From NCBI RefSeq assembly GCF_009707545.1, contig NZ_WLYK01000001.1:124001-188000 (forward strand): 64,000 nt of DNA. Reading direction: 5' to 3'. Of the stretch, positions 1-64,000 are shown piece after piece; within the stretch, counting starts at the first letter, position 1; every line of letters begins with the position of its first letter. A program made the translations under genes and the position numbers. Under the pieces are notes generated by a model. That model was given only the letters and a program-made list of their open reading frames with translations. It ran no database searches and was not told where the DNA came from. Source of the stretch: Nakamurella alba. Lineage in GTDB: Bacteria; Actinomycetota; Actinomycetes; Mycobacteriales; Nakamurellaceae.

Positions 1-53
1 GCCGCCACCTCCTCGAGCAACGGGTGTACAGGCACGGCAGGGTCTCTCGCCAT
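1..53 (-). CDS. Start of an unidentified gene running off the left edge
   Basis: An ATG at 53-51 opens a frame that stays open to the window edge and reads MARDPAVPVHPLLEEVAA. It lies 8 bases beyond the stop of the siderophore ATPase on the same strand, so it may be the next gene of that operon. No strong ribosome binding site is visible. Seventeen codons are too few to assign a family. Confidence 0.35.
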   Translation of the reverse strand, partial: MARDPAVPVHPLLEEVA

Positions 54-61
54 TGCGGTGC

Positions 62-937
62 TCACGCCGTGCCCCGCTCCGGGCCGGCGGTGCGACCGCG
101 GCCGAGCGGCACCACCTGCGGTGTCCCGGCCACCGGATCGGGCACCACCAGGCACCGCAGCCCGAATACCTCCTCGACGCGCTCGGCAGTCACGATCCGT
201 TCCGGTGGTCCCTCGGCCAGCACGCGTCCGTCCTTCATCGCGATCAGGTGCGTGCCGTACCGGGCGGCCTGGTTGAGGTCGTGCAGGACGGCCACCAGGG
301 TGCGGCCGGCCAGGTGCAGATCGGTGAACAGCTCCAGGAGCTCGATCTGATGGGTGATGTCGAGGAACGTCGTCGGCTCGTCGAGCAGCAGGATGTCGGT
401 GTGCTGGGCCAGCACCATGGCCACCCAGACCCGCTGCCGCTGACCGCCGGACAGCTCGTCCACCAGCCGGCCGGCCAGGTCGGTGATCCCGGTGTCGTCC
501 ATCGCCACCGCGACGGCCTGTTCGTCGGTCTCCGTCCACTGCCGGAGCACACCCTGGTGCGGGTACCGGCCGCGCGCCACCAGGTCGGCGACGGTGATGC
601 CGTCCGGTGCGATCGCCGTCTGCGGCAGCAGCCCGATCCGGCGCGCCACCTCCTTGGTGCTGTAGGTCCGGATGTCGGCGCCGTCCAGGACCACCTGACC
701 GTCCGACGGCCGGAGCAGTCGGGACAGACCGCGGAGCAGGGTGGACTTGCCACACGCGTTCGGTCCGACGATCACCGTGAACGACCCGTCCGGGATCGAC
801 ACACACAGGTCCTGGCTGATGATCCGCCGGTCGTAGCTGATCGTCGCGTGGTCCAGATGCAGCCGGCCGTGCCCGGTCCGGGTCGGGCCGGGGCGCAGAA
901 CCTCTGCTGCGGCGGTGGTGTCGGTGCGGGCCTTCAC
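62..937 (-). CDS. Siderophore ABC transporter ATP-binding protein (FecE/FepC type)
   Basis: This is the cytoplasmic ATPase of a ferric-siderophore importer, 291 aa, the usual size for the FecE/FepC family. The Walker A motif GPNACGKST is at about residues 58-66, the signature LSGGQRQR at about 162-169 and Walker B ILLLDEPT at about 182-189, followed by the D-loop and the switch histidine in VAVLHDLNQAARY. I chose the GTG at 937 because it overlaps the stop of the upstream permease as GTGA. A much longer open frame upstream is only a read-through shadow of that permease. It is the last clear gene of the operon and would energise the two permeases upstream. Its specificity is inferred from the fused siderophore-interacting protein at the head of the operon. 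Confidence 0.95.
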   Translation of the reverse strand: MKARTDTTAAAEVLRPGPTRTGHGRLHLDHATISYDRRIISQDLCVSIPDGSFTVIVGPNACGKSTLLRGLSRLLRPSDGQVVLDGADIRTYSTKEVARRIGLLPQTAIAPDGITVADLVARGRYPHQGVLRQWTETDEQAVAVAMDDTGITDLAGRLVDELSGGQRQRVWVAMVLAQHTDILLLDEPTTFLDITHQIELLELFTDLHLAGRTLVAVLHDLNQAARYGTHLIAMKDGRVLAEGPPERIVTAERVEEVFGLRCLVVPDPVAGTPQVVPLGRGRTAGPERGTA

Positions 938-2031
938 AGCCGTCTCCCCGCTTCGATGAACAGCAGGTAGCAGAGGTAGCTGCCGCCGAGCATCACCGTG
1001 ATGATCCCGACCGGCAGCGGGGTGGGCCCGATGTGCTGGGCGATCTGGTCCGCGATCAGGCACAGCAGCGCGCCGATCAACGCGGCCGGCGCGAGGGTGA
1101 TGCCCGCGGTGCGGGCGAGCCGGCGGGCGATCTGCGGGGCGACCAGGGAGATGAACGCGATCGGGCCGGAAGCCGCCGTCACGATCGCGGTCAGCGCGAC
1201 CCCGACCAGGACCAGCCCGAGACGTGCGGATGCCACCGGCACACCTTGCGAGGCGGCGACGTCGTCGCCGAGCTCCAGCTGCCGCATCGGCCGGCCGAGC
1301 GCGGCGGCGAGCAGCAGGAACGCGGCGATGCAGGCACCGCCGACGGCCACCTGGGCCCAGGACACGCCGTTGAGGGATCCGGTGCCCCAGGCGGCGGCGG
1401 CCAGCGCCTGCTCGAGCTTCGCCTTGAGCATCAACCAGGTGTTGAGCGACATGAGGATCGCGGAGACGGCGATGCCGACGACGATCAGCCGGAATCCCTG
1501 CACACCCCGCCGGTAGGCCAGCAGGTACACGGCGAGAGCCGTGGCCAGGCCACCGATCAGGGCCCCGCCGACCAGCTGCCAGTAACTGCCGTCGATGACC
1601 AGGATGACGATCAGTGCGCCGGTGTAGGAGCCGTGGGAGAAGCCGATGACGCCCGGGTCGGCGAGCGGGTTGCGCAGCATCGACTGGAACACCGCGCCCG
1701 ATACACCGAGAGCGGCGCCGAACACCACCGCGGCGGCCACCCGTGGCCCCCGCCACTCGACGACGATGTCGTGCACCAGCCCGGTCTGGCCACCGGTCAG
1801 CGCGGAGAACACCTGGCCGGGGTTCAGCGGGTACGAACCGATCATCAGGGACACCACGACCGCCACGGCGAGGGTCAGGGTGAGCACCGAGCAGACCACG
1901 AGCGGGCGCCGGCCGAGCCGCAGCGCGATGCCCCACCGCCGCAGCACCACCACCCGCCGACCGACATCGACGGTCCGCCGGGCGGTTCCGTCCGCCTGGC
2001 GACGGCGCGCTGCCGACACCTCCGCGCTCAC
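934..2031 (-). CDS. Siderophore ABC transporter permease (FecCD family), second subunit
   Basis: This is an integral membrane permease of 365 aa with about nine or ten hydrophobic segments. The family hallmark LRNPLADPGVIG is near residue 140, and the C-terminal part holds the GPIAFISLVAPQIARRL stretch typical of BtuC/FecCD proteins. The GTG at 2031 overlaps the stop of the upstream permease (GTGA) and its own stop overlaps the ATPase start in the same way, so the genes are probably translationally coupled. The N-terminus carries about 45 mostly charged residues before the first membrane helix, slightly longer than usual. It would form a heterodimeric channel with the product of 2028-3077. 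Confidence 0.94.
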   Translation of the reverse strand: MSAEVSAARRRQADGTARRTVDVGRRVVVLRRWGIALRLGRRPLVVCSVLTLTLAVAVVVSLMIGSYPLNPGQVFSALTGGQTGLVHDIVVEWRGPRVAAAVVFGAALGVSGAVFQSMLRNPLADPGVIGFSHGSYTGALIVILVIDGSYWQLVGGALIGGLATALAVYLLAYRRGVQGFRLIVVGIAVSAILMSLNTWLMLKAKLEQALAAAAWGTGSLNGVSWAQVAVGGACIAAFLLLAAALGRPMRQLELGDDVAASQGVPVASARLGLVLVGVALTAIVTAASGPIAFISLVAPQIARRLARTAGITLAPAALIGALLCLIADQIAQHIGPTPLPVGIITVMLGGSYLCYLLFIEAGRRL

Positions 2032-3077
2032 AGCCCGCTCGCCTTCCGCCGCCGCACCATGACGATCAGCACCGGGGCGCCGACGAACGCGGTGACGATC
2101 CCGACGGGGATCTCGCCGGGATGCATCACGATGCGGCCGAGGATGTCGGAGGCCAGCAGCAGGACCGAGGCCAGCAGCACGCTGTAGGCGAAGATCCAGC
2201 GGTGGTCCGGGCCGACGATCCAGCGGGCGACGTGCGGCACCATCAAGCCGACGAACCCGATCGGACCGGCGATCGCGGTGGCGCCGCCGGCGAGCAGGGT
2301 GAGCGCGACCACCGCCAGGATGCGGGTCCGGGTCAGCAGGACACCCTGGGCGACGGCGAGCTCGTCGCCCAGGGCCATGGCGTTGAGCGGGCCGGCCACC
2401 ACGAAGGCCAGGACGAGCGCCACCGCGAAGAACGGCAGGATCGGCCACACCAGGTCCAGCGGGCGGCCCAGGATCGATCCGGCGTCCCAGGACCGCAGCG
2501 CGTCGAACGCGTCCGGGTTGGTCTGCTGCAACGCCTCCCGGGCGCCGCCGAGCACCGCGCCGACGCAGACGCCGGCCAGGACCATCACCACCGGCGAGCG
2601 GCCCTGCCGGGTCGACCCGAGGGCGAGCACCAGCAGCGTGACGACCAGCGCACCGGCGAAGGCGAACCACCGGTAGTCGCCGATCGCGGTGACGCCGAGC
2701 AGGCCCACCGCGACCGTCACCGCGAAGGAGGCGCCCGCCTGCACGCCCAGGATGCCCGGGTCGGCCAGCGGGTTGCGGGTCAGCGCCTGGATGAGGGCGC
2801 CGGCCAGGCCGAGGGCGGCGCCGACCACCAGACCGACAACGGTGCGGGGCAAACGGTAGTCGCGGATCGCGTACTGGTCGATGTCGGCCGACGCGCGGAA
2901 CAGCGCATCCCACACCACCGACGGCGCGATCGTCGTCGACCCGATCATCACGCTCAGCACCACCAGCACCAGCAGGGTCACCAGTGCGACGAGCAGTCCG
3001 ATCAGACGCCGACGCGGCCCGGGCCCCCGCCGGCGGCGGGTGCCCGGGCCGTCGTGCCGCACGGCGAAAGCTGTCAC
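2028..3077 (-). CDS. Siderophore ABC transporter permease (FecCD family), first subunit
   Basis: This is a 349-aa polytopic membrane protein of the FecCD/BtuC family. A basic N-terminus is followed by a membrane segment, the hallmark LTRNPLADPGILG is near residue 107, and the GPIGFVGLMVPHVARWI block lies in the C-terminal half. The start is a GTG at 3077 overlapping the stop of the binding-protein gene. Paired permease subunits, as here, are normal for importers of hydroxamate- or catecholate-type ferric siderophores. Its partner lies directly downstream. Confidence 0.94.
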   Translation of the reverse strand: MTAFAVRHDGPGTRRRRGPGPRRRLIGLLVALVTLLVLVVLSVMIGSTTIAPSVVWDALFRASADIDQYAIRDYRLPRTVVGLVVGAALGLAGALIQALTRNPLADPGILGVQAGASFAVTVAVGLLGVTAIGDYRWFAFAGALVVTLLVLALGSTRQGRSPVVMVLAGVCVGAVLGGAREALQQTNPDAFDALRSWDAGSILGRPLDLVWPILPFFAVALVLAFVVAGPLNAMALGDELAVAQGVLLTRTRILAVVALTLLAGGATAIAGPIGFVGLMVPHVARWIVGPDHRWIFAYSVLLASVLLLASDILGRIVMHPGEIPVGIVTAFVGAPVLIVMVRRRKASGL

Positions 3078-4186
3078 CCCTGCGCGGGGAGCGACGCCAG
3101 CGCGGCGTCGAGCGAGTCCAGGTACTGCAGGACGGGTCCGTAGGAGTTGTTGCCGGGGCAGAAGAGCCCGAGCGCACGACCGGAGGCCACGGCCGGCAGC
3201 GCCTTCCAGGTGTTGCTGTCGACCACCGCCTGGAACGCCTCCTTCGGCTTGCCCTCCGCGTCGACCGGGTAGGTGATCACGTCGTAGTCGGCCAGCTCGG
3301 CGATCTGCTCGAACGACAACGACGCCCAGGCCAGCGGATCCGCACCCTCGGCGGCCTGCGGGAAGTTCATGCCGATGTCACCCTGGGCGATCTCGACGCA
3401 GCCGATGTCCGAGACGGCGAACGTGCCCGGGTCCGAGTTCGACCAGCGGTCCACGTTGACGAACGAGGTGTCGGCGATGATCTCCGGATAGGTCTCCTCG
3501 ATCGAGGCCAGCTTCGTGGCGAACGCGTCCTTCTGCTCGTCGAGACCGTCGGTGACGTCACCGGCCTCCGCCAGCCCGTCGGCGAGTTCCTTCCACTCCA
3601 CGTCGAGACCCCAGAAGACGGTCGGGGCAATGGAAGTCAGCTGCTTCTCGATCTGCTCGAACTCGCTGTCGGGCAGCTGGACCAGGATGAGGTCCGGCTC
3701 CAGGCCGGCGAGCTGCTCCATGTCGACCTGGTCACCGCTGGTACCCAGGTTGGTGGCGGCCGCGTAGGCGGCCTGCTGCGCCTCGGGGATGAGGCCGATG
3801 TCGGAGGCGCTCTCCTCGGTGACACCGACCGGCTCGCCGCCCATGTCGATGAACGGCAGGGTGGTGTTGCCGATGGTGACGACCCGCTGCGGGTCGGCCG
3901 GGATCTCGATGCTGCCGTTGCCGGCCTGCACCGTCCGCGTCGCGCTGCCGGCGCTCTCGCTGGTGGAGGTCGCATCACTGGTCGCGGCGCTCGTGGTACC
4001 GGAGGTCGCCGGGCTGTCGCTGCTGGTGCCCGCCGAGCTGCTCGCCGCGGTGGTGGCGGCAGGGGTGGTGGTGGCGCCGGATCCGGCGGCCGGCTGGTCG
4101 CTGCCACAACCGCTGAGCACCAACGCGATACCCGCGATGGCGGTGGTCAGGGCAGCGCCGCCGCGTCGGCGTCGTGTCGTGATCAT
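3074..4186 (-). CDS. Ferric-siderophore-binding lipoprotein
   Basis: This is the extracellular solute-binding subunit, 370 aa. The N-terminus is a lipoprotein signal: basic MITTRRRRGG, a hydrophobic core, then the lipobox LSGC with the lipidated cysteine near residue 27. A linker of about 60 residues rich in Ser, Thr and Ala follows. The folded part starts near RTVQAGNGSIEIPADPQRVVTIG, a common entry into the FepB/FhuD-type fold. A possible SD (AGGAAG) lies 9 bases before the ATG. The gene is 63 bases downstream of the siderophore-interacting protein and overlaps the first permease by 4 bases. The ligand cannot be read from sequence. Confidence 0.93.
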   Translation of the reverse strand: MITTRRRRGGAALTTAIAGIALVLSGCGSDQPAAGSGATTTPAATTAASSSAGTSSDSPATSGTTSAATSDATSTSESAGSATRTVQAGNGSIEIPADPQRVVTIGNTTLPFIDMGGEPVGVTEESASDIGLIPEAQQAAYAAATNLGTSGDQVDMEQLAGLEPDLILVQLPDSEFEQIEKQLTSIAPTVFWGLDVEWKELADGLAEAGDVTDGLDEQKDAFATKLASIEETYPEIIADTSFVNVDRWSNSDPGTFAVSDIGCVEIAQGDIGMNFPQAAEGADPLAWASLSFEQIAELADYDVITYPVDAEGKPKEAFQAVVDSNTWKALPAVASGRALGLFCPGNNSYGPVLQYLDSLDAALASLPAQG

Positions 4187-4217
4187 GGATGTTCTGCTTC
4201 CTGTTGTTCGGGCTGAT

Positions 4218-4271
4218 CGGTGGGTCGGGTCAGAGGCCGGTGGGTCGGGTCAGAGGTCGGTGGGCCGGGTG
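4218..4271. repeat. 20-bp tandem repeat across the 3' end of the SIP-methyltransferase gene
   Basis: Two nearly exact 20-base units (CGGTGGGTCGGGTCAGAGGC and a copy ending in T) occupy 4218-4237 and 4238-4257, followed by a partial diverged copy to 4271. The stop codon of the minus-strand gene is inside the second unit. The C-terminal residues TRPTDL are therefore encoded by repeat sequence, and the unit is repeated once more beyond the stop. Confidence 0.75.
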
Positions 4272-6133
4272 ACCGGTGCCGTGGGCCGGAGGTCGTGGAC
4301 GGTGGTGCCGTGGCCGACGGTGTGGGTCGCGCCGCGGAGCAGCCCGGCCCTGGTGATGACGGCGTCGAGTTCGGCCGCCGTGCGCATGCCGGACCCGTGC
4401 ACGGTCAAGGCGAGCAGGTCGGCCTCGGCGTCGTGCTCGTCGAGATCACCGGTGTCGAAGGTCTCCTCGATCAGCAGCACGCGGCCGCCGGGAAGCAGAC
4501 CGTCGGCGGCACGGCGCAGGGCATGGGTGGCGTCCGGATCGGGAAGTGGCTGCAGCGCGCGGGCGATCAGCACCGCGTCCGCGGCCGGTCCGGCCTCGAA
4601 GATCGACTGCTCGAGCACGGTCACCCGCTCCCGCTGGTGCGCGTCGAGGTCGGAGTCGGCCAGGTCCCGGCGCAGCCAGTCGGCCTGCGCGGGCAGTGCG
4701 CAGATCGTCACCCGCAGATCCGGGTGCGCGGCCACGAACTCCTGTGCCTGCACCCCCGCGCCGGCGGAGTGGACGACCAGGTGCCGGACATCGGTCAGGA
4801 GGCCCGACGCTGCGATGGCCAGGGCAGGAGCCGACTGGAAGCCCGCGATGCGGTCCAGGTAGCGGTCCTCGTAGTCCTGCTCGGCCCGCACGTCGGCGAA
4901 GGCCTGACCGGTGACCGAGGCGTACGCGGAGCGGCCGGACCGCACCGACCCGACGAGACCGAGGATGCCGAGCATCTCCCGCCCCCGTACCCCGCGCGGG
5001 TGCAGCGAGTCGGCCATGAAGTCGACGGTCAGCACCTCACCCACCGGCGTGAGCCCGTAACGTCCGGGCGCGGTTGTGGTGAGCAGGCCGATGGACTGCA
5101 GGTAACGCAGCAGCTTGCCCAGCGCGCGTTCGTCGGACCCGGTGGCGACCGCGAGGTCCGCGACGCCGGTGGTCCCACGGGAGATCAGGTCGGGGACACC
5201 CAGTTCCACGGCGGTCCGGATGGCGATCGGCCGGATCAGCTCGGTCAGCTCGTGCAAGCGCTCGAACGGCGTGACCGACTTCTCGGGATCCGGTACGGCG
5301 TCGTCGATCTCGGAGGCGATCACCTCGCCGCGGCGCCAGTACCCGGTGAACTCGACGTCCCCCTTGGGCATCCTGCGGTCCTCCAGCAGGTGCCGGCGCA
5401 GGTCACGTACGGCGGTGCGTTCCCCGGCGACCCAGGCGAACGGGCGGCCGTCCCACCACGTGCTGCCGCGGACGGTGTCCACCAGCAGCGTGGTCGTGCC
5501 GGCCTCGGCGCCGTCGCGGACCAGCCAGGTGACCTCCACCCGGGGGAGCGGCCGCAGCTCGATCCGGTGCGCGGCCTCGGCGACCTCGACGAACACCTGC
5601 GCCCTCGTGTCCTCCGGAAGCTGGTCGAGCAGGCGGGCGATCGCGGGGAGGGCGGTGTCGTCGCCCGCCACCAGCAGCCAGTCGGTGTGCTGCGGGAGCG
5701 CCCGGGACGTCGAGGGGCCGTAGAGGTGGAGGGCGTCCCCGGGACGGGCGCGGGCCGCCCAGGTGGTGCCGACCCCGATGCCGTGCCGGACGAATTCGAC
5801 GTCCAGCTCACCGGCGTCGGGATCCCAGCGCCGCACGGTGTACTCCCGCGACAGCGGGCGGGGGTGCCGCGGCACGTCGAGACCGTTCTCCAGCTGGACC
5901 GGGAGGACAGGGACCGAGGCGCCGGGATGGCAGAAGAGCAACCGGATGTCGTCGTCGAAGCCGGTCGACTCGAAGGCGGGCTGCCGGAAGCCGTTGCTCG
6001 AGATGAACGCACCGAGCTGGGCGCCGGTCAGGGTGATGCGCCGCAGACCGGAGGAGAGGTCGGCGACCCGCAGCACCTCGACCTGACGCAGGGTCGTCGG
6101 GCGCACGGTGAGTCGACGCGCGGTCCTCGGCAT
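4250..6133 (-). CDS. Siderophore-interacting protein fused to an O-methyltransferase-like domain
   Basis: This is a 627-aa two-domain protein. Residues 1 to about 285 form a siderophore-interacting protein (ViuB/FAD-binding family). The FAD-site block SREYTVRRWD is near 95-105, DVEFVRHGIGVGTTWA follows, and the C-terminal WVAGERTAVRDLRRHLLEDR plus GYWRRGE are standard for this NAD(P)H ferric-siderophore reductase family. Residues from about 290 to the end look like a class-II O-methyltransferase: a helical dimerisation part (RPIAIRTAVELGVPDLI) and a Rossmann part ending LLPGGRVLLIEE. The SAM-binding glycine motif is weak (VVHSAGAG rather than DVGGG), and the usual catalytic histidine region reads ARALQPLPDP, so methylation may be lost. 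The gene heads the iron-uptake operon. The reductase role is family knowledge; the role of the second domain is unknown. Confidence 0.88.
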   Translation of the reverse strand: MPRTARRLTVRPTTLRQVEVLRVADLSSGLRRITLTGAQLGAFISSNGFRQPAFESTGFDDDIRLLFCHPGASVPVLPVQLENGLDVPRHPRPLSREYTVRRWDPDAGELDVEFVRHGIGVGTTWAARARPGDALHLYGPSTSRALPQHTDWLLVAGDDTALPAIARLLDQLPEDTRAQVFVEVAEAAHRIELRPLPRVEVTWLVRDGAEAGTTTLLVDTVRGSTWWDGRPFAWVAGERTAVRDLRRHLLEDRRMPKGDVEFTGYWRRGEVIASEIDDAVPDPEKSVTPFERLHELTELIRPIAIRTAVELGVPDLISRGTTGVADLAVATGSDERALGKLLRYLQSIGLLTTTAPGRYGLTPVGEVLTVDFMADSLHPRGVRGREMLGILGLVGSVRSGRSAYASVTGQAFADVRAEQDYEDRYLDRIAGFQSAPALAIAASGLLTDVRHLVVHSAGAGVQAQEFVAAHPDLRVTICALPAQADWLRRDLADSDLDAHQRERVTVLEQSIFEAGPAADAVLIARALQPLPDPDATHALRRAADGLLPGGRVLLIEETFDTGDLDEHDAEADLLALTVHGSGMRTAAELDAVITRAGLLRGATHTVGHGTTVHDLRPTAPVTRPTDL

Positions 6134-6188
6134 GCGCAGCGGCCCTTTCCGTGAGGTCGAGGTCGGATCGGCCGCGCTCGAACGTGTC

Positions 6189-6208
6189 AGAGGTTAGGAA
6201 ACCTTTCC
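6189..6208. promoter_or_regulatory. Candidate IdeR/DtxR-like iron box
   Basis: The sequence AGGTTAGG at 6191-6198 matches one half of the actinobacterial iron-box consensus TTAGGTTAGGCTAACCTAA at 8 of 8 positions. The other half is poor, giving about 11 of 19 matches overall. Its position between the divergent iron-uptake operon (start 6133) and the AraC regulator (start 6218) fits iron control of both, but binding is unproven. Confidence 0.4.
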
Positions 6209-6217
6209 TTCAATGGT

Positions 6218-7843
6218 GTGCGCAGACTGCCGTATCGTGAGGATGTGATCTGGACCTTTCCGGCACTCGCCGGCACCGGGGGGCCGCCGCCGTTGCCCGC
6301 CGCCCGATCCGACTCGACCGGTCAGTCCCGCCGGCCGCTGGTGATCTGGGTGCGCACCGGGGAGGCGCACGTGCACATCGACCACTCGGTGGCCGTGCAC
6401 CTGACGGCCGGGACGGGGGTCTGGATCCCCGCGGACGGCTGGCACCACCGCGCGGTCGTCACCGAGCCGGGCACCGTCGCGTTCCCGCTGTGGCCCGGCC
6501 CCGTCGCCCGGCCGGTGGCGGAACCGACGCGGTTCGACGTGCCGGACGATTGGCAGGACTGGTTGATCCAGCAGTTCAACCTGCAGATCACCCCGCTGCG
6601 CGGGGCCGGGATCCCTTCCGATGCGATCGGCGACCTCCTCCGGCGCAGTCCGTCCCGCCCGCCGACGGTGGCCGGGCCGGAGACCGCCACGCCCGCCGTG
6701 CCCCTTGATCCGCCGGCCATGCCGAGAACCCGTGGCGCGAGGGCGGTGGCGGAGGCCTTGAGTCGCGATCCCGCTGTCGATCTCACGGTCGAGCAGTGGG
6801 CGGCGAAGGTGCTGTCCAGCCCGCGCACCCTGCGCCGCGACTTCCTCTCGGGGACCGGGGTGACCTTCGAGCAGTGGCGGCTGGACTGCCGGTTGTCCGC
6901 GGCCGTGGAGTTCCTCGGGTCGGGGTACGACGTCGACCAGGTGGCCGCGCGTGTCGGCTTCGCCAGCCGCAATGGTTTCACCCGTGCCTTCAAGCAGCGG
7001 TTCGCCTCGACCCCGCACGACTTCCGGCGCAGGCTCACCGTGCACCAGGCTGCCGCCCCCTCCCGGCGGGCCACGGCCGAGCGCCGGTCCGACGACCTGG
7101 TGAAACTGGTTCGTGAGCAACAGGTCTCGGAGGCACCCGCACTGCTCCCCGAGGCCCACACCGCCGCGCACGCCAACGACGCCCACGTGCTGAGCTGGGT
7201 GTACCGCGGCAGCGGGTACCTCGACGTCGCCGGCCGGCGGTACGAAAGGCGACGGGGCGACGCGATCTGGATCCCGGCCGGTGTCGAGCACGTCACCGGG
7301 CTCCGCCAGGGTTCGATCTCGCTGCCGGTGGGCGATGCCCGCCCGGGGGACCTGCGGCTGACAGTGCCGCTGCGGGTGCGGTTCTCGCCCGCCTGGGACG
7401 ACTTCCTGATGTTCCACGGCATCAGCTCCAGGTCCATCCTGCAGCCCGACGACCACGACCCGGCGCAAATCGTCGGGCTGTTCCACGAGCAGCTCGCCGC
7501 CCAGCGTGTGCTGTCCGCGCCGATGCCGACCGACCCGACGGCCCGCGCCGCCGCGACCGACTTCCTCCGCACCATCGGCACCGGTGATCGATCCGCTGAC
7601 CTTGACCTGCCCGCTGAGACCCATCGCGCCTTCCGCGAGGAGACCGGGATGACCTTCGCCCGCTGGCGCTACGCCGCCCGCATGCGCATCGCCCGTGACC
7701 TGCTCGCCGGCGGCGCGACCCCCGGCGCCGTCGCGCGCCGCGTCGGCTACGCCCACCTGCCGACCTTCAGTGCCGCCTTCGCCCGCTTCCACGGGGTGTC
7801 GCCGAGTGAGTACCGGGGTCAGGAGGCCGGGTCGGCCGGGTGA
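6218..7843 (+). CDS. Tandem double AraC-type regulator (cupin-HTH-cupin-HTH)
   Basis: This 541-aa transcription factor has two AraC modules in one polypeptide. Module 1 has a cupin-like sensor at about 35-105 (VHIDHSVAVHLTAGTGVWIPADGWHH) and a full AraC domain at about 170-275, with the second HTH reading QVAARVGFASRNGFTRAFKQRF. Module 2 repeats the order: cupin at about 318-385 (GRRYERRRGDAIWIPAGVEHV) and a shorter AraC domain at about 460-535 ending VGYAHLPTFSAAFARFHGVSPSEYR, apparently with only one complete HTH. The usual family length is 250-310 aa. The frame starts at a GTG; a second GTG 27 bases downstream (6245) is an alternative. It is divergent from the siderophore operon and is its most likely regulator, as AraC proteins are for several siderophore systems. 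Confidence 0.88.
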   Translation: MRRLPYREDVIWTFPALAGTGGPPPLPAARSDSTGQSRRPLVIWVRTGEAHVHIDHSVAVHLTAGTGVWIPADGWHHRAVVTEPGTVAFPLWPGPVARPVAEPTRFDVPDDWQDWLIQQFNLQITPLRGAGIPSDAIGDLLRRSPSRPPTVAGPETATPAVPLDPPAMPRTRGARAVAEALSRDPAVDLTVEQWAAKVLSSPRTLRRDFLSGTGVTFEQWRLDCRLSAAVEFLGSGYDVDQVAARVGFASRNGFTRAFKQRFASTPHDFRRRLTVHQAAAPSRRATAERRSDDLVKLVREQQVSEAPALLPEAHTAAHANDAHVLSWVYRGSGYLDVAGRRYERRRGDAIWIPAGVEHVTGLRQGSISLPVGDARPGDLRLTVPLRVRFSPAWDDFLMFHGISSRSILQPDDHDPAQIVGLFHEQLAAQRVLSAPMPTDPTARAAATDFLRTIGTGDRSADLDLPAETHRAFREETGMTFARWRYAARMRIARDLLAGGATPGAVARRVGYAHLPTFSAAFARFHGVSPSEYRGQEAGSAG

Positions 7844-7868
7844 TCGAACCCGCCGCCGATCGCCGCTG

Positions 7869-7900
7869 TTCGGCGTCGATCGACGGCGGCCGACGCCGAG
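7869..7900. terminator. Hairpin between convergent genes, probable bidirectional terminator
   Basis: The arms CGGCGTCG (7871-7878) and CGACGCCG (7891-7898) pair perfectly around a 12-base loop, with one extra T-A and one G-T pair outside. There is no T run, as is common in GC-rich actinobacteria. It separates the AraC gene (+) from the end of the sulfur operon (-). Confidence 0.5.
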
Positions 7901-7948
7901 AACCGAAGGGGTGTCGACCACATCGGGCCGGGTGTGGGTTGCCGACCG

Positions 7949-9319
7949 TCACCCGAGGCTGCGGACGACTGCGGCGCGGTCCACCGCGGCGGACCGTGCG
8001 GGGTCCGTGGCAGGGGGGATCGGTACGGTCGGGATCGGGAGTTCCAGGTGATCCCGCAGTGTCGTGCCGACGTACTCGGCCGGGTAGCTGCCGCGCTCGA
8101 CGAGCAGCGGGATCACCGTGTCCACGAACTCGTCCAGACCGCCCGGGGTCACGGACGGCACCAGGATGTAGCCGTCACCGCCACGCTCCTGGACGAAGGT
8201 GTGGATCTGCTCGGCCACCGTGGCCGGGGTGCCGACCAGAGCGTGCCGGGTGGTCAGCTCGACCACCAGCTCGCGGATGCTCCAGCCGGTGGCCTCCGAT
8301 CGCTCGATCCATTGCTCGGCGGTGCCGCGGTTGTCGCGGTGTGTCCCCGCCCGGCCGAGTGCCAGCTCCGGCGCGTCCTGGACCACGAGGTCGGCCGGCG
8401 GCAGCGGCCCGTCCGGGTCGAAGTCCGAGAGGTCGCGCCCCCACACGGCTTCGATGTACTGCAGCGCGGTCGGCGGGCTGATCTGCGCCCACCGCTGGTA
8501 CCGGTATCGCTCCTGCGCCTCGTCCTCGGTGTCGCCGAGGGCGAAGCCGATGCCGGGCAGGATCTTCAGGTCGTCCTCGTTCCGGCCGTACTTGGCCAGC
8601 CGTCCCTTGACGTCCGCGTAGAACTCCTGCCCGGCGCGCAGCGTGCCGTGCATCGCGAAGATGCCGTCCGCGCTCGAGGCCGCCAGCTCGCGACCCTCGG
8701 ACGAGTCGCCGGCCTGCAGCACCACCGGCCGACCCTGCATGCCCGGCGGTACCGTCGGGCGGCCGCGGACGGTGAAGAACGGCCCCTGGTGCTCGATCCT
8801 GCGGGGTAGCGGCCCGTCCCAGCCGCCCCAGAACTCGCGGCACACCGCGAGGAACTCGTCGGCCCGGGTGTAGCGGTCGGCCTTGTCGAGAAAGCCGCCG
8901 CGGCGGAAGTTCTCACCGGTGAAGGCATCCGAACTGGTGACCAGGTTCCACCCGGCCCGGCCCCCGGACAGCGCATCGAGGGTCGCGAGTTGCCGGGCCA
9001 GTTCGACCGGCTCGTTGAACGTGGAGTTGAGCGTGGCGACCAGGCCGAGCCGGTCCGTCACTGCCGCGAGTGCGGCCAGCACGGTGAGCGAGTCCGGGCG
9101 TCCGACCACGTCCAGGTCGTGGATCCGGCCGTTGTGCTCGCGGACCCGCAGACCCTCGGCCAGGAACAGGAAGTCGAACCGCCCGGCCTCCGCTGTGCGC
9201 GCGAAGTGCCGGAAGGACTCGATGTCGATCTGGCTGCCGGCCTGCGGGTCGGTCCAGATGGTGGCGTTGTTGACCCCCGGGAAGTGGGCCCCGAGATGGA
9301 CGGTGCGGATCGGTGTCAC
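7949..9319 (-). CDS. Flavin-dependent monooxygenase, NtaA/SnaA/DszA type (LLM class)
   Basis: This 456-aa luciferase-like monooxygenase uses reduced FMN from a separate reductase. The N-terminus TVHLGAHFPGVNNATIWTDPQAGSQ, the block FDFLFLAEGLR and the strand LATLDALSGGRAGWNLVTS are typical of the NtaA/DszA/SoxA branch, which acts on aminopolycarboxylates and organosulfur compounds. The start is a GTG at 9319 overlapping the stop of the previous gene (GTGA). A longer upstream reading is only a shadow of that gene. As the last gene of the SAM-riboswitch operon it probably attacks a C-S or C-N bond of the imported compound. The exact substrate cannot be read from sequence. Confidence 0.92.
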   Translation of the reverse strand: MTPIRTVHLGAHFPGVNNATIWTDPQAGSQIDIESFRHFARTAEAGRFDFLFLAEGLRVREHNGRIHDLDVVGRPDSLTVLAALAAVTDRLGLVATLNSTFNEPVELARQLATLDALSGGRAGWNLVTSSDAFTGENFRRGGFLDKADRYTRADEFLAVCREFWGGWDGPLPRRIEHQGPFFTVRGRPTVPPGMQGRPVVLQAGDSSEGRELAASSADGIFAMHGTLRAGQEFYADVKGRLAKYGRNEDDLKILPGIGFALGDTEDEAQERYRYQRWAQISPPTALQYIEAVWGRDLSDFDPDGPLPPADLVVQDAPELALGRAGTHRDNRGTAEQWIERSEATGWSIRELVVELTTRHALVGTPATVAEQIHTFVQERGGDGYILVPSVTPGGLDEFVDTVIPLLVERGSYPAEYVGTTLRDHLELPIPTVPIPPATDPARSAAVDRAAVVRSLG

Positions 9320-10722
9320 GCGGTCACCGCCGGCCGGTCGGGGGCGGCGTAGCGACTGGCCGGCCGCTCCAGCCCGAGTCGATCGCGCAGCGAGGCCCCG
9401 TCGACCGGGTGCCGGGCGGCGTCCGCCAGCAGTCGGTCCACCGTGGCGATCCCCTGGTGGTCGTCCGGGCGCAGCGCCCGACCGTCGGCGCCGGTGAGCA
9501 CGATCCCGTCCACCCCGGCCGGCACGGACCGCCGGTCCGCCCCGACCGCCGGCAGATCCCACAGCACCCGGGTCAAGGGCGCCACCTTCCTCACGGTGGC
9601 CAGCGTGTCCAGGTCCCGGACCCGGACGATGTCCGCGGTCGCGGCGAGCGCCGGGTCGTCGGTGAGGACCGGCGGCCGACCCTGCGGCGAACGCGGCACG
9701 ATCGAGGGCCCACGGACCGCGAAATGATCGCCGGAGAAATCGATGTGGTGCAGCTTCTCGCGATCGACGAACCGGTACGTGGCGGCGTCGCGGATCTCCG
9801 CGTCGTCCTCCCAGCTGTCCCAGAGCCGGCGGGCGACCTCCACCACGTCGGCGGCCTCGGCCACGGCGGCCGGACGCTGCGGAGCGGTCCGCCGGCCGAC
9901 CAGCGCCGCCTGCTCCGCAGAGGTGGCCACCCCGATCTGCCAGCCGGCCCGGCCGCCGCTGACGATGTCGAGCGTCTGCACGGCCTTGGCGAGGTGGAAC
10001 GGCTCGGTGTGCAGCGTCTCCAGCACCGGCAGGATCGCCACCCGCCGGGTGCGCAGGGCGAGGTAGGACGCCACCAGACCGGCGTCCAGCTGCGCCGGGC
10101 GGGCGATGTCGGCGACGCTGTCGTCGTCCAGCACCGCCAGGTCCAGACCGGCCCGGTCCCATCCCTGCACCAGTCCGGTGACGGCGGACGCCGTGGCCGT
10201 GTCGGTCCCCGCCGCCCGCACCGCGACCCCGATCAGCAGCGGATCGAGTCGAAGGGCGTAGCAACGGCTCACCACGGTGTCCGCCTCGTACGGACCGAAC
10301 GGTGGGACGGCCCGCCAGCCCGACCGCTCGTAGAGCGCCATCGCCTCGGGCTGCCGGAAGCCGGTCTGCAGCACCAGTTCGGCGATCCCGAGGGCCCTGG
10401 CCCGGTCACCGGCCTCGGCGAGCAACCGCCAGGCCAGCCCGGCCCGCCGGTGGTCGGCGGCCACGTAGACCCGCTTGATCTCGGCGAACCCGTCGGTCCA
10501 CTTCAGCGAGGTGGTCGCCACCGGCTCGGCGCCCGCGAGAACCACCAGGGTGAAGAGGATCTGCGTCGGGTCGACCGGCGCCGGCGCTGCCGCTGCGTCC
10601 CGGATCAGGTCGGCGTAGCGCGGCCGCAGCTCGGCGTCCATCGCGTCGCGCAGCCCGGACGCCTCCGGCGAAGTCCAGGCGAGCGTTTCCAGCCGGTAGC
10701 CTTCCGGCCACTGCACGGTCAT
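9316..10722 (-). CDS. Fusion of a GNAT acetyltransferase and a luciferase-like monooxygenase domain
   Basis: This is a 468-aa bifunctional protein. Residues 1 to about 155 form a GNAT domain with the acetyl-CoA-binding segment IKRVYVAADHRRAGLAWRLLAEA and the C-terminal ALYERSGWRAVPPFGPY. Residues from about 160 on form a luciferase-like flavin monooxygenase fold, shown by LRTRRVAILPVLETLHTEPFHLAKAVQTLDIVSGGRAGWQIGV. This second part is about 310 aa and somewhat shortened, so its flavin activity is uncertain. The N-acetyltransferase plus flavin monooxygenase pairing parallels Bacillus subtilis, where N-acetylation by SnaA/SnaB precedes oxidation of S-modified cysteines by CmoI/CmoJ. The gene overlaps both neighbours by 4 bases. 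Confidence 0.87.
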   Translation of the reverse strand: MTVQWPEGYRLETLAWTSPEASGLRDAMDAELRPRYADLIRDAAAAPAPVDPTQILFTLVVLAGAEPVATTSLKWTDGFAEIKRVYVAADHRRAGLAWRLLAEAGDRARALGIAELVLQTGFRQPEAMALYERSGWRAVPPFGPYEADTVVSRCYALRLDPLLIGVAVRAAGTDTATASAVTGLVQGWDRAGLDLAVLDDDSVADIARPAQLDAGLVASYLALRTRRVAILPVLETLHTEPFHLAKAVQTLDIVSGGRAGWQIGVATSAEQAALVGRRTAPQRPAAVAEAADVVEVARRLWDSWEDDAEIRDAATYRFVDREKLHHIDFSGDHFAVRGPSIVPRSPQGRPPVLTDDPALAATADIVRVRDLDTLATVRKVAPLTRVLWDLPAVGADRRSVPAGVDGIVLTGADGRALRPDDHQGIATVDRLLADAARHPVDGASLRDRLGLERPASRYAAPDRPAVTA

Positions 10723-11930
10723 GCCCTACCCTCACTGTCCAGTGCGCTGTACACCTCGGCGAAGATCTGCGCGGCCCGGAGCAGCCGTGGGGGAGTGTTC
10801 TGCCCGAAGGACGCCCGGAGATGCTGCGGCGCATCGGTTCCGCCCGTGCTGGTGAACTGTGCGCCGGGCACCGTCGCCACCCCTGCGGCCAGCAGCCGGG
10901 TGGCGAACTCGGTGGTGTCGGCCAGCCCCGGGAACGCCGGCCAGCTGAACAACCCGCCGGCGGGCTGCTCGATCCGTACCCGGTCTCCCAGCGCGGACCG
11001 CAGTGCGTCCACCCAGATCTCGCCGCGCTCTGCGTATAGCGCCGCGGCCCGGCCTGCCACCGCATCGAAGAACCCCCGTCGGGCGACCAACTCGGCCAGC
11101 GCCTCCTGGGTCAGCGAGGACGCGTGCTGGTCCAGGCGCGACCGCACCTCCAGGGCGGGTCGCACCAGCGACTCCGGCAGCACGGTCCAGCCGACCCGCA
11201 ATCCGGGCCCGAAGACCTTGGAGAAGGTGTTGCTGTGCACCACCTGTCGACTCGCCAGGTCCAGATCCGGGACCGGGTCGCCATGCCCGCGCAGCCACCG
11301 GTACGGGTTGTCGGAGACCACCAGGAACCCGTACCGCTCGGCCAGCTCGACCAGGTCCAGGCGCCGCTGCGCGCTCAGGGTGACACCGGTCGGGTTGTGG
11401 AAGTCCGGCACCACGTAGACCGCGCGGGGTCGCAGCCCGGCCCGCAGCCGATCGGCCAGCAGGTCCACCCGCAGCCCGTCGCCGTCGATGTCGATCGGCA
11501 CCGGGACGGCCCCCGGCAGCTGGAGCACCTTGAGTGCCAACGGGTAGAGCGGGTTCTCCACGACCACCTGGTCGCCGGGATCCAGGCCGGCCAGCACGGG
11601 CAGCGCCAGTGCGTGCAGTGCGCCGTTGGTGATGACCACCCGCCCCGCATCGACACCTTCGAGACCGGCGATGAACTCGCGCAGCCCGGCATGGCCCTGG
11701 TGGGCGGAGTAGTCCAGCGCCCGCGGTGCGCGGGCGGGGTCCGTCAGCACCGCGGTGAACGCCTCGGCCAGCTTCGCTGCCGGGAATGCCTCGGCTGCCG
11801 GTGATCCCGAGGTCAACGCGATGACGTCGGCCGGGGCCGGGCCGAGAGAGGCACCAAACGCCGAGGGTGCCACGTAGTCGGAGATGCGACGTGCGGCGAC
11901 CGGGCCGCTCACGTCGAGAACGCCTGTCAT
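10719..11930 (-). CDS. PLP-dependent aminotransferase (class I/II)
   Basis: This 403-aa fold-type I aminotransferase shows VVITNGALHALAL, VYVVPDFHNPTGVTLS, FLVVSDNPYRWL and the PLP-lysine motif SNTFSKVFGPGLRVGW. It resembles 2-aminoadipate/aromatic aminotransferases and the catalytic half of MocR proteins, but has no DNA-binding domain. The ATG overlaps the stop of the downstream-strand neighbour as ATGA. Its position after two 2-hydroxyacid oxidases suggests that it aminates the 2-keto acid they produce; with SAM control, methionine from 4-methylthio-2-oxobutanoate is an attractive product. That step is inference. Confidence 0.92.
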   Translation of the reverse strand: MTGVLDVSGPVAARRISDYVAPSAFGASLGPAPADVIALTSGSPAAEAFPAAKLAEAFTAVLTDPARAPRALDYSAHQGHAGLREFIAGLEGVDAGRVVITNGALHALALPVLAGLDPGDQVVVENPLYPLALKVLQLPGAVPVPIDIDGDGLRVDLLADRLRAGLRPRAVYVVPDFHNPTGVTLSAQRRLDLVELAERYGFLVVSDNPYRWLRGHGDPVPDLDLASRQVVHSNTFSKVFGPGLRVGWTVLPESLVRPALEVRSRLDQHASSLTQEALAELVARRGFFDAVAGRAAALYAERGEIWVDALRSALGDRVRIEQPAGGLFSWPAFPGLADTTEFATRLLAAGVATVPGAQFTSTGGTDAPQHLRASFGQNTPPRLLRAAQIFAEVYSALDSEGRA

Positions 11931-13318
11931 GGAACGAGTTGCCTTTCTTCGGTGACTGCGAGGAACGAGTCGGGGGAGAGGATGCCCAGCGGATCGAAGA
12001 CGGCCTTGATCCGGCGCTGCAGGTCCAGTTGCGGCTCACCGAGCTCGTCGGCCAGCCACTCCCGTTTCAGCGCACCGATGCCGTGCTCGCCGCTGATCGT
12101 GCCGCCGACCGCCAGCGCCGCGCGCACCAGTTCGTCCGCCGCGATCCGCAGCACCTCCGGGGGTGCGGTCTCCCCGGGCCTCTTCGCCACCGACAGCGCC
12201 GGGTGCAGATTGCCGTCACCGGCGTGGGCGACCGATGCCACCAGCAGGCCGTGCCGCTGCCCGATCGCCTCGATCGTGCGGATCATCTCCACCAGCCGCG
12301 ACCGGGGGACCGCGACGTCCTCGCCGATGGTCCACAGGTCGGGTCGGGGGCCCCGGCCGGAACGCCTGAGCTCCACGTACGTCTCGGCTTCGTCCGCGGA
12401 CAGCTTCCGCGCGTCGGCGCCCGCCGCCGCCAGCACCGCGAGCAGTGCATCGGCCTCCCGGTCGGCGGCCCACCCGTCGGTCTGCACCAGCAGCAGGCTG
12501 TCGCCCTGGCCGGCGAGGGCGGTGCCGCTGTGGCCGTCGATGTTCTGCAGGGTCGCCTGGTCGAGCAGCTCCAGCACGCTCGGCCGCCCGCCGGAGCTCA
12601 TGATCGCGGCCACGGCGGCGGCTGCGGTCGCGGTGGAATCCGCCCACGCGATGAGGGTCTCGGTGGCGACCGGCACCGGCTGCAGCTTGACCACCGCGCC
12701 GACCACGACACCCAGCGTGCCCTCGCTGCCGACGAACAGGCCGACCAGATCGAGGCCGGTGACACCCTTGACCGTGCGGTGCCCGGTGCGCAGCAGACTG
12801 CCGTCGGCCAGCACCACCTCGAGCTCGAGCACGGACTCGCGGGTCACCCCGTACTTGACGCAGTGCAGTCCGCCGGCGTTGGTGGCGATGTTGCCGCCGA
12901 TGCTGGACCACTCCGAGCTGGCCGGGTCGGGCGCGTAGCGCAGCCCGTGCTCCGCCGCCGCGCGGTCCAGGTCGGCGGTCACCACTCCCGGCTCGACCAC
13001 CGCGAGCTGGTCGACCGCGTCGATCGACACGATCCGGTTCAACCGGACCGTGGACAGCACGATCCCCGCGTCGGGGGCTGCTGCGCCGCCGGCGAGGCCG
13101 GTGCCGCGGCCGCGGACGGCGACCGGGACGCGCAGCCGGTGCGCGACCCGGAGCGTGGTCTGCACCTGCTCGACGGTCTCCGGGAACACCACCACCGCCG
13201 GCGGTCCCCCGGGCAGGTGGCCGGTGACATCAGCGGCGTTGGCCGCCCGTACATCGTCGTCGGCCGACACCACCTGTGATGGCAGCACCGCCAGCAGTTC
13301 CTCCAGCACGGAGCTCAC
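11927..13318 (-). CDS. FAD-linked 2-hydroxyacid oxidase, GlcD/D-lactate dehydrogenase family
   Basis: This 463-aa flavoprotein belongs to the GlcD family. The PCMH-type FAD-binding part is at about 35-215 (PVAVRGRGTGLAGGAA, then SSIGGNIATNAGGLHCVKYG and LVGLFVGSEGTLGVVV). The C-terminal oxidase part has the metal-binding VAHAGDGNLHPAL and the TISGEHGIGALKREWL block. Such enzymes typically oxidise D-2-hydroxy acids to 2-keto acids. The GTG at 13318 overlaps the stop of the FMN oxidase upstream; the frame continues upstream without a better start. Together the two oxidases could process both enantiomers of one hydroxy acid. Confidence 0.92.
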   Translation of the reverse strand: MSSVLEELLAVLPSQVVSADDDVRAANAADVTGHLPGGPPAVVVFPETVEQVQTTLRVAHRLRVPVAVRGRGTGLAGGAAAPDAGIVLSTVRLNRIVSIDAVDQLAVVEPGVVTADLDRAAAEHGLRYAPDPASSEWSSIGGNIATNAGGLHCVKYGVTRESVLELEVVLADGSLLRTGHRTVKGVTGLDLVGLFVGSEGTLGVVVGAVVKLQPVPVATETLIAWADSTATAAAAVAAIMSSGGRPSVLELLDQATLQNIDGHSGTALAGQGDSLLLVQTDGWAADREADALLAVLAAAGADARKLSADEAETYVELRRSGRGPRPDLWTIGEDVAVPRSRLVEMIRTIEAIGQRHGLLVASVAHAGDGNLHPALSVAKRPGETAPPEVLRIAADELVRAALAVGGTISGEHGIGALKREWLADELGEPQLDLQRRIKAVFDPLGILSPDSFLAVTEERQLVP

Positions 13319-14328
13319 CGCGCCACCTCCCCGTCCCATCGCACCAGGTCCTCCGCTACGTCGTGCACTCCGACCGCGCCGACCATGGCGAGCGTGGTGC
13401 GCGTCTGCAGCACCAGCAGCTCCGCCAGCGCCCCGACCGCATCGGTGCCGCCGTCGCGCAGCGCGCGCACGAACGGCCGCCCGACCAGCACCGCGTCGGC
13501 GCCGAGGGCCAGCGCCCGCACCACGTCCTCGCCCGAGCGGATCCCGCCGTCCACCAGCACGACCGCGCGACCGCCGAGTTCGGCGACCACCTCCGGAAGG
13601 GCGCGGGCCGTCGCGAGCCCGCCGCCGAGCTGCCGGCCGCTGTGGTTGGACACGACCACACCGGCCGCGCCGGCTTCGACCGCGCGGCGGGCGTCGTCGG
13701 CCCGGACGATCCCCTTGGCCAGCACCGGCAGGCCGGAGACGGAGGCCAGCCACTCGATGTCGTGCGGGCCGAGATCGACCGCGGTGCCCAGCGTCCCGGG
13801 CTCCGCGTCCGGCAGGTTCACCGGGGGCGTCCAGGGCAGTCCGGCCAGGCCGGCGCGGAAGCCGAGCTGGTTGCCGACGGCCGGTGCGTCCACCGTCAGC
13901 AGCAGTGCCGCCGCGCCGGCCTGCACCGCGGCGTCGACGAGCGGCCGGATGTTGTCCCGGCGCTGCGGGATGTAGATCTGCTGCAGGAACGGGCCGGACA
14001 CCTCGGAGATCTCGTGCAGCCGGCGCTGCGCCCCCGAGGACACCGACAGTCCGATGCCGCCGGCGACCGCGCCGTGTGCGGTGGCGACCTCGGCATCCCG
14101 GTGCAGCAGACCGTGACCGGCCCAGGGAGCAACGAAAATCGGTGCCAGCACGGGGATGCCGAGCACGGTGGCCGATGCGGTCAGGCCGGTCAGGTCGCGC
14201 AGCACCCGTGGCCGGAACCGCCAGTGCTGCCAGGCGTCCTCGTTCGCGCGGAGGGTCCCGCCGTCACCCGCGGTGCCCTCCAGGTAGGCCAGGACGGCGT
14301 CCGGGAGCCGCTCGAGCTGCGCGGTCAT
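13315..14328 (-). CDS. FMN-dependent alpha-hydroxyacid oxidase (LldD/lactate oxidase family)
   Basis: This 337-aa TIM-barrel flavoenzyme is of the L-2-hydroxyacid oxidase family. FMN and substrate motifs include VLAPIFVAPWAGHGLLH, LSVSSGA, VLAKGIVRADDARRAVEAGAAGVVVSNHSGRQL with the catalytic histidine, and VLVDGGIRSGEDVVRALALGADAVLVGRPF. It is slightly short for the family (commonly 350-390), mainly at the N-terminus. The ATG at 14328 overlaps the stop of the double ATPase as ATGA. It should oxidise an L-2-hydroxy acid, complementing the GlcD-type enzyme encoded next. Confidence 0.92.
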   Translation of the reverse strand: MTAQLERLPDAVLAYLEGTAGDGGTLRANEDAWQHWRFRPRVLRDLTGLTASATVLGIPVLAPIFVAPWAGHGLLHRDAEVATAHGAVAGGIGLSVSSGAQRRLHEISEVSGPFLQQIYIPQRRDNIRPLVDAAVQAGAAALLLTVDAPAVGNQLGFRAGLAGLPWTPPVNLPDAEPGTLGTAVDLGPHDIEWLASVSGLPVLAKGIVRADDARRAVEAGAAGVVVSNHSGRQLGGGLATARALPEVVAELGGRAVVLVDGGIRSGEDVVRALALGADAVLVGRPFVRALRDGGTDAVGALAELLVLQTRTTLAMVGAVGVHDVAEDLVRWDGEVAR

Positions 14329-15998
14329 GCGACCACCAGGCTCGGCAGCGACGCGACCAGTTGGCGGGTATACGGCCGCTGCGGATCGAAGAACACCTGG
14401 TCCACGTCGCCGGTCTCGACCGCGCGGCCGTCCTTGAGGACCAGCACCCGGTCGGCCAGGTGGTGCACCACGCCCAGGTCGTGCGACACGAAGAGCACCG
14501 CGGTGCCGCGTTCCGCCTGCAGCTCGGCGAGCAGGTCGAGCACCTGCGCCTGGACCGAGACGTCCAGTGCGGAGGTGGGTTCGTCGCAGATCAGCACGTC
14601 CGGTTCGGGTGCCAGCGCGCGGGCGATCGCGACCCGCTGCCGCTGGCCGCCGGACAGCGTGCGCGGCGCCCGGTCGAGCACGTCCTCGCCCAGCCCGACC
14701 CGGTCCAGCAGCGTCACCGCCCTGGATCGCTGCGCCGCCGCCGACAACCCGAGTTCCGCAGTGGATTCCGCGATCACCCGGCCCACCGTCCACCGCGGGT
14801 CGAACGAGCTCAGCGGGTCCTGCGAGATGAACTGGATCCGGCGCCGGTGCGGTCGCCGGTCCCGCTCCGGCACCGCCGACCAGCCCTGCCCGTCGAGTTC
14901 GACGACGCCGCTGTCGGCCTCCTGCAGGCCCAGCACCAGTGAGGCGACGGTGCTCTTCCCGGAGCCCGATTCGCCGACGATGCCGAGCACCTCGCCGGCC
15001 GCGAGTTCGAACGACACGTCGTCCACCGCCACCAGATCCGGCGCACCACGCCGTCCGGGATAGACCTTCCGCAGACCGCGCGCGGACAGCACCGTGCGCT
15101 GCCGGTCCACCGTGCGGGTCGGCAGCGCCGGGCGGTGCACCACCGCGTCGACCCGGTCCTCGGCGGTACCCGGGGTCGACGTGCCGACCGACAGGTACCG
15201 TCCGCGGGAGCCGGCCGACGGCACCGCCGCCAGCAGCTGCCGGGTGTAGGGGTGCTGCGGTTCCCGCAGCACGGCCGCGGTCGGCCCGGCCTCGACGATC
15301 CGGCCGTGCTGCATGACCAGCACCCGGTCCGCGATGCCGGCCACCACCGCGAGGTCGTGCGAGATGAGCACGATGCCGCGTGCCGAGGTCAGCCGCGACC
15401 GCAGCACGTCGAGCACCTGCGCCTGGACGGTGACGTCCAGAGCGGTGGTCGGCTCGTCGGCCAGCAGGACCGGCGGGTCGGCGGCGAGCGCGGAGGCGAT
15501 GAGCGCCCGCTGCCGCAGCCCGCCCGAGAGCTGGTGCGCGTACTGGTCGACACGGAACTCCGGACTCGGCACGCCGACCTCGCCGAGCAGTTCGACGGCC
15601 CGACCGCGGGCGAGCCGCCGCGGCACCACGTGCTGGGTGTGCAGCACCTCGCCGATCTCGGCGCCGACGGTGCGCAGCGGATCCAGCGAGACCAAGGCGT
15701 CCTGCAGCACCAGACCGACGGTGCCGCCGCGGATCCGGCGCCACTGGCGGTCGGTCGCCGAACGCAGGTCGTGCCCGCCGACCTCGAGCCGGGTGGCGGT
15801 GGTGACCGCGCGCGGCCCGTTCAGTCCGACCAGCGCCCGGGCGGTGACGGTCTTCCCGGAGCCGGACTCGCCGACGATCGCCAGGCACTCGCCGGCCCGC
15901 AGCTCGAAGGACAGGTCGTGCACGACCTCGGTGACCTCCCGTCCGTTCGCCGACCGGAAACCGACCGACAGGCCCTCCACGGTGATCAGTGCGCTCAT
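14325..15998 (-). CDS. Fused double ATPase of a peptide/nickel-type ABC importer (DppDF)
   Basis: This 557-aa protein has two complete ATPase cassettes in one chain, DppD-like then DppF-like. Cassette 1 has Walker A GESGSGKTVT, signature LSGGLRQRA and Walker B VLLADEPTTALD. Cassette 2, from about residue 300, has GESGSGKSTV, LSGGQRQRVA and VLICDEPTSALD. Both end in the HPYTRQLL or RPYTRQLV signature typical of the oligopeptide-importer ATPases. The ATG at 15998 overlaps the permease stop. It powers the two permeases and binding protein encoded upstream in the same operon. Confidence 0.94.
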   Translation of the reverse strand: MSALITVEGLSVGFRSANGREVTEVVHDLSFELRAGECLAIVGESGSGKTVTARALVGLNGPRAVTTATRLEVGGHDLRSATDRQWRRIRGGTVGLVLQDALVSLDPLRTVGAEIGEVLHTQHVVPRRLARGRAVELLGEVGVPSPEFRVDQYAHQLSGGLRQRALIASALAADPPVLLADEPTTALDVTVQAQVLDVLRSRLTSARGIVLISHDLAVVAGIADRVLVMQHGRIVEAGPTAAVLREPQHPYTRQLLAAVPSAGSRGRYLSVGTSTPGTAEDRVDAVVHRPALPTRTVDRQRTVLSARGLRKVYPGRRGAPDLVAVDDVSFELAAGEVLGIVGESGSGKSTVASLVLGLQEADSGVVELDGQGWSAVPERDRRPHRRRIQFISQDPLSSFDPRWTVGRVIAESTAELGLSAAAQRSRAVTLLDRVGLGEDVLDRAPRTLSGGQRQRVAIARALAPEPDVLICDEPTSALDVSVQAQVLDLLAELQAERGTAVLFVSHDLGVVHHLADRVLVLKDGRAVETGDVDQVFFDPQRPYTRQLVASLPSLVVA

Positions 15999-16906
15999 CG
16001 GTTCCGCCCGTCCAGGTGTCGCTGCAGGGCCCGGCCCAGCACGGTGATCGAGATGACGGACACCGTGATGAACAGGCCCGGGAAAAGACCGCCCCACCAG
16101 GCGATCCGAAGCACGTCGCGCGACTCGGCGAGCATGACGCCCCACTCGGGGGTGGGCGGCTGCGGGCCGAGACCGAGGAAGGAGAGCCCGGAGACCGCGA
16201 GGATGGAGGCGCCGACGTCGATCGCGGCCAGCACCGGGATCACCGCCAGCACGTTCGGCAGCAGATGCTGCCGGACCACCATGAACCGCGACCGCCCGTA
16301 CACCGCGGCGTGCACGACGTAGTCGGCGCGCGAGGTCAGCAGGGTCTGGCTGCGAACGATGCGGCCGTACACGGGGATGGTGGCGATCCCGATCGCCAGC
16401 GCGATGTTGGCCATGCCGGAACCGGTGAAGATCACCACCACCATCGCCAGCAGGATCGCCGGGAAGGCGGAGATGACGTCGAAGAACCGGGCCAGCGTCT
16501 CCTCCACCGCGGAGCCCCAGCGCCGACCGACCCGCCCGGCCAGGCCGGCCAGCAGCCCCAGCAGCGACCCGCCGACGACGGCCAGACCGGCGGCGGCCAG
16601 GCCGATGAGGATCGAGTAGCGCGCGCCGTGCACGACCCGCGAGTAGATGTCGCGACCGAGCCGGTCGGTCCCGAACCAGTGGCTGCCGCCCGGCGGCTTC
16701 AGGCCCTGGGCCGGGTCGGTACGGAGCGGGTCGACGGCACTGAACAGTCCGGGGAAGGCGACCATCACCACCAGGACGAGCACCACGACGCCGGCCACCA
16801 GCACCGACGGCCGTGGGCGACCGCGGGAAGGCCTGCGGCGCACCGGCTCCGCTGCGTCGGAAGGCGCGGCGGCGGACGTCCGGGTGCGGGGGAGCAGAGT
16901 GGTCAT
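15995..16906 (-). CDS. ABC permease, DppC type
   Basis: This 303-aa inner-membrane permease has a proline/arginine-rich N-terminus, a first helix, then HWFGTDRLGRDIYSRVVHGARYSILIG, the classic DppC entry. The EAA loop region RFMVVRQHLLPNVLAVIPV contacts the ATPase. The C-terminal GPQPPTPEWGVML block is also typical. Start at 16906 overlaps the stop of the DppB-type permease as ATGA. Confidence 0.93.
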   Translation of the reverse strand: MTTLLPRTRTSAAAPSDAAEPVRRRPSRGRPRPSVLVAGVVVLVLVVMVAFPGLFSAVDPLRTDPAQGLKPPGGSHWFGTDRLGRDIYSRVVHGARYSILIGLAAAGLAVVGGSLLGLLAGLAGRVGRRWGSAVEETLARFFDVISAFPAILLAMVVVIFTGSGMANIALAIGIATIPVYGRIVRSQTLLTSRADYVVHAAVYGRSRFMVVRQHLLPNVLAVIPVLAAIDVGASILAVSGLSFLGLGPQPPTPEWGVMLAESRDVLRIAWWGGLFPGLFITVSVISITVLGRALQRHLDGRNR

Positions 16907-17898
16907 CGGGTACCTCGCAGACGCGGATCGACGACGGTGTAGAGGATGTCGAGCAGGGTCGAGACGACGACGTAGATCAGGGCCGCGAACAGCACGACCG
17001 CGAGCACCACGGGCACGTCCTTGTTGGTGACGGCGCGCAGCGTGATCGAGCCGAGACCGGGTCGTCCGAAGACGGTCTCGGTGATGACGGCACCGCCGAG
17101 CAGACCACCGACGATCGATCCGGCCAGGGTCATGGCCGGCAGCAGCGCGTGCTTGAGCGCGTGCCGCACCAGCACCACACCCGGGGCGACCCCCCGCGCC
17201 CGCACGCTGAGCACGAACGGCTCGCCCAGGGTGCGCTCCATCGATTCGCGCAGGACCTGACCCAGCACGCCCGCGGTGGGCAGCGCCAGCGTGATCGTCG
17301 GGAGCACCAGCGAGTTCCAGCCGTTGGCCCCGGACACCGGGAACCACTGCAGGGTGAACGAGAAGGCGGTCAGCAGCAGGATGCCGACCCAGAACACCGG
17401 CACGGAGGTGAAGACCAGCTCGACGGTGGAGATGAGGGCCCGGGCGACCCGGCCGCGGCGCAGCGAGAACACCGACAGCGCGACCGCCAGCACGACTCCC
17501 AGCAGCAACGCCGCCAGGGCCAGTTCGACGGTCGACCACACTTCGCCGGCGATGATGTCGCCGACGGGGCGACGCTGGACGTACGAAGTACCCAGGTCGC
17601 CGGTGACCAACCGCCCCAGGTACTGCAGGTACTGCAGCCAGACCGGATCGGCCAGCCCCCATTCGGCGTTGATCGCCTCCTTCAGACCGGGGTAGTTCTG
17701 GTCGCCGGCGAGGATGTCGGCGATCGATCCCGGGATCGCCCGCAGCACGAAGAAGGCCGCCGTGACGGCCGCCCAGAGCACCAGGATCCCGGTGCCGAGC
17801 CGCCGCAGGATCCGTCCCCACGGGAAGATGCCCCGCCGCCCGGCGGCGACCGGGGTGGTCCCCGCGGTCGCCGCCGCACGCTCCAGCTGGTCGGTCAT
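16903..17898 (-). CDS. ABC permease, DppB type
   Basis: This 331-aa membrane protein opens with about 30 extra residues and then the canonical DppB start RILRRLGTGILVLWAAVTAAFFVLRAIPGS. LGTSYVQRRPVGDIIAGEVWSTVELA and the loop GVAPGVVLVRHALKHALLPAMTL (ATPase contact) are family features. One base separates it from the binding-protein stop. It forms the translocation pore with the DppC-type protein. Confidence 0.93.
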   Translation of the reverse strand: MTDQLERAAATAGTTPVAAGRRGIFPWGRILRRLGTGILVLWAAVTAAFFVLRAIPGSIADILAGDQNYPGLKEAINAEWGLADPVWLQYLQYLGRLVTGDLGTSYVQRRPVGDIIAGEVWSTVELALAALLLGVVLAVALSVFSLRRGRVARALISTVELVFTSVPVFWVGILLLTAFSFTLQWFPVSGANGWNSLVLPTITLALPTAGVLGQVLRESMERTLGEPFVLSVRARGVAPGVVLVRHALKHALLPAMTLAGSIVGGLLGGAVITETVFGRPGLGSITLRAVTNKDVPVVLAVVLFAALIYVVVSTLLDILYTVVDPRLRGTR

Positions 17899-17899
17899 G

Positions 17900-19555
17900 T
17901 CAGCTCTTCCAGATGTCGTACGACGAGGCCGGCGAGTTCAGCTGCGGTTCGAAGGCGATGCCGTGGATCTTGTCCGTGGCCGCGACGGTGTAGACCGGCG
18001 TGTACAGCGGGATGTATCGGGCGTCGTCCACCACGGTCTGCTGGATCCGGTCCAGGGCGGCCTTGCGGCTCGCCTGGTCGCTGCCCGCCCGGCTCTCGGC
18101 CACCAGATCGTCGAGCACCAGCGACTTGTCGGCACCGACGTAAAGGAAACCGTTGCTGCTGAAGAGGCTCTGGAACATCAGCGACGGATCAGCGGTCGGC
18201 AGCGTGTTCGGGTACACGGACCAGGTTCCATTGGCGGTCTCGTCGGTGAACGCCGCCGCGGTGATGATCTGCACGTCCAGGTTGAGTCCGATGTTCTGCT
18301 TGACCTGTGCCTGGATCGCCTGCAGCAGCACGTCCCGCTGGTCCCGCACGTAGGGCTGCGGGTAGCCGACGACGATCTTCAGCTGCTGATCGCCCTTGGT
18401 GCGGTAGCCGTCGGCGTCCCGACCGGTCCACCCGGCCTCGTCGAGCAGCTTGTTCGCCGCATCGACGTCGTTGCCCCAGGTGTTCTCCAGATCCTTGTCG
18501 TAGTAGGGGCTGTCCGGGCCGATCGAGGACCAGGCGCGCTTGACCGTGCCCAGGTACTGGTTCTGGATCAGGGCGTCCAGGTCGAAGCCGTCCCGCAGCG
18601 CCTGCCGCACCCGCTCGTCGTCGGCCGGCGCGATCCGCGTGTTGATGTTCAGCGAGAACGCGGTGCCGGTGGACGGTCCGGTCAGGTACTGGTAGCCGGA
18701 CTGGCCGGAGAACAGGGAGGTGTCGGTGACCTGCACGCCCTCGATCAGGTCGACCTGACCCGAGGTGAGCGCGCCGGTGCGGGTGGTGGCCTCCGGCAGG
18801 AAGCGGTAGGTGACCGTGTCCAGGTGGGCCGGCCCGGTGTGCTGTGCGTAGCCCGGAGCCCAGTCGTAGTCGGGGTTCTTCTTGAACGAGATCTGCTGTC
18901 CCGACTGGTACCCGTCCAGGACGAACGGGCCGGTGCCGATCAGGTCGGCATCCGGCGTGCAGAGGTCCGAGTCCTTCTTCAGCGACGCCGGCAGCAGCAC
19001 GGCGGTGCCGATCGACGCGAAGATGTCCAGCGTCGCGGCATCGGCCTGCTTGAGTTCCACCTCGAGCGTCGTGTCGTCCACCGCGGTCGAGGAGACGTAG
19101 TTGACCAGGGCCTGCTTGCTGGACTGGGTGCTCTCCGGCGCGACGATGAAGTCCAGGTTCTCCTTGACCGCCTCGGCGGTCAGCGGGGTGCCGTCGGAGA
19201 ACTTCACCCCGTCCCGCAGATGGAAGGTGTAGGTCTTCCCGTCGCCGGAGATGTCCCAGGACTGCGCGAGCCACGGCGTGTAGCTGCCGTCGGAGGCCTT
19301 GCCCACCAACGACTCCGCGTAGTTGCGGATGATCGGGTAGGAGTTCTGCTGGCCCGATCGCTGGGGGTTGTAGCAGACCGGTTCGACGCTGACGCCCCAG
19401 GTCAGCGAACCGCCGTCCGTCGGGGTTCCGGCCGCGGCGGTGGACCCGGATGTCCCGGGCGTGCTGTCGGAGGCGGCGGAGTTCCCGCCGCAGGCGGCGG
19501 CCGTCAGGGTGACGGCGAGGCCGGCCAGGACGAGTCGAAGATGTCTGTGGCGCAT
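17900..19555 (-). CDS. Family-5 extracellular solute-binding lipoprotein (OppA/DppA type)
   Basis: This 551-aa binding protein has a signal peptide MRHRHLRLVLAGLAVTLTAAACG with the lipidated cysteine near residue 22, then a Ser/Gly/Thr-rich linker. The family-5 fold follows, recognised by SLVGKASDGSYTPWLAQSWDISGDGKTYTFHLRDGVKFSDGTPL and IGTGPFVLDGYQSGQQISFKKNPDY. A possible SD (ACGGAAAC) precedes the ATG. Family members bind peptides, nickel, opines or glutathione; the riboswitch and the monooxygenases point to a sulfur compound here. Confidence 0.93.
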   Translation of the reverse strand: MRHRHLRLVLAGLAVTLTAAACGGNSAASDSTPGTSGSTAAAGTPTDGGSLTWGVSVEPVCYNPQRSGQQNSYPIIRNYAESLVGKASDGSYTPWLAQSWDISGDGKTYTFHLRDGVKFSDGTPLTAEAVKENLDFIVAPESTQSSKQALVNYVSSTAVDDTTLEVELKQADAATLDIFASIGTAVLLPASLKKDSDLCTPDADLIGTGPFVLDGYQSGQQISFKKNPDYDWAPGYAQHTGPAHLDTVTYRFLPEATTRTGALTSGQVDLIEGVQVTDTSLFSGQSGYQYLTGPSTGTAFSLNINTRIAPADDERVRQALRDGFDLDALIQNQYLGTVKRAWSSIGPDSPYYDKDLENTWGNDVDAANKLLDEAGWTGRDADGYRTKGDQQLKIVVGYPQPYVRDQRDVLLQAIQAQVKQNIGLNLDVQIITAAAFTDETANGTWSVYPNTLPTADPSLMFQSLFSSNGFLYVGADKSLVLDDLVAESRAGSDQASRKAALDRIQQTVVDDARYIPLYTPVYTVAATDKIHGIAFEPQLNSPASSYDIWKS

Positions 19556-19623
19556 GGGTTTCCGTTTCTGGGGATCGTGACGTGCGGCAGTGGTGATGAC
19601 CGGTCGGGTCGGCGCGGGACGGA

Positions 19624-20766
19624 TCAGGCGACGCGGGCGAGCGCGCCGCGTCGGGAGAGCTGGGGGAGGACGCCCTCGCCGACCCAGCGGGCCTCTTCGA
19701 GGTTCGGGAAGCCGGACAGGATGACCTCGTCGATGCCGAGATCGGCCAGTTCGAGCAGCCGATCGGCGATGGCCGCATGACTGCCGACCAACCCCAAGGC
19801 CGGGCCGCCGGCCAGCAGACCGAAACCGCCCCAGAGGTTCTCGCCGATCCACAGCGACTCCGGGCGGTGCGGGTCGGCATCTGCGAGCAGCGCCTGGCCA
19901 CGCTGCTGGCCGACCGACTGCCGGCCCAGCAACTGGGTGCGGGCGGAGGCCAGGTGGTCCGGGCGTACACCGTCCAGATGGGCCAGTGCGTCCCGCTCGG
20001 CCGCGGCGTCGGTCTCCCGGCTGAGCACCCAGCTGCGGATCCCGAAGCGCAATGTCCGGCCGTTGGCCGCTGCGGCCCCGCGGAGCCGGTCGATCTTCCC
20101 GGCCAGTTGAGCGGGTGGTTCCAGCCAGGAGAGGTAGACGTCGACGTGCCGGCCGGCGACCCCGACGGCGAAGTCGGAGGACCCGCCGAACCAGACCTCC
20201 GGCCGGCGTGGCAGGGTCCTCCGGTAGCCGGACAGCAAGGTCGCACCCTCGACGTCGTGGTGGTGACCTGCGACGGTGACGGTCTCGCCGGCGAACAGCC
20301 GGTGCAGCACGTCCAGGTACTCGTCCGTGCGGGCGTACTGGTCGGCCTTGTCGCCCCGGTCGCCGTGCCGCAGCGCCTCGGCGCCCGGTTCACCGGTGAC
20401 CACGTTCAGGTTGACCCGTCCGCCGGAGAGCGCCTGCAGCGAGGTCGCCCGGTGCGCGGTGGCGAACGGGGTCGCCGTCCTGGGGTGGAGCGCCACCAGG
20501 AACTGCAGGTCGCGGGTGGCCGCGAGCAGGCTCGACGACACCACCCACGGGTCCTCGCAGTACGAGCCGGTAGGTACCAGCACCCCGCGGAACCCGGTCT
20601 CCTCCAACGAGAGTGCGATCTGGGTCAGGTAGGACAGGCTGGGCGGGCGGAACGGGGCCGAGCGCCGGGTCGCGGCGTCGACGTGCACGTTCGTGCCGCC
20701 CTCGAGGAAGGCGGTCGATTCACCGGCGGTGGGCAGATACCAGTGCAAGGAAAGTTGAGAAGACAT
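19624..20766 (-). CDS. SsuD-like FMNH2-dependent sulfonate monooxygenase
   Basis: This 380-aa luciferase-like monooxygenase is close in layout to alkanesulfonate monooxygenase SsuD. The start LSLHWYLPTAGES, the block FLVALHPRTATPFATAHRATSLQALSGGRVNLNVVTG, DEYLDVLHRLFAGE and the C-terminal GFPNLEEARWVGEGVLPQL are all characteristic. The active-site RDKADQY-like segment reads RGDKADQYARTDEY. It is the first full gene after the SAM-IV leader. Family members release sulfite from alkanesulfonates using FMNH2 and O2. The reductase partner is not in the window. Confidence 0.92.
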   Translation of the reverse strand: MSSQLSLHWYLPTAGESTAFLEGGTNVHVDAATRRSAPFRPPSLSYLTQIALSLEETGFRGVLVPTGSYCEDPWVVSSSLLAATRDLQFLVALHPRTATPFATAHRATSLQALSGGRVNLNVVTGEPGAEALRHGDRGDKADQYARTDEYLDVLHRLFAGETVTVAGHHHDVEGATLLSGYRRTLPRRPEVWFGGSSDFAVGVAGRHVDVYLSWLEPPAQLAGKIDRLRGAAAANGRTLRFGIRSWVLSRETDAAAERDALAHLDGVRPDHLASARTQLLGRQSVGQQRGQALLADADPHRPESLWIGENLWGGFGLLAGGPALGLVGSHAAIADRLLELADLGIDEVILSGFPNLEEARWVGEGVLPQLSRRGALARVA

Positions 20767-20889
20767 GGCGGAAGCGCGCTTTCGTCTCTGGAAGCCCGGC
20801 TCGGGCAGGACGCGGCCAGCACGTCAGACGGTCCGTCGGTGCAGGGCAGCACCCACGGCACCCGGCCGGGAACGGTGAGAAAGGGGAGA

Positions 20890-20967
20890 TCAGTGCGCGC
20901 GGCGACAGCGGCCCTGGCGCACGGTGTTCGGCCGGTGCGCCAAGGTCAGCCGGACAGCGTCAGGCAT
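20890..20967 (-). CDS. Candidate 25-aa leader peptide of the sulfur operon
   Basis: A short frame with ATG at 20967 and a GGAGAGG ribosome binding site encodes MPDAVRLTLAHRPNTVRQGR followed by CRRAH. It lies between the SAM-IV riboswitch and the first structural gene, on the same strand. Short Arg-rich peptides with a near-terminal cysteine are a recurring feature ahead of sulfur genes in actinobacteria and are thought to sense cysteine by ribosome stalling. Here the single Cys codon is codon 21. No conservation test was possible, so this is a candidate. Confidence 0.5.
   Translation of the reverse strand: MPDAVRLTLAHRPNTVRQGRCRRAH
20912..20945 (-). promoter_or_regulatory. Hairpin inside the leader-peptide codons
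   Basis: On the minus strand CCTTGGCGCAC (20945-20935) pairs with GTGCGCCAGGG (20922-20912), 11 pairs including one G-T, around a 12-base loop. No T run follows. Because it is formed by codons of the leader peptide, ribosome position would control its folding. It could be an attenuator or a translation-coupled element. Confidence 0.4.
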
Positions 20968-21025
20968 GTCGCCTCTCCGCCGCATGATGCTCCCTCGCGT
21001 TCGAACTCGCGTCGCCATCGAGGAG

Positions 21026-21142
21026 ACGCTGCGCTTGCTCCGACGGGTGTGCGTCGGAACCTGGTCTTCACCCGGGGCACCCCACCGCAGCGCGAGGGTT
21101 GCCGTCCGACAAGCCGGGGCCTTGATGTCGGAACTCGTGACC
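21026..21142 (-). promoter_or_regulatory. SAM-IV-type riboswitch
   Basis: The minus-strand sequence matches the mycobacterial SAM-IV RNA I know from the literature. The conserved core CGGCAACCCTC is followed by GGTGGGGTGCCCCGGGTGA (21086-21068), GACCAGG, a hairpin and GCAAGCGC. Visible pairing: GGTC 21142-21139 with GACC 21066-21063 (P1); TCCGAC 21132-21127 with GTCGGA 21110-21105; and the terminal hairpin with arms at 21058-21053 and 21046-21041. SAM binding should reduce expression of the downstream sulfur operon. Recognition is from memory and needs a covariance-model check. Confidence 0.88.
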
Positions 21143-21150
21143 TGAGATGG

Positions 21151-21180
21151 ACAGTAGGTGCGCGACGGCGACGGTGTCAA
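21151..21180 (-). promoter_or_regulatory. Sigma-70-type promoter of the sulfur operon
   Basis: On the minus strand TTGACA (21180-21175) and TACTGT (21156-21151) are separated by 18 bases. A start about 7 bases further on would coincide with the 5' edge of the SAM-IV riboswitch. From 21181 to 21388, ahead of the divergent NUDIX gene, I see no other clear element. Confidence 0.7.
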
Positions 21181-21388
21181 GGCGGTGATCAACGAGAACA
21201 TCTGCCACAGATGGTGAACCGGTTCAGCGGGTGGTGGGGCCGTGCCCGGGTCGTCGCGGACGGCCACGGGAAGTGGTCGGGCGGCGCTACGGTTCAGCCA
21301 CTTCCGTCGGGCATGATCCGGCCGTGAGGTCGCGGGCGGCAGCTGCACGCGATCCACGCGGGTGGGCAGCCGCAACAAGGAGATCGAG

Positions 21389-22243
21389 ATGGACCTACGT
21401 TCGCTGGGTGAAGCGGCTCGTCGCCGGGCGTTCGAGTACCTGGATGCGGGACTGCCTGCGGTGGAACCGCGGGACTCCGCGGCCGTGGTGCTGCTTCGCG
21501 ACGGAGAGGACGGCATCGAGCTGTGCATGCTGATGCGCAGTCACGCGATGGCCACCTCCGGCGGGGTGCCGGTGTTCCCCGGTGGGCTGATCGACCCGGC
21601 CGACGGCGAGACACGTTGGCTCACAGGTGATCCCACCGAGTGGGCGGAAGCGCTCGGCACGGACCGGGATCTCGCTCGGGCGGTCGTGGCCGGCGCGGTC
21701 CGGGAGCTGTTCGAGGAGACCGGCATCCTGCTCGCCGAGCCGCGCCCGCCGGGCGGAACCATGGTGGCGCGGACATGGACCGCCGCACGGCGCGATCTGG
21801 AGGCGCACCGGCTCACCTTCGCCGATTTCCTCGCCGCACGAAGTCTGGGCATCCGCACCGACGGACTTCGGCTGTGGAGCACCTGGATCACGACGGAGTT
21901 CGAGTCCCGTCGCTACCGGAATGCCTTCTTCCTCGCGGCACTGCCCGCGGGGCAGGAGGCCGAGGACGGCTCCACCGAGTCGGACGGTCTCCGGTGGTTC
22001 CGGTGCGACGACCTGCTCGCCGGGGCGGCGTCCGGCACGCTCGAGGTGCTGCCACCCCAACTCTCCATCGCCCTGGAACTGCGGGAGCACCGGGCGGTGG
22101 CGGACGCCTTGGCCGCTGCCACTGCGCCTCGCGAGGTCGTCCTGCCGGAGTTGCGGATCGCCGGGGATCGCCTGGACCTGATCCTTCCGCAGCATCTCGT
22201 GGACCGCGCGGCGGCCTGGCGGTCGGACGAGCCGACCCGCTGA
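21389..22243 (+). CDS. NUDIX hydrolase, NUDT7/NUDT19-like
   Basis: This 284-aa protein has a NUDIX box read as GAVRELFEETGIL (about residues 101-113), with the REXXEE core intact (RELFEE), set within a longer variant of the fold. An early block AVVLLRDGEDGIELCMLMRSHAMATSGGVPVFPGGLIDPAD resembles the coenzyme-A-type NUDT7/NUDT19 branch. I chose ATG 21389 because AAGGAG lies about 7 bases upstream; an upstream GTG start in frame at 21362 is less convincing. Its place at the head of an acyl-CoA catabolic region fits hydrolysis of CoA esters, but this is inference. It is divergent from the sulfur operon. Confidence 0.85.
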   Translation: MDLRSLGEAARRRAFEYLDAGLPAVEPRDSAAVVLLRDGEDGIELCMLMRSHAMATSGGVPVFPGGLIDPADGETRWLTGDPTEWAEALGTDRDLARAVVAGAVRELFEETGILLAEPRPPGGTMVARTWTAARRDLEAHRLTFADFLAARSLGIRTDGLRLWSTWITTEFESRRYRNAFFLAALPAGQEAEDGSTESDGLRWFRCDDLLAGAASGTLEVLPPQLSIALELREHRAVADALAAATAPREVVLPELRIAGDRLDLILPQHLVDRAAAWRSDEPTR

Positions 22244-22318
22244 TCGGTCCGCTGAGTGGACCAATGGGGCCACCACTCCGCACGCGCGCCGGCTGCTGCG
22301 ATCGAGGTGTCCGATTCG

Positions 22319-22347
22319 TTGCCAGTTCGGTCCGACCATTGTACGGT
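22319..22347 (+). promoter_or_regulatory. Promoter with GGTCCGACC operator in the spacer, before the CoA ligase
   Basis: TTGCCA (22319-22324) and TACGGT (22342-22347) have a 17-base spacer. The perfect inverted repeat GGTCCGACC occupies 22329-22337 within it, and a partial copy GGTCCGACG follows at 22349. This GGTCNGACC form resembles FadR-type GntR operators. The same box recurs near 35234, 37960 and 59798. Confidence 0.6.
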
Positions 22348-22386
22348 TGGTCCGACGAGCCCATCACCGAGCAATGGAGCGCGACG

Positions 22387-24048
22387 ATGACGTCCACCGC
22401 ACCGGCCACCACCCTGCGCGACCGCTACTCCGACGACCAGATCGCCTCGTTCTACGAATCCGGCTACTGGAGCACGGATTCGCTCTACGAGCTCATCCGC
22501 ACCTCCGCTGCGTCCCGGCCCGACAAGGTGTTCGTCTTCGACAGCACCACGGCGGTCACCTACGCCGGGCTGCAGGAATCGGCCGTCCGAGTCGCGGCCG
22601 GGCTGCGCAGGGCGGGGGTCGCCCCGGGTGACCGGGTCGCGGTCCAGTTGCCCAACTGGACCGAGTTCGTGGTCATCGCCGCCGCGATCGCCCGGGCCGG
22701 GGCGGTCATCGTGCCGATCATGCCGATCTACCGGGACAAGGACGTCGCCTACGTCCTCGCACACTCCGGGGCGAAGGTGGCGGTCACCGCCGAGGAGTTC
22801 AAGGGGTTCGGCTACCTGGAGATGTTCCGGCAGATCCGACCGGCCTGCGAGGGGCTGGAGACGGTCGTCATCACCCGCGGCGCGACCGCGCCGGGTGCGG
22901 GCGAGATCGCCTGGGCCGACCTGGAGATCGCCGGCGACATCGCCGAGCTGGAGTCCGAGATCGGGCCCGACACGCACCCCGACGAGCCGTTCCTGGTGGT
23001 CTACACCTCGGGCACCACCGCCCGGCCGAAGGGTTGCCACCACACGCTGAACACCATCCGGTCGAGCGCGGCCGCCATCGCGCGGAGCCTCGACTACACC
23101 GAGGACGACGTCCAGTTCGGTCCGTCGCCCATCACCCACAGCACCGGTCTGGTGACTAGCGTGCTGCTGCCGCTGCTGAGCGGCGCCTCCTCGCACCTGA
23201 TGGAGGCGTGGGAGCCGGTCGAGGGCATGCGCCGGATCAAAGAACACGGCTGCACGGTGTCCGTGACCGCGACTGCCTTCCTGCAGATGATGATGGCCGC
23301 CTACGACCCTGCCCGGGACGACCTGAGCAGCGTCCGGTACTGGGTGTGCGCCGGTGCGCCGATCCCCGGGTCGGTGGTCGAGAAGGCGGGCCAGATGCTC
23401 TCCGGCGGAAGGGTTCTCAGTCTCTATGGTCGGTCGGAGAACTTCCTCACCACGATGTGCACCTCCACCGATGCCCCGTCCCGCTCGGTGTCGTCCGACG
23501 GCTCGGCGTTGCACGGCGCCGAAGTCAGGGTCGTGGGCCCGGAGGGCGAGGAGGTCCCACGCGGGGAGGAGGGCGACATCGCCTACCGCGGACCGAGTCA
23601 CATGATCGGCTACTACCTGGATCCGGTGGAGACGGTTGCGCTCTTCACCCCGGACGGATTTTCCCGCTCCGGCGACCTCGGTCGGATGGACGCCGACGGC
23701 TTCGTGCGGGTGACCGGCCGGCTCAAGGACATCGTCATCCGCGGTGGCATGAACATCAGCGCCAGGGAGATCGAGGACCTCGTCCTCGCCCATCCGGCCG
23801 TGGGTACCGTGGCCGTCGTCGGGATGCCGGACGAGCGGCTGGGTGAGAAGGTCTGCCTCTACGTCGTGCCGGCCGCCGGCGCCGAGCCGCCCACGCTGGA
23901 GTCGATTCTCGACGGCCTCCGCGCAGCGAAGCTGCCGACCGCAAAGCTGCCGGAACGGCTGGAGGTGGTGGATGTGCTGCCGATGACGGCCACCGGCAAG
24001 ATCCAGAAGCACCTGTTGCGCGAGGACATCGCGCGGAAGCTCGGATGA
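22387..24048 (+). CDS. AMP-forming acyl-CoA synthetase
   Basis: This 553-aa member of the ANL superfamily activates a carboxylic acid to its CoA thioester through an acyl-adenylate. The phosphate loop YTSGTTARPKGC is near residues 206-217, the substrate-side block QFGPSPITHSTGL near 240, YGRSENF near 345, SGDLGRMDADGFVRVTGRLKDIVIRGGMNIS near 435-465, and the catalytic lysine in MTATGKIQKHLL near 538. It resembles cyclohexanecarboxylate-CoA ligase-type (AliA) enzymes in overall form. Start ATG 22387 was chosen by family alignment of the N-terminus. The gene overlaps the PucR regulator by ATGA. It is a close paralogue of 35289-36956. Confidence 0.93.
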   Translation: MTSTAPATTLRDRYSDDQIASFYESGYWSTDSLYELIRTSAASRPDKVFVFDSTTAVTYAGLQESAVRVAAGLRRAGVAPGDRVAVQLPNWTEFVVIAAAIARAGAVIVPIMPIYRDKDVAYVLAHSGAKVAVTAEEFKGFGYLEMFRQIRPACEGLETVVITRGATAPGAGEIAWADLEIAGDIAELESEIGPDTHPDEPFLVVYTSGTTARPKGCHHTLNTIRSSAAAIARSLDYTEDDVQFGPSPITHSTGLVTSVLLPLLSGASSHLMEAWEPVEGMRRIKEHGCTVSVTATAFLQMMMAAYDPARDDLSSVRYWVCAGAPIPGSVVEKAGQMLSGGRVLSLYGRSENFLTTMCTSTDAPSRSVSSDGSALHGAEVRVVGPEGEEVPRGEEGDIAYRGPSHMIGYYLDPVETVALFTPDGFSRSGDLGRMDADGFVRVTGRLKDIVIRGGMNISAREIEDLVLAHPAVGTVAVVGMPDERLGEKVCLYVVPAAGAEPPTLESILDGLRAAKLPTAKLPERLEVVDVLPMTATGKIQKHLLREDIARKLG

Positions 24049-25475
24049 GGCCCCTCCACCCGGCAGTCCAGGACTCGCCCGCCCGACCGCGCGCTGCGGA
24101 GCGACCGATCACCGATCGCAGTGGTCCGGACCAGACACAGGCCCGTCTGCGCGCCCTCGAGGCCCGGTGCGCCGCGGACGACCGGCTGCAGCGACTCACC
24201 GTCGAATGTGCCGGTCTGGCCGGCATGGTTGCCGCCTGCGCAGAACTCACCGGGAAACCTGTTGTGCTGTTCGATTCCCGTCACCGGGTGGTGGCCGCCG
24301 CCGGCGGCGGAGCCGGGCCCGAGCGGCATCCTGTTCCTGCGCTCGACATCCTGCTGGGTGCAGGTGGCCCGGTGTCCCTCACCGACGTCGTCCCGGTGGT
24401 GATTCCGGCCGATCCGGTCAACGGCCCTCCGCGGCGCGCCCTTGTCACTCCGGTGGCCGGGCTCGGCGACCACTTCGGGTGGCTGGTCGTCGACGAGCAC
24501 CGGTCATCGCTCCGGGCCCTCGACGACTTCGTGGCCCGGCGGATCTCGCAGCGCCTCGCGGCCGAGTACGTCGCGCAGCGCCGGGTCGCGAAGGTCGCCT
24601 GGAATGCCAGGGCCGCGCTCACCCGGCAGCTCGTGCACGGCAGTTCCGACCCCGGGGAGCTCAAGGCCAGCGGTGAATACCTGGGCGTCGACGTCGCGGC
24701 CCAGCGCATCTGTGTGTACGTGCGGTGCGACCGCGAACTCGCCGACAGCGGTGACGAACTCGCGGACGTCATGGAGCGCGGGTTGGATGCCGAGGTGCTG
24801 ATCACCCGCGGATCCGAGGGCATCCTGTTGCTCTGCGCGGTCGATCCGGCAACTGCCGCCGCTGCGGCCGTCACGGCGGTGAAGAACGCTGTCACCGAGG
24901 CGTTGTCGATGGTGTGGCCGGGTAGCGACGTCACGGCCGGGGTGTCCGGGGCGACACCGCCGGACGGGTTGCGACGGGCCTACCGCGAGGCACGTGAGGT
25001 CGGTCTGTGTCTCGACCGGTTCGGCCGCCCCGGGGTGCAGCGGGTGCTCTCGGTCGGCGACCTGGGCCCGGCGCGGCTGTTCCTGGCGAACGGCGGCGAC
25101 AGTGCGGTGCGTGACTACGCCGACGACATCCTCGGACCGCTGCTCAGTGGTGACGGGTCGTCGGTCGATCTGCTGGCCACGCTCGCCCAGTACTTCGATG
25201 CGGGACGTAGCATCCGGCTGACGGCCACCCGACTGGGGATCCACGAGAACACCGTCCGGCTCCGGCTCAACAGGGTCCATGTGCTGACCGGCATGGACGT
25301 CGCCGGAGATCCGAACGACCAGCTCGGTGTGCAGACCGCGCTGCTGGTCGTCAGACTCCAGGGTCACCCGGCCTTCTCGTTCGTCGACCAGCCAGGGCGA
25401 ACGGTCCGGGACGACCACGGGGAGCAGGACGGCCGGCCCGTTCGGACCGGCGATGCCGTACGGAACACGGCCTGA
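24045..25475 (+). CDS. PucR/CdaR-family transcriptional regulator
   Basis: This 476-aa regulator has a C-terminal PucR-type HTH, recognised by RSIRLTATRLGIHENTVRLRLNRVHVLTGMDV (about residues 388-420). A GGDEF-like sensory segment typical of CdaR/PucR proteins (SVGDLGPARLFLA) precedes it, and the N-terminal 180 residues have GAF-like character. The ATG overlaps the stop of the CoA ligase (ATGA), so the two are co-translated. Such regulators often respond to the pathway substrate. Its direct target is probably the neighbouring catabolic genes. Confidence 0.86.
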   Translation: MRPLHPAVQDSPARPRAAERPITDRSGPDQTQARLRALEARCAADDRLQRLTVECAGLAGMVAACAELTGKPVVLFDSRHRVVAAAGGGAGPERHPVPALDILLGAGGPVSLTDVVPVVIPADPVNGPPRRALVTPVAGLGDHFGWLVVDEHRSSLRALDDFVARRISQRLAAEYVAQRRVAKVAWNARAALTRQLVHGSSDPGELKASGEYLGVDVAAQRICVYVRCDRELADSGDELADVMERGLDAEVLITRGSEGILLLCAVDPATAAAAAVTAVKNAVTEALSMVWPGSDVTAGVSGATPPDGLRRAYREAREVGLCLDRFGRPGVQRVLSVGDLGPARLFLANGGDSAVRDYADDILGPLLSGDGSSVDLLATLAQYFDAGRSIRLTATRLGIHENTVRLRLNRVHVLTGMDVAGDPNDQLGVQTALLVVRLQGHPAFSFVDQPGRTVRDDHGEQDGRPVRTGDAVRNTA

Positions 25476-25487
25476 CGCGGAGGTCGG

Positions 25488-26471
25488 ATGAAAGCGTTCG
25501 TCGTCGAGCACCTCACCGGCCCGGCCGGGGGAACCGTCAGGGACGTCCCGGAGCCGGTCGGTGCACACCCGTGGGCCCGTGGCGAACGCCTCCTGGTCGA
25601 CGTCCGGGCTGCGGGCGTGTCCTTCCCGGACCTGCTGCAGAGCCGTGGTGAGTACCAGCACGGGATGCCCGTGCCGTACGTCGCCGGTGGCGAGATCGCC
25701 GGCGTGGTGCTGGAGGCGGCGGAGGGCAGCCGCTTCTCGCCCGGGGACCGGGTGGCCGGCGTGACGGTGTGGGGCGGTTTGGCCGAGAGAGCCGTGGTGA
25801 TACCGCATTTTGCCGCCCGGATCCCGGACCATTTCTCCTGGGCGCAGGGTGCGGCGTTCGTGCTGAACTATTCCACCGCGTGGTTCGCCCTGTACCGGGT
25901 CGGCGCCCGCGCCGGCGAGACTGTGGTGGTGCAGGGCGCATCGGGCGGTGTGGGCACGGCGACCGTTCAGGTTGCCCGCGCGCTGGGGATGGTGCCGATC
26001 GCCGTGGTGTCCGACGACCGCAAGGAGGCGGCGGTCCGGACGGCCGGGGCTCAGCTGGTGATCCGGCCGGAGCCCGGCTGGCACTCGGTCGTCCGCGAAC
26101 TCACCGGCGGTGTCGGGGCCGACATCGTGGTGGATCCCGTCGGCGGTGATCGGTTCACCGACTCGCTGCGGTGCCTCGGGGTCGGCGGCCGGTTGGCCGT
26201 CGTCGGTTTCGCCGGTGGCGGGATCCCGACGGTGCGGGCGAATCGCCTGCTGCTGCGGGATCTCTCGGTGGTCGGCGTGGCGCTGGCCCCGTACCTCGAG
26301 CGCTACCCGGCCGTGGCGGGGGAGATGATCATGGCCCTGGAGGACCTGGCGGAGCGGGGCGAGATCCGACCGTTGGTCGGTCACGAGCTGCCCTTGTCCG
26401 CGGGAGCCGAGGCGCTGGCCCTGTTGGACCGCCGGGAGGCCGTCGGCAAGGTCGTGGTCGGCGTCCGCTGA
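25488..26471 (+). CDS. NADPH:quinone oxidoreductase-like medium-chain reductase
   Basis: This 327-aa zinc-independent MDR protein is of the quinone-oxidoreductase branch. The N-terminal GroES-like half holds GVSFPDLLQSRGEYQ and PYVAGGEIAGVVLE; the Rossmann half has VVVQGASGGVGTATVQVARALG and DIVVDPVGGDRFTDSLRCLG. No structural-zinc cysteine cluster is present. It starts 12 bases after the PucR gene. It is paralogous to 28521-29507 along its whole length. Likely roles are reduction of an enoyl-CoA or enone intermediate with NADPH. Confidence 0.9.
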   Translation: MKAFVVEHLTGPAGGTVRDVPEPVGAHPWARGERLLVDVRAAGVSFPDLLQSRGEYQHGMPVPYVAGGEIAGVVLEAAEGSRFSPGDRVAGVTVWGGLAERAVVIPHFAARIPDHFSWAQGAAFVLNYSTAWFALYRVGARAGETVVVQGASGGVGTATVQVARALGMVPIAVVSDDRKEAAVRTAGAQLVIRPEPGWHSVVRELTGGVGADIVVDPVGGDRFTDSLRCLGVGGRLAVVGFAGGGIPTVRANRLLLRDLSVVGVALAPYLERYPAVAGEMIMALEDLAERGEIRPLVGHELPLSAGAEALALLDRREAVGKVVVGVR

Positions 26472-26499
26472 GCACGCCCGCGGCGATCCGCATGCCGGG

Positions 26500-27294
26500 T
26501 CAGAGCAGGAGGACGCCACCGTCGACCGGCAGACTCACGCCGGTGACGTAGGCGGCGCCGTCGCCGGCGAGGAAGCAGACCACCGCCGCGATGTCGGACA
26601 CGTCGCCGATCCGGCCGAGGGGGATCCGGGCATCGATGATCTTCCGCCGGTAGTTCTCGCTGTAGTTCGCGGTCGCCTCGGTGAGGAACACGCCGGGCAG
26701 GATGGCGTTGACCCGGATCCCACGGGCGCCGAACTGGGCGGCCAGATCCCGGGTCAGTCCGAGTACCGCGGCCTTGCTCGCCGAGTAGCCGGCGGCCGGC
26801 ATCTTCGCCGTCGTCACCGCCATCACGCTCGAGATGTTCACGATCGCGCTGCCCGGTGGCATGACCCTGGCAGCGGCCTGCACCATCCAGTAGGTCCCGA
26901 AGAGGTTGACGTCGACCACGGACCGGAAGTGTTCCGGTGGGTCCTCGGTGGCCGGGTGGTATTCGCCGCCGACTCCTGCGTTGTTGACCAGGATGTCGAC
27001 CCCGCCGAGATCGGAGACCGCCCGTTCGACCAGGCGGTCGCAGTCGCCGATCACCGTCACGTCGGTCGGCACGGCCACCACCCGCCGCCCCAGCGCACGG
27101 ATCCGGTCCGCGGTCTGCTCCAACAGATCGGGTCGCCGCGCGCCGATCGCGATGTCGGCACCACTCTGGGCGAGTCCGATCGCGGTCGCGACACCGAGAC
27201 CACTGGACGCGCCGGTGATCACCGCGACCTTCCCCGCCAGGGAGAACCGCTCCAGTACGGGGACGGTGATCGGCTCCTGCGCGACATCTGCCAT
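26500..27294 (-). CDS. Short-chain dehydrogenase/reductase
   Basis: This 264-aa classical SDR has the cofactor motif TGASSGLG near residues 28-35, NNAG near 107, the catalytic Ser in VNISSVMAV and Tyr/Lys in AGYSASKAA. The C-terminal VTGVSLPVDGG is typical of FabG-like enzymes. It is convergent with the MDR gene (28 bases between stops) and divergent from the kinase gene. A role in oxidising or reducing a hydroxyacyl or keto intermediate is likely, but the substrate is not readable. Confidence 0.92.
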   Translation of the reverse strand: MADVAQEPITVPVLERFSLAGKVAVITGASSGLGVATAIGLAQSGADIAIGARRPDLLEQTADRIRALGRRVVAVPTDVTVIGDCDRLVERAVSDLGGVDILVNNAGVGGEYHPATEDPPEHFRSVVDVNLFGTYWMVQAAARVMPPGSAIVNISSVMAVTTAKMPAAGYSASKAAVLGLTRDLAAQFGARGIRVNAILPGVFLTEATANYSENYRRKIIDARIPLGRIGDVSDIAAVVCFLAGDGAAYVTGVSLPVDGGVLLL

Positions 27295-27416
27295 GTGACA
27301 TCGGTACCACCACCGAGGCGCAGGTCCGCGGCTGTGTCACCGGCACGGTGTGGGTCGCCACACCGGCGCAGCCCGGCAGGTTTGCCCGTCGGCCCGCGGA
27401 CCCGGACGGTGGGACG

Positions 27417-28481
27417 GTGAGCGATGCCGATCTCGACATGGTGACCGCGCGGGCGGCCGCGGCCGCGGCGCGCCGTTGGTCAGGAGCGATCGTCGGCGAC
27501 CTCCGGCCGCTCCCGGGCGGTGTGTCGAGTCTGACTTATGCCGCCCGTCTCACGGTGGACGGCATCGACCGCAGCATCGTGGTGAAGATGGCGCCGCCCG
27601 GCTTTCCGCCGGTGCGCAACCGCGACGTGCTGCGGCAGGCGCGGGTCCTCGACCAGCTGGCCGTGACCGGTGCGCTGCCGGTGCCTGCCGTGCTGTTCCA
27701 CGACGATGGCAACCCACCGATGTTCGGCATGGAGTTCGCCGAGGGCCAGTCCTACGAACCGCTTCTCGATGTCTCCCAGGCGCCACCCGAGCCGGGGGTG
27801 GTCCGGGCGCGGGCCTTCGCGGCGGCCAGGGCACTGGGACGCCTGCACGCGGCCGACCCGGCCGTGGTGAGCCCGGCGGGGGAGCCCACACTGTCGATCG
27901 CCGACGAACTCTCCCGGTGGTCGGCACTCCTGGGCACCGTGCCGCCGGACATCGCACCCGGCCGGGACGACCTGCAGAACCGGCTCGCCGGTCGACTGCC
28001 GGACGCGATCCCGTCGACGCTGCTGCACGGCGACTACCGCTTGGCGAACATGCTCTTCAACGGTCCGGACCTCACCGCCGTCATCGACTGGGAGATCTGG
28101 TCGATCGGTGACCCGCGGACGGACCTGGCGTGGTTGCTGATGCATTCCGACCCGGCTCACCGGTTCCACCGCACCCGGCCGCCGGCCGATCGGTGGGCAG
28201 GCACCGGTATGCCCGCGGCGGACGAGACACTGTCGGCCTACCTGACCGAGCATCCCTTGGCCGAGATCTCCGACCTTCGGTGGTTTCTCGCCTATTGTCA
28301 CTACAAGACGGCCTCCACCATCGCCGTTTTCGTCAAACGCAACCGCCGGCGGGAGGTGCCGGAGGCGAAGCTGGTCGTCGCGGACGAGGTGTTGGCCGGC
28401 GTGGTCCGCCGGGGTCTCGAGATCCTGGACGGTGCGGTCGATCCGCTCGGACCGGTCGGTGCGCCGCACACGATGGGTTGA
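27417..28481 (+). CDS. APH-family small-molecule kinase (acyl-CoA dehydrogenase-associated)
   Basis: This 354-aa kinase is of the aminoglycoside-phosphotransferase fold. LPGGVSSLTYAARL is the nucleotide loop, IVVKMAPPG the ATP lysine, STLLHGDYRLANMLF (near residue 202) the catalytic loop and AVIDWEIWSIGDP the metal-binding loop. The family is the one found beside acyl-CoA dehydrogenases and fused to them in ACAD10/ACAD11, where hydroxyacyl-CoAs are phosphorylated before elimination. I chose GTG 27417; the frame is open 23 codons further upstream. Unlike the two kinases in region 4 it has no small helical partner next to it. Confidence 0.88.
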   Translation: MSDADLDMVTARAAAAAARRWSGAIVGDLRPLPGGVSSLTYAARLTVDGIDRSIVVKMAPPGFPPVRNRDVLRQARVLDQLAVTGALPVPAVLFHDDGNPPMFGMEFAEGQSYEPLLDVSQAPPEPGVVRARAFAAARALGRLHAADPAVVSPAGEPTLSIADELSRWSALLGTVPPDIAPGRDDLQNRLAGRLPDAIPSTLLHGDYRLANMLFNGPDLTAVIDWEIWSIGDPRTDLAWLLMHSDPAHRFHRTRPPADRWAGTGMPAADETLSAYLTEHPLAEISDLRWFLAYCHYKTASTIAVFVKRNRRREVPEAKLVVADEVLAGVVRRGLEILDGAVDPLGPVGAPHTMG

Positions 28482-28520
28482 CAGGGACGACCGCATCCGG
28501 CGCAACGGATTGCGGGGAGG

Positions 28521-29507
28521 TCAGTCCCGCACGCGGACGACGACCTTTCCGGTGGCCGCGCGTTCCTCCAGTGAGCGCATCGCCGCGCCCGCTTCGTCGA
28601 ACGGGAAGACCCGGCCCACCCGTGGCGATATCCGGCCCGCTGCAGCCAGTCCCTCGACGGCGTCCGAGACGGTGCGCAGGGTGCCCGGGTACTCGGTCTC
28701 CATGTTGTCCATGGTGATGCCGGTGACGGTCAGGTTGCGGTGCAGCAGCCGGTTCACCTTCACGGTCGGGATGCTGCCACCGGTGAAGCCCACGACGACC
28801 AACCGGCCACCCTGCCGGAGCGAGCGCAGCGAGTCGGTGAACCTGTCCCCGCCGACCGGGTCGATCACCACATGGACCCCGCGCCCCCCGGTCAGGTCCT
28901 TCACGTCCTGCAGCCACGGCCCGTCCGACCTGACGACCTCGTGCGCACCCGAAGCCTTGGCAACAGCGGCCTTCTCGTCGGAGGACACCACGGCGATCGC
29001 GGTGACGCCGAAGACGTCGGCCAGGTCGAGCGCGGCGGTGCCGACCCCGCCGGCCGCTCCCTGGACCAGCACGATCTCGCCGGGCTGCGCGGCCGCCCGG
29101 TGGTAGGCGTACCAAGCCGTCGAGTAGTTCATGTAGAGCGAGGCGCCCTGCTCGAACGTCAGGGAGTCGGGCAGCTTGACCGTGTACTCGGGCAGCGCGA
29201 GCGTCCGCTCGGCGAGGCCGCCGTGCCAGACGATGCCGCCCACCCGGTCGCCGGTCGCGAACCGGGAACCGGACGGGGCCTCGAGCACCACCCCGGCAAC
29301 CTCGCTGCCGGCGACATACGGTACAGGGACGCCGTTCTGGTACAGACCGCGGGTCTGCAGCGGGTCGATGAACGACAGGCCGACCGCGTGCACCTCGACC
29401 AGCAGCCGCTCACCCACCGCGCGCGGGTGGGCACCCAACGGTTCCGGGAGGTCGGTCAACCGGACGGTCTCGGGGCCGGTGAGTTCCTCGACCAGAACGG
29501 CTCTCAT
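28521..29507 (-). CDS. NADPH:quinone oxidoreductase-like medium-chain reductase (paralogue)
   Basis: This 328-aa MDR protein is closely similar to the product of 25488-26471: VGLSFIDPLQTRGLYQNGVPVPYVAGSEVAGVVLE, VLVQGAAGGVGTAALDLA and VVIDPVGGDRFTDSLRSL. No zinc ligands are seen. It is convergent with the kinase gene (39 bases between stops) and is transcribed in the same direction as the MaoC gene upstream, 57 bases away. Likely an NADPH-dependent double-bond reductase on a CoA ester. Confidence 0.9.
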   Translation of the reverse strand: MRAVLVEELTGPETVRLTDLPEPLGAHPRAVGERLLVEVHAVGLSFIDPLQTRGLYQNGVPVPYVAGSEVAGVVLEAPSGSRFATGDRVGGIVWHGGLAERTLALPEYTVKLPDSLTFEQGASLYMNYSTAWYAYHRAAAQPGEIVLVQGAAGGVGTAALDLADVFGVTAIAVVSSDEKAAVAKASGAHEVVRSDGPWLQDVKDLTGGRGVHVVIDPVGGDRFTDSLRSLRQGGRLVVVGFTGGSIPTVKVNRLLHRNLTVTGITMDNMETEYPGTLRTVSDAVEGLAAAGRISPRVGRVFPFDEAGAAMRSLEERAATGKVVVRVRD

Positions 29508-29564
29508 GATGCGGGTGCTCCTTGCTCGGTCGGACGGGGGTGGTGCCGGGATGTGCCTGGATGT

Positions 29565-30017
29565 TCAGCGAAAGTATGCGACGAGCGCGTCGGCGACGCA
29601 GGCCGGCCGCTCCCTGCCCTCGATCTCGAATCGCTGCCGGATGGTGAACCGGGTGCCGCCGTCGAGCGGCGCGGCGCGGACCAGGGTCGCCGACATCCGC
29701 ACCCGCGACCCGACCGTGACCGGCGCGGTGAAGCGCACCCGGTCGAAGCCGTAGTTGAGTCCCAGCCGGTGACCGCGGACCTCGAAGATCTCGTACAGGA
29801 ACTTCGGTCCCAGGGCGAGGGTGTAGAGGCCGTGCGCGATGGTGCCACCCAGTCCTGCCTCGATCCCGCGACCGGGATCCAGGTGGATGGCCTCGAAGTC
29901 GTCGGTGGCGTGGGCGAAGGCCGTGATGAGGCTCTGGTCGACCGTGTGCCACCCGCTGGTGCCCAGTTCCTGGCCCAGCAGGTCCTCCAGATCCTGGACG
30001 CCGTCCACGATTCTCAT
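29565..30017 (-). CDS. MaoC-like (R)-specific enoyl-CoA hydratase
   Basis: This 150-aa single hot-dog domain has the hydratase-2 segment ATDDFEAIHLDPGRGIEAGLGGTIAHGLYTL. The catalytic Asp and His are present; the Asn seen in many relatives is Glu here. Length is normal for PhaJ/MaoC proteins. It hydrates a trans-2-enoyl-CoA. It is the first gene of a two-gene unit with the MDR downstream. The 207 bases between it and the divergent acyl-CoA dehydrogenase hold no promoter I could define with confidence. Confidence 0.9.
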   Translation of the reverse strand: MRIVDGVQDLEDLLGQELGTSGWHTVDQSLITAFAHATDDFEAIHLDPGRGIEAGLGGTIAHGLYTLALGPKFLYEIFEVRGHRLGLNYGFDRVRFTAPVTVGSRVRMSATLVRAAPLDGGTRFTIRQRFEIEGRERPACVADALVAYFR

Positions 30018-30224
30018 CTCGCGATCCCATCACGATCCTGTCCGGCGGCCGCACGGCGTCAGAGAAGGCGGTGGAGGAATCAACACCCGCCGGCGTAGAC
30101 GGGTCCCCGGCGTCAGCGGACCGGCCCTAGCGTTCGCGGACATCGGCGCCCGTCGGACCCGCCGCGGCCCGGACGTCGCGGCGACGACATCACCGGCGCC
30201 CCCACCGACGAACTGGAGACCACC

Positions 30225-31460
30225 GTGGACTGGTCGATACCGACCGACGTCACCGCGTTCCTCGCGGAGCTCGACGCCTTCATCGAACGGGAGATCGCGC
30301 CGCTCGAGGCCGCGCATCCCGAGTTCTTCGACCACCGCAGGGAATTCAGCCGGACCGACTGGGAGCGTGACGGGTTCCCCGCCAAGGCCTGGCGCGAACT
30401 GCTGCTGGAGATGCGCCGCCGCTCGGACCGCGCCGGCTTCTTCCGCTACGGGCTGCCGGCCGAACTGGGAGGCCGCGGCGGCACCAACCTCGCCATGGCG
30501 GTCATCCGGGAGCATCTGTTGACCAAGGGGTCCGGCCTGCACTTCCCGCACGCCGACGAACACTCGGTGGTGGCGAACCTGCCGCTCGCGCTGGTGCTGC
30601 ACCACTACGGCACCGCCGAACAGAAGGAGGCGCTGCTCGAGCCGTTGATCTCGGGCGAGATCGAGATCGCCTTCGGGCTCACCGAACCCGGGCACGGCAG
30701 CGACGCCACCTTCCTGGAGACGACCGCCGTCCGCGACGGGTCGGACTGGATCATCAACGGCGCCAAGCGGTTCAACAGCCTGGTCGACTGCTCGTCGGTC
30801 GACGTGGTCTTCGCCAGGACCGGCGGCACCACCGGGAAGGCCGACGGGATCACCGCCTTCCTGGTGCCGACCGACGCCGAGGGCTTCTCGGTCCCGTACA
30901 ACCACTGGACCTTCAACATGCCCAGCGACCACTCGGAGGTGCACCTCAAGGACGTCCGGGTGCCGGCCTCGGCCGTGCTCGGCGAGGTCGGCCGCGGGCT
31001 CGACTGCGCCCAGCTGTTCGTCCACGAGAACCGGATCCGGCAGGCGGCCTCGTCTCTCGGTGCTGCTCAGTACTGCATCGACCGCAGCGTCGAGTACGCC
31101 CAGGAACGGGTTGTCTTCGGAAAGCCGCTGCGCGATCACCAGGGTATTCAGTGGCAGCTCGTCGAGCTGCAGACCGAGGCGGAGCTGGTGCGCAACACCA
31201 TCCACCGGACAGCGTCCATGATGGACGGTCTCGGCCGGACCGAGGTGTCGGACAAGGTGGCGATGGTGAACTTCCGCAGCAACCGGTTGGCCTGCGACGC
31301 GGCCGACCGGGCGATCCAGATCCACGGCGGGGTCGGGTACACCCGGCACAAGCAGTTCGAGCACATCTACCGGCACCACCGCCGCTACCGGATCACGGAG
31401 GGCACCGACGAGCTGCAGCTGCGCCGGATCGCCTCGCGGATGTTCGACTTCAGCCGGTGA
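30225..31460 (+). CDS. Acyl-CoA dehydrogenase
   Basis: This 411-aa FAD enzyme oxidises an acyl-CoA to the 2-enoyl-CoA. FAD/substrate blocks are IAFGLTEPGHGSDATFLETTA, GAKRFNSLVDCSSVDVVFARTGG, the FGKPLRDHQGIQWQLVE helix and the C-terminal QIHGGVGYTRHKQFEHIYRHHRRYRITEGTDELQLRRIA. The long N-terminal region is like that of FadE enzymes with branched or bulky substrates. GTG at 30225 has GGAGA 8 bases upstream. The 3' end overlaps the convergent TetR gene by 11 bases. Confidence 0.93.
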   Translation: MDWSIPTDVTAFLAELDAFIEREIAPLEAAHPEFFDHRREFSRTDWERDGFPAKAWRELLLEMRRRSDRAGFFRYGLPAELGGRGGTNLAMAVIREHLLTKGSGLHFPHADEHSVVANLPLALVLHHYGTAEQKEALLEPLISGEIEIAFGLTEPGHGSDATFLETTAVRDGSDWIINGAKRFNSLVDCSSVDVVFARTGGTTGKADGITAFLVPTDAEGFSVPYNHWTFNMPSDHSEVHLKDVRVPASAVLGEVGRGLDCAQLFVHENRIRQAASSLGAAQYCIDRSVEYAQERVVFGKPLRDHQGIQWQLVELQTEAELVRNTIHRTASMMDGLGRTEVSDKVAMVNFRSNRLACDAADRAIQIHGGVGYTRHKQFEHIYRHHRRYRITEGTDELQLRRIASRMFDFSR

Positions 31461-32028
31461 GGCCGGGACCGTCCAGCCCGGACCACACGAACGAGACCAG
31501 CCGGTCCGCCGGGTCGCCGAGTCGGACCACGGCAGCGGGCCAGAAGGCCACCGAGAACGCCGTCCCCAGCACTGCCTGGGTGAGCACGGCGATCTCCTGC
31601 GGGTCGCGGCCCGGGGCCGCCGCTGCCACCACCGCCTCCCACCGCCCGATGTAGGCGCGGCGTCGGCGGGTGAACGTCTGCCGCCAGGGGTCGACCAGGT
31701 TCCGGTCCTCGCGCTGGTAGATGTTGACCAGCTGCCGCCGGCGGACGGCGTAGTCGACGTGGTGGCGCAGCAGGGTTTCCAGGCGAAGTCGAGGGGCCTG
31801 GGGTGGGCCGTCGTTCACCTCGCCGGTGGCGCCGGTCGCGCGATCCAGCTCGTCGATCGCCTCGTCGAACAGGGCGGCAAGGATTTCGTCCTTACCGGTG
31901 AAGTGCCGGTAGATGGCCGGGCCGGAAAGGCCCGCCCGGCGGCCGATCTCGTCCACCCCGGCACCGCCGAACCCCTTCTCGAAGAAGACCTCGGCGGCGG
32001 CGTCGAGGATCCTCCGGTCCCTGGGCAT
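31450..32028 (-). CDS. TetR-family repressor
   Basis: This 192-aa protein has an N-terminal TetR HTH (ILDAAAEVFFEKGFGGAGVDEIGRRAGLSGPAIYRHFTGKDEILAAL) and a C-terminal ligand domain like those of KstR2/FadR-type regulators. ATG 32028 gives the standard distance to the HTH. In the 91 bases to the divergent LuxR gene there is an imperfect inverted repeat AACGAACGTT at 32053-32062, a possible operator. It probably senses an acyl-CoA of the pathway. Confidence 0.9.
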   Translation of the reverse strand: MPRDRRILDAAAEVFFEKGFGGAGVDEIGRRAGLSGPAIYRHFTGKDEILAALFDEAIDELDRATGATGEVNDGPPQAPRLRLETLLRHHVDYAVRRRQLVNIYQREDRNLVDPWRQTFTRRRRAYIGRWEAVVAAAAPGRDPQEIAVLTQAVLGTAFSVAFWPAAVVRLGDPADRLVSFVWSGLDGPGLTG

Positions 32029-32119
32029 CCGCCCACGGTAGCACCAGCTGTGAACGAACGTTATCGTGAGGGCGCCGCGACCTGCGGACCACCCAGCGAT
32101 CGAACTCGAGGAAGAGGCG

Positions 32120-33316
32120 GTGACCACCCGCGTGTCGACACCGGGCCAGGGGGCGTCGGGGGACGACCGGATCGGCCTGCGCCGGGCCGACCTGCTGCGT
32201 GCACGGGGGTCCGGGCTGCTGCAGATGACTCGCGACCTCGGGGTCGACGACACCGAGATCGACCCGGGCTCGGCCACCGGTCTGCGCCGGTTGGACGGAC
32301 AGCTGGCGATCCTCGGCGGACGGCTGCGGGAGCAGCTCGCCTCGGCCACCGAGGGCGCCGACTGGCAGCGACTGGCCAGGTCCAGCCATGCCCTCAGCGA
32401 GGTGCACACGGTCCGCTACGGCATTCACGAGTTCCTGTCCGCGGAACGGTTGCGGCGGCTGGCGAGACTCGAGCGCGGGCTGGAGAAGCTGCGCCGCGTC
32501 CAGGATCCGGAGGAGCTGCTCGCCCAGGTCTGCCAGGCGGTCGCCGAGTGCTGCGGGTTCGACCGGGTGATGCTGTCCCGGGTGGACGGGTCGGTCTGGC
32601 GACCGTTCCGCAGCTTCGGGGTGACCGAACGTGCTGCCGACGAGCGGTTCCGCGAGTGGATCGCCGGCATCCCCGAGATGCGCTTCGACCACCGGACCGT
32701 CGAGTCGGAGATCGTCCGCAGGCGCGGGCCGGCGATCGTCGACGACTCCGACCCGCGGATCTCCACCGCCCTGGTCGAGCTGTCCGGTACCTCCTCCTAC
32801 GTGGTCGCGCCGCTGATCCCCGAGGACAAGGTGGTCGGGTTCTTGCATGCCGACCGGGAGAACGATGCCGTGGTCCCGCTGGACCGCGACGTGCTGGCCG
32901 CCTTCGCCCGCTCCTTCGACCACATCTTCGAGCGCGCGGTCCTGCTGCAGCGGTTGGCCGAGCAACGGGACCGGGTGCGGGCGGCCATGCAATCGGTGGA
33001 CGCGGCACTCGAAGAACTGGCCCACGGCGAAATCGAACTGTCCACCCGGGCACCGGGTCCCATGCTCGTGAGCTCGAGGCTCGTCCCGCTGCAGGGTGGT
33101 TCCGGGTTCGGCACCATTCTCACCAAACGGGAGGTCGAGGTGCTGTCGCTGATGGCCACCGGCGCCTCGAACGACCGGATCGGGGAGGCGCTGGTCATCG
33201 CCGGCGGCACGGTGAAGTCCCACGTGAAGCAGATCCTGCGCAAGCTCCGGGTGGAGAACCGGGCCGAGGCGATCGCGCTCTACCTGCGGGAGACCATCGG
33301 GCGGGGACGCACATGA
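32120..33316 (+). CDS. GAF-LuxR transcriptional regulator
   Basis: This 398-aa regulator has a GAF-like sensory domain at about 128-278 (DPEELLAQVCQAVAECCGFDRVMLSRV, then SSYVVAPLIPEDKVVGFLHAD) and a C-terminal LuxR HTH at about 334-392 (LTKREVEVLSLMATGASNDRIGEALVIAGGTVKSHVKQILRKL). I chose GTG 32120 because GAGGAAGAGG lies just upstream; the frame extends to 32066. Regulators of this layout often control catabolic operons. The following MDR-ECH-ligase genes are on the same strand. Confidence 0.88.
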   Translation: MTTRVSTPGQGASGDDRIGLRRADLLRARGSGLLQMTRDLGVDDTEIDPGSATGLRRLDGQLAILGGRLREQLASATEGADWQRLARSSHALSEVHTVRYGIHEFLSAERLRRLARLERGLEKLRRVQDPEELLAQVCQAVAECCGFDRVMLSRVDGSVWRPFRSFGVTERAADERFREWIAGIPEMRFDHRTVESEIVRRRGPAIVDDSDPRISTALVELSGTSSYVVAPLIPEDKVVGFLHADRENDAVVPLDRDVLAAFARSFDHIFERAVLLQRLAEQRDRVRAAMQSVDAALEELAHGEIELSTRAPGPMLVSSRLVPLQGGSGFGTILTKREVEVLSLMATGASNDRIGEALVIAGGTVKSHVKQILRKLRVENRAEAIALYLRETIGRGRT

Positions 33317-33374
33317 AGGTCGCCGGACATCCGTCAGGCCGAACCCGGCTGCCTGCCCCGTCAAGGAGAGTTCC

Positions 33375-34355
33375 ATGAGAGCAGCAGTTCTCACCGCGTA
33401 CGGTGAACCCGGCGTGCTGGACGTCCGCGAGACCGACGATCCGCGGCCCGGTCCCGGTGAGGTGCTGGTGGAGCTGCGGGCCGGCGCGCTGAACTGGCAC
33501 GACGTGCTGGTGCGGCGGGGGCAGTACCGATCGCCGTTGCCGCACGTCCCGGGTTCGGACGGGGCCGGCGTCCGGGTCGACACCGGGCAGGAGGTGGTGG
33601 TGCTGCCGTCGTTGCACTGGGGACCGCGGACGGCCGCACCCGGTCCGGGGTGGGAGATCCTGGGTGACCGCCGGTGGGGGACCCACGCGGAGCGGGTGGT
33701 GGTGCCGGCGGACTGCGTGGCGCCGAAACCTGCCGGCTGGACCTGGACCCAGGCGGCGGCGCTGCCGCTGGTGGGCCTGACCACCTACCGGGCGCTGTTC
33801 ACCCGGGGACGGCTCGTCGCCGGTGAACGGTTGCTGGTGCTGGGTGCGGGCGGTGGCGTCGCCACCATGGCGGTGCTGCTCGCGGCGGCGGCCGGTGCCT
33901 CGGTGACAGTGACTTCGTCGTCCGCCGCGAAGATCGACCAGGCGGTGGCCCTGGGCGCGGAGGGCGGGGTGCTGTACACCGACCCGGACTGGGTGCGGGC
34001 GGCCAGATCCCGGACACCGGACGGCGGGGGCTACGACCTGGTGCTCGACGCCGTCGGCAGCTGGGCGGACTCCGTGGCGGCGCTACGGCCGGGGGGTCGC
34101 CTGGTCGTCCTGGGTGCCTCCCGGGCGGAGACCGCGACCCTGTCGCTGCGGCCGTACTACTTCGGGCAGTACGACCTGCTCGGCACCACCATGGGCAGCC
34201 CGGCCGACTTCGCCGGGCTGCTGGACATGATCGACCGGCACCGGGTGCCGCCGCCGCCGGTCAGCAAAGTGTTCGACATCGCCGACATCGTCACGGCGCA
34301 CGAGTACCTCGAGACCGGGAGCGGTTTCGGAAAGGTCGTCCTGCACATCGGCTGA
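33375..34355 (+). CDS. Alcohol dehydrogenase-like medium-chain reductase
   Basis: This 326-aa MDR protein has GALNWHDVLVRRGQYRSPLPHVPGSDGAGV in the GroES-like part, LLVLGAGGGVATMAVLLAAAAG as the nucleotide-binding turn and GYDLVLDAVGSWADSVAALRPGGRLVVLG. It differs clearly from the two paralogous reductases in this region. No catalytic-zinc set is visible. AGGAGAG precedes the ATG. It is 58 bases downstream of the LuxR gene and 64 bases upstream of an enoyl-CoA hydratase gene, probably in one unit. Confidence 0.9.
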   Translation: MRAAVLTAYGEPGVLDVRETDDPRPGPGEVLVELRAGALNWHDVLVRRGQYRSPLPHVPGSDGAGVRVDTGQEVVVLPSLHWGPRTAAPGPGWEILGDRRWGTHAERVVVPADCVAPKPAGWTWTQAAALPLVGLTTYRALFTRGRLVAGERLLVLGAGGGVATMAVLLAAAAGASVTVTSSSAAKIDQAVALGAEGGVLYTDPDWVRAARSRTPDGGGYDLVLDAVGSWADSVAALRPGGRLVVLGASRAETATLSLRPYYFGQYDLLGTTMGSPADFAGLLDMIDRHRVPPPPVSKVFDIADIVTAHEYLETGSGFGKVVLHIG

Positions 34356-34419
34356 CCGCCACCGGCGACGGGAGACACCGCTCCGGTCCGCACTCATCAC
34401 CCACCATCAGGAGAGCAAC

Positions 34420-35208
34420 ATGTCCGCGACCACCAAGGTGCGTTACGAGATCGAGCAGGGCGACATCGCCTGGATCGTGCTGGACGATCCGGCCAGCCGG
34501 AACGCACTCGGCGACGAGATGCTCGACGAACTGCTGTCTGCCTTCGAGCGGGCCCGCTCCGACGATGCGGTGCGGGTGGTCGTCCTGGCGTCCTCGCACG
34601 AACGGATCTTCTCCGCGGGCGGGGATCTGAAGGCCTTCGCCGACGACACCCCGACGATCACGAAGTACGCCGGATTGGAACGGTTCCCGCGGCTCTACCG
34701 GCTGATCGGGGCGCTGGGCAAGCCGGTGATCTGTGCCGCCGGCGGTGACGTGCTGGCCGGGTCGTTCGGGTTGGCGCTGGCCTGCGATCTGGTCATCGCC
34801 AAGGACACGGTGTCCTTCGGCTGCCCGGAGATCAACGTCGGGGTCTTCCCGTTCATGATCTCGGCGCTGATCTACCGGAACATCGGCCGGATGCGTGCGA
34901 ACGAGCTGATGCTGCTGGGGGAGCGGATCGGCGCCGCGGAGGCGGTGTCCCTGGGCATCGCGAACAGGGCGGTGCCGGCGGCGGACTTCGACTCCACGGT
35001 GCGCGACTGGGCGCGCCGGCTGGCGGACAAGTCCCCGCTGCTGATGCGGCTGGGCAAGGACGCGATCGATGCCACCAGGGACATGGCGCTGCCGGAGGCG
35101 TTGCAGGCGTTGCAGTCCCAGCTCGCGCTGGCCTTCACCACCGACGACATCAAGGAGGGGGTGGCCGCGTTCCGGGAGAAGCGGGCGCCGCAGTGGACCC
35201 TTCGCTGA
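34420..35208 (+). CDS. Enoyl-CoA hydratase/isomerase family protein
   Basis: This 262-aa crotonase-fold protein has the oxyanion-hole segments RIFSAGGDLKAFADD and CAAGGDVLAGSFGLALACDLVIAKD. A catalytic Glu is kept in FGCPEINVGVFPFM. CAGGAGAG precedes the ATG. It hydrates or isomerises an unsaturated acyl-CoA from the dehydrogenases in the window. The 80 bases after its stop hold the boxed promoter of the next CoA ligase. Confidence 0.93.
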   Translation: MSATTKVRYEIEQGDIAWIVLDDPASRNALGDEMLDELLSAFERARSDDAVRVVVLASSHERIFSAGGDLKAFADDTPTITKYAGLERFPRLYRLIGALGKPVICAAGGDVLAGSFGLALACDLVIAKDTVSFGCPEINVGVFPFMISALIYRNIGRMRANELMLLGERIGAAEAVSLGIANRAVPAADFDSTVRDWARRLADKSPLLMRLGKDAIDATRDMALPEALQALQSQLALAFTTDDIKEGVAAFREKRAPQWTLR

Positions 35209-35222
35209 CCTGCACGCCCACC

Positions 35223-35252
35223 TTGACCCATTCGGTCCGACCATTCTATTGT
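35223..35252 (+). promoter_or_regulatory. Promoter with GGTCCGACC operator in the spacer, before the second CoA ligase
   Basis: TTGACC (35223-35228) and TATTGT (35247-35252) have an 18-base spacer containing GGTCCGACC at 35234-35242. The stretch TTCGGTCCGACCATT is identical to that upstream of the paralogous ligase at 22387, so gene and control region are duplicated together. Confidence 0.62.
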
Positions 35253-35288
35253 TGGAGCGAACCAGAGTGGGTTGTGGAAGGAGCTGTC

Positions 35289-36956
35289 ATGGGTTTCGCC
35301 ACCGTGTCCGATCGGTACTCCGCCGAGGAGATCGAAGGCTTCTACGCGACCGGGCAGTGGCAACCCGAGACCTTGACGGACCTGGTCGAGCAACAGGTCG
35401 CGGTCCGCCCCGACCGGGTGTTCCTCACCGACGACACCACCTCGCTGACGTTCCGTGAGCTGCGTGACCGGGGGCTGGGCCTGGCGGTCGGACTGCACCG
35501 GCTGGGCATCCGTGCCGGCGACCGGGTGGCGGTGCAGATGCCGAACTGGTCGGAGTTCGGGGTCATCGCGGTCGCGCTCTCCCGGCTGGGCGCGATCATG
35601 GTCCCGATCATGCCGATCTATCGCAGCGACGACGTCTCCTACGTGCTGCGGACCGCAGGCGTCCGGGCGGCGATCGTGCCGGAGTCGTTCAAGAAGTTCG
35701 ACTACCTCGGCATGTACACCGATCTGCGGGCGGAGTGCCCGGAGCTGACTGACATCCTGGTGCTGCGTGGAACTCCGGGCAGAGTCGCGGCGGACGGGGT
35801 CCACGACTTCGCCGGGTTGGTTGTCGACGTGCCGGCCGCCGACGCCGCGGCCGAGATCGGTCCCGGGGTCGGTCCGGACGACCCGATCACCATCGTCTTC
35901 TCGAGCGGCACCACTTCCCGGCCCAAGGGTTGCCTGCACACGTTCAACACCCTTGCCTGTGGGTCCCGGCTGCTGGCACAGGCTTTCGGCTACACGCCGG
36001 ACGACGTCCAGTTCGGGCCGTCCCCGGTGACGCACACGACCGGGCTGGTCACCAGCATCGTGCTGCCGATGATCCACGGTGCCGGGTCGCACATCATGGA
36101 GGCGTGGGAGCCGGTCGCCGGGATCCGGCAGATCCGGGAACGGGGCTGCACGGTCACCGTGAACGCGACCACCTTCCTGCAGATGCTGCTCGACGCCTTC
36201 GATCCCGCCGTCGACGACCTCGGCCGCATGCGGCTGTGGGTGGCGGCCGGAGCACCGATCCCGGCGGCGATCATCGAACGGGCGGGGAGCGCTGTCCCGG
36301 GCCTGCAGGTGCTGAGCCTGTACGGCCGTACGGAGAACGTCACCACCACGACCTGTACCGTGCGGGACGAGCCGGTCCGCTCGCTGACCTCGGACGGCCG
36401 GCCGTTGCCGCTCCAGTCGGTGAAGATCGTCGACGAGTTCGGAGACGAGGTGCCCCGCGGCCAGGAGGGCGACATCGCCTACAAGGGCGCGATGCACATG
36501 CTCGAGTACATCGGCAATGCCGCGGAGACCGATGCCCTGTTCACCCCGGACGGCCACTCTCGCTCGGGTGACCTCGGCACCATGGACGCGGACGGCTACG
36601 TGCGGGTGACCGGGCGCACCAAGGACATCGTGATCCGCGGCGGCATGAACATCAGCGTCCGGCAGGTCGAGGACATGTTGTCCTCCCACCCGGACATTGC
36701 CCGGGTCGCGGTGGTCGGGATGCCCGACCCGCGGCTGGGTGAGAAGGTCTGCTGCTACCTGGTTCCCGCCGCCGGGTGCACGGCACCCGACCTCGCCGGG
36801 ATCCGCGAGTACCTGCTGGGCGCCGGTCTCGCGATCCAGAAGGTCCCGGAGCGGGTCGAGGTCGTGCAGGAGTTGCCCACGACTGCGACCGGGAAGATCC
36901 AGAAGCACGTGCTCCGCTCGATGATCGCCGAGACGCTCTCCACCCAGAACGCCTGA
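35289..36956 (+). CDS. AMP-forming acyl-CoA synthetase (paralogue)
   Basis: This 555-aa ANL-superfamily ligase is closely similar to the product of 22387-24048 over its full length. Key parts are FSSGTTSRPKGC near residue 203, VQFGPSPVTHTTGL, LYGRTENVTTTTC, SGDLGTMDADGYVRVTGRTKDIVIRGGMNIS and the catalytic Lys in TTATGKIQKHVL near 537. ATG 35289 matches the paralogue's N-terminus (RYSAEEIEGFYATGQW against RYSDDQIASFYESGYW); the frame is open further upstream but runs into the promoter. It ends at a strong hairpin. Confidence 0.93.
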   Translation: MGFATVSDRYSAEEIEGFYATGQWQPETLTDLVEQQVAVRPDRVFLTDDTTSLTFRELRDRGLGLAVGLHRLGIRAGDRVAVQMPNWSEFGVIAVALSRLGAIMVPIMPIYRSDDVSYVLRTAGVRAAIVPESFKKFDYLGMYTDLRAECPELTDILVLRGTPGRVAADGVHDFAGLVVDVPAADAAAEIGPGVGPDDPITIVFSSGTTSRPKGCLHTFNTLACGSRLLAQAFGYTPDDVQFGPSPVTHTTGLVTSIVLPMIHGAGSHIMEAWEPVAGIRQIRERGCTVTVNATTFLQMLLDAFDPAVDDLGRMRLWVAAGAPIPAAIIERAGSAVPGLQVLSLYGRTENVTTTTCTVRDEPVRSLTSDGRPLPLQSVKIVDEFGDEVPRGQEGDIAYKGAMHMLEYIGNAAETDALFTPDGHSRSGDLGTMDADGYVRVTGRTKDIVIRGGMNISVRQVEDMLSSHPDIARVAVVGMPDPRLGEKVCCYLVPAAGCTAPDLAGIREYLLGAGLAIQKVPERVEVVQELPTTATGKIQKHVLRSMIAETLSTQNA

Positions 36957-36964
36957 ACGGGCAG

Positions 36965-36997
36965 CGGCCCGGGCTCGTCGGTCGCGCGCCCGGGCCG
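36965..36997. terminator. Hairpin between convergent genes, probable bidirectional terminator
   Basis: CGGCCCGGGC (36965-36974) and GCCCGGGCCG (36988-36997) form a perfect 10-bp stem with a 13-base loop between the second CoA ligase (+) and the MaoC pair (-). There is no T tract. Confidence 0.6.
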
Positions 36998-37010
36998 GGT
37001 ACGGCGTGGG

Positions 37011-37439
37011 TCAGACGGGCTCGTTGCGCAGCACCGCGGTCCCGGTGACCACCGGCGACCCGCCGACCTGCACCGACAGTGCGAGGGTGGTGGTCCCGGC
37101 ATCGTCATCGACATCGCTGATGGTACCGCCGATCTCCAGGACGTCCCCGATCCGGACAGGTGCGGTGAACCGGACCTCGAAGGACCGGAGCCTGGTGATG
37201 CCGAAGGTGTCGGTGACCCAACCGGCGAGCAGGGCGGCCTGGAACTGGCCCATCGCGACAATGCCGCCGAGACCCGCCTCGGCGGCGAATCCCGGATCGT
37301 GGTGCAACGGGTTGAAATCGCCGCCCGCACCGGCGAACCGGACGATGTCAGTCTGGGTGACCGGGCCGAAGGTGCGCGGTACCGGAGCTGCAGGAAAGTT
37401 GTCGACCACTGCGTCCTCGGTCGACGGGTCGGCACTCAT
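37011..37439 (-). CDS. MaoC-like hydratase, catalytic subunit
   Basis: This 142-aa hot-dog protein has the hydratase-2 motif GGDFNPLHHDPGFAAEAGLGGIVAMG with Asp, Asn and His in place. The usual IAHG reads VAMG. It overlaps the upstream gene as ATGA. The two small proteins probably form a heterodimer, as HadB with HadA/HadC does in mycobacterial fatty acid synthesis and as paired MaoC proteins do in steroid side-chain degradation. Confidence 0.88.
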   Translation of the reverse strand: MSADPSTEDAVVDNFPAAPVPRTFGPVTQTDIVRFAGAGGDFNPLHHDPGFAAEAGLGGIVAMGQFQAALLAGWVTDTFGITRLRSFEVRFTAPVRIGDVLEIGGTISDVDDDAGTTTLALSVQVGGSPVVTGTAVLRNEPV

Positions 37440-37900
37440 GAGGCGCTCCGTTCGATGATGGTCTCGGTGACCCGCACGACCCTGGTGTCGGCCGCATCCA
37501 GGTAGTCCGTCCGCAGGGTGATCCGCCGCAGCGAGCCGCCGGTGCGGGTCGCCCGCCGTTCGTCCGCGACGACGTGACGCATGCCGCGCAGGCTGTCGCC
37601 GGCGACCAGCGGTCGCTCGTAGTCCCAGCGCACCGCTCCCACGACCACCCGGGGCAGATCGAGCCCGAGCGCGCGGACGAAGGCGAGTTGGTCCCGGTGG
37701 TGCCCGGCTACGACGACATGGGTTGCGGTCGCTGCGATGTCGGCCAGGCCAGCGGAACGTGCCGCGGCGCTGTCGCGATGGATCGGATCCTGCACGGCGG
37801 TGGCCCGGACGAACTCGCCGATCTTGCCGCGCTCGACCTCGAACTCGACCCGGTCGATCTCCACCGGACCGTCCGGGCCGTCGGCTCCTGGTGCGGTCAT
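37436..37900 (-). CDS. MaoC N-terminal-type hot-dog protein, partner subunit
   Basis: This 154-aa protein resembles the non-catalytic FAS1-dehydratase/HadA-type half: EFEVERGKIGEFVRATAVQDPIHRD and THVVVAGHHRDQLAFVRALGLDLPRVVVGAVRWDYERPLVAGDSL. It lacks the IAHG-type catalytic loop. I chose ATG 37900 because GGAGGAG is 5 bases upstream; an ATG 51 bases earlier lacks such a site. It is divergent from the acyl-CoA dehydrogenase at 38037, with the GGTCCGACC box between them. Confidence 0.82.
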   Translation of the reverse strand: MTAPGADGPDGPVEIDRVEFEVERGKIGEFVRATAVQDPIHRDSAAARSAGLADIAATATHVVVAGHHRDQLAFVRALGLDLPRVVVGAVRWDYERPLVAGDSLRGMRHVVADERRATRTGGSLRRITLRTDYLDAADTRVVRVTETIIERSAS

Positions 37901-37945
37901 CCCGACTCCTCCCGGACTGCGCGCCACCAGGAATGTCCGGGGACG

Positions 37946-37974
37946 CTGCACTGCGTTTCGGTCCGACCTATAGT
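37946..37974 (+). promoter_or_regulatory. Promoter with GGTCCGACC operator, before the acyl-CoA dehydrogenase
   Basis: CTGCAC (37946-37951) and TATAGT (37969-37974) are 17 bases apart, with GGTCCGACC at 37960-37968 directly before the -10. The site lies between divergent units and could control the MaoC pair as well. Confidence 0.52.
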
Positions 37975-38036
37975 ATCATTTCCATTGTCGGCGACGAGGC
38001 TGGTCGGCGACGTGACGACGCACGAGAGGGTGGCCG

Positions 38037-39212
38037 ATGGAGCTCGCCGATTCCCCTGACGAAGCCCGGTTCCGCGCCGAGGTGCGCACCTGGTTGGCGG
38101 CCACACTGCCGACCCTGCCCTGGCCCGAGCCGGTCGAACTGGTGGCGAAGCTCCCGTTCTGGCAGGAGTGGCAGCGCAAGCTCTACGACGGCGGGTACGC
38201 CGGGCTGTCCTGGCCGGTGGAGTACGGCGGCCAGGGGGCGGACCCGGTGCGCCGGGCGATCTTCACCGAGGAGCTCGACCGGGCGGGCGCGCCGGAGCGG
38301 CTGAACACGATCGGCGAGGACTTCGCCGGACCGACGATCATCGACTTCGGGACCGATGCGCAGAAGGAACGATTCCTGCGCCGGATCCTGACCGGCGAGG
38401 ACATCTGGTGCCAGCTGTTCTCCGAGCCGGAGGCCGGTTCCGACCTGGCCTCGCTGCGCACCAGGGCGACGAAGGTCGACGGCGGGTGGCGCATCGACGG
38501 TCAGAAGGTGTGGACCAGCCGGGCCCACCTCGCTGCCCACGCCATCCTGCTGGCCCGCACCGGCGGCGGGCCGCGGCACAAGGGCATCACCTTCTTCCTG
38601 GTACCGATGGACACGCCTGGCATCTCGGTGCGGCCGCTGGCGCACATGCTGGGCGAGGCGGAGTTCAACGAGGTCTTCCTGGAGAACGTCTTCATCCCGG
38701 ACGATCTGCGCGTCGGTGAGGTGGACGGCGGATGGAAGGTCGCGATGGGCACCCTGGCCTACGAGCGGGTCGCCATCGCCACCGGCCGGGTCAACACCCA
38801 GCAGGCGGTGTCCGACATCATCAGCGACGTCCGCGGGATGACCGCCGAGGACGGATCGCCGCTGGGTGCGGTACCGGCGATCCGGCAGAAGGTGGCGGAC
38901 CTCTACGGCCGTGCGCTGGTGCACTACCTCATCGGACAGCGGGTGATCGCGAACGCCGCGGCGGACGGCCCCCCGGGACCGGTCACCTCGATCGGGAAGC
39001 TCTACTTCTGTCCGCTGGTCGAGGATCTCGCCGACTTCCGGCTGTCGCTGGACCCGATGGGTGGTCAGTCCCTGCCGGACGACCCCGACGAACCCGCCGA
39101 CAAGTGGCTGCGCCTGGCCTACCAGGCCCGCGGGACCGCGATCGCCGGCGGCTCGACCTACATCCAGCGCAACATCGTCGCCGAGCGCATGCTCGGCCTG
39201 CCGAGAGGCTGA
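38037..39212 (+). CDS. Acyl-CoA dehydrogenase
   Basis: This 391-aa FAD enzyme shows LSWPVEYGGQGADPVRRAIFTEELDRAGAP, DIWCQLFSEPEAGSDLASLRTRA, GQKVWTSRAHLAAHAILLARTGG and the end GGSTYIQRNIVAERMLGLPRG. Where many relatives have SEIQRNI this one has TYIQRNI. Such enzymes often work as heteromers with a second dehydrogenase on bulky acyl-CoAs. ATG 38037 follows a box-controlled promoter. Five bases separate it from the synthetase gene. Confidence 0.92.
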   Translation: MELADSPDEARFRAEVRTWLAATLPTLPWPEPVELVAKLPFWQEWQRKLYDGGYAGLSWPVEYGGQGADPVRRAIFTEELDRAGAPERLNTIGEDFAGPTIIDFGTDAQKERFLRRILTGEDIWCQLFSEPEAGSDLASLRTRATKVDGGWRIDGQKVWTSRAHLAAHAILLARTGGGPRHKGITFFLVPMDTPGISVRPLAHMLGEAEFNEVFLENVFIPDDLRVGEVDGGWKVAMGTLAYERVAIATGRVNTQQAVSDIISDVRGMTAEDGSPLGAVPAIRQKVADLYGRALVHYLIGQRVIANAAADGPPGPVTSIGKLYFCPLVEDLADFRLSLDPMGGQSLPDDPDEPADKWLRLAYQARGTAIAGGSTYIQRNIVAERMLGLPRG

Positions 39213-39217
39213 GCACC

Positions 39218-41206
39218 GTGTCGGACTACGTGTGGCACCCGTCGCAGGACTACATCGAGAACGCCAATGTGACGAGACTCGGGCGGCGGTACGGGCTGTC
39301 GACGATCGACGAGCTCCGCGCCCGGTCGGTGGCCGACGTCTCCTGGTACTGGGGTGCGGTGGTCGAGGATCTCGGTCTGCCCTTCGAGCAGCCCTGGACC
39401 CAGGTCCTGGACGTGAGTCGGGGGATCGAGCACCCGGACTGGTTCGTCGGTGGCCGGGTCAACGTCACGGACGCCTGCGTCTCGCGGTGGCGCGAGGATC
39501 CCGCTGTCGCCGCCCGGCCGGCGGTCGTGCACGAGGCCGAGGACGGCACCGTCCGGTCGATGACCTACGCCGAGCTCGACCGGCAGGTCGAGGCGGCGGC
39601 GCACGGGCTGCAGCAGGCCGGGGTGCGCAGCGGCGACGCGGTGGCGCTGTTCCTGCCGATGATCCCGGAGGCGGTGGTCGCGGTCTACGCCGTTGCCCGG
39701 CTGGGAGCGGTGCTGGTACCGCTGTTCTCGGGATTCGCCCCGGCGGCCATCGCCTCCCGGCTGCAGGACGCGGCGGTGACGACCGTGATCGTCGCGGACG
39801 GGACGGTGCGACGGCGCAAGCCGGTCGCGATGAAGCCGCTGATGGATCAGGCCCTCGCGGACTGCCCGACGGTGCGGACGGTGGTGGTGGTGTCGAACGC
39901 CTCCGCTGCCGTGCCGACCGACCCGCGGCCGGTCGATGCCCCAGGTGCGGCGACGGAGATCGCCTGGGCGGAGTTGCTGGCGAACCCGGAGCCGGTGGCG
40001 CGGGTGTCCACCGGCGCGATGGACACCCTGCTGCTGGCCTACACCTCCGGGACCACCGGGCGTCCGAAGGGGGCGGTGCACACCCACGCCGGGTTCCTGG
40101 TGAAGACCGCCAGCGAGGTCGCCTATTCCTTCGACATGTCGGCCGGCGGGGTGTTCTGCTGGATCACCGATCTGGGCTGGATCATGGGTCCGCTCTCGAT
40201 GATCGGCACGCACGCCAACGGCGCCACGCTCCTGCTGTACGAAGGATCCCCGGACGTCCCGGACCTGAACCGGCTGTGGGACCTGGTACAGCGGCACCGG
40301 ATCACCATGCTCGGGGTGTCACCGACCCTGATGCGAACACTTCGGCTGACCGACGGCGAAGCCCCGCCCTACGACCTGTCCTCGGTGCACACCATCGGGT
40401 CGACCGGCGAGCCCTGGGACCCGGAGTCCTACGAATGGATGGCCCGGGACGTCTTCGGCGGTCGGGTGCCCGTGATCAACTTCTCCGGCGGCACCGAGGT
40501 CGGCGGGTCGTTCCTGGCACCGTACCCGGTGGAGTCGATCCGCAGCTGCTCGCTCGGCGGACCCTCGCTGGGCATGGATGTCGATGTGGTCGACGACTCC
40601 GGCGCTCCGGTGCGCGGGAAGATCGGCGAACTCGTGTGCCGGCAGCCCTGGCCGGCGATGACCAGGGGGGTCTGGCAGGACGAGGAGCGCTACCTCGAGT
40701 CCTACTGGTCGACGTTCCCCGGTCTGTGGCGGCACGGCGACTACGCCCTGGTGGAGGACGGGCAGTGGTACATCCGCGGCCGGTCCGACGACGTGATGAA
40801 CGTGGCCGGCAAGCGTCTGGCGCCGGCCGAGGTCGAGGCCGTGCTGGCCGCGCACCCCGCGGTGGCTGAGTCGGCCGTGGTCGGGATGCCCGATGCCAAG
40901 AAGGGCGAGACACCCTGGGCCTTCTGGGTCGCCCGGCCGGATGTCGCCGCCGATCCGGCCCACGACGAGGAGGTCTCCGCGGAGCTGCGGGCCATGGTCG
41001 GTGCGGCGCTGGGCAAGCCCTTCGCGCCCGGTGCCGTGCACCGGGTGGACCGTCTTCCCAAGACCAGGTCGCAGAAGATCCTTCGGCGGGCGGTGCGGGC
41101 GGCCGCGCTCGGCACCGACCCCGGGGACCTGTCCGGCGCGGAGAACCCGGAGGCCGTCGACGAGATCCGCCGGACACTCACCGGTTCCGTCGTTCCCGCG
41201 GGCTGA
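39218..41206 (+). CDS. Acetyl-CoA/propionyl-CoA synthetase-like acyl-CoA ligase
   Basis: This 662-aa ligase is longer than the two other ligases and belongs to the acetyl-CoA synthetase branch. The N-terminal cap (YVWHPSQDYIENANVTRL), the phosphate loop AYTSGTTGRPKGAVHTH near residue 272, WITDLGWIMGP, INFSGGTEVGGSF and a C-terminal DRLPKTRSQKILRRAVR with the catalytic lysine near 620 are seen. SGK in that motif is SQK here. GTG 39218 was chosen, 5 bases after the dehydrogenase stop. It may activate the acid substrate or recycle a released short acid. Confidence 0.91.
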   Translation: MSDYVWHPSQDYIENANVTRLGRRYGLSTIDELRARSVADVSWYWGAVVEDLGLPFEQPWTQVLDVSRGIEHPDWFVGGRVNVTDACVSRWREDPAVAARPAVVHEAEDGTVRSMTYAELDRQVEAAAHGLQQAGVRSGDAVALFLPMIPEAVVAVYAVARLGAVLVPLFSGFAPAAIASRLQDAAVTTVIVADGTVRRRKPVAMKPLMDQALADCPTVRTVVVVSNASAAVPTDPRPVDAPGAATEIAWAELLANPEPVARVSTGAMDTLLLAYTSGTTGRPKGAVHTHAGFLVKTASEVAYSFDMSAGGVFCWITDLGWIMGPLSMIGTHANGATLLLYEGSPDVPDLNRLWDLVQRHRITMLGVSPTLMRTLRLTDGEAPPYDLSSVHTIGSTGEPWDPESYEWMARDVFGGRVPVINFSGGTEVGGSFLAPYPVESIRSCSLGGPSLGMDVDVVDDSGAPVRGKIGELVCRQPWPAMTRGVWQDEERYLESYWSTFPGLWRHGDYALVEDGQWYIRGRSDDVMNVAGKRLAPAEVEAVLAAHPAVAESAVVGMPDAKKGETPWAFWVARPDVAADPAHDEEVSAELRAMVGAALGKPFAPGAVHRVDRLPKTRSQKILRRAVRAAALGTDPGDLSGAENPEAVDEIRRTLTGSVVPAG

Positions 41207-41235
41207 TCGCAGCGCCGTCCGCTGGTGCCTGTCCC

Positions 41236-41266
41236 CGGCCGGCTGGTCGACGGGACCTGCCGGCCG
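41236..41266. terminator. Hairpin between convergent genes, possible terminator
   Basis: CGGCCGGC (41236-41243) and GCCGGCCG (41259-41266) form an 8-bp stem with a 15-base loop, between the synthetase (+) and the enoyl-CoA hydratase-like gene (-). Confidence 0.42.
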
Positions 41267-41271
41267 CCAGA

Positions 41272-42075
41272 TCACGACAACCTGGTGCGCGCTCTCGCAG
41301 CAGCGTCCGCCTTGCCCGCCTCCAGGTCGCCGACGGCCAGCGTCCGGGCATAGGCGGCCGAGGTCGCCGCCTCGTGGGCCAGGCCCTCGGCGAGTGTCGT
41401 GCGGGCGCCCTCGTCGATGAGACGCTTGTAGGTCGTGACGATCTCGCGGTTGCCGTCGGCGAAGTCGTGGGCCAGCGCCAGCGCCGCCGGCATCAGATCC
41501 TCCGGCTCCAGAACCCGGTTCACCAGGCCGATCTCGAATGCCCGGTCGGCGTCGACGAAGTTACCGGACAACGAGATCTCCTTGGCCCGTTGGATCCCGA
41601 TCTGCCGGGCCAGCCGCTGTGACAGGCCCCATCCCGGGAGCAGGCCGACCCTGACGTGGGTGTCGGCGAACCTGGTCGTGCGGTCGGCGTAGACGACGTC
41701 GCACGCCAGCATGATCTCCATCCCGCCGGTGATGCAGAACCCGCGGAGCGCCACGATGATCGGGATGCTGCAGTTCTCGATCGCCAGCACCGGGTTCTCC
41801 TCGGCGACATCCTGCTGGGTGCCCCGCTCGTCGGCCTCCTTCAGGTCGAAGCCGGCGGTGAACGCCCGGTCCCCTGCGCCGGTGAGGACGATCGCACCGA
41901 CGGTGCCGTCGGCGTCGAGCTGCTCGATCGTCGTGTGCAGCGCGCGACGCAGCTCCGCGGACAGCGCGTTCAGCACCTCCGGGCGGTTCAACGTCAGGAT
42001 CGCCACGGCGCCGTCCCTGCGGATCAGCACCGTGTCGCTGCCGGATTCGATGTCGGTGTCGCTGGGGTCGGGCAC
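41272..42075 (-). CDS. Enoyl-CoA hydratase-family protein with an altered active site
   Basis: This 267-aa crotonase-fold protein shows RAFTAGFDLKEADERGTQQ and FCITGGMEIMLACDVVYADRTTRFADTHVRVGLLPGWGLSQRL. The second catalytic acid that is Glu in hydratases (PE motif) is replaced by THVRVG, so the reaction may be isomerisation or another crotonase-type step. I chose GTG 42075, which has GAGGAG 6 bases upstream. The frame is open 30 codons further upstream with non-family sequence. It lies 125 bases downstream of the large regulator on the same strand. Confidence 0.88.
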   Translation of the reverse strand: MPDPSDTDIESGSDTVLIRRDGAVAILTLNRPEVLNALSAELRRALHTTIEQLDADGTVGAIVLTGAGDRAFTAGFDLKEADERGTQQDVAEENPVLAIENCSIPIIVALRGFCITGGMEIMLACDVVYADRTTRFADTHVRVGLLPGWGLSQRLARQIGIQRAKEISLSGNFVDADRAFEIGLVNRVLEPEDLMPAALALAHDFADGNREIVTTYKRLIDEGARTTLAEGLAHEAATSAAYARTLAVGDLEAGKADAAARARTRLS

Positions 42076-42200
42076 GTGTGCTCCTCGGCAGGTGTGCAGC
42101 ACCGGTGGTTCGTTCGACCGGTGGGATGGTGAACAGTATGCACCCGTGCGGGTTTCGTCACCCACCCGTCACTTGCGGCGCCTTCGCCCGGGGCGACCGG

Positions 42201-45200
42201 TCAGCGGCGCAGCCGCTCGAGCAGTTGCGTCGTGCTGCGCGCGGGCTCGACGGACAGCTCGGCGAGGCGGTGTCGGCAGGACCGGAAGATCTCGATCACC
42301 CGGTCGTCGTCCCCCAGATCGCCGGCGATGCGCATGGCGAGCCGCCAGGCGCTCTCGCGGTAGGGGGAGGTGTCCAGCAGCGTTCTGACCTGCCGTTCCG
42401 CGTTGATCAGATCACCGGTCTCGTAGGCGGTCTCGGCGACCCGGTGGAGCAGTTCCTCCTGCAGGTCGGCGGCCTCCCGCCGGACCTCGGTGGCCCACCC
42501 CGCGGCGGAGTCGGGGAGGTAGACGCCGGAGCCCGTGGCGAGGGCATCCGACAACGCCGGATATCGGCTCGGCCCACGGACCAGGGACGCCTCCCGCGAC
42601 CTGCGGCGGAGGTCTTCCCAATCGCTCCGGATCGGCGCCCAGCGCCAGCGGACGGTCGACGCGGTGACCTCGAGACAGGTGTCTCCGATGGTGCTCCGGA
42701 TCTCGCCGAGGGCCCGGCGCAGGTAGGCCTGAGCGCTGTCGTCGGTGCGGTCGTCGAAGAGTTCCCGGAGCACGGTGCTCCGCGCGACGCCGGCCCGGTG
42801 GGCTGCTAGCGCGAGGAAGCACAGCAGCTCCACGCTCCGCCGCAGGCGCAGGCTCACCGGCCGTCCGTCGACCTCGACCACCACGTCGTCCATCTCGTGG
42901 ACCCGGACCGTCGGCCCGGACCCGTCGTGGTCGACCGCAGGGACCGTCTCGGTGGGACGGAGGCCGTGTCCGAGACGGTGCCACGGTGAGTCGGCCTCCG
43001 GGGAGGCATCGACGAGCCGGGAGAGCACGAGAGGGAACTCGCGGAGGGCCTGCAGCAGCAGGTGGTCGGACCCCTGGATCTCGGCCGCCCGCAGGGCCGC
43101 GGCCGCGGCCGCGGCCATGACCTCCTCGTCGCCCGTGTGCCAGGCCGCCTCCGCGAGATAGACTGCAGCGCTGGGGACGTGCAGCTGCCGGTCCCAGGCG
43201 AGCATGTAGTCCAGCGCGGTCGCCAGGTGGGCCTGCGCCGATTCGTGGCGCCCCTCCTTGAGATCGGCCAGCCCGAGCCAGAGCGGGAGCTGCTCCATGA
43301 CGCGGCGGTGCTGCCGGGCGGTCGGATCCGACTCGACGAGGCCCAGGGCGCGTCGTGCGCGGGGGATGTCGTCGAGGTGGCGCAGCGAGACGGCTGCTTC
43401 GAGCAGCAGGTGCAGGTGCTCGCAGTAGCGACTGGCACTTCGCGCCCGATCCGTGGTCGCCGACAGCAGCGCCACCGCCTCGTCGACCCGCCCGAGGTCC
43501 AGCAGCAACTCCACCCGCATCCGGGACAGCGCGGGCGACTTGCCCGGGTCGGTCCATTCCGAGATCAGTTCCTCCGCATCGTGCAGGCGCCCGGATGCGC
43601 GCAGCGCCGCCACCCGACTCGACCGGGAGGCGTTCCACGGTGCCGGCCTGCGGTTCACGAGCTCGCCGAGACGGCCGTGCATGAGGTCGAAACGGTGGAG
43701 CATGCCGTCGACGACCTCTCCGCAGTCGGGCGACCGGTCCCGGTAGTGATCGAGCGTCCCCGCGGCGTCCAGGCCCAACCCCGACCGCCACGCGGCGGTG
43801 ATCGTCCCCGGCCTCGACCGGTCGAGAACGGTCATGGCGTCCTGTTGCCGTCCTTCGTGGCTGTAGCAGGCCGCGATCGTCCCGGCGAGCCCAGGTTCGA
43901 GCTCCCCTCGGGGGGCGGAGCTGTGCAGCAGCACCAGCAGTCGATCGGCGATCCGCGCGCCGTCGGACCAGGACTCGTCATCCACCGCAACCACCAGTTG
44001 GGCCCGGGTCAGGGTCGTGGTCGCCGCGATCGCCGCGCTGCTGATCCGGCCCAACCAGCCGGCCACCACCCGCACGTCGCCACGGGCAAGCGCCTCCGGT
44101 ACCGCTCGGACGACCGCCTCCCTGAAGACATCGTCGTCGCCGGCATCCTGCGCCGCCCTGACCGCGTCCGCGGCACGGCCGGAACGCAGCAGCCGCAGCG
44201 CGTGGCGACGGTGCACCCCGGCCGCGGCGCCGGATTCGTCGAGCTGTCGGCGAAGGTACTGGCGGAACATGGGGTGGCAGCGCAGCTCGCTGCCGTCCTC
44301 CGAGGTCCAGAGCGGGAGGAAGCGGCCGCGGAAGGTCGCCAGCGTGCTGGTCGCCTCCGGAACCCCGACGGCGGCGGCGTCGTCGGCCGTCACCGTGTCG
44401 AAGACCGACGTCGCCACCAGGAACCACTGCAGGGCGGGGGACAGGTCACTCATGATCTCGGCGGCGAGATAGCTGTTCAGGGCTCCCGACTCGCCGCCGC
44501 TGCCGTAGGCGTGCTCGGGGAGACGCCAGGCCTGGAACAGGATGCCGGAGATCCAGCCGCCGGCGGCGGCCACCGCCTCAGCAGGCGTGCCGGAGCCGTG
44601 GTCCAGGACCCCGTACAGCTCGGCGGCCTCCGCGACGTCGAAGGCCAGCTCGCGCTCCTCCAACCGACCGACGCCGCCGACATCGAGACGTCCCCCGAGA
44701 CGGAGCGGGAAGTCCCTGCGGGAGATGAGGACGACCCGGACCTCGTCCGGCAACGAGCGCAGGAACCTGCTCAGCGTCAGTGCGGCCTCCGGGGCGTGCT
44801 CGAGATGCTCCACCTCGTCGAGCACGATCGTGCCCGCCCGGTCGTGCAACGACTCGGCGAGCAGCGCGGCCGTCTCGATGTGCGGCACCTCGGCCTGCAG
44901 GGCGCGGGAGGCCAGGCCGTCGAGCGCCGCATGGACACGGCGGAGCGCGATCTCGAGATGGGTCAGCAGGCGCCCGGGCGCGTGGTCCGACTCGTCGAGG
45001 GTCAGCCAGCTGGTCAGGGGGAGGCGGTCCGCGACCAGATCCACCACGGCGGTCGTCTTCCCCGATCCGGCGGATCCCAGCACCCAGGTCACCTGGTGCG
45101 TCGAGCACAGCGCCGCGAGGCGGTCACGGACCCGCGCCCGGCTGATCACCCACCTGTTGACCGGCGGGACCGAGAACTTGGGCCGTCCCGTTTCGTCGGC

Positions 45201-45317
45201 GTGCGCGGCCGGTCGTCCGGGCGGACCGGCCGCCCTCGTCGGACCCGCCTCATCAGGTCGGGCATGTGATTTCGGCTGCATTTCGGCACCCACAGTAGCG
45301 TCTGGGATGTCGGTCAC
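42201..45317 (-). CDS. Large MalT/SARP-type ATPase transcriptional regulator
   Basis: This 1038-aa regulator of the LuxR/MalT-SARP group has Walker A GSAGSGKTT near residues 81-89, Walker B TIVLDEVEHLE near 165, and a long middle of TPR-like helices. It lacks a C-terminal LuxR HTH. Instead the last 235 residues have an OmpR-like winged helix (VVVEVDGRPVSLRLRRSVELLCFLAL) and a BTAD-type tail (DSAQAYLRRALGEIRSTIGD, ERQVRTLLDTSPYRESAWRLAM). I chose GTG 45317 because GGAAGGAAG precedes it by 5 bases; ATG 45281 is an alternative. It is divergent from the 45595 operon and is its probable activator. Confidence 0.86.
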   Translation of the reverse strand: MTDIPDATVGAEMQPKSHARPDEAGPTRAAGPPGRPAAHADETGRPKFSVPPVNRWVISRARVRDRLAALCSTHQVTWVLGSAGSGKTTAVVDLVADRLPLTSWLTLDESDHAPGRLLTHLEIALRRVHAALDGLASRALQAEVPHIETAALLAESLHDRAGTIVLDEVEHLEHAPEAALTLSRFLRSLPDEVRVVLISRRDFPLRLGGRLDVGGVGRLEERELAFDVAEAAELYGVLDHGSGTPAEAVAAAGGWISGILFQAWRLPEHAYGSGGESGALNSYLAAEIMSDLSPALQWFLVATSVFDTVTADDAAAVGVPEATSTLATFRGRFLPLWTSEDGSELRCHPMFRQYLRRQLDESGAAAGVHRRHALRLLRSGRAADAVRAAQDAGDDDVFREAVVRAVPEALARGDVRVVAGWLGRISSAAIAATTTLTRAQLVVAVDDESWSDGARIADRLLVLLHSSAPRGELEPGLAGTIAACYSHEGRQQDAMTVLDRSRPGTITAAWRSGLGLDAAGTLDHYRDRSPDCGEVVDGMLHRFDLMHGRLGELVNRRPAPWNASRSSRVAALRASGRLHDAEELISEWTDPGKSPALSRMRVELLLDLGRVDEAVALLSATTDRARSASRYCEHLHLLLEAAVSLRHLDDIPRARRALGLVESDPTARQHRRVMEQLPLWLGLADLKEGRHESAQAHLATALDYMLAWDRQLHVPSAAVYLAEAAWHTGDEEVMAAAAAAALRAAEIQGSDHLLLQALREFPLVLSRLVDASPEADSPWHRLGHGLRPTETVPAVDHDGSGPTVRVHEMDDVVVEVDGRPVSLRLRRSVELLCFLALAAHRAGVARSTVLRELFDDRTDDSAQAYLRRALGEIRSTIGDTCLEVTASTVRWRWAPIRSDWEDLRRRSREASLVRGPSRYPALSDALATGSGVYLPDSAAGWATEVRREAADLQEELLHRVAETAYETGDLINAERQVRTLLDTSPYRESAWRLAMRIAGDLGDDDRVIEIFRSCRHRLAELSVEPARSTTQLLERLRR

Positions 45318-45360
45318 CGGGGCTTCCTTCCACGCAGAGGTGGAGGTCGCCACAGGTGCC

Positions 45361-45396
45361 GGTTCGGCGGCCCGACGTGCCGCCGATGACCGAACC
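45361..45396. promoter_or_regulatory. Inverted repeat in the divergent intergenic region
   Basis: CGGCGGC (45365-45371) and GCCGCCG (45379-45385) pair around a 7-base loop, flanked by GGTTCGG at 45361 and CCGAACC at 45390-45396. The region 45318-45594 separates the MalT/SARP regulator from the transporter operon, so the repeat may be its binding site. No clear -35/-10 pair was found. Confidence 0.35.
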
Positions 45397-45594
45397 CGCA
45401 GCAGTGTCGAAGTCAGTCCACACACGAGGCCCGGCGCCGACCTCCGCACCGCGGATGCGCCGCCGGTCCGTCCGGCAGACCAGGATCGCCCGTCGGTCCG
45501 CCCGTCCACCACAGACCTCGTCGCCGATCGGCGTTCCCCGAACGACCCGGCGGCGGCGTCTGCCACCGCAGCACCGAGACAAAGGCGTTTCCAC

Positions 45595-46761
45595 ATGAAG
45601 AATGCTGTCCGGGCAGGTGCCCTGCTCGCAGTGATCGTCACTGCCGCCGCGTGCGGTTCCGACTCCGGCGGAGGGACGTCCTCCACCCAGGCGGGATCGA
45701 GCGCGTCCCCGCAGCAGCTCTCGGCGGTCGCCGCCGCGGTCGAGGCGGACAGCGCCGTCCCGTCGTGGACGGCGCCGGGCCCGGCCCTGGACGGCTCGAA
45801 GTTGCGCGGGAAGAGCATCTACGTCATTCCGATCACCAGCCAGTCCCCGTTCGAGATCCAGGTGGAGGAGACCGAGAAGGAGATCGCCGCGAAGATGGGG
45901 ATCGAGCTCACGTTCCACACCAACCAGGGCACCGTCGCCGAGTGGGTGCAGGGCATGAACTCCGCCATCGCGGCGAAGCCGGACCTGATCTTCCTGCAGT
46001 CCGCGCCGGATCCGCGCCAGCTCCAACCGCAGATCGCCGCCGCCAACGCCGCCGGGATCCCTGTCGTCGCTTCGCACATCTGGGATGCGAAGGACCCGCA
46101 GGCTCCGGACTGCATCGGTTGCACCGGCCTCGCTGCGGTCGTCAAGGGACCGTTCTCGGATGCGGGTCGGATGATGGCCGACTGGGTCATCAACGATTCG
46201 AAGGGCACGGCCAATGTGCTGATGGTCGGCATCAAGGGCATCAACTCGGGGGACGTGGTGAACGCGGCCGAACAGGCCGAGTACGCCGCCAACTGCCCCG
46301 GGTGCAAGGTGACCACGGTCAGCCTGACCCTCGATCAGATCAGTGGCGGTTCGCTGCAGGCGGTGTCGAGCGCACTCTCCGCGGACCCGGGCATCGACTA
46401 CATCGTCCCCACCTTCGACATCCTGGTCGACGGCACGATCGCGTCGATGAACACGAGCAACCGCGCGGACGGGGTGAAGGTCGTGTCGTTCGGCGGCACC
46501 TCCTCGGTGATGGCGCAGGTCGCGAATCCGGACAGTGTCGTCGCCGCCGACGTCGCGGAGCCACTCGCCTGGACGGCCTACGCGAACCTCGACCAGGCCT
46601 TCCGGATCATTCTTGGCATGCCTCCGGTCGAAGCGGCCACCCCGGCACGGGTTTTCGACAAGACCACCATCTCGAACGCCGGCGCGGCACCCGCCTATGC
46701 CGACGGGTTCGGCACCGAGTTCGCCGACGGGTACTGGAAGCTCTGGGGTCTGGCCGGGTGA
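45595..46761 (+). CDS. RbsB-type substrate-binding lipoprotein
   Basis: This 388-aa binding protein has the signal MKNAVRAGALLAVIVTAAACG with the lipidated cysteine near residue 20. The periplasmic-binding type-1 fold follows: SIYVIPITSQSPFEIQVEETEKEIAAKMGIELTFH, AAKPDLIFLQSAPDP, AGIPVVASHIWDAKDPQAPDC and VKVVSFGGTSSVMAQVANPD. Family members bind sugars, autoinducer-2, or other small polyols. Four cysteines (CIGC and CPGC) in the mature part are unusual and could form disulfides. The gene opens the operon and overlaps the ATPase gene by GTGA. Confidence 0.91.
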   Translation: MKNAVRAGALLAVIVTAAACGSDSGGGTSSTQAGSSASPQQLSAVAAAVEADSAVPSWTAPGPALDGSKLRGKSIYVIPITSQSPFEIQVEETEKEIAAKMGIELTFHTNQGTVAEWVQGMNSAIAAKPDLIFLQSAPDPRQLQPQIAAANAAGIPVVASHIWDAKDPQAPDCIGCTGLAAVVKGPFSDAGRMMADWVINDSKGTANVLMVGIKGINSGDVVNAAEQAEYAANCPGCKVTTVSLTLDQISGGSLQAVSSALSADPGIDYIVPTFDILVDGTIASMNTSNRADGVKVVSFGGTSSVMAQVANPDSVVAADVAEPLAWTAYANLDQAFRIILGMPPVEAATPARVFDKTTISNAGAAPAYADGFGTEFADGYWKLWGLAG

Positions 46762-48365
46762 CCGGGACGGACGACCTCGGGGACCGGCCCGGGGAACCGT
46801 TGCTCCGGATCTCCGGCCTGTCGAAGGCCTACGGGACCACCCAGGCACTGAGCCACGCGGACCTGACCGTCGAGTCCGGCGAGATCCACGGGCTGCTGGG
46901 CCAGAACGGTTCGGGGAAGAGCACATTGGTGAAGTGCATCGCCGGGGTCGTCACTCCCGACGGCGGCCGCATCTTCGTCCGCGGGGAAGAGATCCCGCTG
47001 CCACTGACGGCCGCCAGGTCCGAACAGCTCGGCCTCCGGTTCGTTCACCAGAACCTGGGACTCGTTGATTCCCTGAGCGTGGCGGAGAATCTCATGCTCG
47101 AGAAGTTCTCCGGCGGGCAGCGGCACATCCGGTGGTCGGGGGTGTTCGCCGACGCCGAGAAGATGCTGGGTCAGTACGGTCTGCGCGTCGATCCACGGGT
47201 GGCGGTGCGGACGCTGACCCCGTTGATGCGGGCCCAGGTCGCGATCGCCAGGGCGCTCGCACCACTGCGGGCCGGCGGCGGCGAGGACCGGCGGGCGCTG
47301 CTCGTCCTCGACGAGCCCACGGTCTACCTCCCGAAGAAGGAGGTCGGAGCCCTCTTCGACCTGCTGCGCCGGGTGGTGGGGCACGGCCACGGGGTGCTGC
47401 TGGTGACGCACCGTCTCACCGAGTTGCTCGAGAACACGGCACGCGTCTCCGTCCTGCGTGACGCCCGCATCATCGAGACGCTGGTCACCGCGGGCTCGAG
47501 CGAGGACGAGATGGTCGGGATGGCAGTGGGTTCCGAGTGGCACAGCGGCACGGACCCGCTCGAGCAGGCTCAGGCGGTCACATCCGTCGCACCGGCGGAG
47601 CCTGGCGGTGCCGGTACGGTGACCGTGTCCGGCCTCGCCTCCCGACATCTGCGCGGCGTCGATCTCGAGCTGCTGCCGGGCGAGATCCATGGATTCACCG
47701 GTCTCGCCGAGAGCGGCTACGAGGAACTGCTGTACGCGATGTTCGGCGCCGAGGAGCGGGCTGCGGGCTCGCTGACCCTGGGGAACCTCCGGCTCGATCT
47801 TTCCCGTCTGCTGCCGAGGCAGGCGATCCGGAACGGTGTCGCGCTGGTACCGGCGAACCGACTGCAGCAGGGCATCGCCGGAGTCGCCAGCATCGAGGAG
47901 AGCCTGAGCCTGCCGGTGCTCGAACGGTACTTCCGGGCAGGCAGGCTGCGGTTGGGCCGGATGACAGCGGCGGGCGGGGAGGTGATCTCGAAGTACGGCA
48001 TCGTCGCCGGCGGACCCTCGACGCGGGTGGACACCCTCTCCGGAGGCAATCAGCAGAAGGTGTTGATCGCGAAGTGGCTGCAACGCCGGACGGCGCTGCT
48101 GCTGCTCCACGAACCGACCCAGGGCGTGGACATCGCGGCCAGGAACGACATCTGGCAGTTCGTGAGGGAAGCCGCGTCGAACTGTCCCGTCCTCGTGGCG
48201 AGCTCGGACTACGACGAGCTCGCCACCCTCTGCACACGGGTCTCGATCGTTGCCAACGGCCGGATCGCCACCACACTCGCCGGTCGCCGGATGACCGCGG
48301 ACGGCATTGCAGCGGAGTGTCTCAAGGTGCCCGGCCGTGCCGTCCCACGAGAAGGAAGCAGGTAG
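46758..48365 (+). CDS. RbsA/MglA-type double-cassette ABC ATPase
   Basis: This 535-aa fused ATPase has cassette 1 with intact Walker A GLLGQNGSGKST and Walker B LLVLDEPTVYL. Its C-loop reads LTPLMRAQVAIARAL where LSxGxQQ is usual, so the signature is degenerate. Cassette 2 lacks a canonical Walker A (GFTGLAESGYEELLYAMFG), as in all RbsA proteins, but has LSGGNQQKVLIAKWL and HEPTQGVDIAARNDIW. The second cassette therefore carries the good signature and pairs with the first cassette's ATP site. The start GTG overlaps the stop of the binding protein. Confidence 0.9.
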   Translation: MTGTDDLGDRPGEPLLRISGLSKAYGTTQALSHADLTVESGEIHGLLGQNGSGKSTLVKCIAGVVTPDGGRIFVRGEEIPLPLTAARSEQLGLRFVHQNLGLVDSLSVAENLMLEKFSGGQRHIRWSGVFADAEKMLGQYGLRVDPRVAVRTLTPLMRAQVAIARALAPLRAGGGEDRRALLVLDEPTVYLPKKEVGALFDLLRRVVGHGHGVLLVTHRLTELLENTARVSVLRDARIIETLVTAGSSEDEMVGMAVGSEWHSGTDPLEQAQAVTSVAPAEPGGAGTVTVSGLASRHLRGVDLELLPGEIHGFTGLAESGYEELLYAMFGAEERAAGSLTLGNLRLDLSRLLPRQAIRNGVALVPANRLQQGIAGVASIEESLSLPVLERYFRAGRLRLGRMTAAGGEVISKYGIVAGGPSTRVDTLSGGNQQKVLIAKWLQRRTALLLLHEPTQGVDIAARNDIWQFVREAASNCPVLVASSDYDELATLCTRVSIVANGRIATTLAGRRMTADGIAAECLKVPGRAVPREGSR

Positions 48366-48370
48366 GTCAC

Positions 48371-49510
48371 GTGAGCCCGACAGAAGCAGCCAAGAGGTCG
48401 CCCGCACTGCAAGGCCGCGGGGATCCGAGCCGCGCACGCCCGGCACCGCGTCGCCGGTTGGACCTGGAGCCGATCGCACTGCCGGTCACCTGGGTCCTGG
48501 TGATCGTCCTGTTCACGATCCTGAAACCCGGTGTGTTCCTCACCCAGGCCAACATCTCCTCCATCCTGTCCTCCCAAGCGGTCCTGGTGGTTGTCACACT
48601 CGCGATCGTGATCCCGTTCACCGTCGGTGATCTCGACGTCTCGGTGGGAGCGGTCGTCGGGTTCTCGGCGATGCTGACGGCGATCCTCAACGTGCAGCAC
48701 GACGTGCCCGTGTTCCTGGCGGTGCTCATCGCGATCGTCGCCAGCATGGCCATCGGCCTGTTCAACGGGATCGTCGCCACCACGATGAACGTCGACCTGC
48801 TGATCGTCACTCTCGGGACGGGCAGCCTGATCACCGGGGTGACCGCATGGATGAGTGATCTGAACACCATCACCGGGGTGTCGCAGGGCCTGGTGGACGC
48901 GGTGGTCGGGCACCGCATCCTGGGGATCGCCCCGGAGTTCTACTACGCGATGGTCATCGCCGTCGGCCTCTTCTACATGCTGCGCTACCTCCCGTTCGGC
49001 CGGCGCATGCTGATCGTCGGGCAGGCGCGGGATGTCGCCCTCCTGTCGGGCATCAACGTCAACCGGACGCGGGTGCTCGGGCTGGTCATGTGCTCCGGTC
49101 TGGCAGGCCTGGCCGGGGTGCTCTACGTGGGGAACAGCGGCGGAGCGACACCGTCGGGTGGTGCCGAGCTGCTGCTGCCGGCGTTTGCCGCGGCGTTCCT
49201 CGGCGCGACGTCCATCGTGCCCGGGCGGTTCAACGCCTTCGGCTCCGTGATCGCCGTGTACTTCCTGGTCACCGGTATCAACGGACTGCAGTTGCTGGGC
49301 GCACAGACCTTCGTCCAACAGCTCTTCTACGGCGCTGCACTGGTCGTCGCGGTGTCCGTGTCCTCGATGGTGCGTGCCCGGCGGAAGCGACGGGGCGACG
49401 AAGAGGCCGAGGCCGCGATGACCGAGGCCGCGGAGCCGGCCGGAGATCCTCCGGACGCGACTGTGCCGCCCGGCCGGCGCGGGAACACCGACAGCAAGGA
49501 CACCGCATGA
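48371..49510 (+). CDS. RbsC-type ABC permease
   Basis: This 379-aa polytopic permease has an N-terminal tail of about 35 residues, then about nine or ten helices. The region LVVVTLAIVIPFTVGDLDVSVGAVVGFSAM and YLPFGRRMLIVGQARDVALLSGINVNRTRVLGLVMCSGLAGLAGVLY are hallmarks of the ribose/branched-chain type family. The last 45 residues are charged and probably cytoplasmic. Five bases separate it from the ATPase stop. Its stop overlaps the next gene by ATGA. Confidence 0.92.
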   Translation: MSPTEAAKRSPALQGRGDPSRARPAPRRRLDLEPIALPVTWVLVIVLFTILKPGVFLTQANISSILSSQAVLVVVTLAIVIPFTVGDLDVSVGAVVGFSAMLTAILNVQHDVPVFLAVLIAIVASMAIGLFNGIVATTMNVDLLIVTLGTGSLITGVTAWMSDLNTITGVSQGLVDAVVGHRILGIAPEFYYAMVIAVGLFYMLRYLPFGRRMLIVGQARDVALLSGINVNRTRVLGLVMCSGLAGLAGVLYVGNSGGATPSGGAELLLPAFAAAFLGATSIVPGRFNAFGSVIAVYFLVTGINGLQLLGAQTFVQQLFYGAALVVAVSVSSMVRARRKRRGDEEAEAAMTEAAEPAGDPPDATVPPGRRGNTDSKDTA

Positions 49511-50532
49511 TCACGCGCGCCGATTTCGACTTCCACACCAACGACGGGACCGACCGGACGTGGACGGAGACCATCGGCGGGGTGTTCTCCGTACCGGAGG
49601 CGGGCATCCTCGCCAACGTCTACGTGCTGGCCCGGCCGAACCTCGGTGTGGTCACCTCCTGCGTGAACGTGCACCAGGGGCTGTGCACGACCCCGTACGA
49701 GATCGACTTCCACGACCCGCAGGTGCACCTGCCCTGCCCGTCGAGCTTCAGCAGCTTCACCCTGGACAGCGGGATGGGTGTCGAGGTCGACAGCAGCGGC
49801 GGTTACCGGATGACCTACCGGAGTGCCGACGGCAACTGCAGTTTCGACCTCGACTACTCGCCGATCATGGCCCCGTGGGACATGCACGACCCGGCCACGA
49901 ACCCGCTGCTGCCCGCCGACGGACTCAAGGACGCGGACACCGGGCTCGGGGCCGGTTGGGCACACGGCCACTTCGACCTGATCAACGAGATCACCGGCAC
50001 CCTGCGGCTGCGCGGACGCGAGTACGAGGTCCGGTGCACGGAGGGCATGGACCACAGCTGGGGCCCTCGTCCGGAGACCGGTGGCCAGGACGTGGCCGTC
50101 ACCTGGCTGCACGTCACGTTCGGGCGCAGGTTCGGGATGCACCTGGCGGCCGCCCTGGAGATCGAGGACGGCGAGGTGCGCTACGGCCCGGTCCGTTTCG
50201 GCTACGTCGTCGAGGACGGTGAGGTGACCGGCATCGAATCGGCGGAGATCATCGGAGAGACCGACCACCTGATCCCGGTCCGCAACCACATCACGGCCCG
50301 GGATGCCCGGGGGCGCGAGTGGGAGTTCGGCGGCGCCTCCGTGGGCGGTGCCCCGTGGTACTCCTGGAATCCTTTCACCTGCTCGTTCTCGAGCCTGATG
50401 CGGTACGAGAGCGGCACCGGGGAGGTCGGGCACTCGATGATGACGGACGTCTACGGGCTGGAGTTCCTGGCGGATCGCATGTCCCGGCACGGGATCTCAC
50501 GTCGCACCGCACACCCGGGCGGCACCCGGTGA
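49507..50532 (+). CDS. AttH/CrtC-like (lipocalin-type) protein, copy 1
   Basis: This 341-aa soluble protein without a signal peptide resembles the AttH/CrtC hydratase-like superfamily; databases list close relatives as DUFs (I believe DUF7064/DUF7065, unverified). The diagnostic stretch is TEGMDHSWGPRPETGG near residue 178. Other features are ANVYVLARPNLGVVTS near 36 and SVGGAPWYSWNPFTCSF near 280. CrtC relatives add water to isoprenoid double bonds, so hydration of the pathway substrate is possible but unproven. It overlaps both neighbours by 4 bases. It is paralogous to 52374-53390 and more distantly to 57895-58926. Confidence 0.82.
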   Translation: MITRADFDFHTNDGTDRTWTETIGGVFSVPEAGILANVYVLARPNLGVVTSCVNVHQGLCTTPYEIDFHDPQVHLPCPSSFSSFTLDSGMGVEVDSSGGYRMTYRSADGNCSFDLDYSPIMAPWDMHDPATNPLLPADGLKDADTGLGAGWAHGHFDLINEITGTLRLRGREYEVRCTEGMDHSWGPRPETGGQDVAVTWLHVTFGRRFGMHLAAALEIEDGEVRYGPVRFGYVVEDGEVTGIESAEIIGETDHLIPVRNHITARDARGREWEFGGASVGGAPWYSWNPFTCSFSSLMRYESGTGEVGHSMMTDVYGLEFLADRMSRHGISRRTAHPGGTR

Positions 50533-51740
50533 ACGCGCTGTCCCAGGCCGAGCGGGACCTGCCGACGACACGGTTCGCGCGTCGGGTGGCGGAGAACTAC
50601 CCGACCGATCCCGATCTCGCCGCGATGCTTGACCGGAAGATGGCCCTGCGTCGCCAGGGGCCCGGCGTCACCCCGTCGTTGGACGGACTACGGGCGTCGC
50701 TGACCGCGCTGCTCGCCGCATCCCTGGGTGGAGAGTTCACCGTCGCGGACGAGAGTTGGCTGACCGGCGGCGCATCGAAGGTCCAGATGGGGTTCACGCT
50801 GCACCGGCCGGGTCCGGGCGGCGCAGACACGGCCGAGAAGCTGATCCTCCGGATGGATCCACGCGAGCCGATCAACACGACCGACAAGACCCGCGAGTTC
50901 GAGATGGTCAGATCCCTGGTGGGCACGGTCCCGGTGCCGGAACCGCTGTGGGTCGACGCGGATGCGACCTGGTTCCCGGAGCCGGCGATCGTGTACCGGA
51001 TCGTCCCCGGGGTGGCACGTCCCTCCGGGGCGGTCACCGGTCAGGTGGTCGGCCTCGGAACGAATTTCGGACCTGAACTCCGGAAACGGCTGGCTCCGCA
51101 ATTCATCCGGGACCTTGCCGCGTTGCACACCTTCGACACGTCGACGCACCTGTACCGGAGCACGACGGCACCGACGGCAGGAACGGTGCAGAATGCGTTG
51201 TGGCGGCTGAACTACGAGCGTCGGGTGTGGGAAGAGGATCGTGGTGAGGACTGCGCACTGATAGAACTCGCCGCTTCGTGGTTGGAGCGGCATCTGCCGG
51301 AGCTCGATCACGTCGGTCCTGTGCACGGCGACTACCGCAGTGGCAACTTCCTCTTCGACGAGACCTCGGGGGAGATCACCGGCTGGCTCGACTGGGAAGG
51401 TGCTCACCTGGGCGACAGGCACTGGGACCTGGCCTGGTCCACCCAGCCGCTGTTCGGCCACCGCGACGAGAGCGGCTCCACCTTCCTGGTCAGCGGACTG
51501 CTGCCGGTGCCCGAACTGCTCGATCGCTACGAACAGGCGTCCGGGCTGCCGGTGGACCATGAGCGTCTGGACTGGTACCGGGTACTGACCTGCTACTCGA
51601 TGATGGTGAAGACCATCGGGTCGGCGTACCGGGTGTCCAGGCTCGGAAGATCCCATCAGGACGTGCTTCTCGCCCGACTGGAGGGCTCCCGCAGCGTCAT
51701 CGAGCTCGAACTCCTGAGCCTGCTGGAAAGGCTGCTGTGA
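50529..51740 (+). CDS. APH-family kinase, copy 1 of the kinase plus partner cassette
   Basis: This 403-aa kinase is of the aminoglycoside phosphotransferase fold, with an extra N-terminal region of about 70 residues. SWLTGGASKVQMGFTL is the nucleotide loop, KLILRMDP the ATP lysine, GPVHGDYRSGNFLFDE (near 264) the catalytic loop and GWLDWEGAHLGD the metal site. The C-terminus RVSRLGRSHQDVLLARLEG is shared with the second copy. The family includes LvaA, which phosphorylates 4-hydroxyvaleryl-CoA, and the kinase domain of ACAD10/11. The GTG overlaps the preceding stop. Its small partner follows with a 1-base overlap. Confidence 0.87.
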   Translation: MNALSQAERDLPTTRFARRVAENYPTDPDLAAMLDRKMALRRQGPGVTPSLDGLRASLTALLAASLGGEFTVADESWLTGGASKVQMGFTLHRPGPGGADTAEKLILRMDPREPINTTDKTREFEMVRSLVGTVPVPEPLWVDADATWFPEPAIVYRIVPGVARPSGAVTGQVVGLGTNFGPELRKRLAPQFIRDLAALHTFDTSTHLYRSTTAPTAGTVQNALWRLNYERRVWEEDRGEDCALIELAASWLERHLPELDHVGPVHGDYRSGNFLFDETSGEITGWLDWEGAHLGDRHWDLAWSTQPLFGHRDESGSTFLVSGLLPVPELLDRYEQASGLPVDHERLDWYRVLTCYSMMVKTIGSAYRVSRLGRSHQDVLLARLEGSRSVIELELLSLLERLL

Positions 51741-52297
51741 TGGAATACAGCGCGAACGCCCTGCACGCCGCGATCCGGGCACTGGACGAGGTCGTCCGCC
51801 CGGTCGTCGAGGCCGCCGACGACGCACAGGCAGCGGACCAACTGACGTTGGTGACGGACACGCTTCGCTTCCTCGAACTCAGGCTGGCCGATCTGCCCAG
51901 GCGGAGCGCGTTCCTGCTGCAGAACTCGGTCGACCTCGCTGCGGCGTTGGCGGAGGATCTGGCTGACGAGAGTCCGGACACCGCAGGGATGCTGGTGTCG
52001 GCGGCCAGGCGCGCTGCGGAGCTCCCGTCCGGCGGGGACGCGCTCGCCGAGGTGACCGGTGCGATCCGGGAGACACTGCGGAACCTACTCTCCTGGAGGG
52101 ACCCCGCGCTCCGGCGCAGTGCCGCCTGGCACGTGTTGGCCGGCGAACGCCGCCGTATCACGGCCGACCGGGCCTGGTTCGCACCGCTGGGATTCGACAC
52201 CGACCCGGACACCTTGGCGACCCTCGACGAGGCGATGCCGATCCCATTGCCGGCCGGCGCGCCGCCGCCCCGTCGCGCGCGACAGGAGACCGGATGA
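51740..52297 (+). CDS. Small helical kinase-partner protein, copy 1
   Basis: This 185-aa all-helical protein has no signal or membrane segment. The start MEYSANALHAAIRALDEVVRPVVE aligns with MDHTANTARAALKAMREVVVPAL of the second copy. Both share RRSAFLLQ or RRAAFHLR near residue 55, and a conserved end DRAWFAPLGFDTDPD or DRSWLAPLGFDPDP. I do not recognise a named family. In Pseudomonas putida the kinase LvaA needs a small partner, LvaB, encoded next to it, and this protein may play that part. The ATG shares one base with the kinase stop; a GTG 3 bases earlier is also possible. Confidence 0.75.
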   Translation: MEYSANALHAAIRALDEVVRPVVEAADDAQAADQLTLVTDTLRFLELRLADLPRRSAFLLQNSVDLAAALAEDLADESPDTAGMLVSAARRAAELPSGGDALAEVTGAIRETLRNLLSWRDPALRRSAAWHVLAGERRRITADRAWFAPLGFDTDPDTLATLDEAMPIPLPAGAPPPRRARQETG

Positions 52298-52373
52298 CCG
52301 CCCGACCGACGGGGGGCAACCACCGAGCCCACCGGCGCAGCGAGCCCGCACCGCACTTCACCTGGAGGACCAC

Positions 52374-53390
52374 TTGATCAAGCCCGAGGACGCCGAGTTC
52401 CACCCCAGCGAGGCGTCGATGACGACGTGGGCCGAGACCATCGGCTTCTGGTTCGCAGTGCCCGAGGAGGCGATCTACGCCAACGTCTACGTGCTGTGCC
52501 GGCCGAACGTGGGCGCGGCCTACTCCTCGATCAACGTGATCCAGGGCCGCAACCACCACCCGTTCTCGGTGGACTTCACCGACCCGCACATGCACGTGCC
52601 CTGCCCGGATTCCATGCTCGACTTCACGTTGCAGAACGGGCTCCGGGTCACTGTCACGAAGCCCCCGAACAACTACCGGTTCAGCTACGTCTCGCCCGCA
52701 GAAGATGCCTGTTCCTTCGACCTGACCTTCGAGGGCGTCATGCCCGCCTGGGATCCGAACGATCCCCGGGAGAATCCGCTGCTGGCCGACCCGGATCGGA
52801 CCGACCTCGGCCTCGGGGACGCCTGGTCCGGGGGACATCTCGACTTCGTCGGACGGGTCCGCGGCACCCTCCGGTTGCGGGGGGTCGAGTACGAGGTGGA
52901 CTCCATGGGTGGCATGGATCGCAGCTGGGGGCGGCGGACCGAACTCGGCCAGGCGGCGATCTCCTACCTGCACATGCCGTTCGACGACGACTTCGGGTTC
53001 CACGTGGTGACCGGCATCGAACTGGACCGCGGTCAGGTCCGGTACAGCCCGTTCCGGTTCGGCTACGTCTACGAGAACGGCGGGACGACCGGCCTGACCG
53101 AGGCGCGGATGACCGGTGGGCAGGCGCAGGGACTGCTGCCGATGTGGAACGCCATCGAGGTGACGGATGTGCTCGGCAGGTCGTGGACGCTGCGGGGAAC
53201 GGCTGTCGCCAACGCCCCGTGGTACACCTTCAGCCCGTCGTACGTGACCTTCCAGGCGTTGGTGCGCTACGACCTCGACGGGCGAACAGCTTTCGGCCTG
53301 ATGGCCGACACCTACGGCATCGAGTTCCTGGCCGACCGGACGTCCCGCCACGGGCGGCTGACCTCGACCGCCTTCGGTCCGGGGATCTGA
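52374..53390 (+). CDS. AttH/CrtC-like (lipocalin-type) protein, copy 2
   Basis: This 338-aa paralogue of copy 1 shares IYANVYVLCRPNVGAAYSSINVIQG, DSMGGMDRSWGRRTELGQ near residue 180 and AVANAPWYTFSPSYVTF. It starts at a TTG (52374) with GGAGG 6 bases upstream, and the frame has no good ATG or GTG nearby; the protein would begin MIKPEDAEFHPSEAS. The gene is 76 bases after the partner gene and shares one base with the alcohol dehydrogenase start. The paired copies may form a heteromer. Confidence 0.8.
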   Translation: MIKPEDAEFHPSEASMTTWAETIGFWFAVPEEAIYANVYVLCRPNVGAAYSSINVIQGRNHHPFSVDFTDPHMHVPCPDSMLDFTLQNGLRVTVTKPPNNYRFSYVSPAEDACSFDLTFEGVMPAWDPNDPRENPLLADPDRTDLGLGDAWSGGHLDFVGRVRGTLRLRGVEYEVDSMGGMDRSWGRRTELGQAAISYLHMPFDDDFGFHVVTGIELDRGQVRYSPFRFGYVYENGGTTGLTEARMTGGQAQGLLPMWNAIEVTDVLGRSWTLRGTAVANAPWYTFSPSYVTFQALVRYDLDGRTAFGLMADTYGIEFLADRTSRHGRLTSTAFGPGI

Positions 53391-54496
53391 TGAGGACCAC
53401 GGCGGCCGTGGCGCGCGCGGCCCGGGAGCCGTTCACGGTGGAAGAGGTGGATCTGGGCGGGCCCGGGCCCGACGAGGTGCTGGTCGAGATCGCCGGGGTC
53501 GGGCTGTGCCACACCGACATCGCCGCAAGGGACGGGATCTACGGCCTGCCCTATCCTCTCGTACTCGGGCACGAGGGCAGTGGCACGGTCGCCGCCGTGG
53601 GTCCGGCGGTGACCGACCTCGCGATCGGCGACCCGGTGGTCCTCTCCTTCGCCAGCTGCGGTGGTTGCGTCACGTGCTCGGCGGGCCGGCCTGCCTACTG
53701 CGAACGGTTCACCGAGTTCAACTACATCGGCAGCCGCCCGGACGGCAGCGCGACGATGACGCAGCCCGGTGGCGCGATGCACGGACACTTCTTCGGCCAG
53801 TCCTCCTTCGCCACCCACGCTCTCGCTCCACGGCGCAGCGTGGTCCGGGTGACGACGGAGCTGGCCACCGGTCTGCTCGGCCCGCTCGGCTGCGGTATCC
53901 AGACCGGAGCCGGCGCGGTGATGAACTCCATGGATGTCCGGGCGGGGACGAGACTGGTCGTGCTCGGTGGCGGGCCGGTCGGGCTCGCGGCCGTCATGGC
54001 CGGGGCGATCCGGGGCTGCTCGGCCATCGTCGTCGTCGAGCCGCATGCCGACCGGCGTGCCTTCGCACTGACGGTCGGCGCGACCGCCGTGGTCGACCCG
54101 GCCGAGGGGCCACTGGCCGACGGCCTGCGTGCCGTCGTCCCGCAGGGGGCCGACTACCTGTTCGACACGACCGGCCGGGTGGAGGTGATCTCGGCGGCGC
54201 TGGGCGTGGCCGCGGCCAACGCGACTCTCGGCCTGGTCGGTGTGCCGCAGGACTTCTCGGTGGAGCTGCCGTTGAACATCGTCCGCGCCATGCAGCTCGG
54301 TCTCACGGTCAAGGGGATCGTCGAGGGGGACAGTGACCCGCAGGTGTTCATCCCGGAGCTGTTGCAGTACCACCGGGAAGGACGGTTCCCGTTCGACACG
54401 ATGATCCGGACGTACCCGCTGAGCGACATCAACGCAGCGGTCGAGGCCCAGCACCGTGGCGAGGTGGTGAAGGTCGTCCTGCTACCCGGTCGCTGA
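53390..54496 (+). CDS. Zinc-dependent alcohol dehydrogenase (class III/aryl-alcohol type)
   Basis: This 368-aa zinc MDR enzyme has the catalytic zinc ligands Cys and His in VGLCHTD and GHEGSG, and the structural zinc cluster in SCGGCVTCSAGRPAYC with four cysteines. The nucleotide turn is VVLGGGPVGLAAVMAG. The segment FFGQSSFATHALAP is typical of benzyl/aryl alcohol dehydrogenases. The ATG overlaps the stop of the previous gene by one base. It oxidises a primary or allylic alcohol to the aldehyde, which the next gene would oxidise to the acid. Confidence 0.92.
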   Translation: MRTTAAVARAAREPFTVEEVDLGGPGPDEVLVEIAGVGLCHTDIAARDGIYGLPYPLVLGHEGSGTVAAVGPAVTDLAIGDPVVLSFASCGGCVTCSAGRPAYCERFTEFNYIGSRPDGSATMTQPGGAMHGHFFGQSSFATHALAPRRSVVRVTTELATGLLGPLGCGIQTGAGAVMNSMDVRAGTRLVVLGGGPVGLAAVMAGAIRGCSAIVVVEPHADRRAFALTVGATAVVDPAEGPLADGLRAVVPQGADYLFDTTGRVEVISAALGVAAANATLGLVGVPQDFSVELPLNIVRAMQLGLTVKGIVEGDSDPQVFIPELLQYHREGRFPFDTMIRTYPLSDINAAVEAQHRGEVVKVVLLPGR

Positions 54497-54541
54497 CCGC
54501 GGCGTCCGTTCCGTTCCCTTCCCGAAGCACAGGAGTCCACG

Positions 54542-55990
<1,449 letters not shown>

Positions 55991-56056
55991 GGAAGTCGTA
56001 CTGTTCTCGCGGCCGGAAGCGGTTCCGGAACCTGGGATAGAAGGAGTGATCACACT

Positions 56057-57280
56057 GTGGTGAGCACCGGCAGAGCGGAACTGCCCGGCCCGGAGGACGC
56101 GGACCGGGACAGGCCCTCGGATGCCCTGCAGACGGCCGTCCGGGAGAGCTTTCCGACCGACCCGGCGGGCCAACAGGCCATCGACCAGAAGCTGCACCGC
56201 AGGGGCGGTCCCGGCTGGACACCGCTGGCACTGTCCCGGCTCGTCGACGGCGTCCGGGCGTTGCTCGACGAACGGGTCGGCGCCGGATGCGAGATCCGCG
56301 AGCCGCGGTGGCTCACCGGCGGCGCCTCGAAGATCCAGATGGCCTTCACCGTCGTCCTTCCCGGGCAACAACCACGACGGATGCTGCTCAGGATGGATCC
56401 GCCGGAGACGCTGAACGCGACCAACAAGTCCACCGAGTTCGAGGTGCTCCGCGCTGTCGGCGCCGTGCTGCCCGTGCCGGAGGCGCCGTGGATGGACGCA
56501 ACGGGCGAGTTCCTGCCGGAACCGGCACTCATCTGCGGCTTCGTCGACGGTGTGACGAAACCGGCGCTGACCTCGACCGGCCAGGTGACGGGCCTGGGCA
56601 CGAACTTCGGGGCGTCGTTGCGTCCGTCGCTCGGCGCCGACTTCGTGACGCACCTCGCCGCGCTGCACACCCTCCCGGTGACCGGTGTGCAGTCTCCAGC
56701 GGTGGTCGCACCGCGGACGGGCACCAGCGAGTCCGCCCTGTGGCGACTCAACTTCGAACGCCAGCTGTGGGAGCTCGACAGGGGCGAGGACGTCCCGCTC
56801 ATGGATGTGGCCGGCGGCTGGCTCGCCCGCACCGCCCCGGTCCTGGACCGGGTGAGCGTGGTCCACGGTGACTACCGCAGCGGCAACTTCCTCTTCGACG
56901 AGGCCTGCGGGCGGATCACCGCGTGGCTGGACTGGGAGTCCTGCCATCTCGGCGACCGTCATGCCGATCTCGCCTACTGCACCCAACCGCTGTACGGCCA
57001 CTACGCGGAGGACGGTGAGACCTTCCTGGCCGGCGGTCTGCTCCCGGTTCCCGACCTCCTCCGGATGTACGAGGAGGCCTCGGGTCTGTCGATCGACCCG
57101 GTGCGGCTGGGCTGGTATTCGATCCTCTGCTCGTACTCGGCCGTGGTGAAGACCCTGGCCACCTCCTACCGGGTGGCCCGGCTCGGCCGCTCGCACCAGG
57201 ACGTGCTGCTGGCCCGGCTCGAGGGAACCGTTCCTGTTCTGCTGCAACAGCTCTCCACCAAACTTGAGGAGGTGCTCTGA
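56057..57280 (+). CDS. APH-family kinase, copy 2 of the kinase plus partner cassette
   Basis: This 407-aa kinase is close to copy 1: RWLTGGASKIQMAFTV, RMLLRMDPPETLNATNKSTEFEVLRAVG, VVHGDYRSGNFLFDEACGRITAWLDWESCHLGD near 269, and RVARLGRSHQDVLLARLEG. GTG 56057 has GAAGGAG upstream; a second GTG is 3 bases later. An inverted repeat CCGGAA-GCGG-TTCCGG lies in the 66 bases after the aldehyde dehydrogenase. Duplicated kinases may serve two enantiomers or two intermediates. Confidence 0.87.
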   Translation: MVSTGRAELPGPEDADRDRPSDALQTAVRESFPTDPAGQQAIDQKLHRRGGPGWTPLALSRLVDGVRALLDERVGAGCEIREPRWLTGGASKIQMAFTVVLPGQQPRRMLLRMDPPETLNATNKSTEFEVLRAVGAVLPVPEAPWMDATGEFLPEPALICGFVDGVTKPALTSTGQVTGLGTNFGASLRPSLGADFVTHLAALHTLPVTGVQSPAVVAPRTGTSESALWRLNFERQLWELDRGEDVPLMDVAGGWLARTAPVLDRVSVVHGDYRSGNFLFDEACGRITAWLDWESCHLGDRHADLAYCTQPLYGHYAEDGETFLAGGLLPVPDLLRMYEEASGLSIDPVRLGWYSILCSYSAVVKTLATSYRVARLGRSHQDVLLARLEGTVPVLLQQLSTKLEEVL

Positions 57281-57281
57281 A

Positions 57282-57812
57282 TTGGACCACACGGCGAACA
57301 CGGCCCGCGCGGCGTTGAAGGCCATGCGGGAGGTGGTGGTACCGGCACTGGACGGGGACGGAAGGAAGCAGGCGGCCGAGCAGGCGCAGCTCGTCGCGGA
57401 CTTCCTCGCCTTCGTCGCCGAGCGGGTCGATCTGATCGACCGGCGGGCGGCGTTCCACCTGCGGTGCACGACCGCCACGGCGCGGGCCCTCGCCGCCGAC
57501 CCGGCGGTGCCCGGGCTCCGGTCCCGGCCCCGCCTGGAGCAGGCTCTCCGGCAGCGTCCCGACCCCACCGCGGCCGGCGGATCGATCGAGGCGGTCACGG
57601 CCGGGCTCAACGCCGCGATCGGTGCGGTCGTCCGGGACGCCGACGGGCTTCCCGCCGTGGAGCGCCGACGGATCGAGCAGATCGTCGTGGCGGGGGCGCA
57701 ACCGGGGATCAGGGGCGATCGATCGTGGCTGGCGCCACTGGGTTTCGATCCCGATCCACTGGGGGTGCCCGAACTGGGGGCGAGTCTCGACTGGGGTCTG
57801 GGTGCCGGCTGA
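57282..57812 (+). CDS. Small helical kinase-partner protein, copy 2
   Basis: This 176-aa protein starts at a TTG (57282) one base after the kinase stop, with GGAGG 9 bases upstream. The start is supported because the N-terminus MDHTANTARAALKAMREVV then aligns end to end with copy 1. Shared features are the early helix, RRAAFHLR, and the terminal DRSWLAPLGFDPDPLG. A role as LvaB-like partner of the kinase is inferred only from gene pairing, repeated twice in this operon. Confidence 0.72.
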   Translation: MDHTANTARAALKAMREVVVPALDGDGRKQAAEQAQLVADFLAFVAERVDLIDRRAAFHLRCTTATARALAADPAVPGLRSRPRLEQALRQRPDPTAAGGSIEAVTAGLNAAIGAVVRDADGLPAVERRRIEQIVVAGAQPGIRGDRSWLAPLGFDPDPLGVPELGASLDWGLGAG

Positions 57813-57866
57813 GTCGGGATGCGCCGGTGCGCCAGATGGTCGGTGACGCCCGGACCAGGGACTCGC

Positions 57867-57896
57867 GGACCGGTGGCCCTCGGACCGGTGGCTCTC
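57867..57896. repeat. 15-bp tandem repeat between convergent operon ends
   Basis: GGACCGGTGGCCCTC (57867-57881) is followed directly by GGACCGGTGGCTCTC (57882-57896), one mismatch. The minus-strand stop codon (57897-57895) touches the second unit. It lies between the long plus-strand operon and the third AttH/CrtC-like gene. Confidence 0.65.
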
Positions 57897-58926
57897 AGAC
57901 CAGCGAAGGTCGGTACGTGTAGGACCGGCTGCGGCTGTGCGCGAACTCCAGGATGCCGGTGCCGGCGACTCCGTCGCAGGTGAACGCGGTGAGCCGGTCG
58001 GTGAGGGCGGAGTCCACGGTGGCAGGCGACACGGATCCGTCGAGCGGGTAGACGTCGTACTCGAGATGATCGACGCCACAGGGCTTCCCATGGTGCCCGC
58101 CGTAGCCGGCCCCGGCCATCCAGCCGCCGCCGGCCCGCGCGTCGCCGTCGATGTCCAGCACCGCGCCGGATGCGGTGGTCACCCGGACCCGGCCGGTCTC
58201 CAGGTCAAGACCGGGACCGAAGGTGAGATCGTGCCGTACGTCGACGATGTCGTCCACCTCGCCGGAGGTGTGCAGCACCGCACCCTCCAGCAGCAGCCGG
58301 CCGCCCGTGCGGTCCTCGACGTGCAGGAATCCCACGCAGTACTCCGGGAACTGTGCCTGGTACCAGAGGTGCAGGCCCTGCCCGCCGGCCATCGTGCGCA
58401 CGCCGCGGGAACGGTCCCGCTGGCCGTACCAGCCCGCGACGTCGGTCCGGACGCCGTCGATGGTGATGGTGCCGGTATAGGTGCCGGACTGGAAGAGGTG
58501 GTCGAAGGTCGACGGGACGCCGTCGGCGTTGCGCACCTCGACGCCGCCGTGCCATGCCTCGGTCCGTGCCCGCCAGGTGATGTCGCAGCCGAGCCCGATG
58601 GGGTTGTCCGCTAACCGGAGTCGCCAGCTGCGGTTCGGCTCCAGCACGGTCCAGGACAGCGGCCCGACCGATCCCGCGGCCGCCGGCGACAGCGCGGAGA
58701 GCTCGGTGGAAAACCGCAGGTTGCGCTGCTCGGTGGCCGTGGTCACGACCGCGAAACCGTCCGTGACGTCCCGGACCGGGTAGACCCCGGCGCCCATGAT
58801 GACCGACGGCGCGGTGGCGTCCGTCGGGTGCAGGTTGAACATGAACCGGTCGAAGAAGCGCTCGGGAAGGTCCGGGGTGCCCGGGGCGACGAGCGGATCG
58901 TGGAAGGTGTCTTCGAGTTGCAGCAC
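57895..58926 (-). CDS. AttH/CrtC-like protein, diverged copy 3
   Basis: This 343-aa protein has the same fold signature in changed form: GWYGQRDRSRGVRTMAGGQGLHLWYQAQFPEYCVGFLHVED, and STFDHLFQSGTYTGTITIDG upstream of it. It lacks the SWG of copies 1 and 2 (RSRG here). I chose GTG 58926 because GGAGG lies exactly 5 bases upstream; upstream ATGs at 58938 and 58974 would place a 38-base palindrome inside the gene. It is co-directional with the GntR gene, so the two may form one unit. The plus-strand operon faces it. Confidence 0.78.
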   Translation of the reverse strand: MLQLEDTFHDPLVAPGTPDLPERFFDRFMFNLHPTDATAPSVIMGAGVYPVRDVTDGFAVVTTATEQRNLRFSTELSALSPAAAGSVGPLSWTVLEPNRSWRLRLADNPIGLGCDITWRARTEAWHGGVEVRNADGVPSTFDHLFQSGTYTGTITIDGVRTDVAGWYGQRDRSRGVRTMAGGQGLHLWYQAQFPEYCVGFLHVEDRTGGRLLLEGAVLHTSGEVDDIVDVRHDLTFGPGLDLETGRVRVTTASGAVLDIDGDARAGGGWMAGAGYGGHHGKPCGVDHLEYDVYPLDGSVSPATVDSALTDRLTAFTCDGVAGTGILEFAHSRSRSYTYRPSLV

Positions 58927-58936
58927 CTGAACCTCC

Positions 58937-58974
58937 ATGTTCGGTACGACCAAAAGAACGATCGCACCGAACAT
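58937..58974. promoter_or_regulatory. 38-base inverted repeat before the third AttH/CrtC-like gene
   Basis: The arms ATGTTCGGTACGA (58937-58949) and TCGCACCGAACAT (58962-58974) are complementary except for one position, around a 12-base centre. It lies between the GntR stop and the ribosome binding site of the next gene. It could be an operator or an RNA hairpin controlling that gene separately. Confidence 0.5.
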
Positions 58975-58994
58975 AGCAGCGAGGCTGCCGGGTG

Positions 58995-59774
58995 TCAGTC
59001 CTCGTCCGGCACCGAGATGTCGGTCCGTTCGTCGACCTGCATGAGGGCCTCGGCGTAGGAGTGCACGTGCCGGGTCATCCGGCGGACCGCCGCATCGGGG
59101 TCGAGATCCCTGATGGCATTGGTGATCGTGGTGTGGGCCCGCAGGGTGGTCGCCTTCACGGCCCGGTCGACGAACGCCTCGTTCTCGGTGGCGGTGTAGA
59201 TCGCCCGGGACAGGGCCATCATCATGCCGGTCAGCAGTTCGTTGTGGCCGGCCGCGGCGACGGCGACATGCCAGTCCAGGTTGGACTGCAGGAACAGCGC
59301 CAGGTCCGGCTCGTCCAGCGACGCCTCGAGGTCGGCGTTGGCCCGGCCCAGCGCGTCGAGGTCCTCGTCGGTGCGGTGGGTGGCGGCCAACCGCGCGCAG
59401 AACGGTTCGATGGCCTCGCGGGTCTCCAGCAGGGCGGCGAGCCGGATCTGCCGGCCGCGGATCAGCAGTCCGACCGACCGGGCCATCGACTCCTCACCGG
59501 GGCGTTGCACGAAGGCGCCGCCGGCACGCCCGGCCTTGATGCGGACCAGACCCTGTACCTCCAGGATGCGCAGGGACTCGCGCACCGTGGTGCGACTCAT
59601 CCTGGTCTGCACGACCAGCTCGCGCTCCGGGGGCAGCGGTGTCCCCTCGACGAACTCGCCGGACAGGATCCGCTCGCGCAGGGCATCGGCGAGCACGTCG
59701 GAGGCCTTCGGAACCTGCATCGGGGACAACTTGATCTCCGACCGCCCCACCCTGTCGATCGGGTCCGTCGACAT
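58995..59774 (-). CDS. GntR-family regulator, FadR (FCD) subfamily
   Basis: This 259-aa regulator has a winged HTH at about residues 24-90 (LADALRERILSGEFVEGTPLPPERELVVQTRMSRTTVRESLRILEVQGLVRIKAGRAGGAFV) and an all-helical FCD ligand domain from about 105 (LLETREAIEPFCARLAATH, NLDWHVAVAAAGHNELL, RAHTTITNAIRDLDPDAAVRRMTRHV). The helical domain keeps the metal-ligand-type residues His and Asp. It is divergent from the dehydrogenase at 59876. The GGTCTAACGGTCAGACC site at 59790 suggests autoregulation. It is the best candidate to bind all GGTCNGACC boxes in the window. Confidence 0.92.
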   Translation of the reverse strand: MSTDPIDRVGRSEIKLSPMQVPKASDVLADALRERILSGEFVEGTPLPPERELVVQTRMSRTTVRESLRILEVQGLVRIKAGRAGGAFVQRPGEESMARSVGLLIRGRQIRLAALLETREAIEPFCARLAATHRTDEDLDALGRANADLEASLDEPDLALFLQSNLDWHVAVAAAGHNELLTGMMMALSRAIYTATENEAFVDRAVKATTLRAHTTITNAIRDLDPDAAVRRMTRHVHSYAEALMQVDERTDISVPDED

Positions 59775-59789
59775 GCCCCACTCCGTTCT

Positions 59790-59815
59790 GGTCTAACGGT
59801 CAGACCTAATATACT
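59790..59815. promoter_or_regulatory. GntR operator and promoter between gntR and acyl-CoA dehydrogenase
   Basis: GGTCAGACC at 59798-59806 is preceded by GGTCTAAC at 59790-59797. TATACT at 59810-59815 would be a -10 for the plus-strand dehydrogenase. The box sits 15 bases before the start codon of the divergent gntR gene and so could repress both directions. Confidence 0.58.
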
Positions 59816-59875
59816 CTTCGATCAACAATCGTGATCTCGGCAGGGTAGCCGGACTCCGACGAAGAGGTGCAGCCC

Positions 59876-60949
59876 GTGCGGTGGACGTTGACCGATGAAC
59901 AGCAGATGTTCCAGGAGACCTTCCGTGGGTGGCTCGGCCGGGCCGCCGCGCCCGATGCGGTGCGCAAGTGGCTGGACACGGAGGATCCCGCCGGGTTCGA
60001 CCGCCAGCTCGACGACGAGGGTTGGTCCGCCGTCGGTTTCGCCGAGGAGGTCGGCGGCCAGGGCGGCGACCTGTTGGAGAGTGCCCTCGCGGCGGAGGAG
60101 TTGGCCCGGTGTGCGGCCCCGTCCGGGCGGTGGACCGCGCTGTCGCTGGCCGGCGCGATCGATCCGGACGGGGTCGAGGCGGCGGTGTCCGGCGAGCAGA
60201 ACCCGGCCGTCGCCGTCGATGCGGGCCGGGTGCCGGGTGTCGCGCGCGCGGTCACCGCGGACGGAGGCCGGCTCACCGGCGAGATCGGCTGGGTGGTCGG
60301 TGGTGCCGGCGCGACCCGGCTCCTCGTGCCGGTGCACGACGCGTCCGGAGGTCCTGTCTGGTACGCCGTGGACGCTGCCGCGGAAGGCGTGCGGGCCCGG
60401 CCCCGGCGGCTGCTGGACCGGTCGCGAACCGTCGCCGACATCGGGCTCGACGGTGCCGTTGCCGAGCGCCTGGAGGTGGACGGCGCGGCCGTGATGGCCG
60501 AGGTCGCGCTCCGCGCCGCGGTGCTCACGGCTGCCGATGCATTGGGAGCAATGGAGCGGGTCCTCGACCTGGCAGTGGAGTACGCCGGGCAGCGCCAGCA
60601 GTTCGGCAAGCCCATCGGGTCGTTCCAGGCGGTCAAGCACGCCGCTGCGACCATGCTGGTCGAGGTCGAGGCGTCCCGGGGCATCGTCTACTTCGCCGCG
60701 GCGTCGGTGGCGCAGGGGCACCCCGACCGGGCGTTGCACGCGGCGGTCGCCAAGTCGCAGGTCACGGCCATGGGTGCGCGCGCGGCCGATGTGGCACTCA
60801 CCGTGCACGGCGCGATCGGCTACACCTGGGAGCACGACCTGCAGCTGTTCTACAAGCGGCTCAAGCTCGACGAGAAGCTCTTCGGCGCGCCGGCGGCCTG
60901 GAACGAGCGGATCGCCGACGGGCTCCGGCTCGTGTCCGCGACTGCTTGA
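59876..60949 (+). CDS. Acyl-CoA dehydrogenase, short (about 360 aa) type
   Basis: This 357-aa protein starts VRWTLTDEQQMFQETFRGWLGRAA. A weak mid-domain and a strong C-terminal helix set follow (LDLAVEYAGQRQQFGKPIGSFQAVKHAAATMLVEVEASRG, then ALTVHGAIGYTWEHDLQLFYKRLKLDEKLFG). Such shorter dehydrogenases often form alpha2beta2 heteromers with a second one, as in actinobacterial steroid side-chain degradation; the partner would be 61073-62239. I chose GTG 59876 because GAAGAGG is 8 bases upstream; GTG 59867 is inside that site. Confidence 0.88.
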   Translation: MRWTLTDEQQMFQETFRGWLGRAAAPDAVRKWLDTEDPAGFDRQLDDEGWSAVGFAEEVGGQGGDLLESALAAEELARCAAPSGRWTALSLAGAIDPDGVEAAVSGEQNPAVAVDAGRVPGVARAVTADGGRLTGEIGWVVGGAGATRLLVPVHDASGGPVWYAVDAAAEGVRARPRRLLDRSRTVADIGLDGAVAERLEVDGAAVMAEVALRAAVLTAADALGAMERVLDLAVEYAGQRQQFGKPIGSFQAVKHAAATMLVEVEASRGIVYFAAASVAQGHPDRALHAAVAKSQVTAMGARAADVALTVHGAIGYTWEHDLQLFYKRLKLDEKLFGAPAAWNERIADGLRLVSATA

Positions 60950-60972
60950 ACTTTGGTCAGTCCTTTTATACG
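60946..60972 (+). promoter_or_regulatory. Candidate promoter with a variant GGTC box
   Basis: TTGAAC (60946-60951) and TATACG (60967-60972) are 15 bases apart. Between them GGTCAGTCC (60956-60964) matches GGTCNGACC at all but one position. It lies directly after the dehydrogenase stop and about 100 bases before the next gene, which suggests a separate promoter for 61073 onward. Confidence 0.4.
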
Positions 60973-61072
60973 GTGAAGCCAATCGGGACCGTGGTCGGTC
61001 CCGCCGCGGCGTTGCGGAACGATCGTTCCCATCGCACCGCGGCCTCCGACGAGGCAGATGGGAACGGGCGTC

Positions 61073-62239
61073 ATGGATTTCGACCTCACCGAGGATCAGC
61101 AGACGATCCGCTCGGCGGTGCGTGAGTTGGCCGGCAAGTTCGACGACCAGTACTGGTTGGAGAAGGACGAGGCGCACGAGTTCCCGTGGGAGTTCTACGA
61201 CGCGTTCGCCAAGGGCGGGTGGTTGGGGATCACCACGCCGGAGGAGTTCGGTGGCGCGGGGATGGGGATCACCGAGGCGTCGATCATCCTGGAGGAGGTC
61301 GCGGCGTCGGGGGCGGGGATGAACGGTGCGTCGTCGATGCACCTGTCGATCTTCGGGATGCATCCGGTGATCAAGCACGGGTCGGAGGAGTTGAAGGCGC
61401 GGACGTTGCCGCGGATCGTGGACGGCAGTCTGCACGTGTGTTTCGGGGTGACGGAGCCGGGTGCGGGTCTGGACACCACGAAGATCACCACGTTCGCCCG
61501 GCGTGAGGGTGATGAGTACGTGGTGAACGGGCGGAAGGTGTGGATCTCCAAGGCGGTGGAGTCGGAGAAGATCCTGCTGCTGACGCGGACGGCGAAGTTC
61601 GAGGACTCGCCGCGCAAGACGGACGGGTTGACGTTGTTCCTGACCGACATCGACCGGGCGCACATGGATGTGCGGCCCATCCGGAAGATGGGTCGGAACG
61701 CGATCACCTCGAACGAGATCTTCATCGACGACCTGCGGATCCCGGTGGCGGACCGGGTCGGTGAGGAGGGGAAGGGTTTCAAGTACATCCTCGACGGGTT
61801 GAACCCGGAACGGATGCTGGTGGCCTCCGAGGCGCTGGGGATCGGGCGGGCGGCGTTGCGGAGAGGCGTGCAGTACGCGGGGGAGCGTGAGGTGTTCGGC
61901 CGGCCGATCGGGATGAACCAGGGTTTGCAGTTCCCGTTGGCGGATTCGTTGGCGCATCTGGACGCGGCGGAGCTGGTGCTGCGGAAGGCGACCTGGCTCT
62001 ACGACAACGGCCGGCCGTGCGCGCGGGAGGCGAACACGGCGAAGTACCTGTGCGCGGATGCAGGTTTCACCGCGGCGGACCGGGCGTTGCAGACGCACGG
62101 CGGGATGGGGTATTCGGAGGAGTACCACGTGGCCCGGTACTTCCGGGAGGCCCGGCTGACCCGGATCGCTCCGCTCTCGCAGGAGATGGTGCTCAACTAC
62201 CTGGGCGAGCACGTGCTGGGCCTGCCTCGCAGCTACTGA
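61073..62239 (+). CDS. Acyl-CoA dehydrogenase
   Basis: This 388-aa FAD enzyme is full length: MDFDLTEDQQTIRSAVRELAGKF, LHVCFGVTEPGAGLDTTKITTFARR, GRKVWISKAVESEKILLLTRTAKFED, EVFGRPIGMNQGLQFPLADSLAHLDAAELVL, ALQTHGGMGYSEEYHVARYFREARLTRIAPLSQEMVLNYLGEHVLGLPRSY. ATG 61073 fits family starts; an ATG at 61058 is possible. Codon choice in about 61200-62130 favours G-ending codons (GCG, GGG, ACG, TTG) unlike the C-ending bias of neighbours. It probably works with the 59876 protein. Confidence 0.93.
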   Translation: MDFDLTEDQQTIRSAVRELAGKFDDQYWLEKDEAHEFPWEFYDAFAKGGWLGITTPEEFGGAGMGITEASIILEEVAASGAGMNGASSMHLSIFGMHPVIKHGSEELKARTLPRIVDGSLHVCFGVTEPGAGLDTTKITTFARREGDEYVVNGRKVWISKAVESEKILLLTRTAKFEDSPRKTDGLTLFLTDIDRAHMDVRPIRKMGRNAITSNEIFIDDLRIPVADRVGEEGKGFKYILDGLNPERMLVASEALGIGRAALRRGVQYAGEREVFGRPIGMNQGLQFPLADSLAHLDAAELVLRKATWLYDNGRPCAREANTAKYLCADAGFTAADRALQTHGGMGYSEEYHVARYFREARLTRIAPLSQEMVLNYLGEHVLGLPRSY

Positions 62240-62316
62240 GTCTTCCGGATCCGACGGCTCCGTTCCGACAACTCCATTCCTATAGACACTCTCGAAGACA
62301 CGACAGGAAGCGGCGC

Positions 62317-63072
62317 ATGACCTTCTCACTCGACGGCCGGACCGCGGTCGTCACCGGCGCGGGATCGGGCATCGGTGCCGCGGTGGCCCGTGCCTTCGCC
62401 GCAGCCGGCGCCGCCGTGCTCGTCACCGACATCGACGCAGATGCCGCCGAGAAGGTCGCCGGGACGCTGCGGGAGTCGGGGCTGGTCGCCGGATCCGCCG
62501 CGCTGGACGTGCGGGACGCGGACCAGGCGACGGCTGCCTTCACCGCCGCCGCCGAACTCGGTGGTACCGGCGCGGTGCACATCCTGGTCAACAACGCCGG
62601 TGCCATCGCCCCGGCCATGCTGCCGAAGATGACTGCGGACGCCTTCCGGAAGGTCGTCGACATCCACCTGTTCGGCACCTTCGCCTGCAGCCAGGCGGCG
62701 CTGCCCTTCCTGCCCGACGACGGCACCGGGCGGATCATCAATGTCACCTCCGCGGCGGGGCTGGTCGGCACCATCGGGCAGGTGAACTACTCCGCGGCCA
62801 AGGCCGGGATCGTCGGTCTCACCAAGTCCCTCGCCAAGGAACTGGCCCGGCGGCAGATCACCGTCAACGCGGTCGCACCGCTGGCCGCCACCCCGATGAC
62901 CCAGAACATCCGGGACAACGAGAAGTTGGCCGCACTCACCCTGGCCCGGATCCCGCTCGGCCGCTGGGCCGACCCCGACGAGATCGCCGGCACCTTCGTG
63001 TTCTTCGCCTCGCCCGCGGCGTCCTACATCACCGGCCAGGTGCTGGCCGTCGACGGCGGGACGGTGATCTGA
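62317..63072 (+). CDS. Short-chain dehydrogenase, 3-hydroxyacyl-CoA dehydrogenase/FabG-like
   Basis: This 251-aa classical SDR has TGAGSGIG near residues 14-21, NNAGAIAP near 94, Ser in INVTSAAG and the Tyr-Lys pair in VNYSAAKAGIVGLTKSLAKELARRQITVNAVAP. The end ASYITGQVLAVDGGTVI is FabG-like. AGGAAG is 6 bases before the ATG. It would oxidise a 3-hydroxyacyl-CoA to the 3-ketoacyl-CoA that the thiolase, starting 1 base downstream, cleaves. Confidence 0.93.
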   Translation: MTFSLDGRTAVVTGAGSGIGAAVARAFAAAGAAVLVTDIDADAAEKVAGTLRESGLVAGSAALDVRDADQATAAFTAAAELGGTGAVHILVNNAGAIAPAMLPKMTADAFRKVVDIHLFGTFACSQAALPFLPDDGTGRIINVTSAAGLVGTIGQVNYSAAKAGIVGLTKSLAKELARRQITVNAVAPLAATPMTQNIRDNEKLAALTLARIPLGRWADPDEIAGTFVFFASPAASYITGQVLAVDGGTVI

Positions 63073-63073
63073 G

Positions 63074-64000
63074 ATGGCCCGCGTCAGTGGACCTTTCCGG
63101 CGCACCGCCCGTGAGGTGTTGGTCGCCGAGGCCGTCCGCACCCCGATGGGCCGGTCGCACGCGGAGAAGGGATGGTTCCGCGACACCCATCCCAACGAAC
63201 TTCTCGGCGCCGTCTACGCCGAACTGCTGCGGCGCGCCGATCTGCCCGCCGCCGCCGTCGAGGACCTGATCATCGGCTGCACCGCGCCGTTCGGCGAGCA
63301 GTCCCGCAACATCGGCCGGAACGCCTGGCTGCAGGCCGGTTTCCCGGCCGAGGTGCCGGCCGTCACCCTCGACCGCCGCTGCGGTTCGGCGCAGACCGCC
63401 GTCGAGATGGGCGCCGCCCTGGTGGGTTCCGGCACCCACGACGTGGTGATCGCGGGCGGCGTGGAGCACATGGGGCACGTCCCGATGAACTCGCCCGCGG
63501 CGATCTCCGAGCTGTTCGGGGAACCCTGGCCGGCGGCCCTGCGCGAGCGGTACGACTTCGTCACCCAGGGCGAGAGCGCCGAGCTGATCGCCGACCGGTG
63601 GGGCATCGACCGGTTGCAGATGGACGAGTTCGCGGCCCGGTCGCACACGCTGGCCGCCGACGCGATCGCCGCCGGGCGGTTCGAACCGGAGATCCTGCCG
63701 TGGGACCTGGACGGCGCCGTGCGCACGTCCGACCAGACGGTCCGCCCCGGTACGACGGTGGAGACGCTCGCCGGTCTGCGCACCGTGTTCCGCCAGGGTG
63801 AGCACGCGAGGATCACCGCCGGTAGCTCGTCCCCGATCTGCGACGGCGCCTCCGGCGTCCTGCTGGCCTCCCGGGACGGGGTCGAGGAGTACGGGCTGCG
63901 GGCCCGCGCGCGGGTCGTCGACCAGACCACGGTCGGGGTCGACCCCATCATCATGCTGACCGGGCCGATCCCCGCCACCCGGAAGATCCTGGAGCGCAAC
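63074..64000 (+). CDS. Thiolase (acetyl-CoA acyltransferase), cut by the window end
   Basis: The frame is open from ATG 63074 to the last base, 309 codons, about three quarters of a typical 390-aa thiolase. EVLVAEAVRTPMGRSHAEKG is the family start, and the acyl-carrying cysteine is in LDRRCGSAQTAVEMGAALVGSGTHDVVIAGGVEHMGHVPM near residue 100. ITAGSSSPICDGASGVLLAS is the NxSxxxDGA-type block, with Gly-Ser in place of Asn. The active-site His and second Cys lie beyond the window. It closes the beta-oxidation set started at 59876. Confidence 0.92.
   Translation, partial: MARVSGPFRRTAREVLVAEAVRTPMGRSHAEKGWFRDTHPNELLGAVYAELLRRADLPAAAVEDLIIGCTAPFGEQSRNIGRNAWLQAGFPAEVPAVTLDRRCGSAQTAVEMGAALVGSGTHDVVIAGGVEHMGHVPMNSPAAISELFGEPWPAALRERYDFVTQGESAELIADRWGIDRLQMDEFAARSHTLAADAIAAGRFEPEILPWDLDGAVRTSDQTVRPGTTVETLAGLRTVFRQGEHARITAGSSSPICDGASGVLLASRDGVEEYGLRARARVVDQTTVGVDPIIMLTGPIPATRKILERN

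What the first reader, a model, noticed from the sequence alone, without database searches (positions are those of the whole stretch)
50529..57812. Duplicated kinase plus small helical partner cassette: a candidate new CoA-ester phosphorylation system
Two APH-fold kinases are each followed directly by a small all-helical protein that aligns only with the other copy (starts MEYSAN/MDHTAN, ends DRAWFAPLGFD/DRSWLAPLGFD). Kinase-partner pairing is known for LvaA/LvaB, where phosphorylation of 4-hydroxyacyl-CoA allows a later elimination. Two cassettes in one operon with a transporter, alcohol and aldehyde dehydrogenases and acyl-CoA dehydrogenases nearby suggest activation of hydroxylated acids by phosphorylation, with two substrate or enantiomer specificities.
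Basis: partly seen in the sequence, partly recalled or inferred. Interest (0 to 1): 0.82.

Follow-up and report, generated by a model that had tools for sequence, protein, structure and literature searches.

The report
Kinase–lyase alcohol dehydration module
Two kinase genes, each coupled to a small helical partner of an unnamed family, sit beside genes related to a phosphate-eliminating steroid lyase, so the cluster probably removes water from stubborn alcohols by adding a phosphate from ATP and then eliminating it.

Summary
Two APH-fold kinases (K1, K2; 52% identical) are each followed at once by a small all-helical protein (P1, P2; 34%). P has no credible Pfam or NCBIfam hit (46 of 46 members scanned) but is a real family: 47 of 52 related kinases, in 43 public loci plus the window, have P directly downstream. 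A third K-P pair lies elsewhere in the genome. A confident model of D1 (pLDDT 92) best matches 25-phosphosteroid lyase (Foldseek E 7e-13; Z 24, tied with an AttH protein). By sequence the D profile hits only that lyase in the PDB (1.4e-8), and D keeps an aspartate that is Asn in the lyase's product-bound entry. Kinase and D share one open frame in 11 of 30 DUF7064 loci. Likeliest function: ATP-dependent dehydration of an alcohol, in which K phosphorylates, D eliminates phosphate and P assists K. This works like 25-HSK/25-PSL of anaerobic cholesterol breakdown, with an added partner. Substrate unknown.

The parts
49507..50532 (+). D1: DUF7065/DUF7064 protein, predicted phosphate lyase (25-phosphosteroid-lyase homologue); motif MDHSWGPR, Asp182
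   Evidence: Pfam DUF7064 47.4 bits, DUF7065 29.5 bits; AF2 pLDDT 92.4; Foldseek E 7e-13 to 25-PSL, Z 24.0; family profile E 1.4e-8
50529..51740 (+). K1: APH-fold kinase, GTG start overlapping the D1 stop
   Evidence: Pfam APH 84.2 bits; HGDYRSGN and LDWE motifs intact
51740..52297 (+). P1: small all-helical partner; ATG overlaps the K1 stop by one base
   Evidence: AF2 pLDDT 92.8; no Pfam/NCBIfam hit
52419..53390 (+). D2: second DUF7065/DUF7064 protein, motif MDRSWGRR
   Evidence: Pfam DUF7064 49.9 bits; motif
53390..54496 (+). zinc-type alcohol dehydrogenase (start approximate)
   Evidence: ADH_N, ADH_zinc_N
54542..55990 (+). aldehyde dehydrogenase
   Evidence: Aldedh 509.6 bits
56057..57280 (+). 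K2: APH-fold kinase, 66% identical to a Pseudonocardia kinase
57282..57812 (+). P2: second small helical partner (TTG start)
57895..58974 (-). D3: divergent DUF7064 protein, motif RDRSRGVR
   Evidence: Pfam 32.0 bits
58995..59774 (-). GntR/FCD (FadR-type) regulator
59867..60949 (+). short acyl-CoA dehydrogenase subunit; NCBIfam IpdE2 126 bits, below the curated cut-off of 450
61058..62239 (+). acyl-CoA dehydrogenase
63074..64000 (+). thiolase (runs out of the window)
   Evidence: Thiolase_N 189.9 bits

Best explanation
D-K-P is an ATP-dependent alcohol dehydration module. The kinase K moves the gamma-phosphate of ATP onto a hydroxyl group, probably a tertiary or otherwise hard-to-eliminate alcohol of an isoprenoid, steroid or other branched compound. 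P binds K and assists it (folding, closing the active site, or substrate choice). The DUF7065/DUF7064 protein D then uses its conserved Asp to eliminate the phosphate and give an alkene, which the alcohol and aldehyde dehydrogenases and beta-oxidation enzymes next door process. The window holds two old paralogous K-P cassettes and three D genes, consistent with two substrates or two steps. Shown here: gene order and its conservation, intact kinase motifs, homology of D to 25-phosphosteroid lyase, and natural kinase-D fusions. Inferred: catalysis, K-P binding, substrate class.
For: P directly after K in 47 of 52 family kinases; in 24 of the 38 pairs located by motif a partner ATG overlaps the kinase stop by one base (my count from its rows, one duplicate locus among the 38). 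K and P tree distances correlate, r=0.83, n=44, 2000 permutations max 0.24 (not corrected for shared descent). D in 36 of 43 loci and within 1 kb of 37 of 52 kinases, 24 of them directly upstream on the same strand (counted). D1 model to 25-PSL: Foldseek E 7e-13, Z 24.0, 275 residues, 3.1 A, 15% identity. The D profile's only PDB matches at E<=1 are the two 25-PSL sequences (1.4e-8 and 1e-7); they differ at the motif Asp (RDRSWGVR / RNRSWGVR), and the Asn form is the entry with phosphate and product (title). Asp in 38 of 41 aligned D proteins including D1 and D2, and in D3. Kinase motifs H[GA]D.R.GN and [LF]DWE in 52 of 52. Kinase motif and D in one open frame in 11 of 30 DUF7064 loci, found without using the kinase; one was checked whole (EcKL/APH + DUF7065 + DUF7064 in 651 aa). 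P-only searches also led to K: a P1/P2 profile found one P in another family of the class, with K just upstream, and the A3 profile found a third P in the own genome with K and D beside it. Literature: 25-HSK plus a lyase activity give ATP-dependent dehydration of a tertiary alcohol (PMC8449060, PMC7411048; abstracts and passages).
Against: D's fold is shared by AttH (Z 23.9, tied with 25-PSL), fungal Diels-Alderases (Z 21-22) and kievitone hydratase (Z 20.8), so the fold alone does not prove phosphate elimination. K is not shown to be orthologous to 25-HSK, and PDB 9fsg, which may be 25-HSK, could not be confirmed as such. 25-HSK is monomeric and active without a partner (PMC8449060), so this chemistry does not need P in general. 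15 of 52 kinases have no D within 1 kb; 2 of 52 (both L050) have D but lack P. 13 of the 30 DUF7064 loci show no kinase motif within about 1.5 kb, and two of the five DUF7064 matches of the own genome have no kinase hit within 1 kb, so D also occurs without a kinase neighbour. No kinase-P fusion was seen, no complex was modelled, and no substrate is known. Three D proteins carry Asn at the Asp position.
Confidence: 0.66

Rival explanations
1. LvaAB-like system: K-P phosphorylates a 4- or 5-hydroxyacyl-CoA and an acyl-CoA dehydrogenase homologue eliminates phosphate; D does something else.
For: Same layout of kinase plus small helical protein; LvaB (12 kDa) was pulled down with LvaA (PMC6692424 passages). 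CoA-ligase, ECH and ACAD-type clusters recur near the cassettes (16, 9 and 9 sources in the crude gene clustering; typed). The window also holds an APH kinase (27348-28478) near an ACAD (30225-31457) that was not compared with LvaA/LvaC.
Against: The two ACADs of the operon are not close to ACAD11. The ACAD-type cluster is in 9 sources (a lower bound) against D in 36 of 43 loci. P is not DUF6285 by profile. K is separated from ten outgroup kinases, eight of them DUF6285-type, at SH-aLRT 99 (long branches flagged there).
Confidence: 0.17
2. The kinase phosphorylates a xenobiotic or antibiotic for detoxification, and P and D are accessory binding proteins.
For: APH fold; NCBIfam antibiotic phosphotransferase models give weak hits.
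Against: Those hits are far below cut-offs (best 38.3 bits against 205); the surroundings are catabolic; kinase-D fusions point to sequential catalysis.
Confidence: 0.04
3. D is a hydratase or cyclase-type enzyme that adds or removes water directly, and K acts on a different step, such as salvage of the product.
For: Kievitone hydratase and Diels-Alderases share the fold; D also occurs without a kinase motif nearby (13 of 30 loci).
Against: By sequence the D profile reaches only 25-PSL in the PDB, and K and D are fused or adjacent in different families and phyla.
Confidence: 0.13

Closest known systems
25-hydroxysteroid kinase (25-HSK) / 25-phosphosteroid lyase (25-PSL) of Sterolibacterium denitrificans
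   Same: Phosphotransferase-type kinase followed by a lyase; D shares the fold and Asp motif of 25-PSL; logic of phosphorylate, eliminate, alkene; alcohol and aldehyde dehydrogenases and a CoA ligase follow in that pathway (passages of PMC11061730).
   Different: There the kinase works alone as a monomer and no lyase candidate lies near its gene (PMC8449060 passages). Here kinase and lyase homologue are neighbours and the kinase has a small partner; orthology to 25-HSK is not shown; Mo-dependent hydroxylases were not looked for; substrate unknown.
LvaA/LvaB/LvaC of Pseudomonas putida (levulinate) and ACAD10/ACAD11
   Same: Kinase plus small partner (Lva); phosphorylation then elimination (passages of PMC6692424, PMC11342911, PMC12440821).
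   Different: The eliminating enzyme there is an ACAD homologue; substrate there is a 4-hydroxyacyl-CoA; P has no detectable kinship to DUF6285, the family recalled for LvaB.
DUF6285-type kinase pairs (one in the same genome, C8)
   Same: In 32 of 34 DUF6285 loci a kinase motif lies about 460-560 bp upstream, in 12 of them in the same open frame.
   Different: No detectable profile homology to P (probability 0.9%); the eight such kinases in the tree fall outside the K family.

Membership tests
25-HSK/25-PSL kinase-lyase pair | kinase of the APH superfamily with intact catalytic motifs | tested here: met
   (52 of 52)
25-HSK/25-PSL kinase-lyase pair | lyase partner homologous to 25-PSL in fold and sequence | tested here: met
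25-HSK/25-PSL kinase-lyase pair | Asp of the RDxSWGxR motif | tested here: met
   D1, D2 and D3 carry it; 38 of 41 in A5
25-HSK/25-PSL kinase-lyase pair | kinase orthologous to 25-HSK | tested here: inconclusive
   profile A2 matches 9fsg (possibly 25-HSK, not confirmed) at 4.5e-15 but 3ats (Rv3168; name recalled) better at 7.1e-18
25-HSK/25-PSL kinase-lyase pair | tertiary steroid alcohol as substrate | not testable with these tools
   needs enzyme assay
LvaA/LvaB (4-hydroxyacyl-CoA kinase with partner) | small protein encoded right after the kinase | tested here: met
   47 of 52
LvaA/LvaB (4-hydroxyacyl-CoA kinase with partner) | partner homologous to LvaB / DUF6285 | tested here: not met
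   PF19802 is not among the families matched by any of 46 members; hhalign probability 0.9%. That LvaB itself is DUF6285 is recalled; its sequence was not held
LvaA/LvaB (4-hydroxyacyl-CoA kinase with partner) | LvaC/ACAD11-type eliminase nearby | tested here: inconclusive
   not met for the two ACADs of the operon (ACAD11 absent from the 60 rows shown in each; 18 weaker rows not shown); ACADs at 30225-31457 and 38037-39209 and the rest of the genome not tested
LvaA/LvaB (4-hydroxyacyl-CoA kinase with partner) | physical kinase-partner complex | not tested
   AF2 fusion attempt abandoned because the alignment was wrong

The most novel reading that the evidence does not exclude
A general ATP-dependent dehydratase for hard-to-eliminate alcohols is spread through Actinomycetota, Burkholderiales and sphingomonads: a kinase with an obligate, hitherto unnamed small helical subunit, plus a DUF7065/DUF7064 phospholyase, sometimes fused to its kinase. 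It would give a function to two DUFs and one new family, and extend the anaerobic cholesterol trick to many other compounds.
Probability: 0.5. Interest if true: 0.8.

Novelty: new variant of a known kind. Interest (0 to 1): 0.66.

Why it matters
Loss of water from tertiary and unactivated alcohols is a hard step in the breakdown of terpenoids, steroids and branched pollutants (own knowledge). The papers read describe one kinase-lyase route, in an anaerobic cholesterol degrader, and call its lyase putative or unknown. This cluster ties a neighbouring kinase and lyase homologue to a new partner family, suggests a testable function for DUF7064/DUF7065, and offers operons and natural fusions from which substrates could be found.

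Tried and rejected
Profile link of P to DUF6285: the N-terminal patterns look alike by eye (L..A[IV]..L..[DE]V..P...), but hhalign gave 0.9% probability (P 0.063), so I do not claim homology.

PDB fold of P: Foldseek gave no match at E<=0.001; best Z 6.9, common for helical bundles. This shows neither that the fold is new nor what P does.

Antibiotic-resistance kinase: rejected on scores and context. P1 against plasmids by tblastn: no match. PHROGs: best E 0.02, ignored. Spread of P: the first P1/P2 profile found three of 397 order genomes (own, plus L012 and L013 at 26.2 and 20.9 bits, not followed) and two of 296 class genomes (own and one with a kinase beside it). The larger profile found six of 396 phylum genomes, five of them at 19-23 bits, which I take for chance helices. 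In these three searches only about 8-11 candidates per genome were scored, so absence is weak evidence.

The 43 loci come from two peptide patterns of the kinase and are not all its relatives. The 34 DUF6285 loci are those fetched; eight match rows have no locus there (one of them is L064). Of only the 30 loci fetched were examined; further match rows were not.

The transporter upstream (about 45.8-49.5 kb) was read by eye from translations only; the one Pfam scan of its first gene (window:45876-46758) was out of frame and says nothing.

Kinase tree: quick method, SH-aLRT only; the tool warned of long branches (L033 second kinase, outgroups), so deep joins are unsure.

Full report
WHAT IS THERE. 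The window (G000:C1:124001-188000, organism unnamed) holds, in order, D1 (49507-50532), K1 (50529-51740), P1 (51740-52297), D2 (52419-53390), an alcohol dehydrogenase, an aldehyde dehydrogenase, K2 (56057-57280), P2 (57282-57812) and, on the other strand, D3 (57895-58974) and a GntR/FCD regulator, followed by two acyl-CoA dehydrogenases, an SDR-like reading frame and a thiolase. K1 and K2 are APH kinases, 52% identical. P1 and P2 are 34% identical and match no Pfam or NCBIfam family.

THE PARTNER IS A REAL FAMILY. A scan of species genomes with two peptide patterns of the kinase gave 43 loci, in Comamonadaceae and other Burkholderiales, Nocardia, Rhodococcus, Gordonia, Pseudonocardia, Frankiaceae, sphingomonads and MAGs (two MAG records titled Klebsiella, L045 and L053, look mislabelled to me). 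In these loci plus the window there are 52 family kinases, and 47 have P directly downstream. Of the five misses, two lie at a contig end (L022, one in L031), one is a shortened kinase (L043), and two, both in L050, lack it with room to spare. In 24 of the 38 pairs located by motif the partner ATG overlaps the kinase stop by one base (counted). All 46 aligned P members were scanned: best E 0.0048 in Pfam and 0.0035 in NCBIfam, scattered over unrelated families. K and P distances correlate at r=0.83 for 44 pairs, which shared descent alone could produce in part. Searches with P alone also led to kinases: one P in another family of the class and a third P in the own genome, each beside a K; the remaining hits were weak. 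AF2 predicts P1 as a confident helical bundle with one 46-residue helix; no PDB match is informative.

THE THIRD PARTNER. D (DUF7065/DUF7064) is in 36 of the 43 loci and lies within 1 kb of 37 of 52 kinases, in 24 of them directly upstream on the same strand (counted). AF2 gives an almost all-beta model (pLDDT 92.4, pTM 0.90). Its best PDB matches are 25-phosphosteroid lyase (Foldseek E 7e-13; Z 24.0 over 275 residues, 3.1 A, 15% identity) and, tied with it in Z, a putative AttH (23.9); fungal Diels-Alderases (21-22) and kievitone hydratase (20.8) follow. By sequence, the D profile hits only the two 25-PSL sequences in the PDB at E<=1 (1.4e-8 and 1e-7). In the aligned motif those two read RDRSWGVR and RNRSWGVR; the Asn sequence is the entry with phosphate and alkene product (title), which suggests that the Asp is catalytic (inference). 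D1, D2 and D3 have the Asp, as do 38 of 41 aligned D proteins; three (L018, L026, L052) have Asn.

INDEPENDENT LINK OF KINASE AND LYASE. A search for DUF7064 in 246 genomes of the class found it in 42. Of the 30 loci fetched (L092-L121), 11 have a kinase motif in the same open frame as the D domain, 6 have one elsewhere within about 1.5 kb, and 13 have none. Ten of the eleven fusions are from one unnamed genus of the order (g7), one from another family. One was checked whole: 651 aa with EcKL/APH, DUF7065 and DUF7064. In L115 a kinase with a WGDPRPGN motif, like that of PDB 9fsg (WGDARPGN), lies just upstream of a D with RDRSWGVR. In the own genome a third K-P cassette has D next door (C1:229.8-232.9 kb), and a kinase outside the K family has D directly upstream (C2); two further D genes have no kinase hit within 1 kb.

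WHAT IT WORKS LIKE. In Sterolibacterium denitrificans a tertiary 25-hydroxysteroid is phosphorylated by 25-HSK and the phosphate is then eliminated to an alkene (PMC7411048 abstract and passages; PMC8449060 abstract and passages; PMC11061730 passages). The 2021 paper says that the lyase gene was unknown and had no candidate near the kinase gene. The same logic fits D-K-P. What differs is the neighbouring lyase gene, P, and probably the kinase clade. Because 25-HSK is active as a monomer, P is an addition, perhaps playing the role LvaB plays for LvaA: LvaB was pulled down with LvaA and is needed for growth on levulinate (PMC6692424 passages). DUF6285 proteins stand behind kinases in the same way (32 of 34 loci, 12 of these in one frame), yet P shows no profile homology to them. 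So P and DUF6285 may be separate answers to one need, or too far apart to detect.

SUBSTRATE. Unknown. Recurrent neighbours are CoA ligases, SDRs, enoyl-CoA hydratases, ACADs, zinc-type alcohol dehydrogenases and TctC receptors (16, 11, 9, 9, 8 and 8 sources in the crude gene clustering; typed), so the product probably enters CoA catabolism; whether phosphorylation precedes or follows CoA activation is open. Just beyond the window lie a CoA-transferase, an HMGL-like protein, three enoyl-CoA hydratases, a CoA ligase, and two HGD-D subunits with a BcrAD-type ATPase, which hints at a branched acid as a later intermediate (inference).

NOT IN PRINT, AS FAR AS SEARCHED. DUF7064/DUF7065 and DUF6285 are in no held paper; '25-phosphosteroid lyase' is in two, as proposed or putative, and searches added no paper on the lyase gene. 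The work behind the 2026 PDB entries was not found, so the enzyme itself may be described elsewhere. Rand et al. 2017 (lva operon) is not held.

Noticed in passing
L130:3821-6891 (G000:C1:229820-232890): Third K-P cassette of the same genome, with a divergently placed D gene.
   Followed up: yes
L133:10253-13867 (about G000:C1:196252-199866): Two HGD-D (2-hydroxyacyl-CoA dehydratase / benzoyl-CoA reductase type) subunits and a BcrAD ATPase 8-12 kb beyond the window end: possibly another ATP-dependent dehydration or reduction system in the same stretch.
   Followed up: partly
L092, L093, L094, L097, L098, L100, L101, L103, L104, L106, L108: Kinase motif and DUF7064 domain in a single open frame (one checked whole: 651 aa), a natural kinase-phospholyase fusion.
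   Followed up: partly
L072, L073, L074, L075, L076, L079, L083, L085, L086, L087, L088, L091: Kinase motif and DUF6285 in one open frame: natural fusions of kinases with their small partner.
   Followed up: partly
L018, L026, L052: D proteins with Asn in place of the motif Asp, next to otherwise normal K-P cassettes; perhaps a non-lyase variant.
   Followed up: no
L050: Two family kinases in a Sterolibacteriaceae MAG, each followed by D but with no P gene found; the same MAG has a K-P pair on L054.
   Followed up: no
window:27348-31457: Another APH kinase (27348-28478), near an ACAD (30225-31457) and followed by LuxR, ADH, ECH and CoA-ligase genes; could be an LvaA/ACAD11-like pair, not compared.
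   Followed up: no
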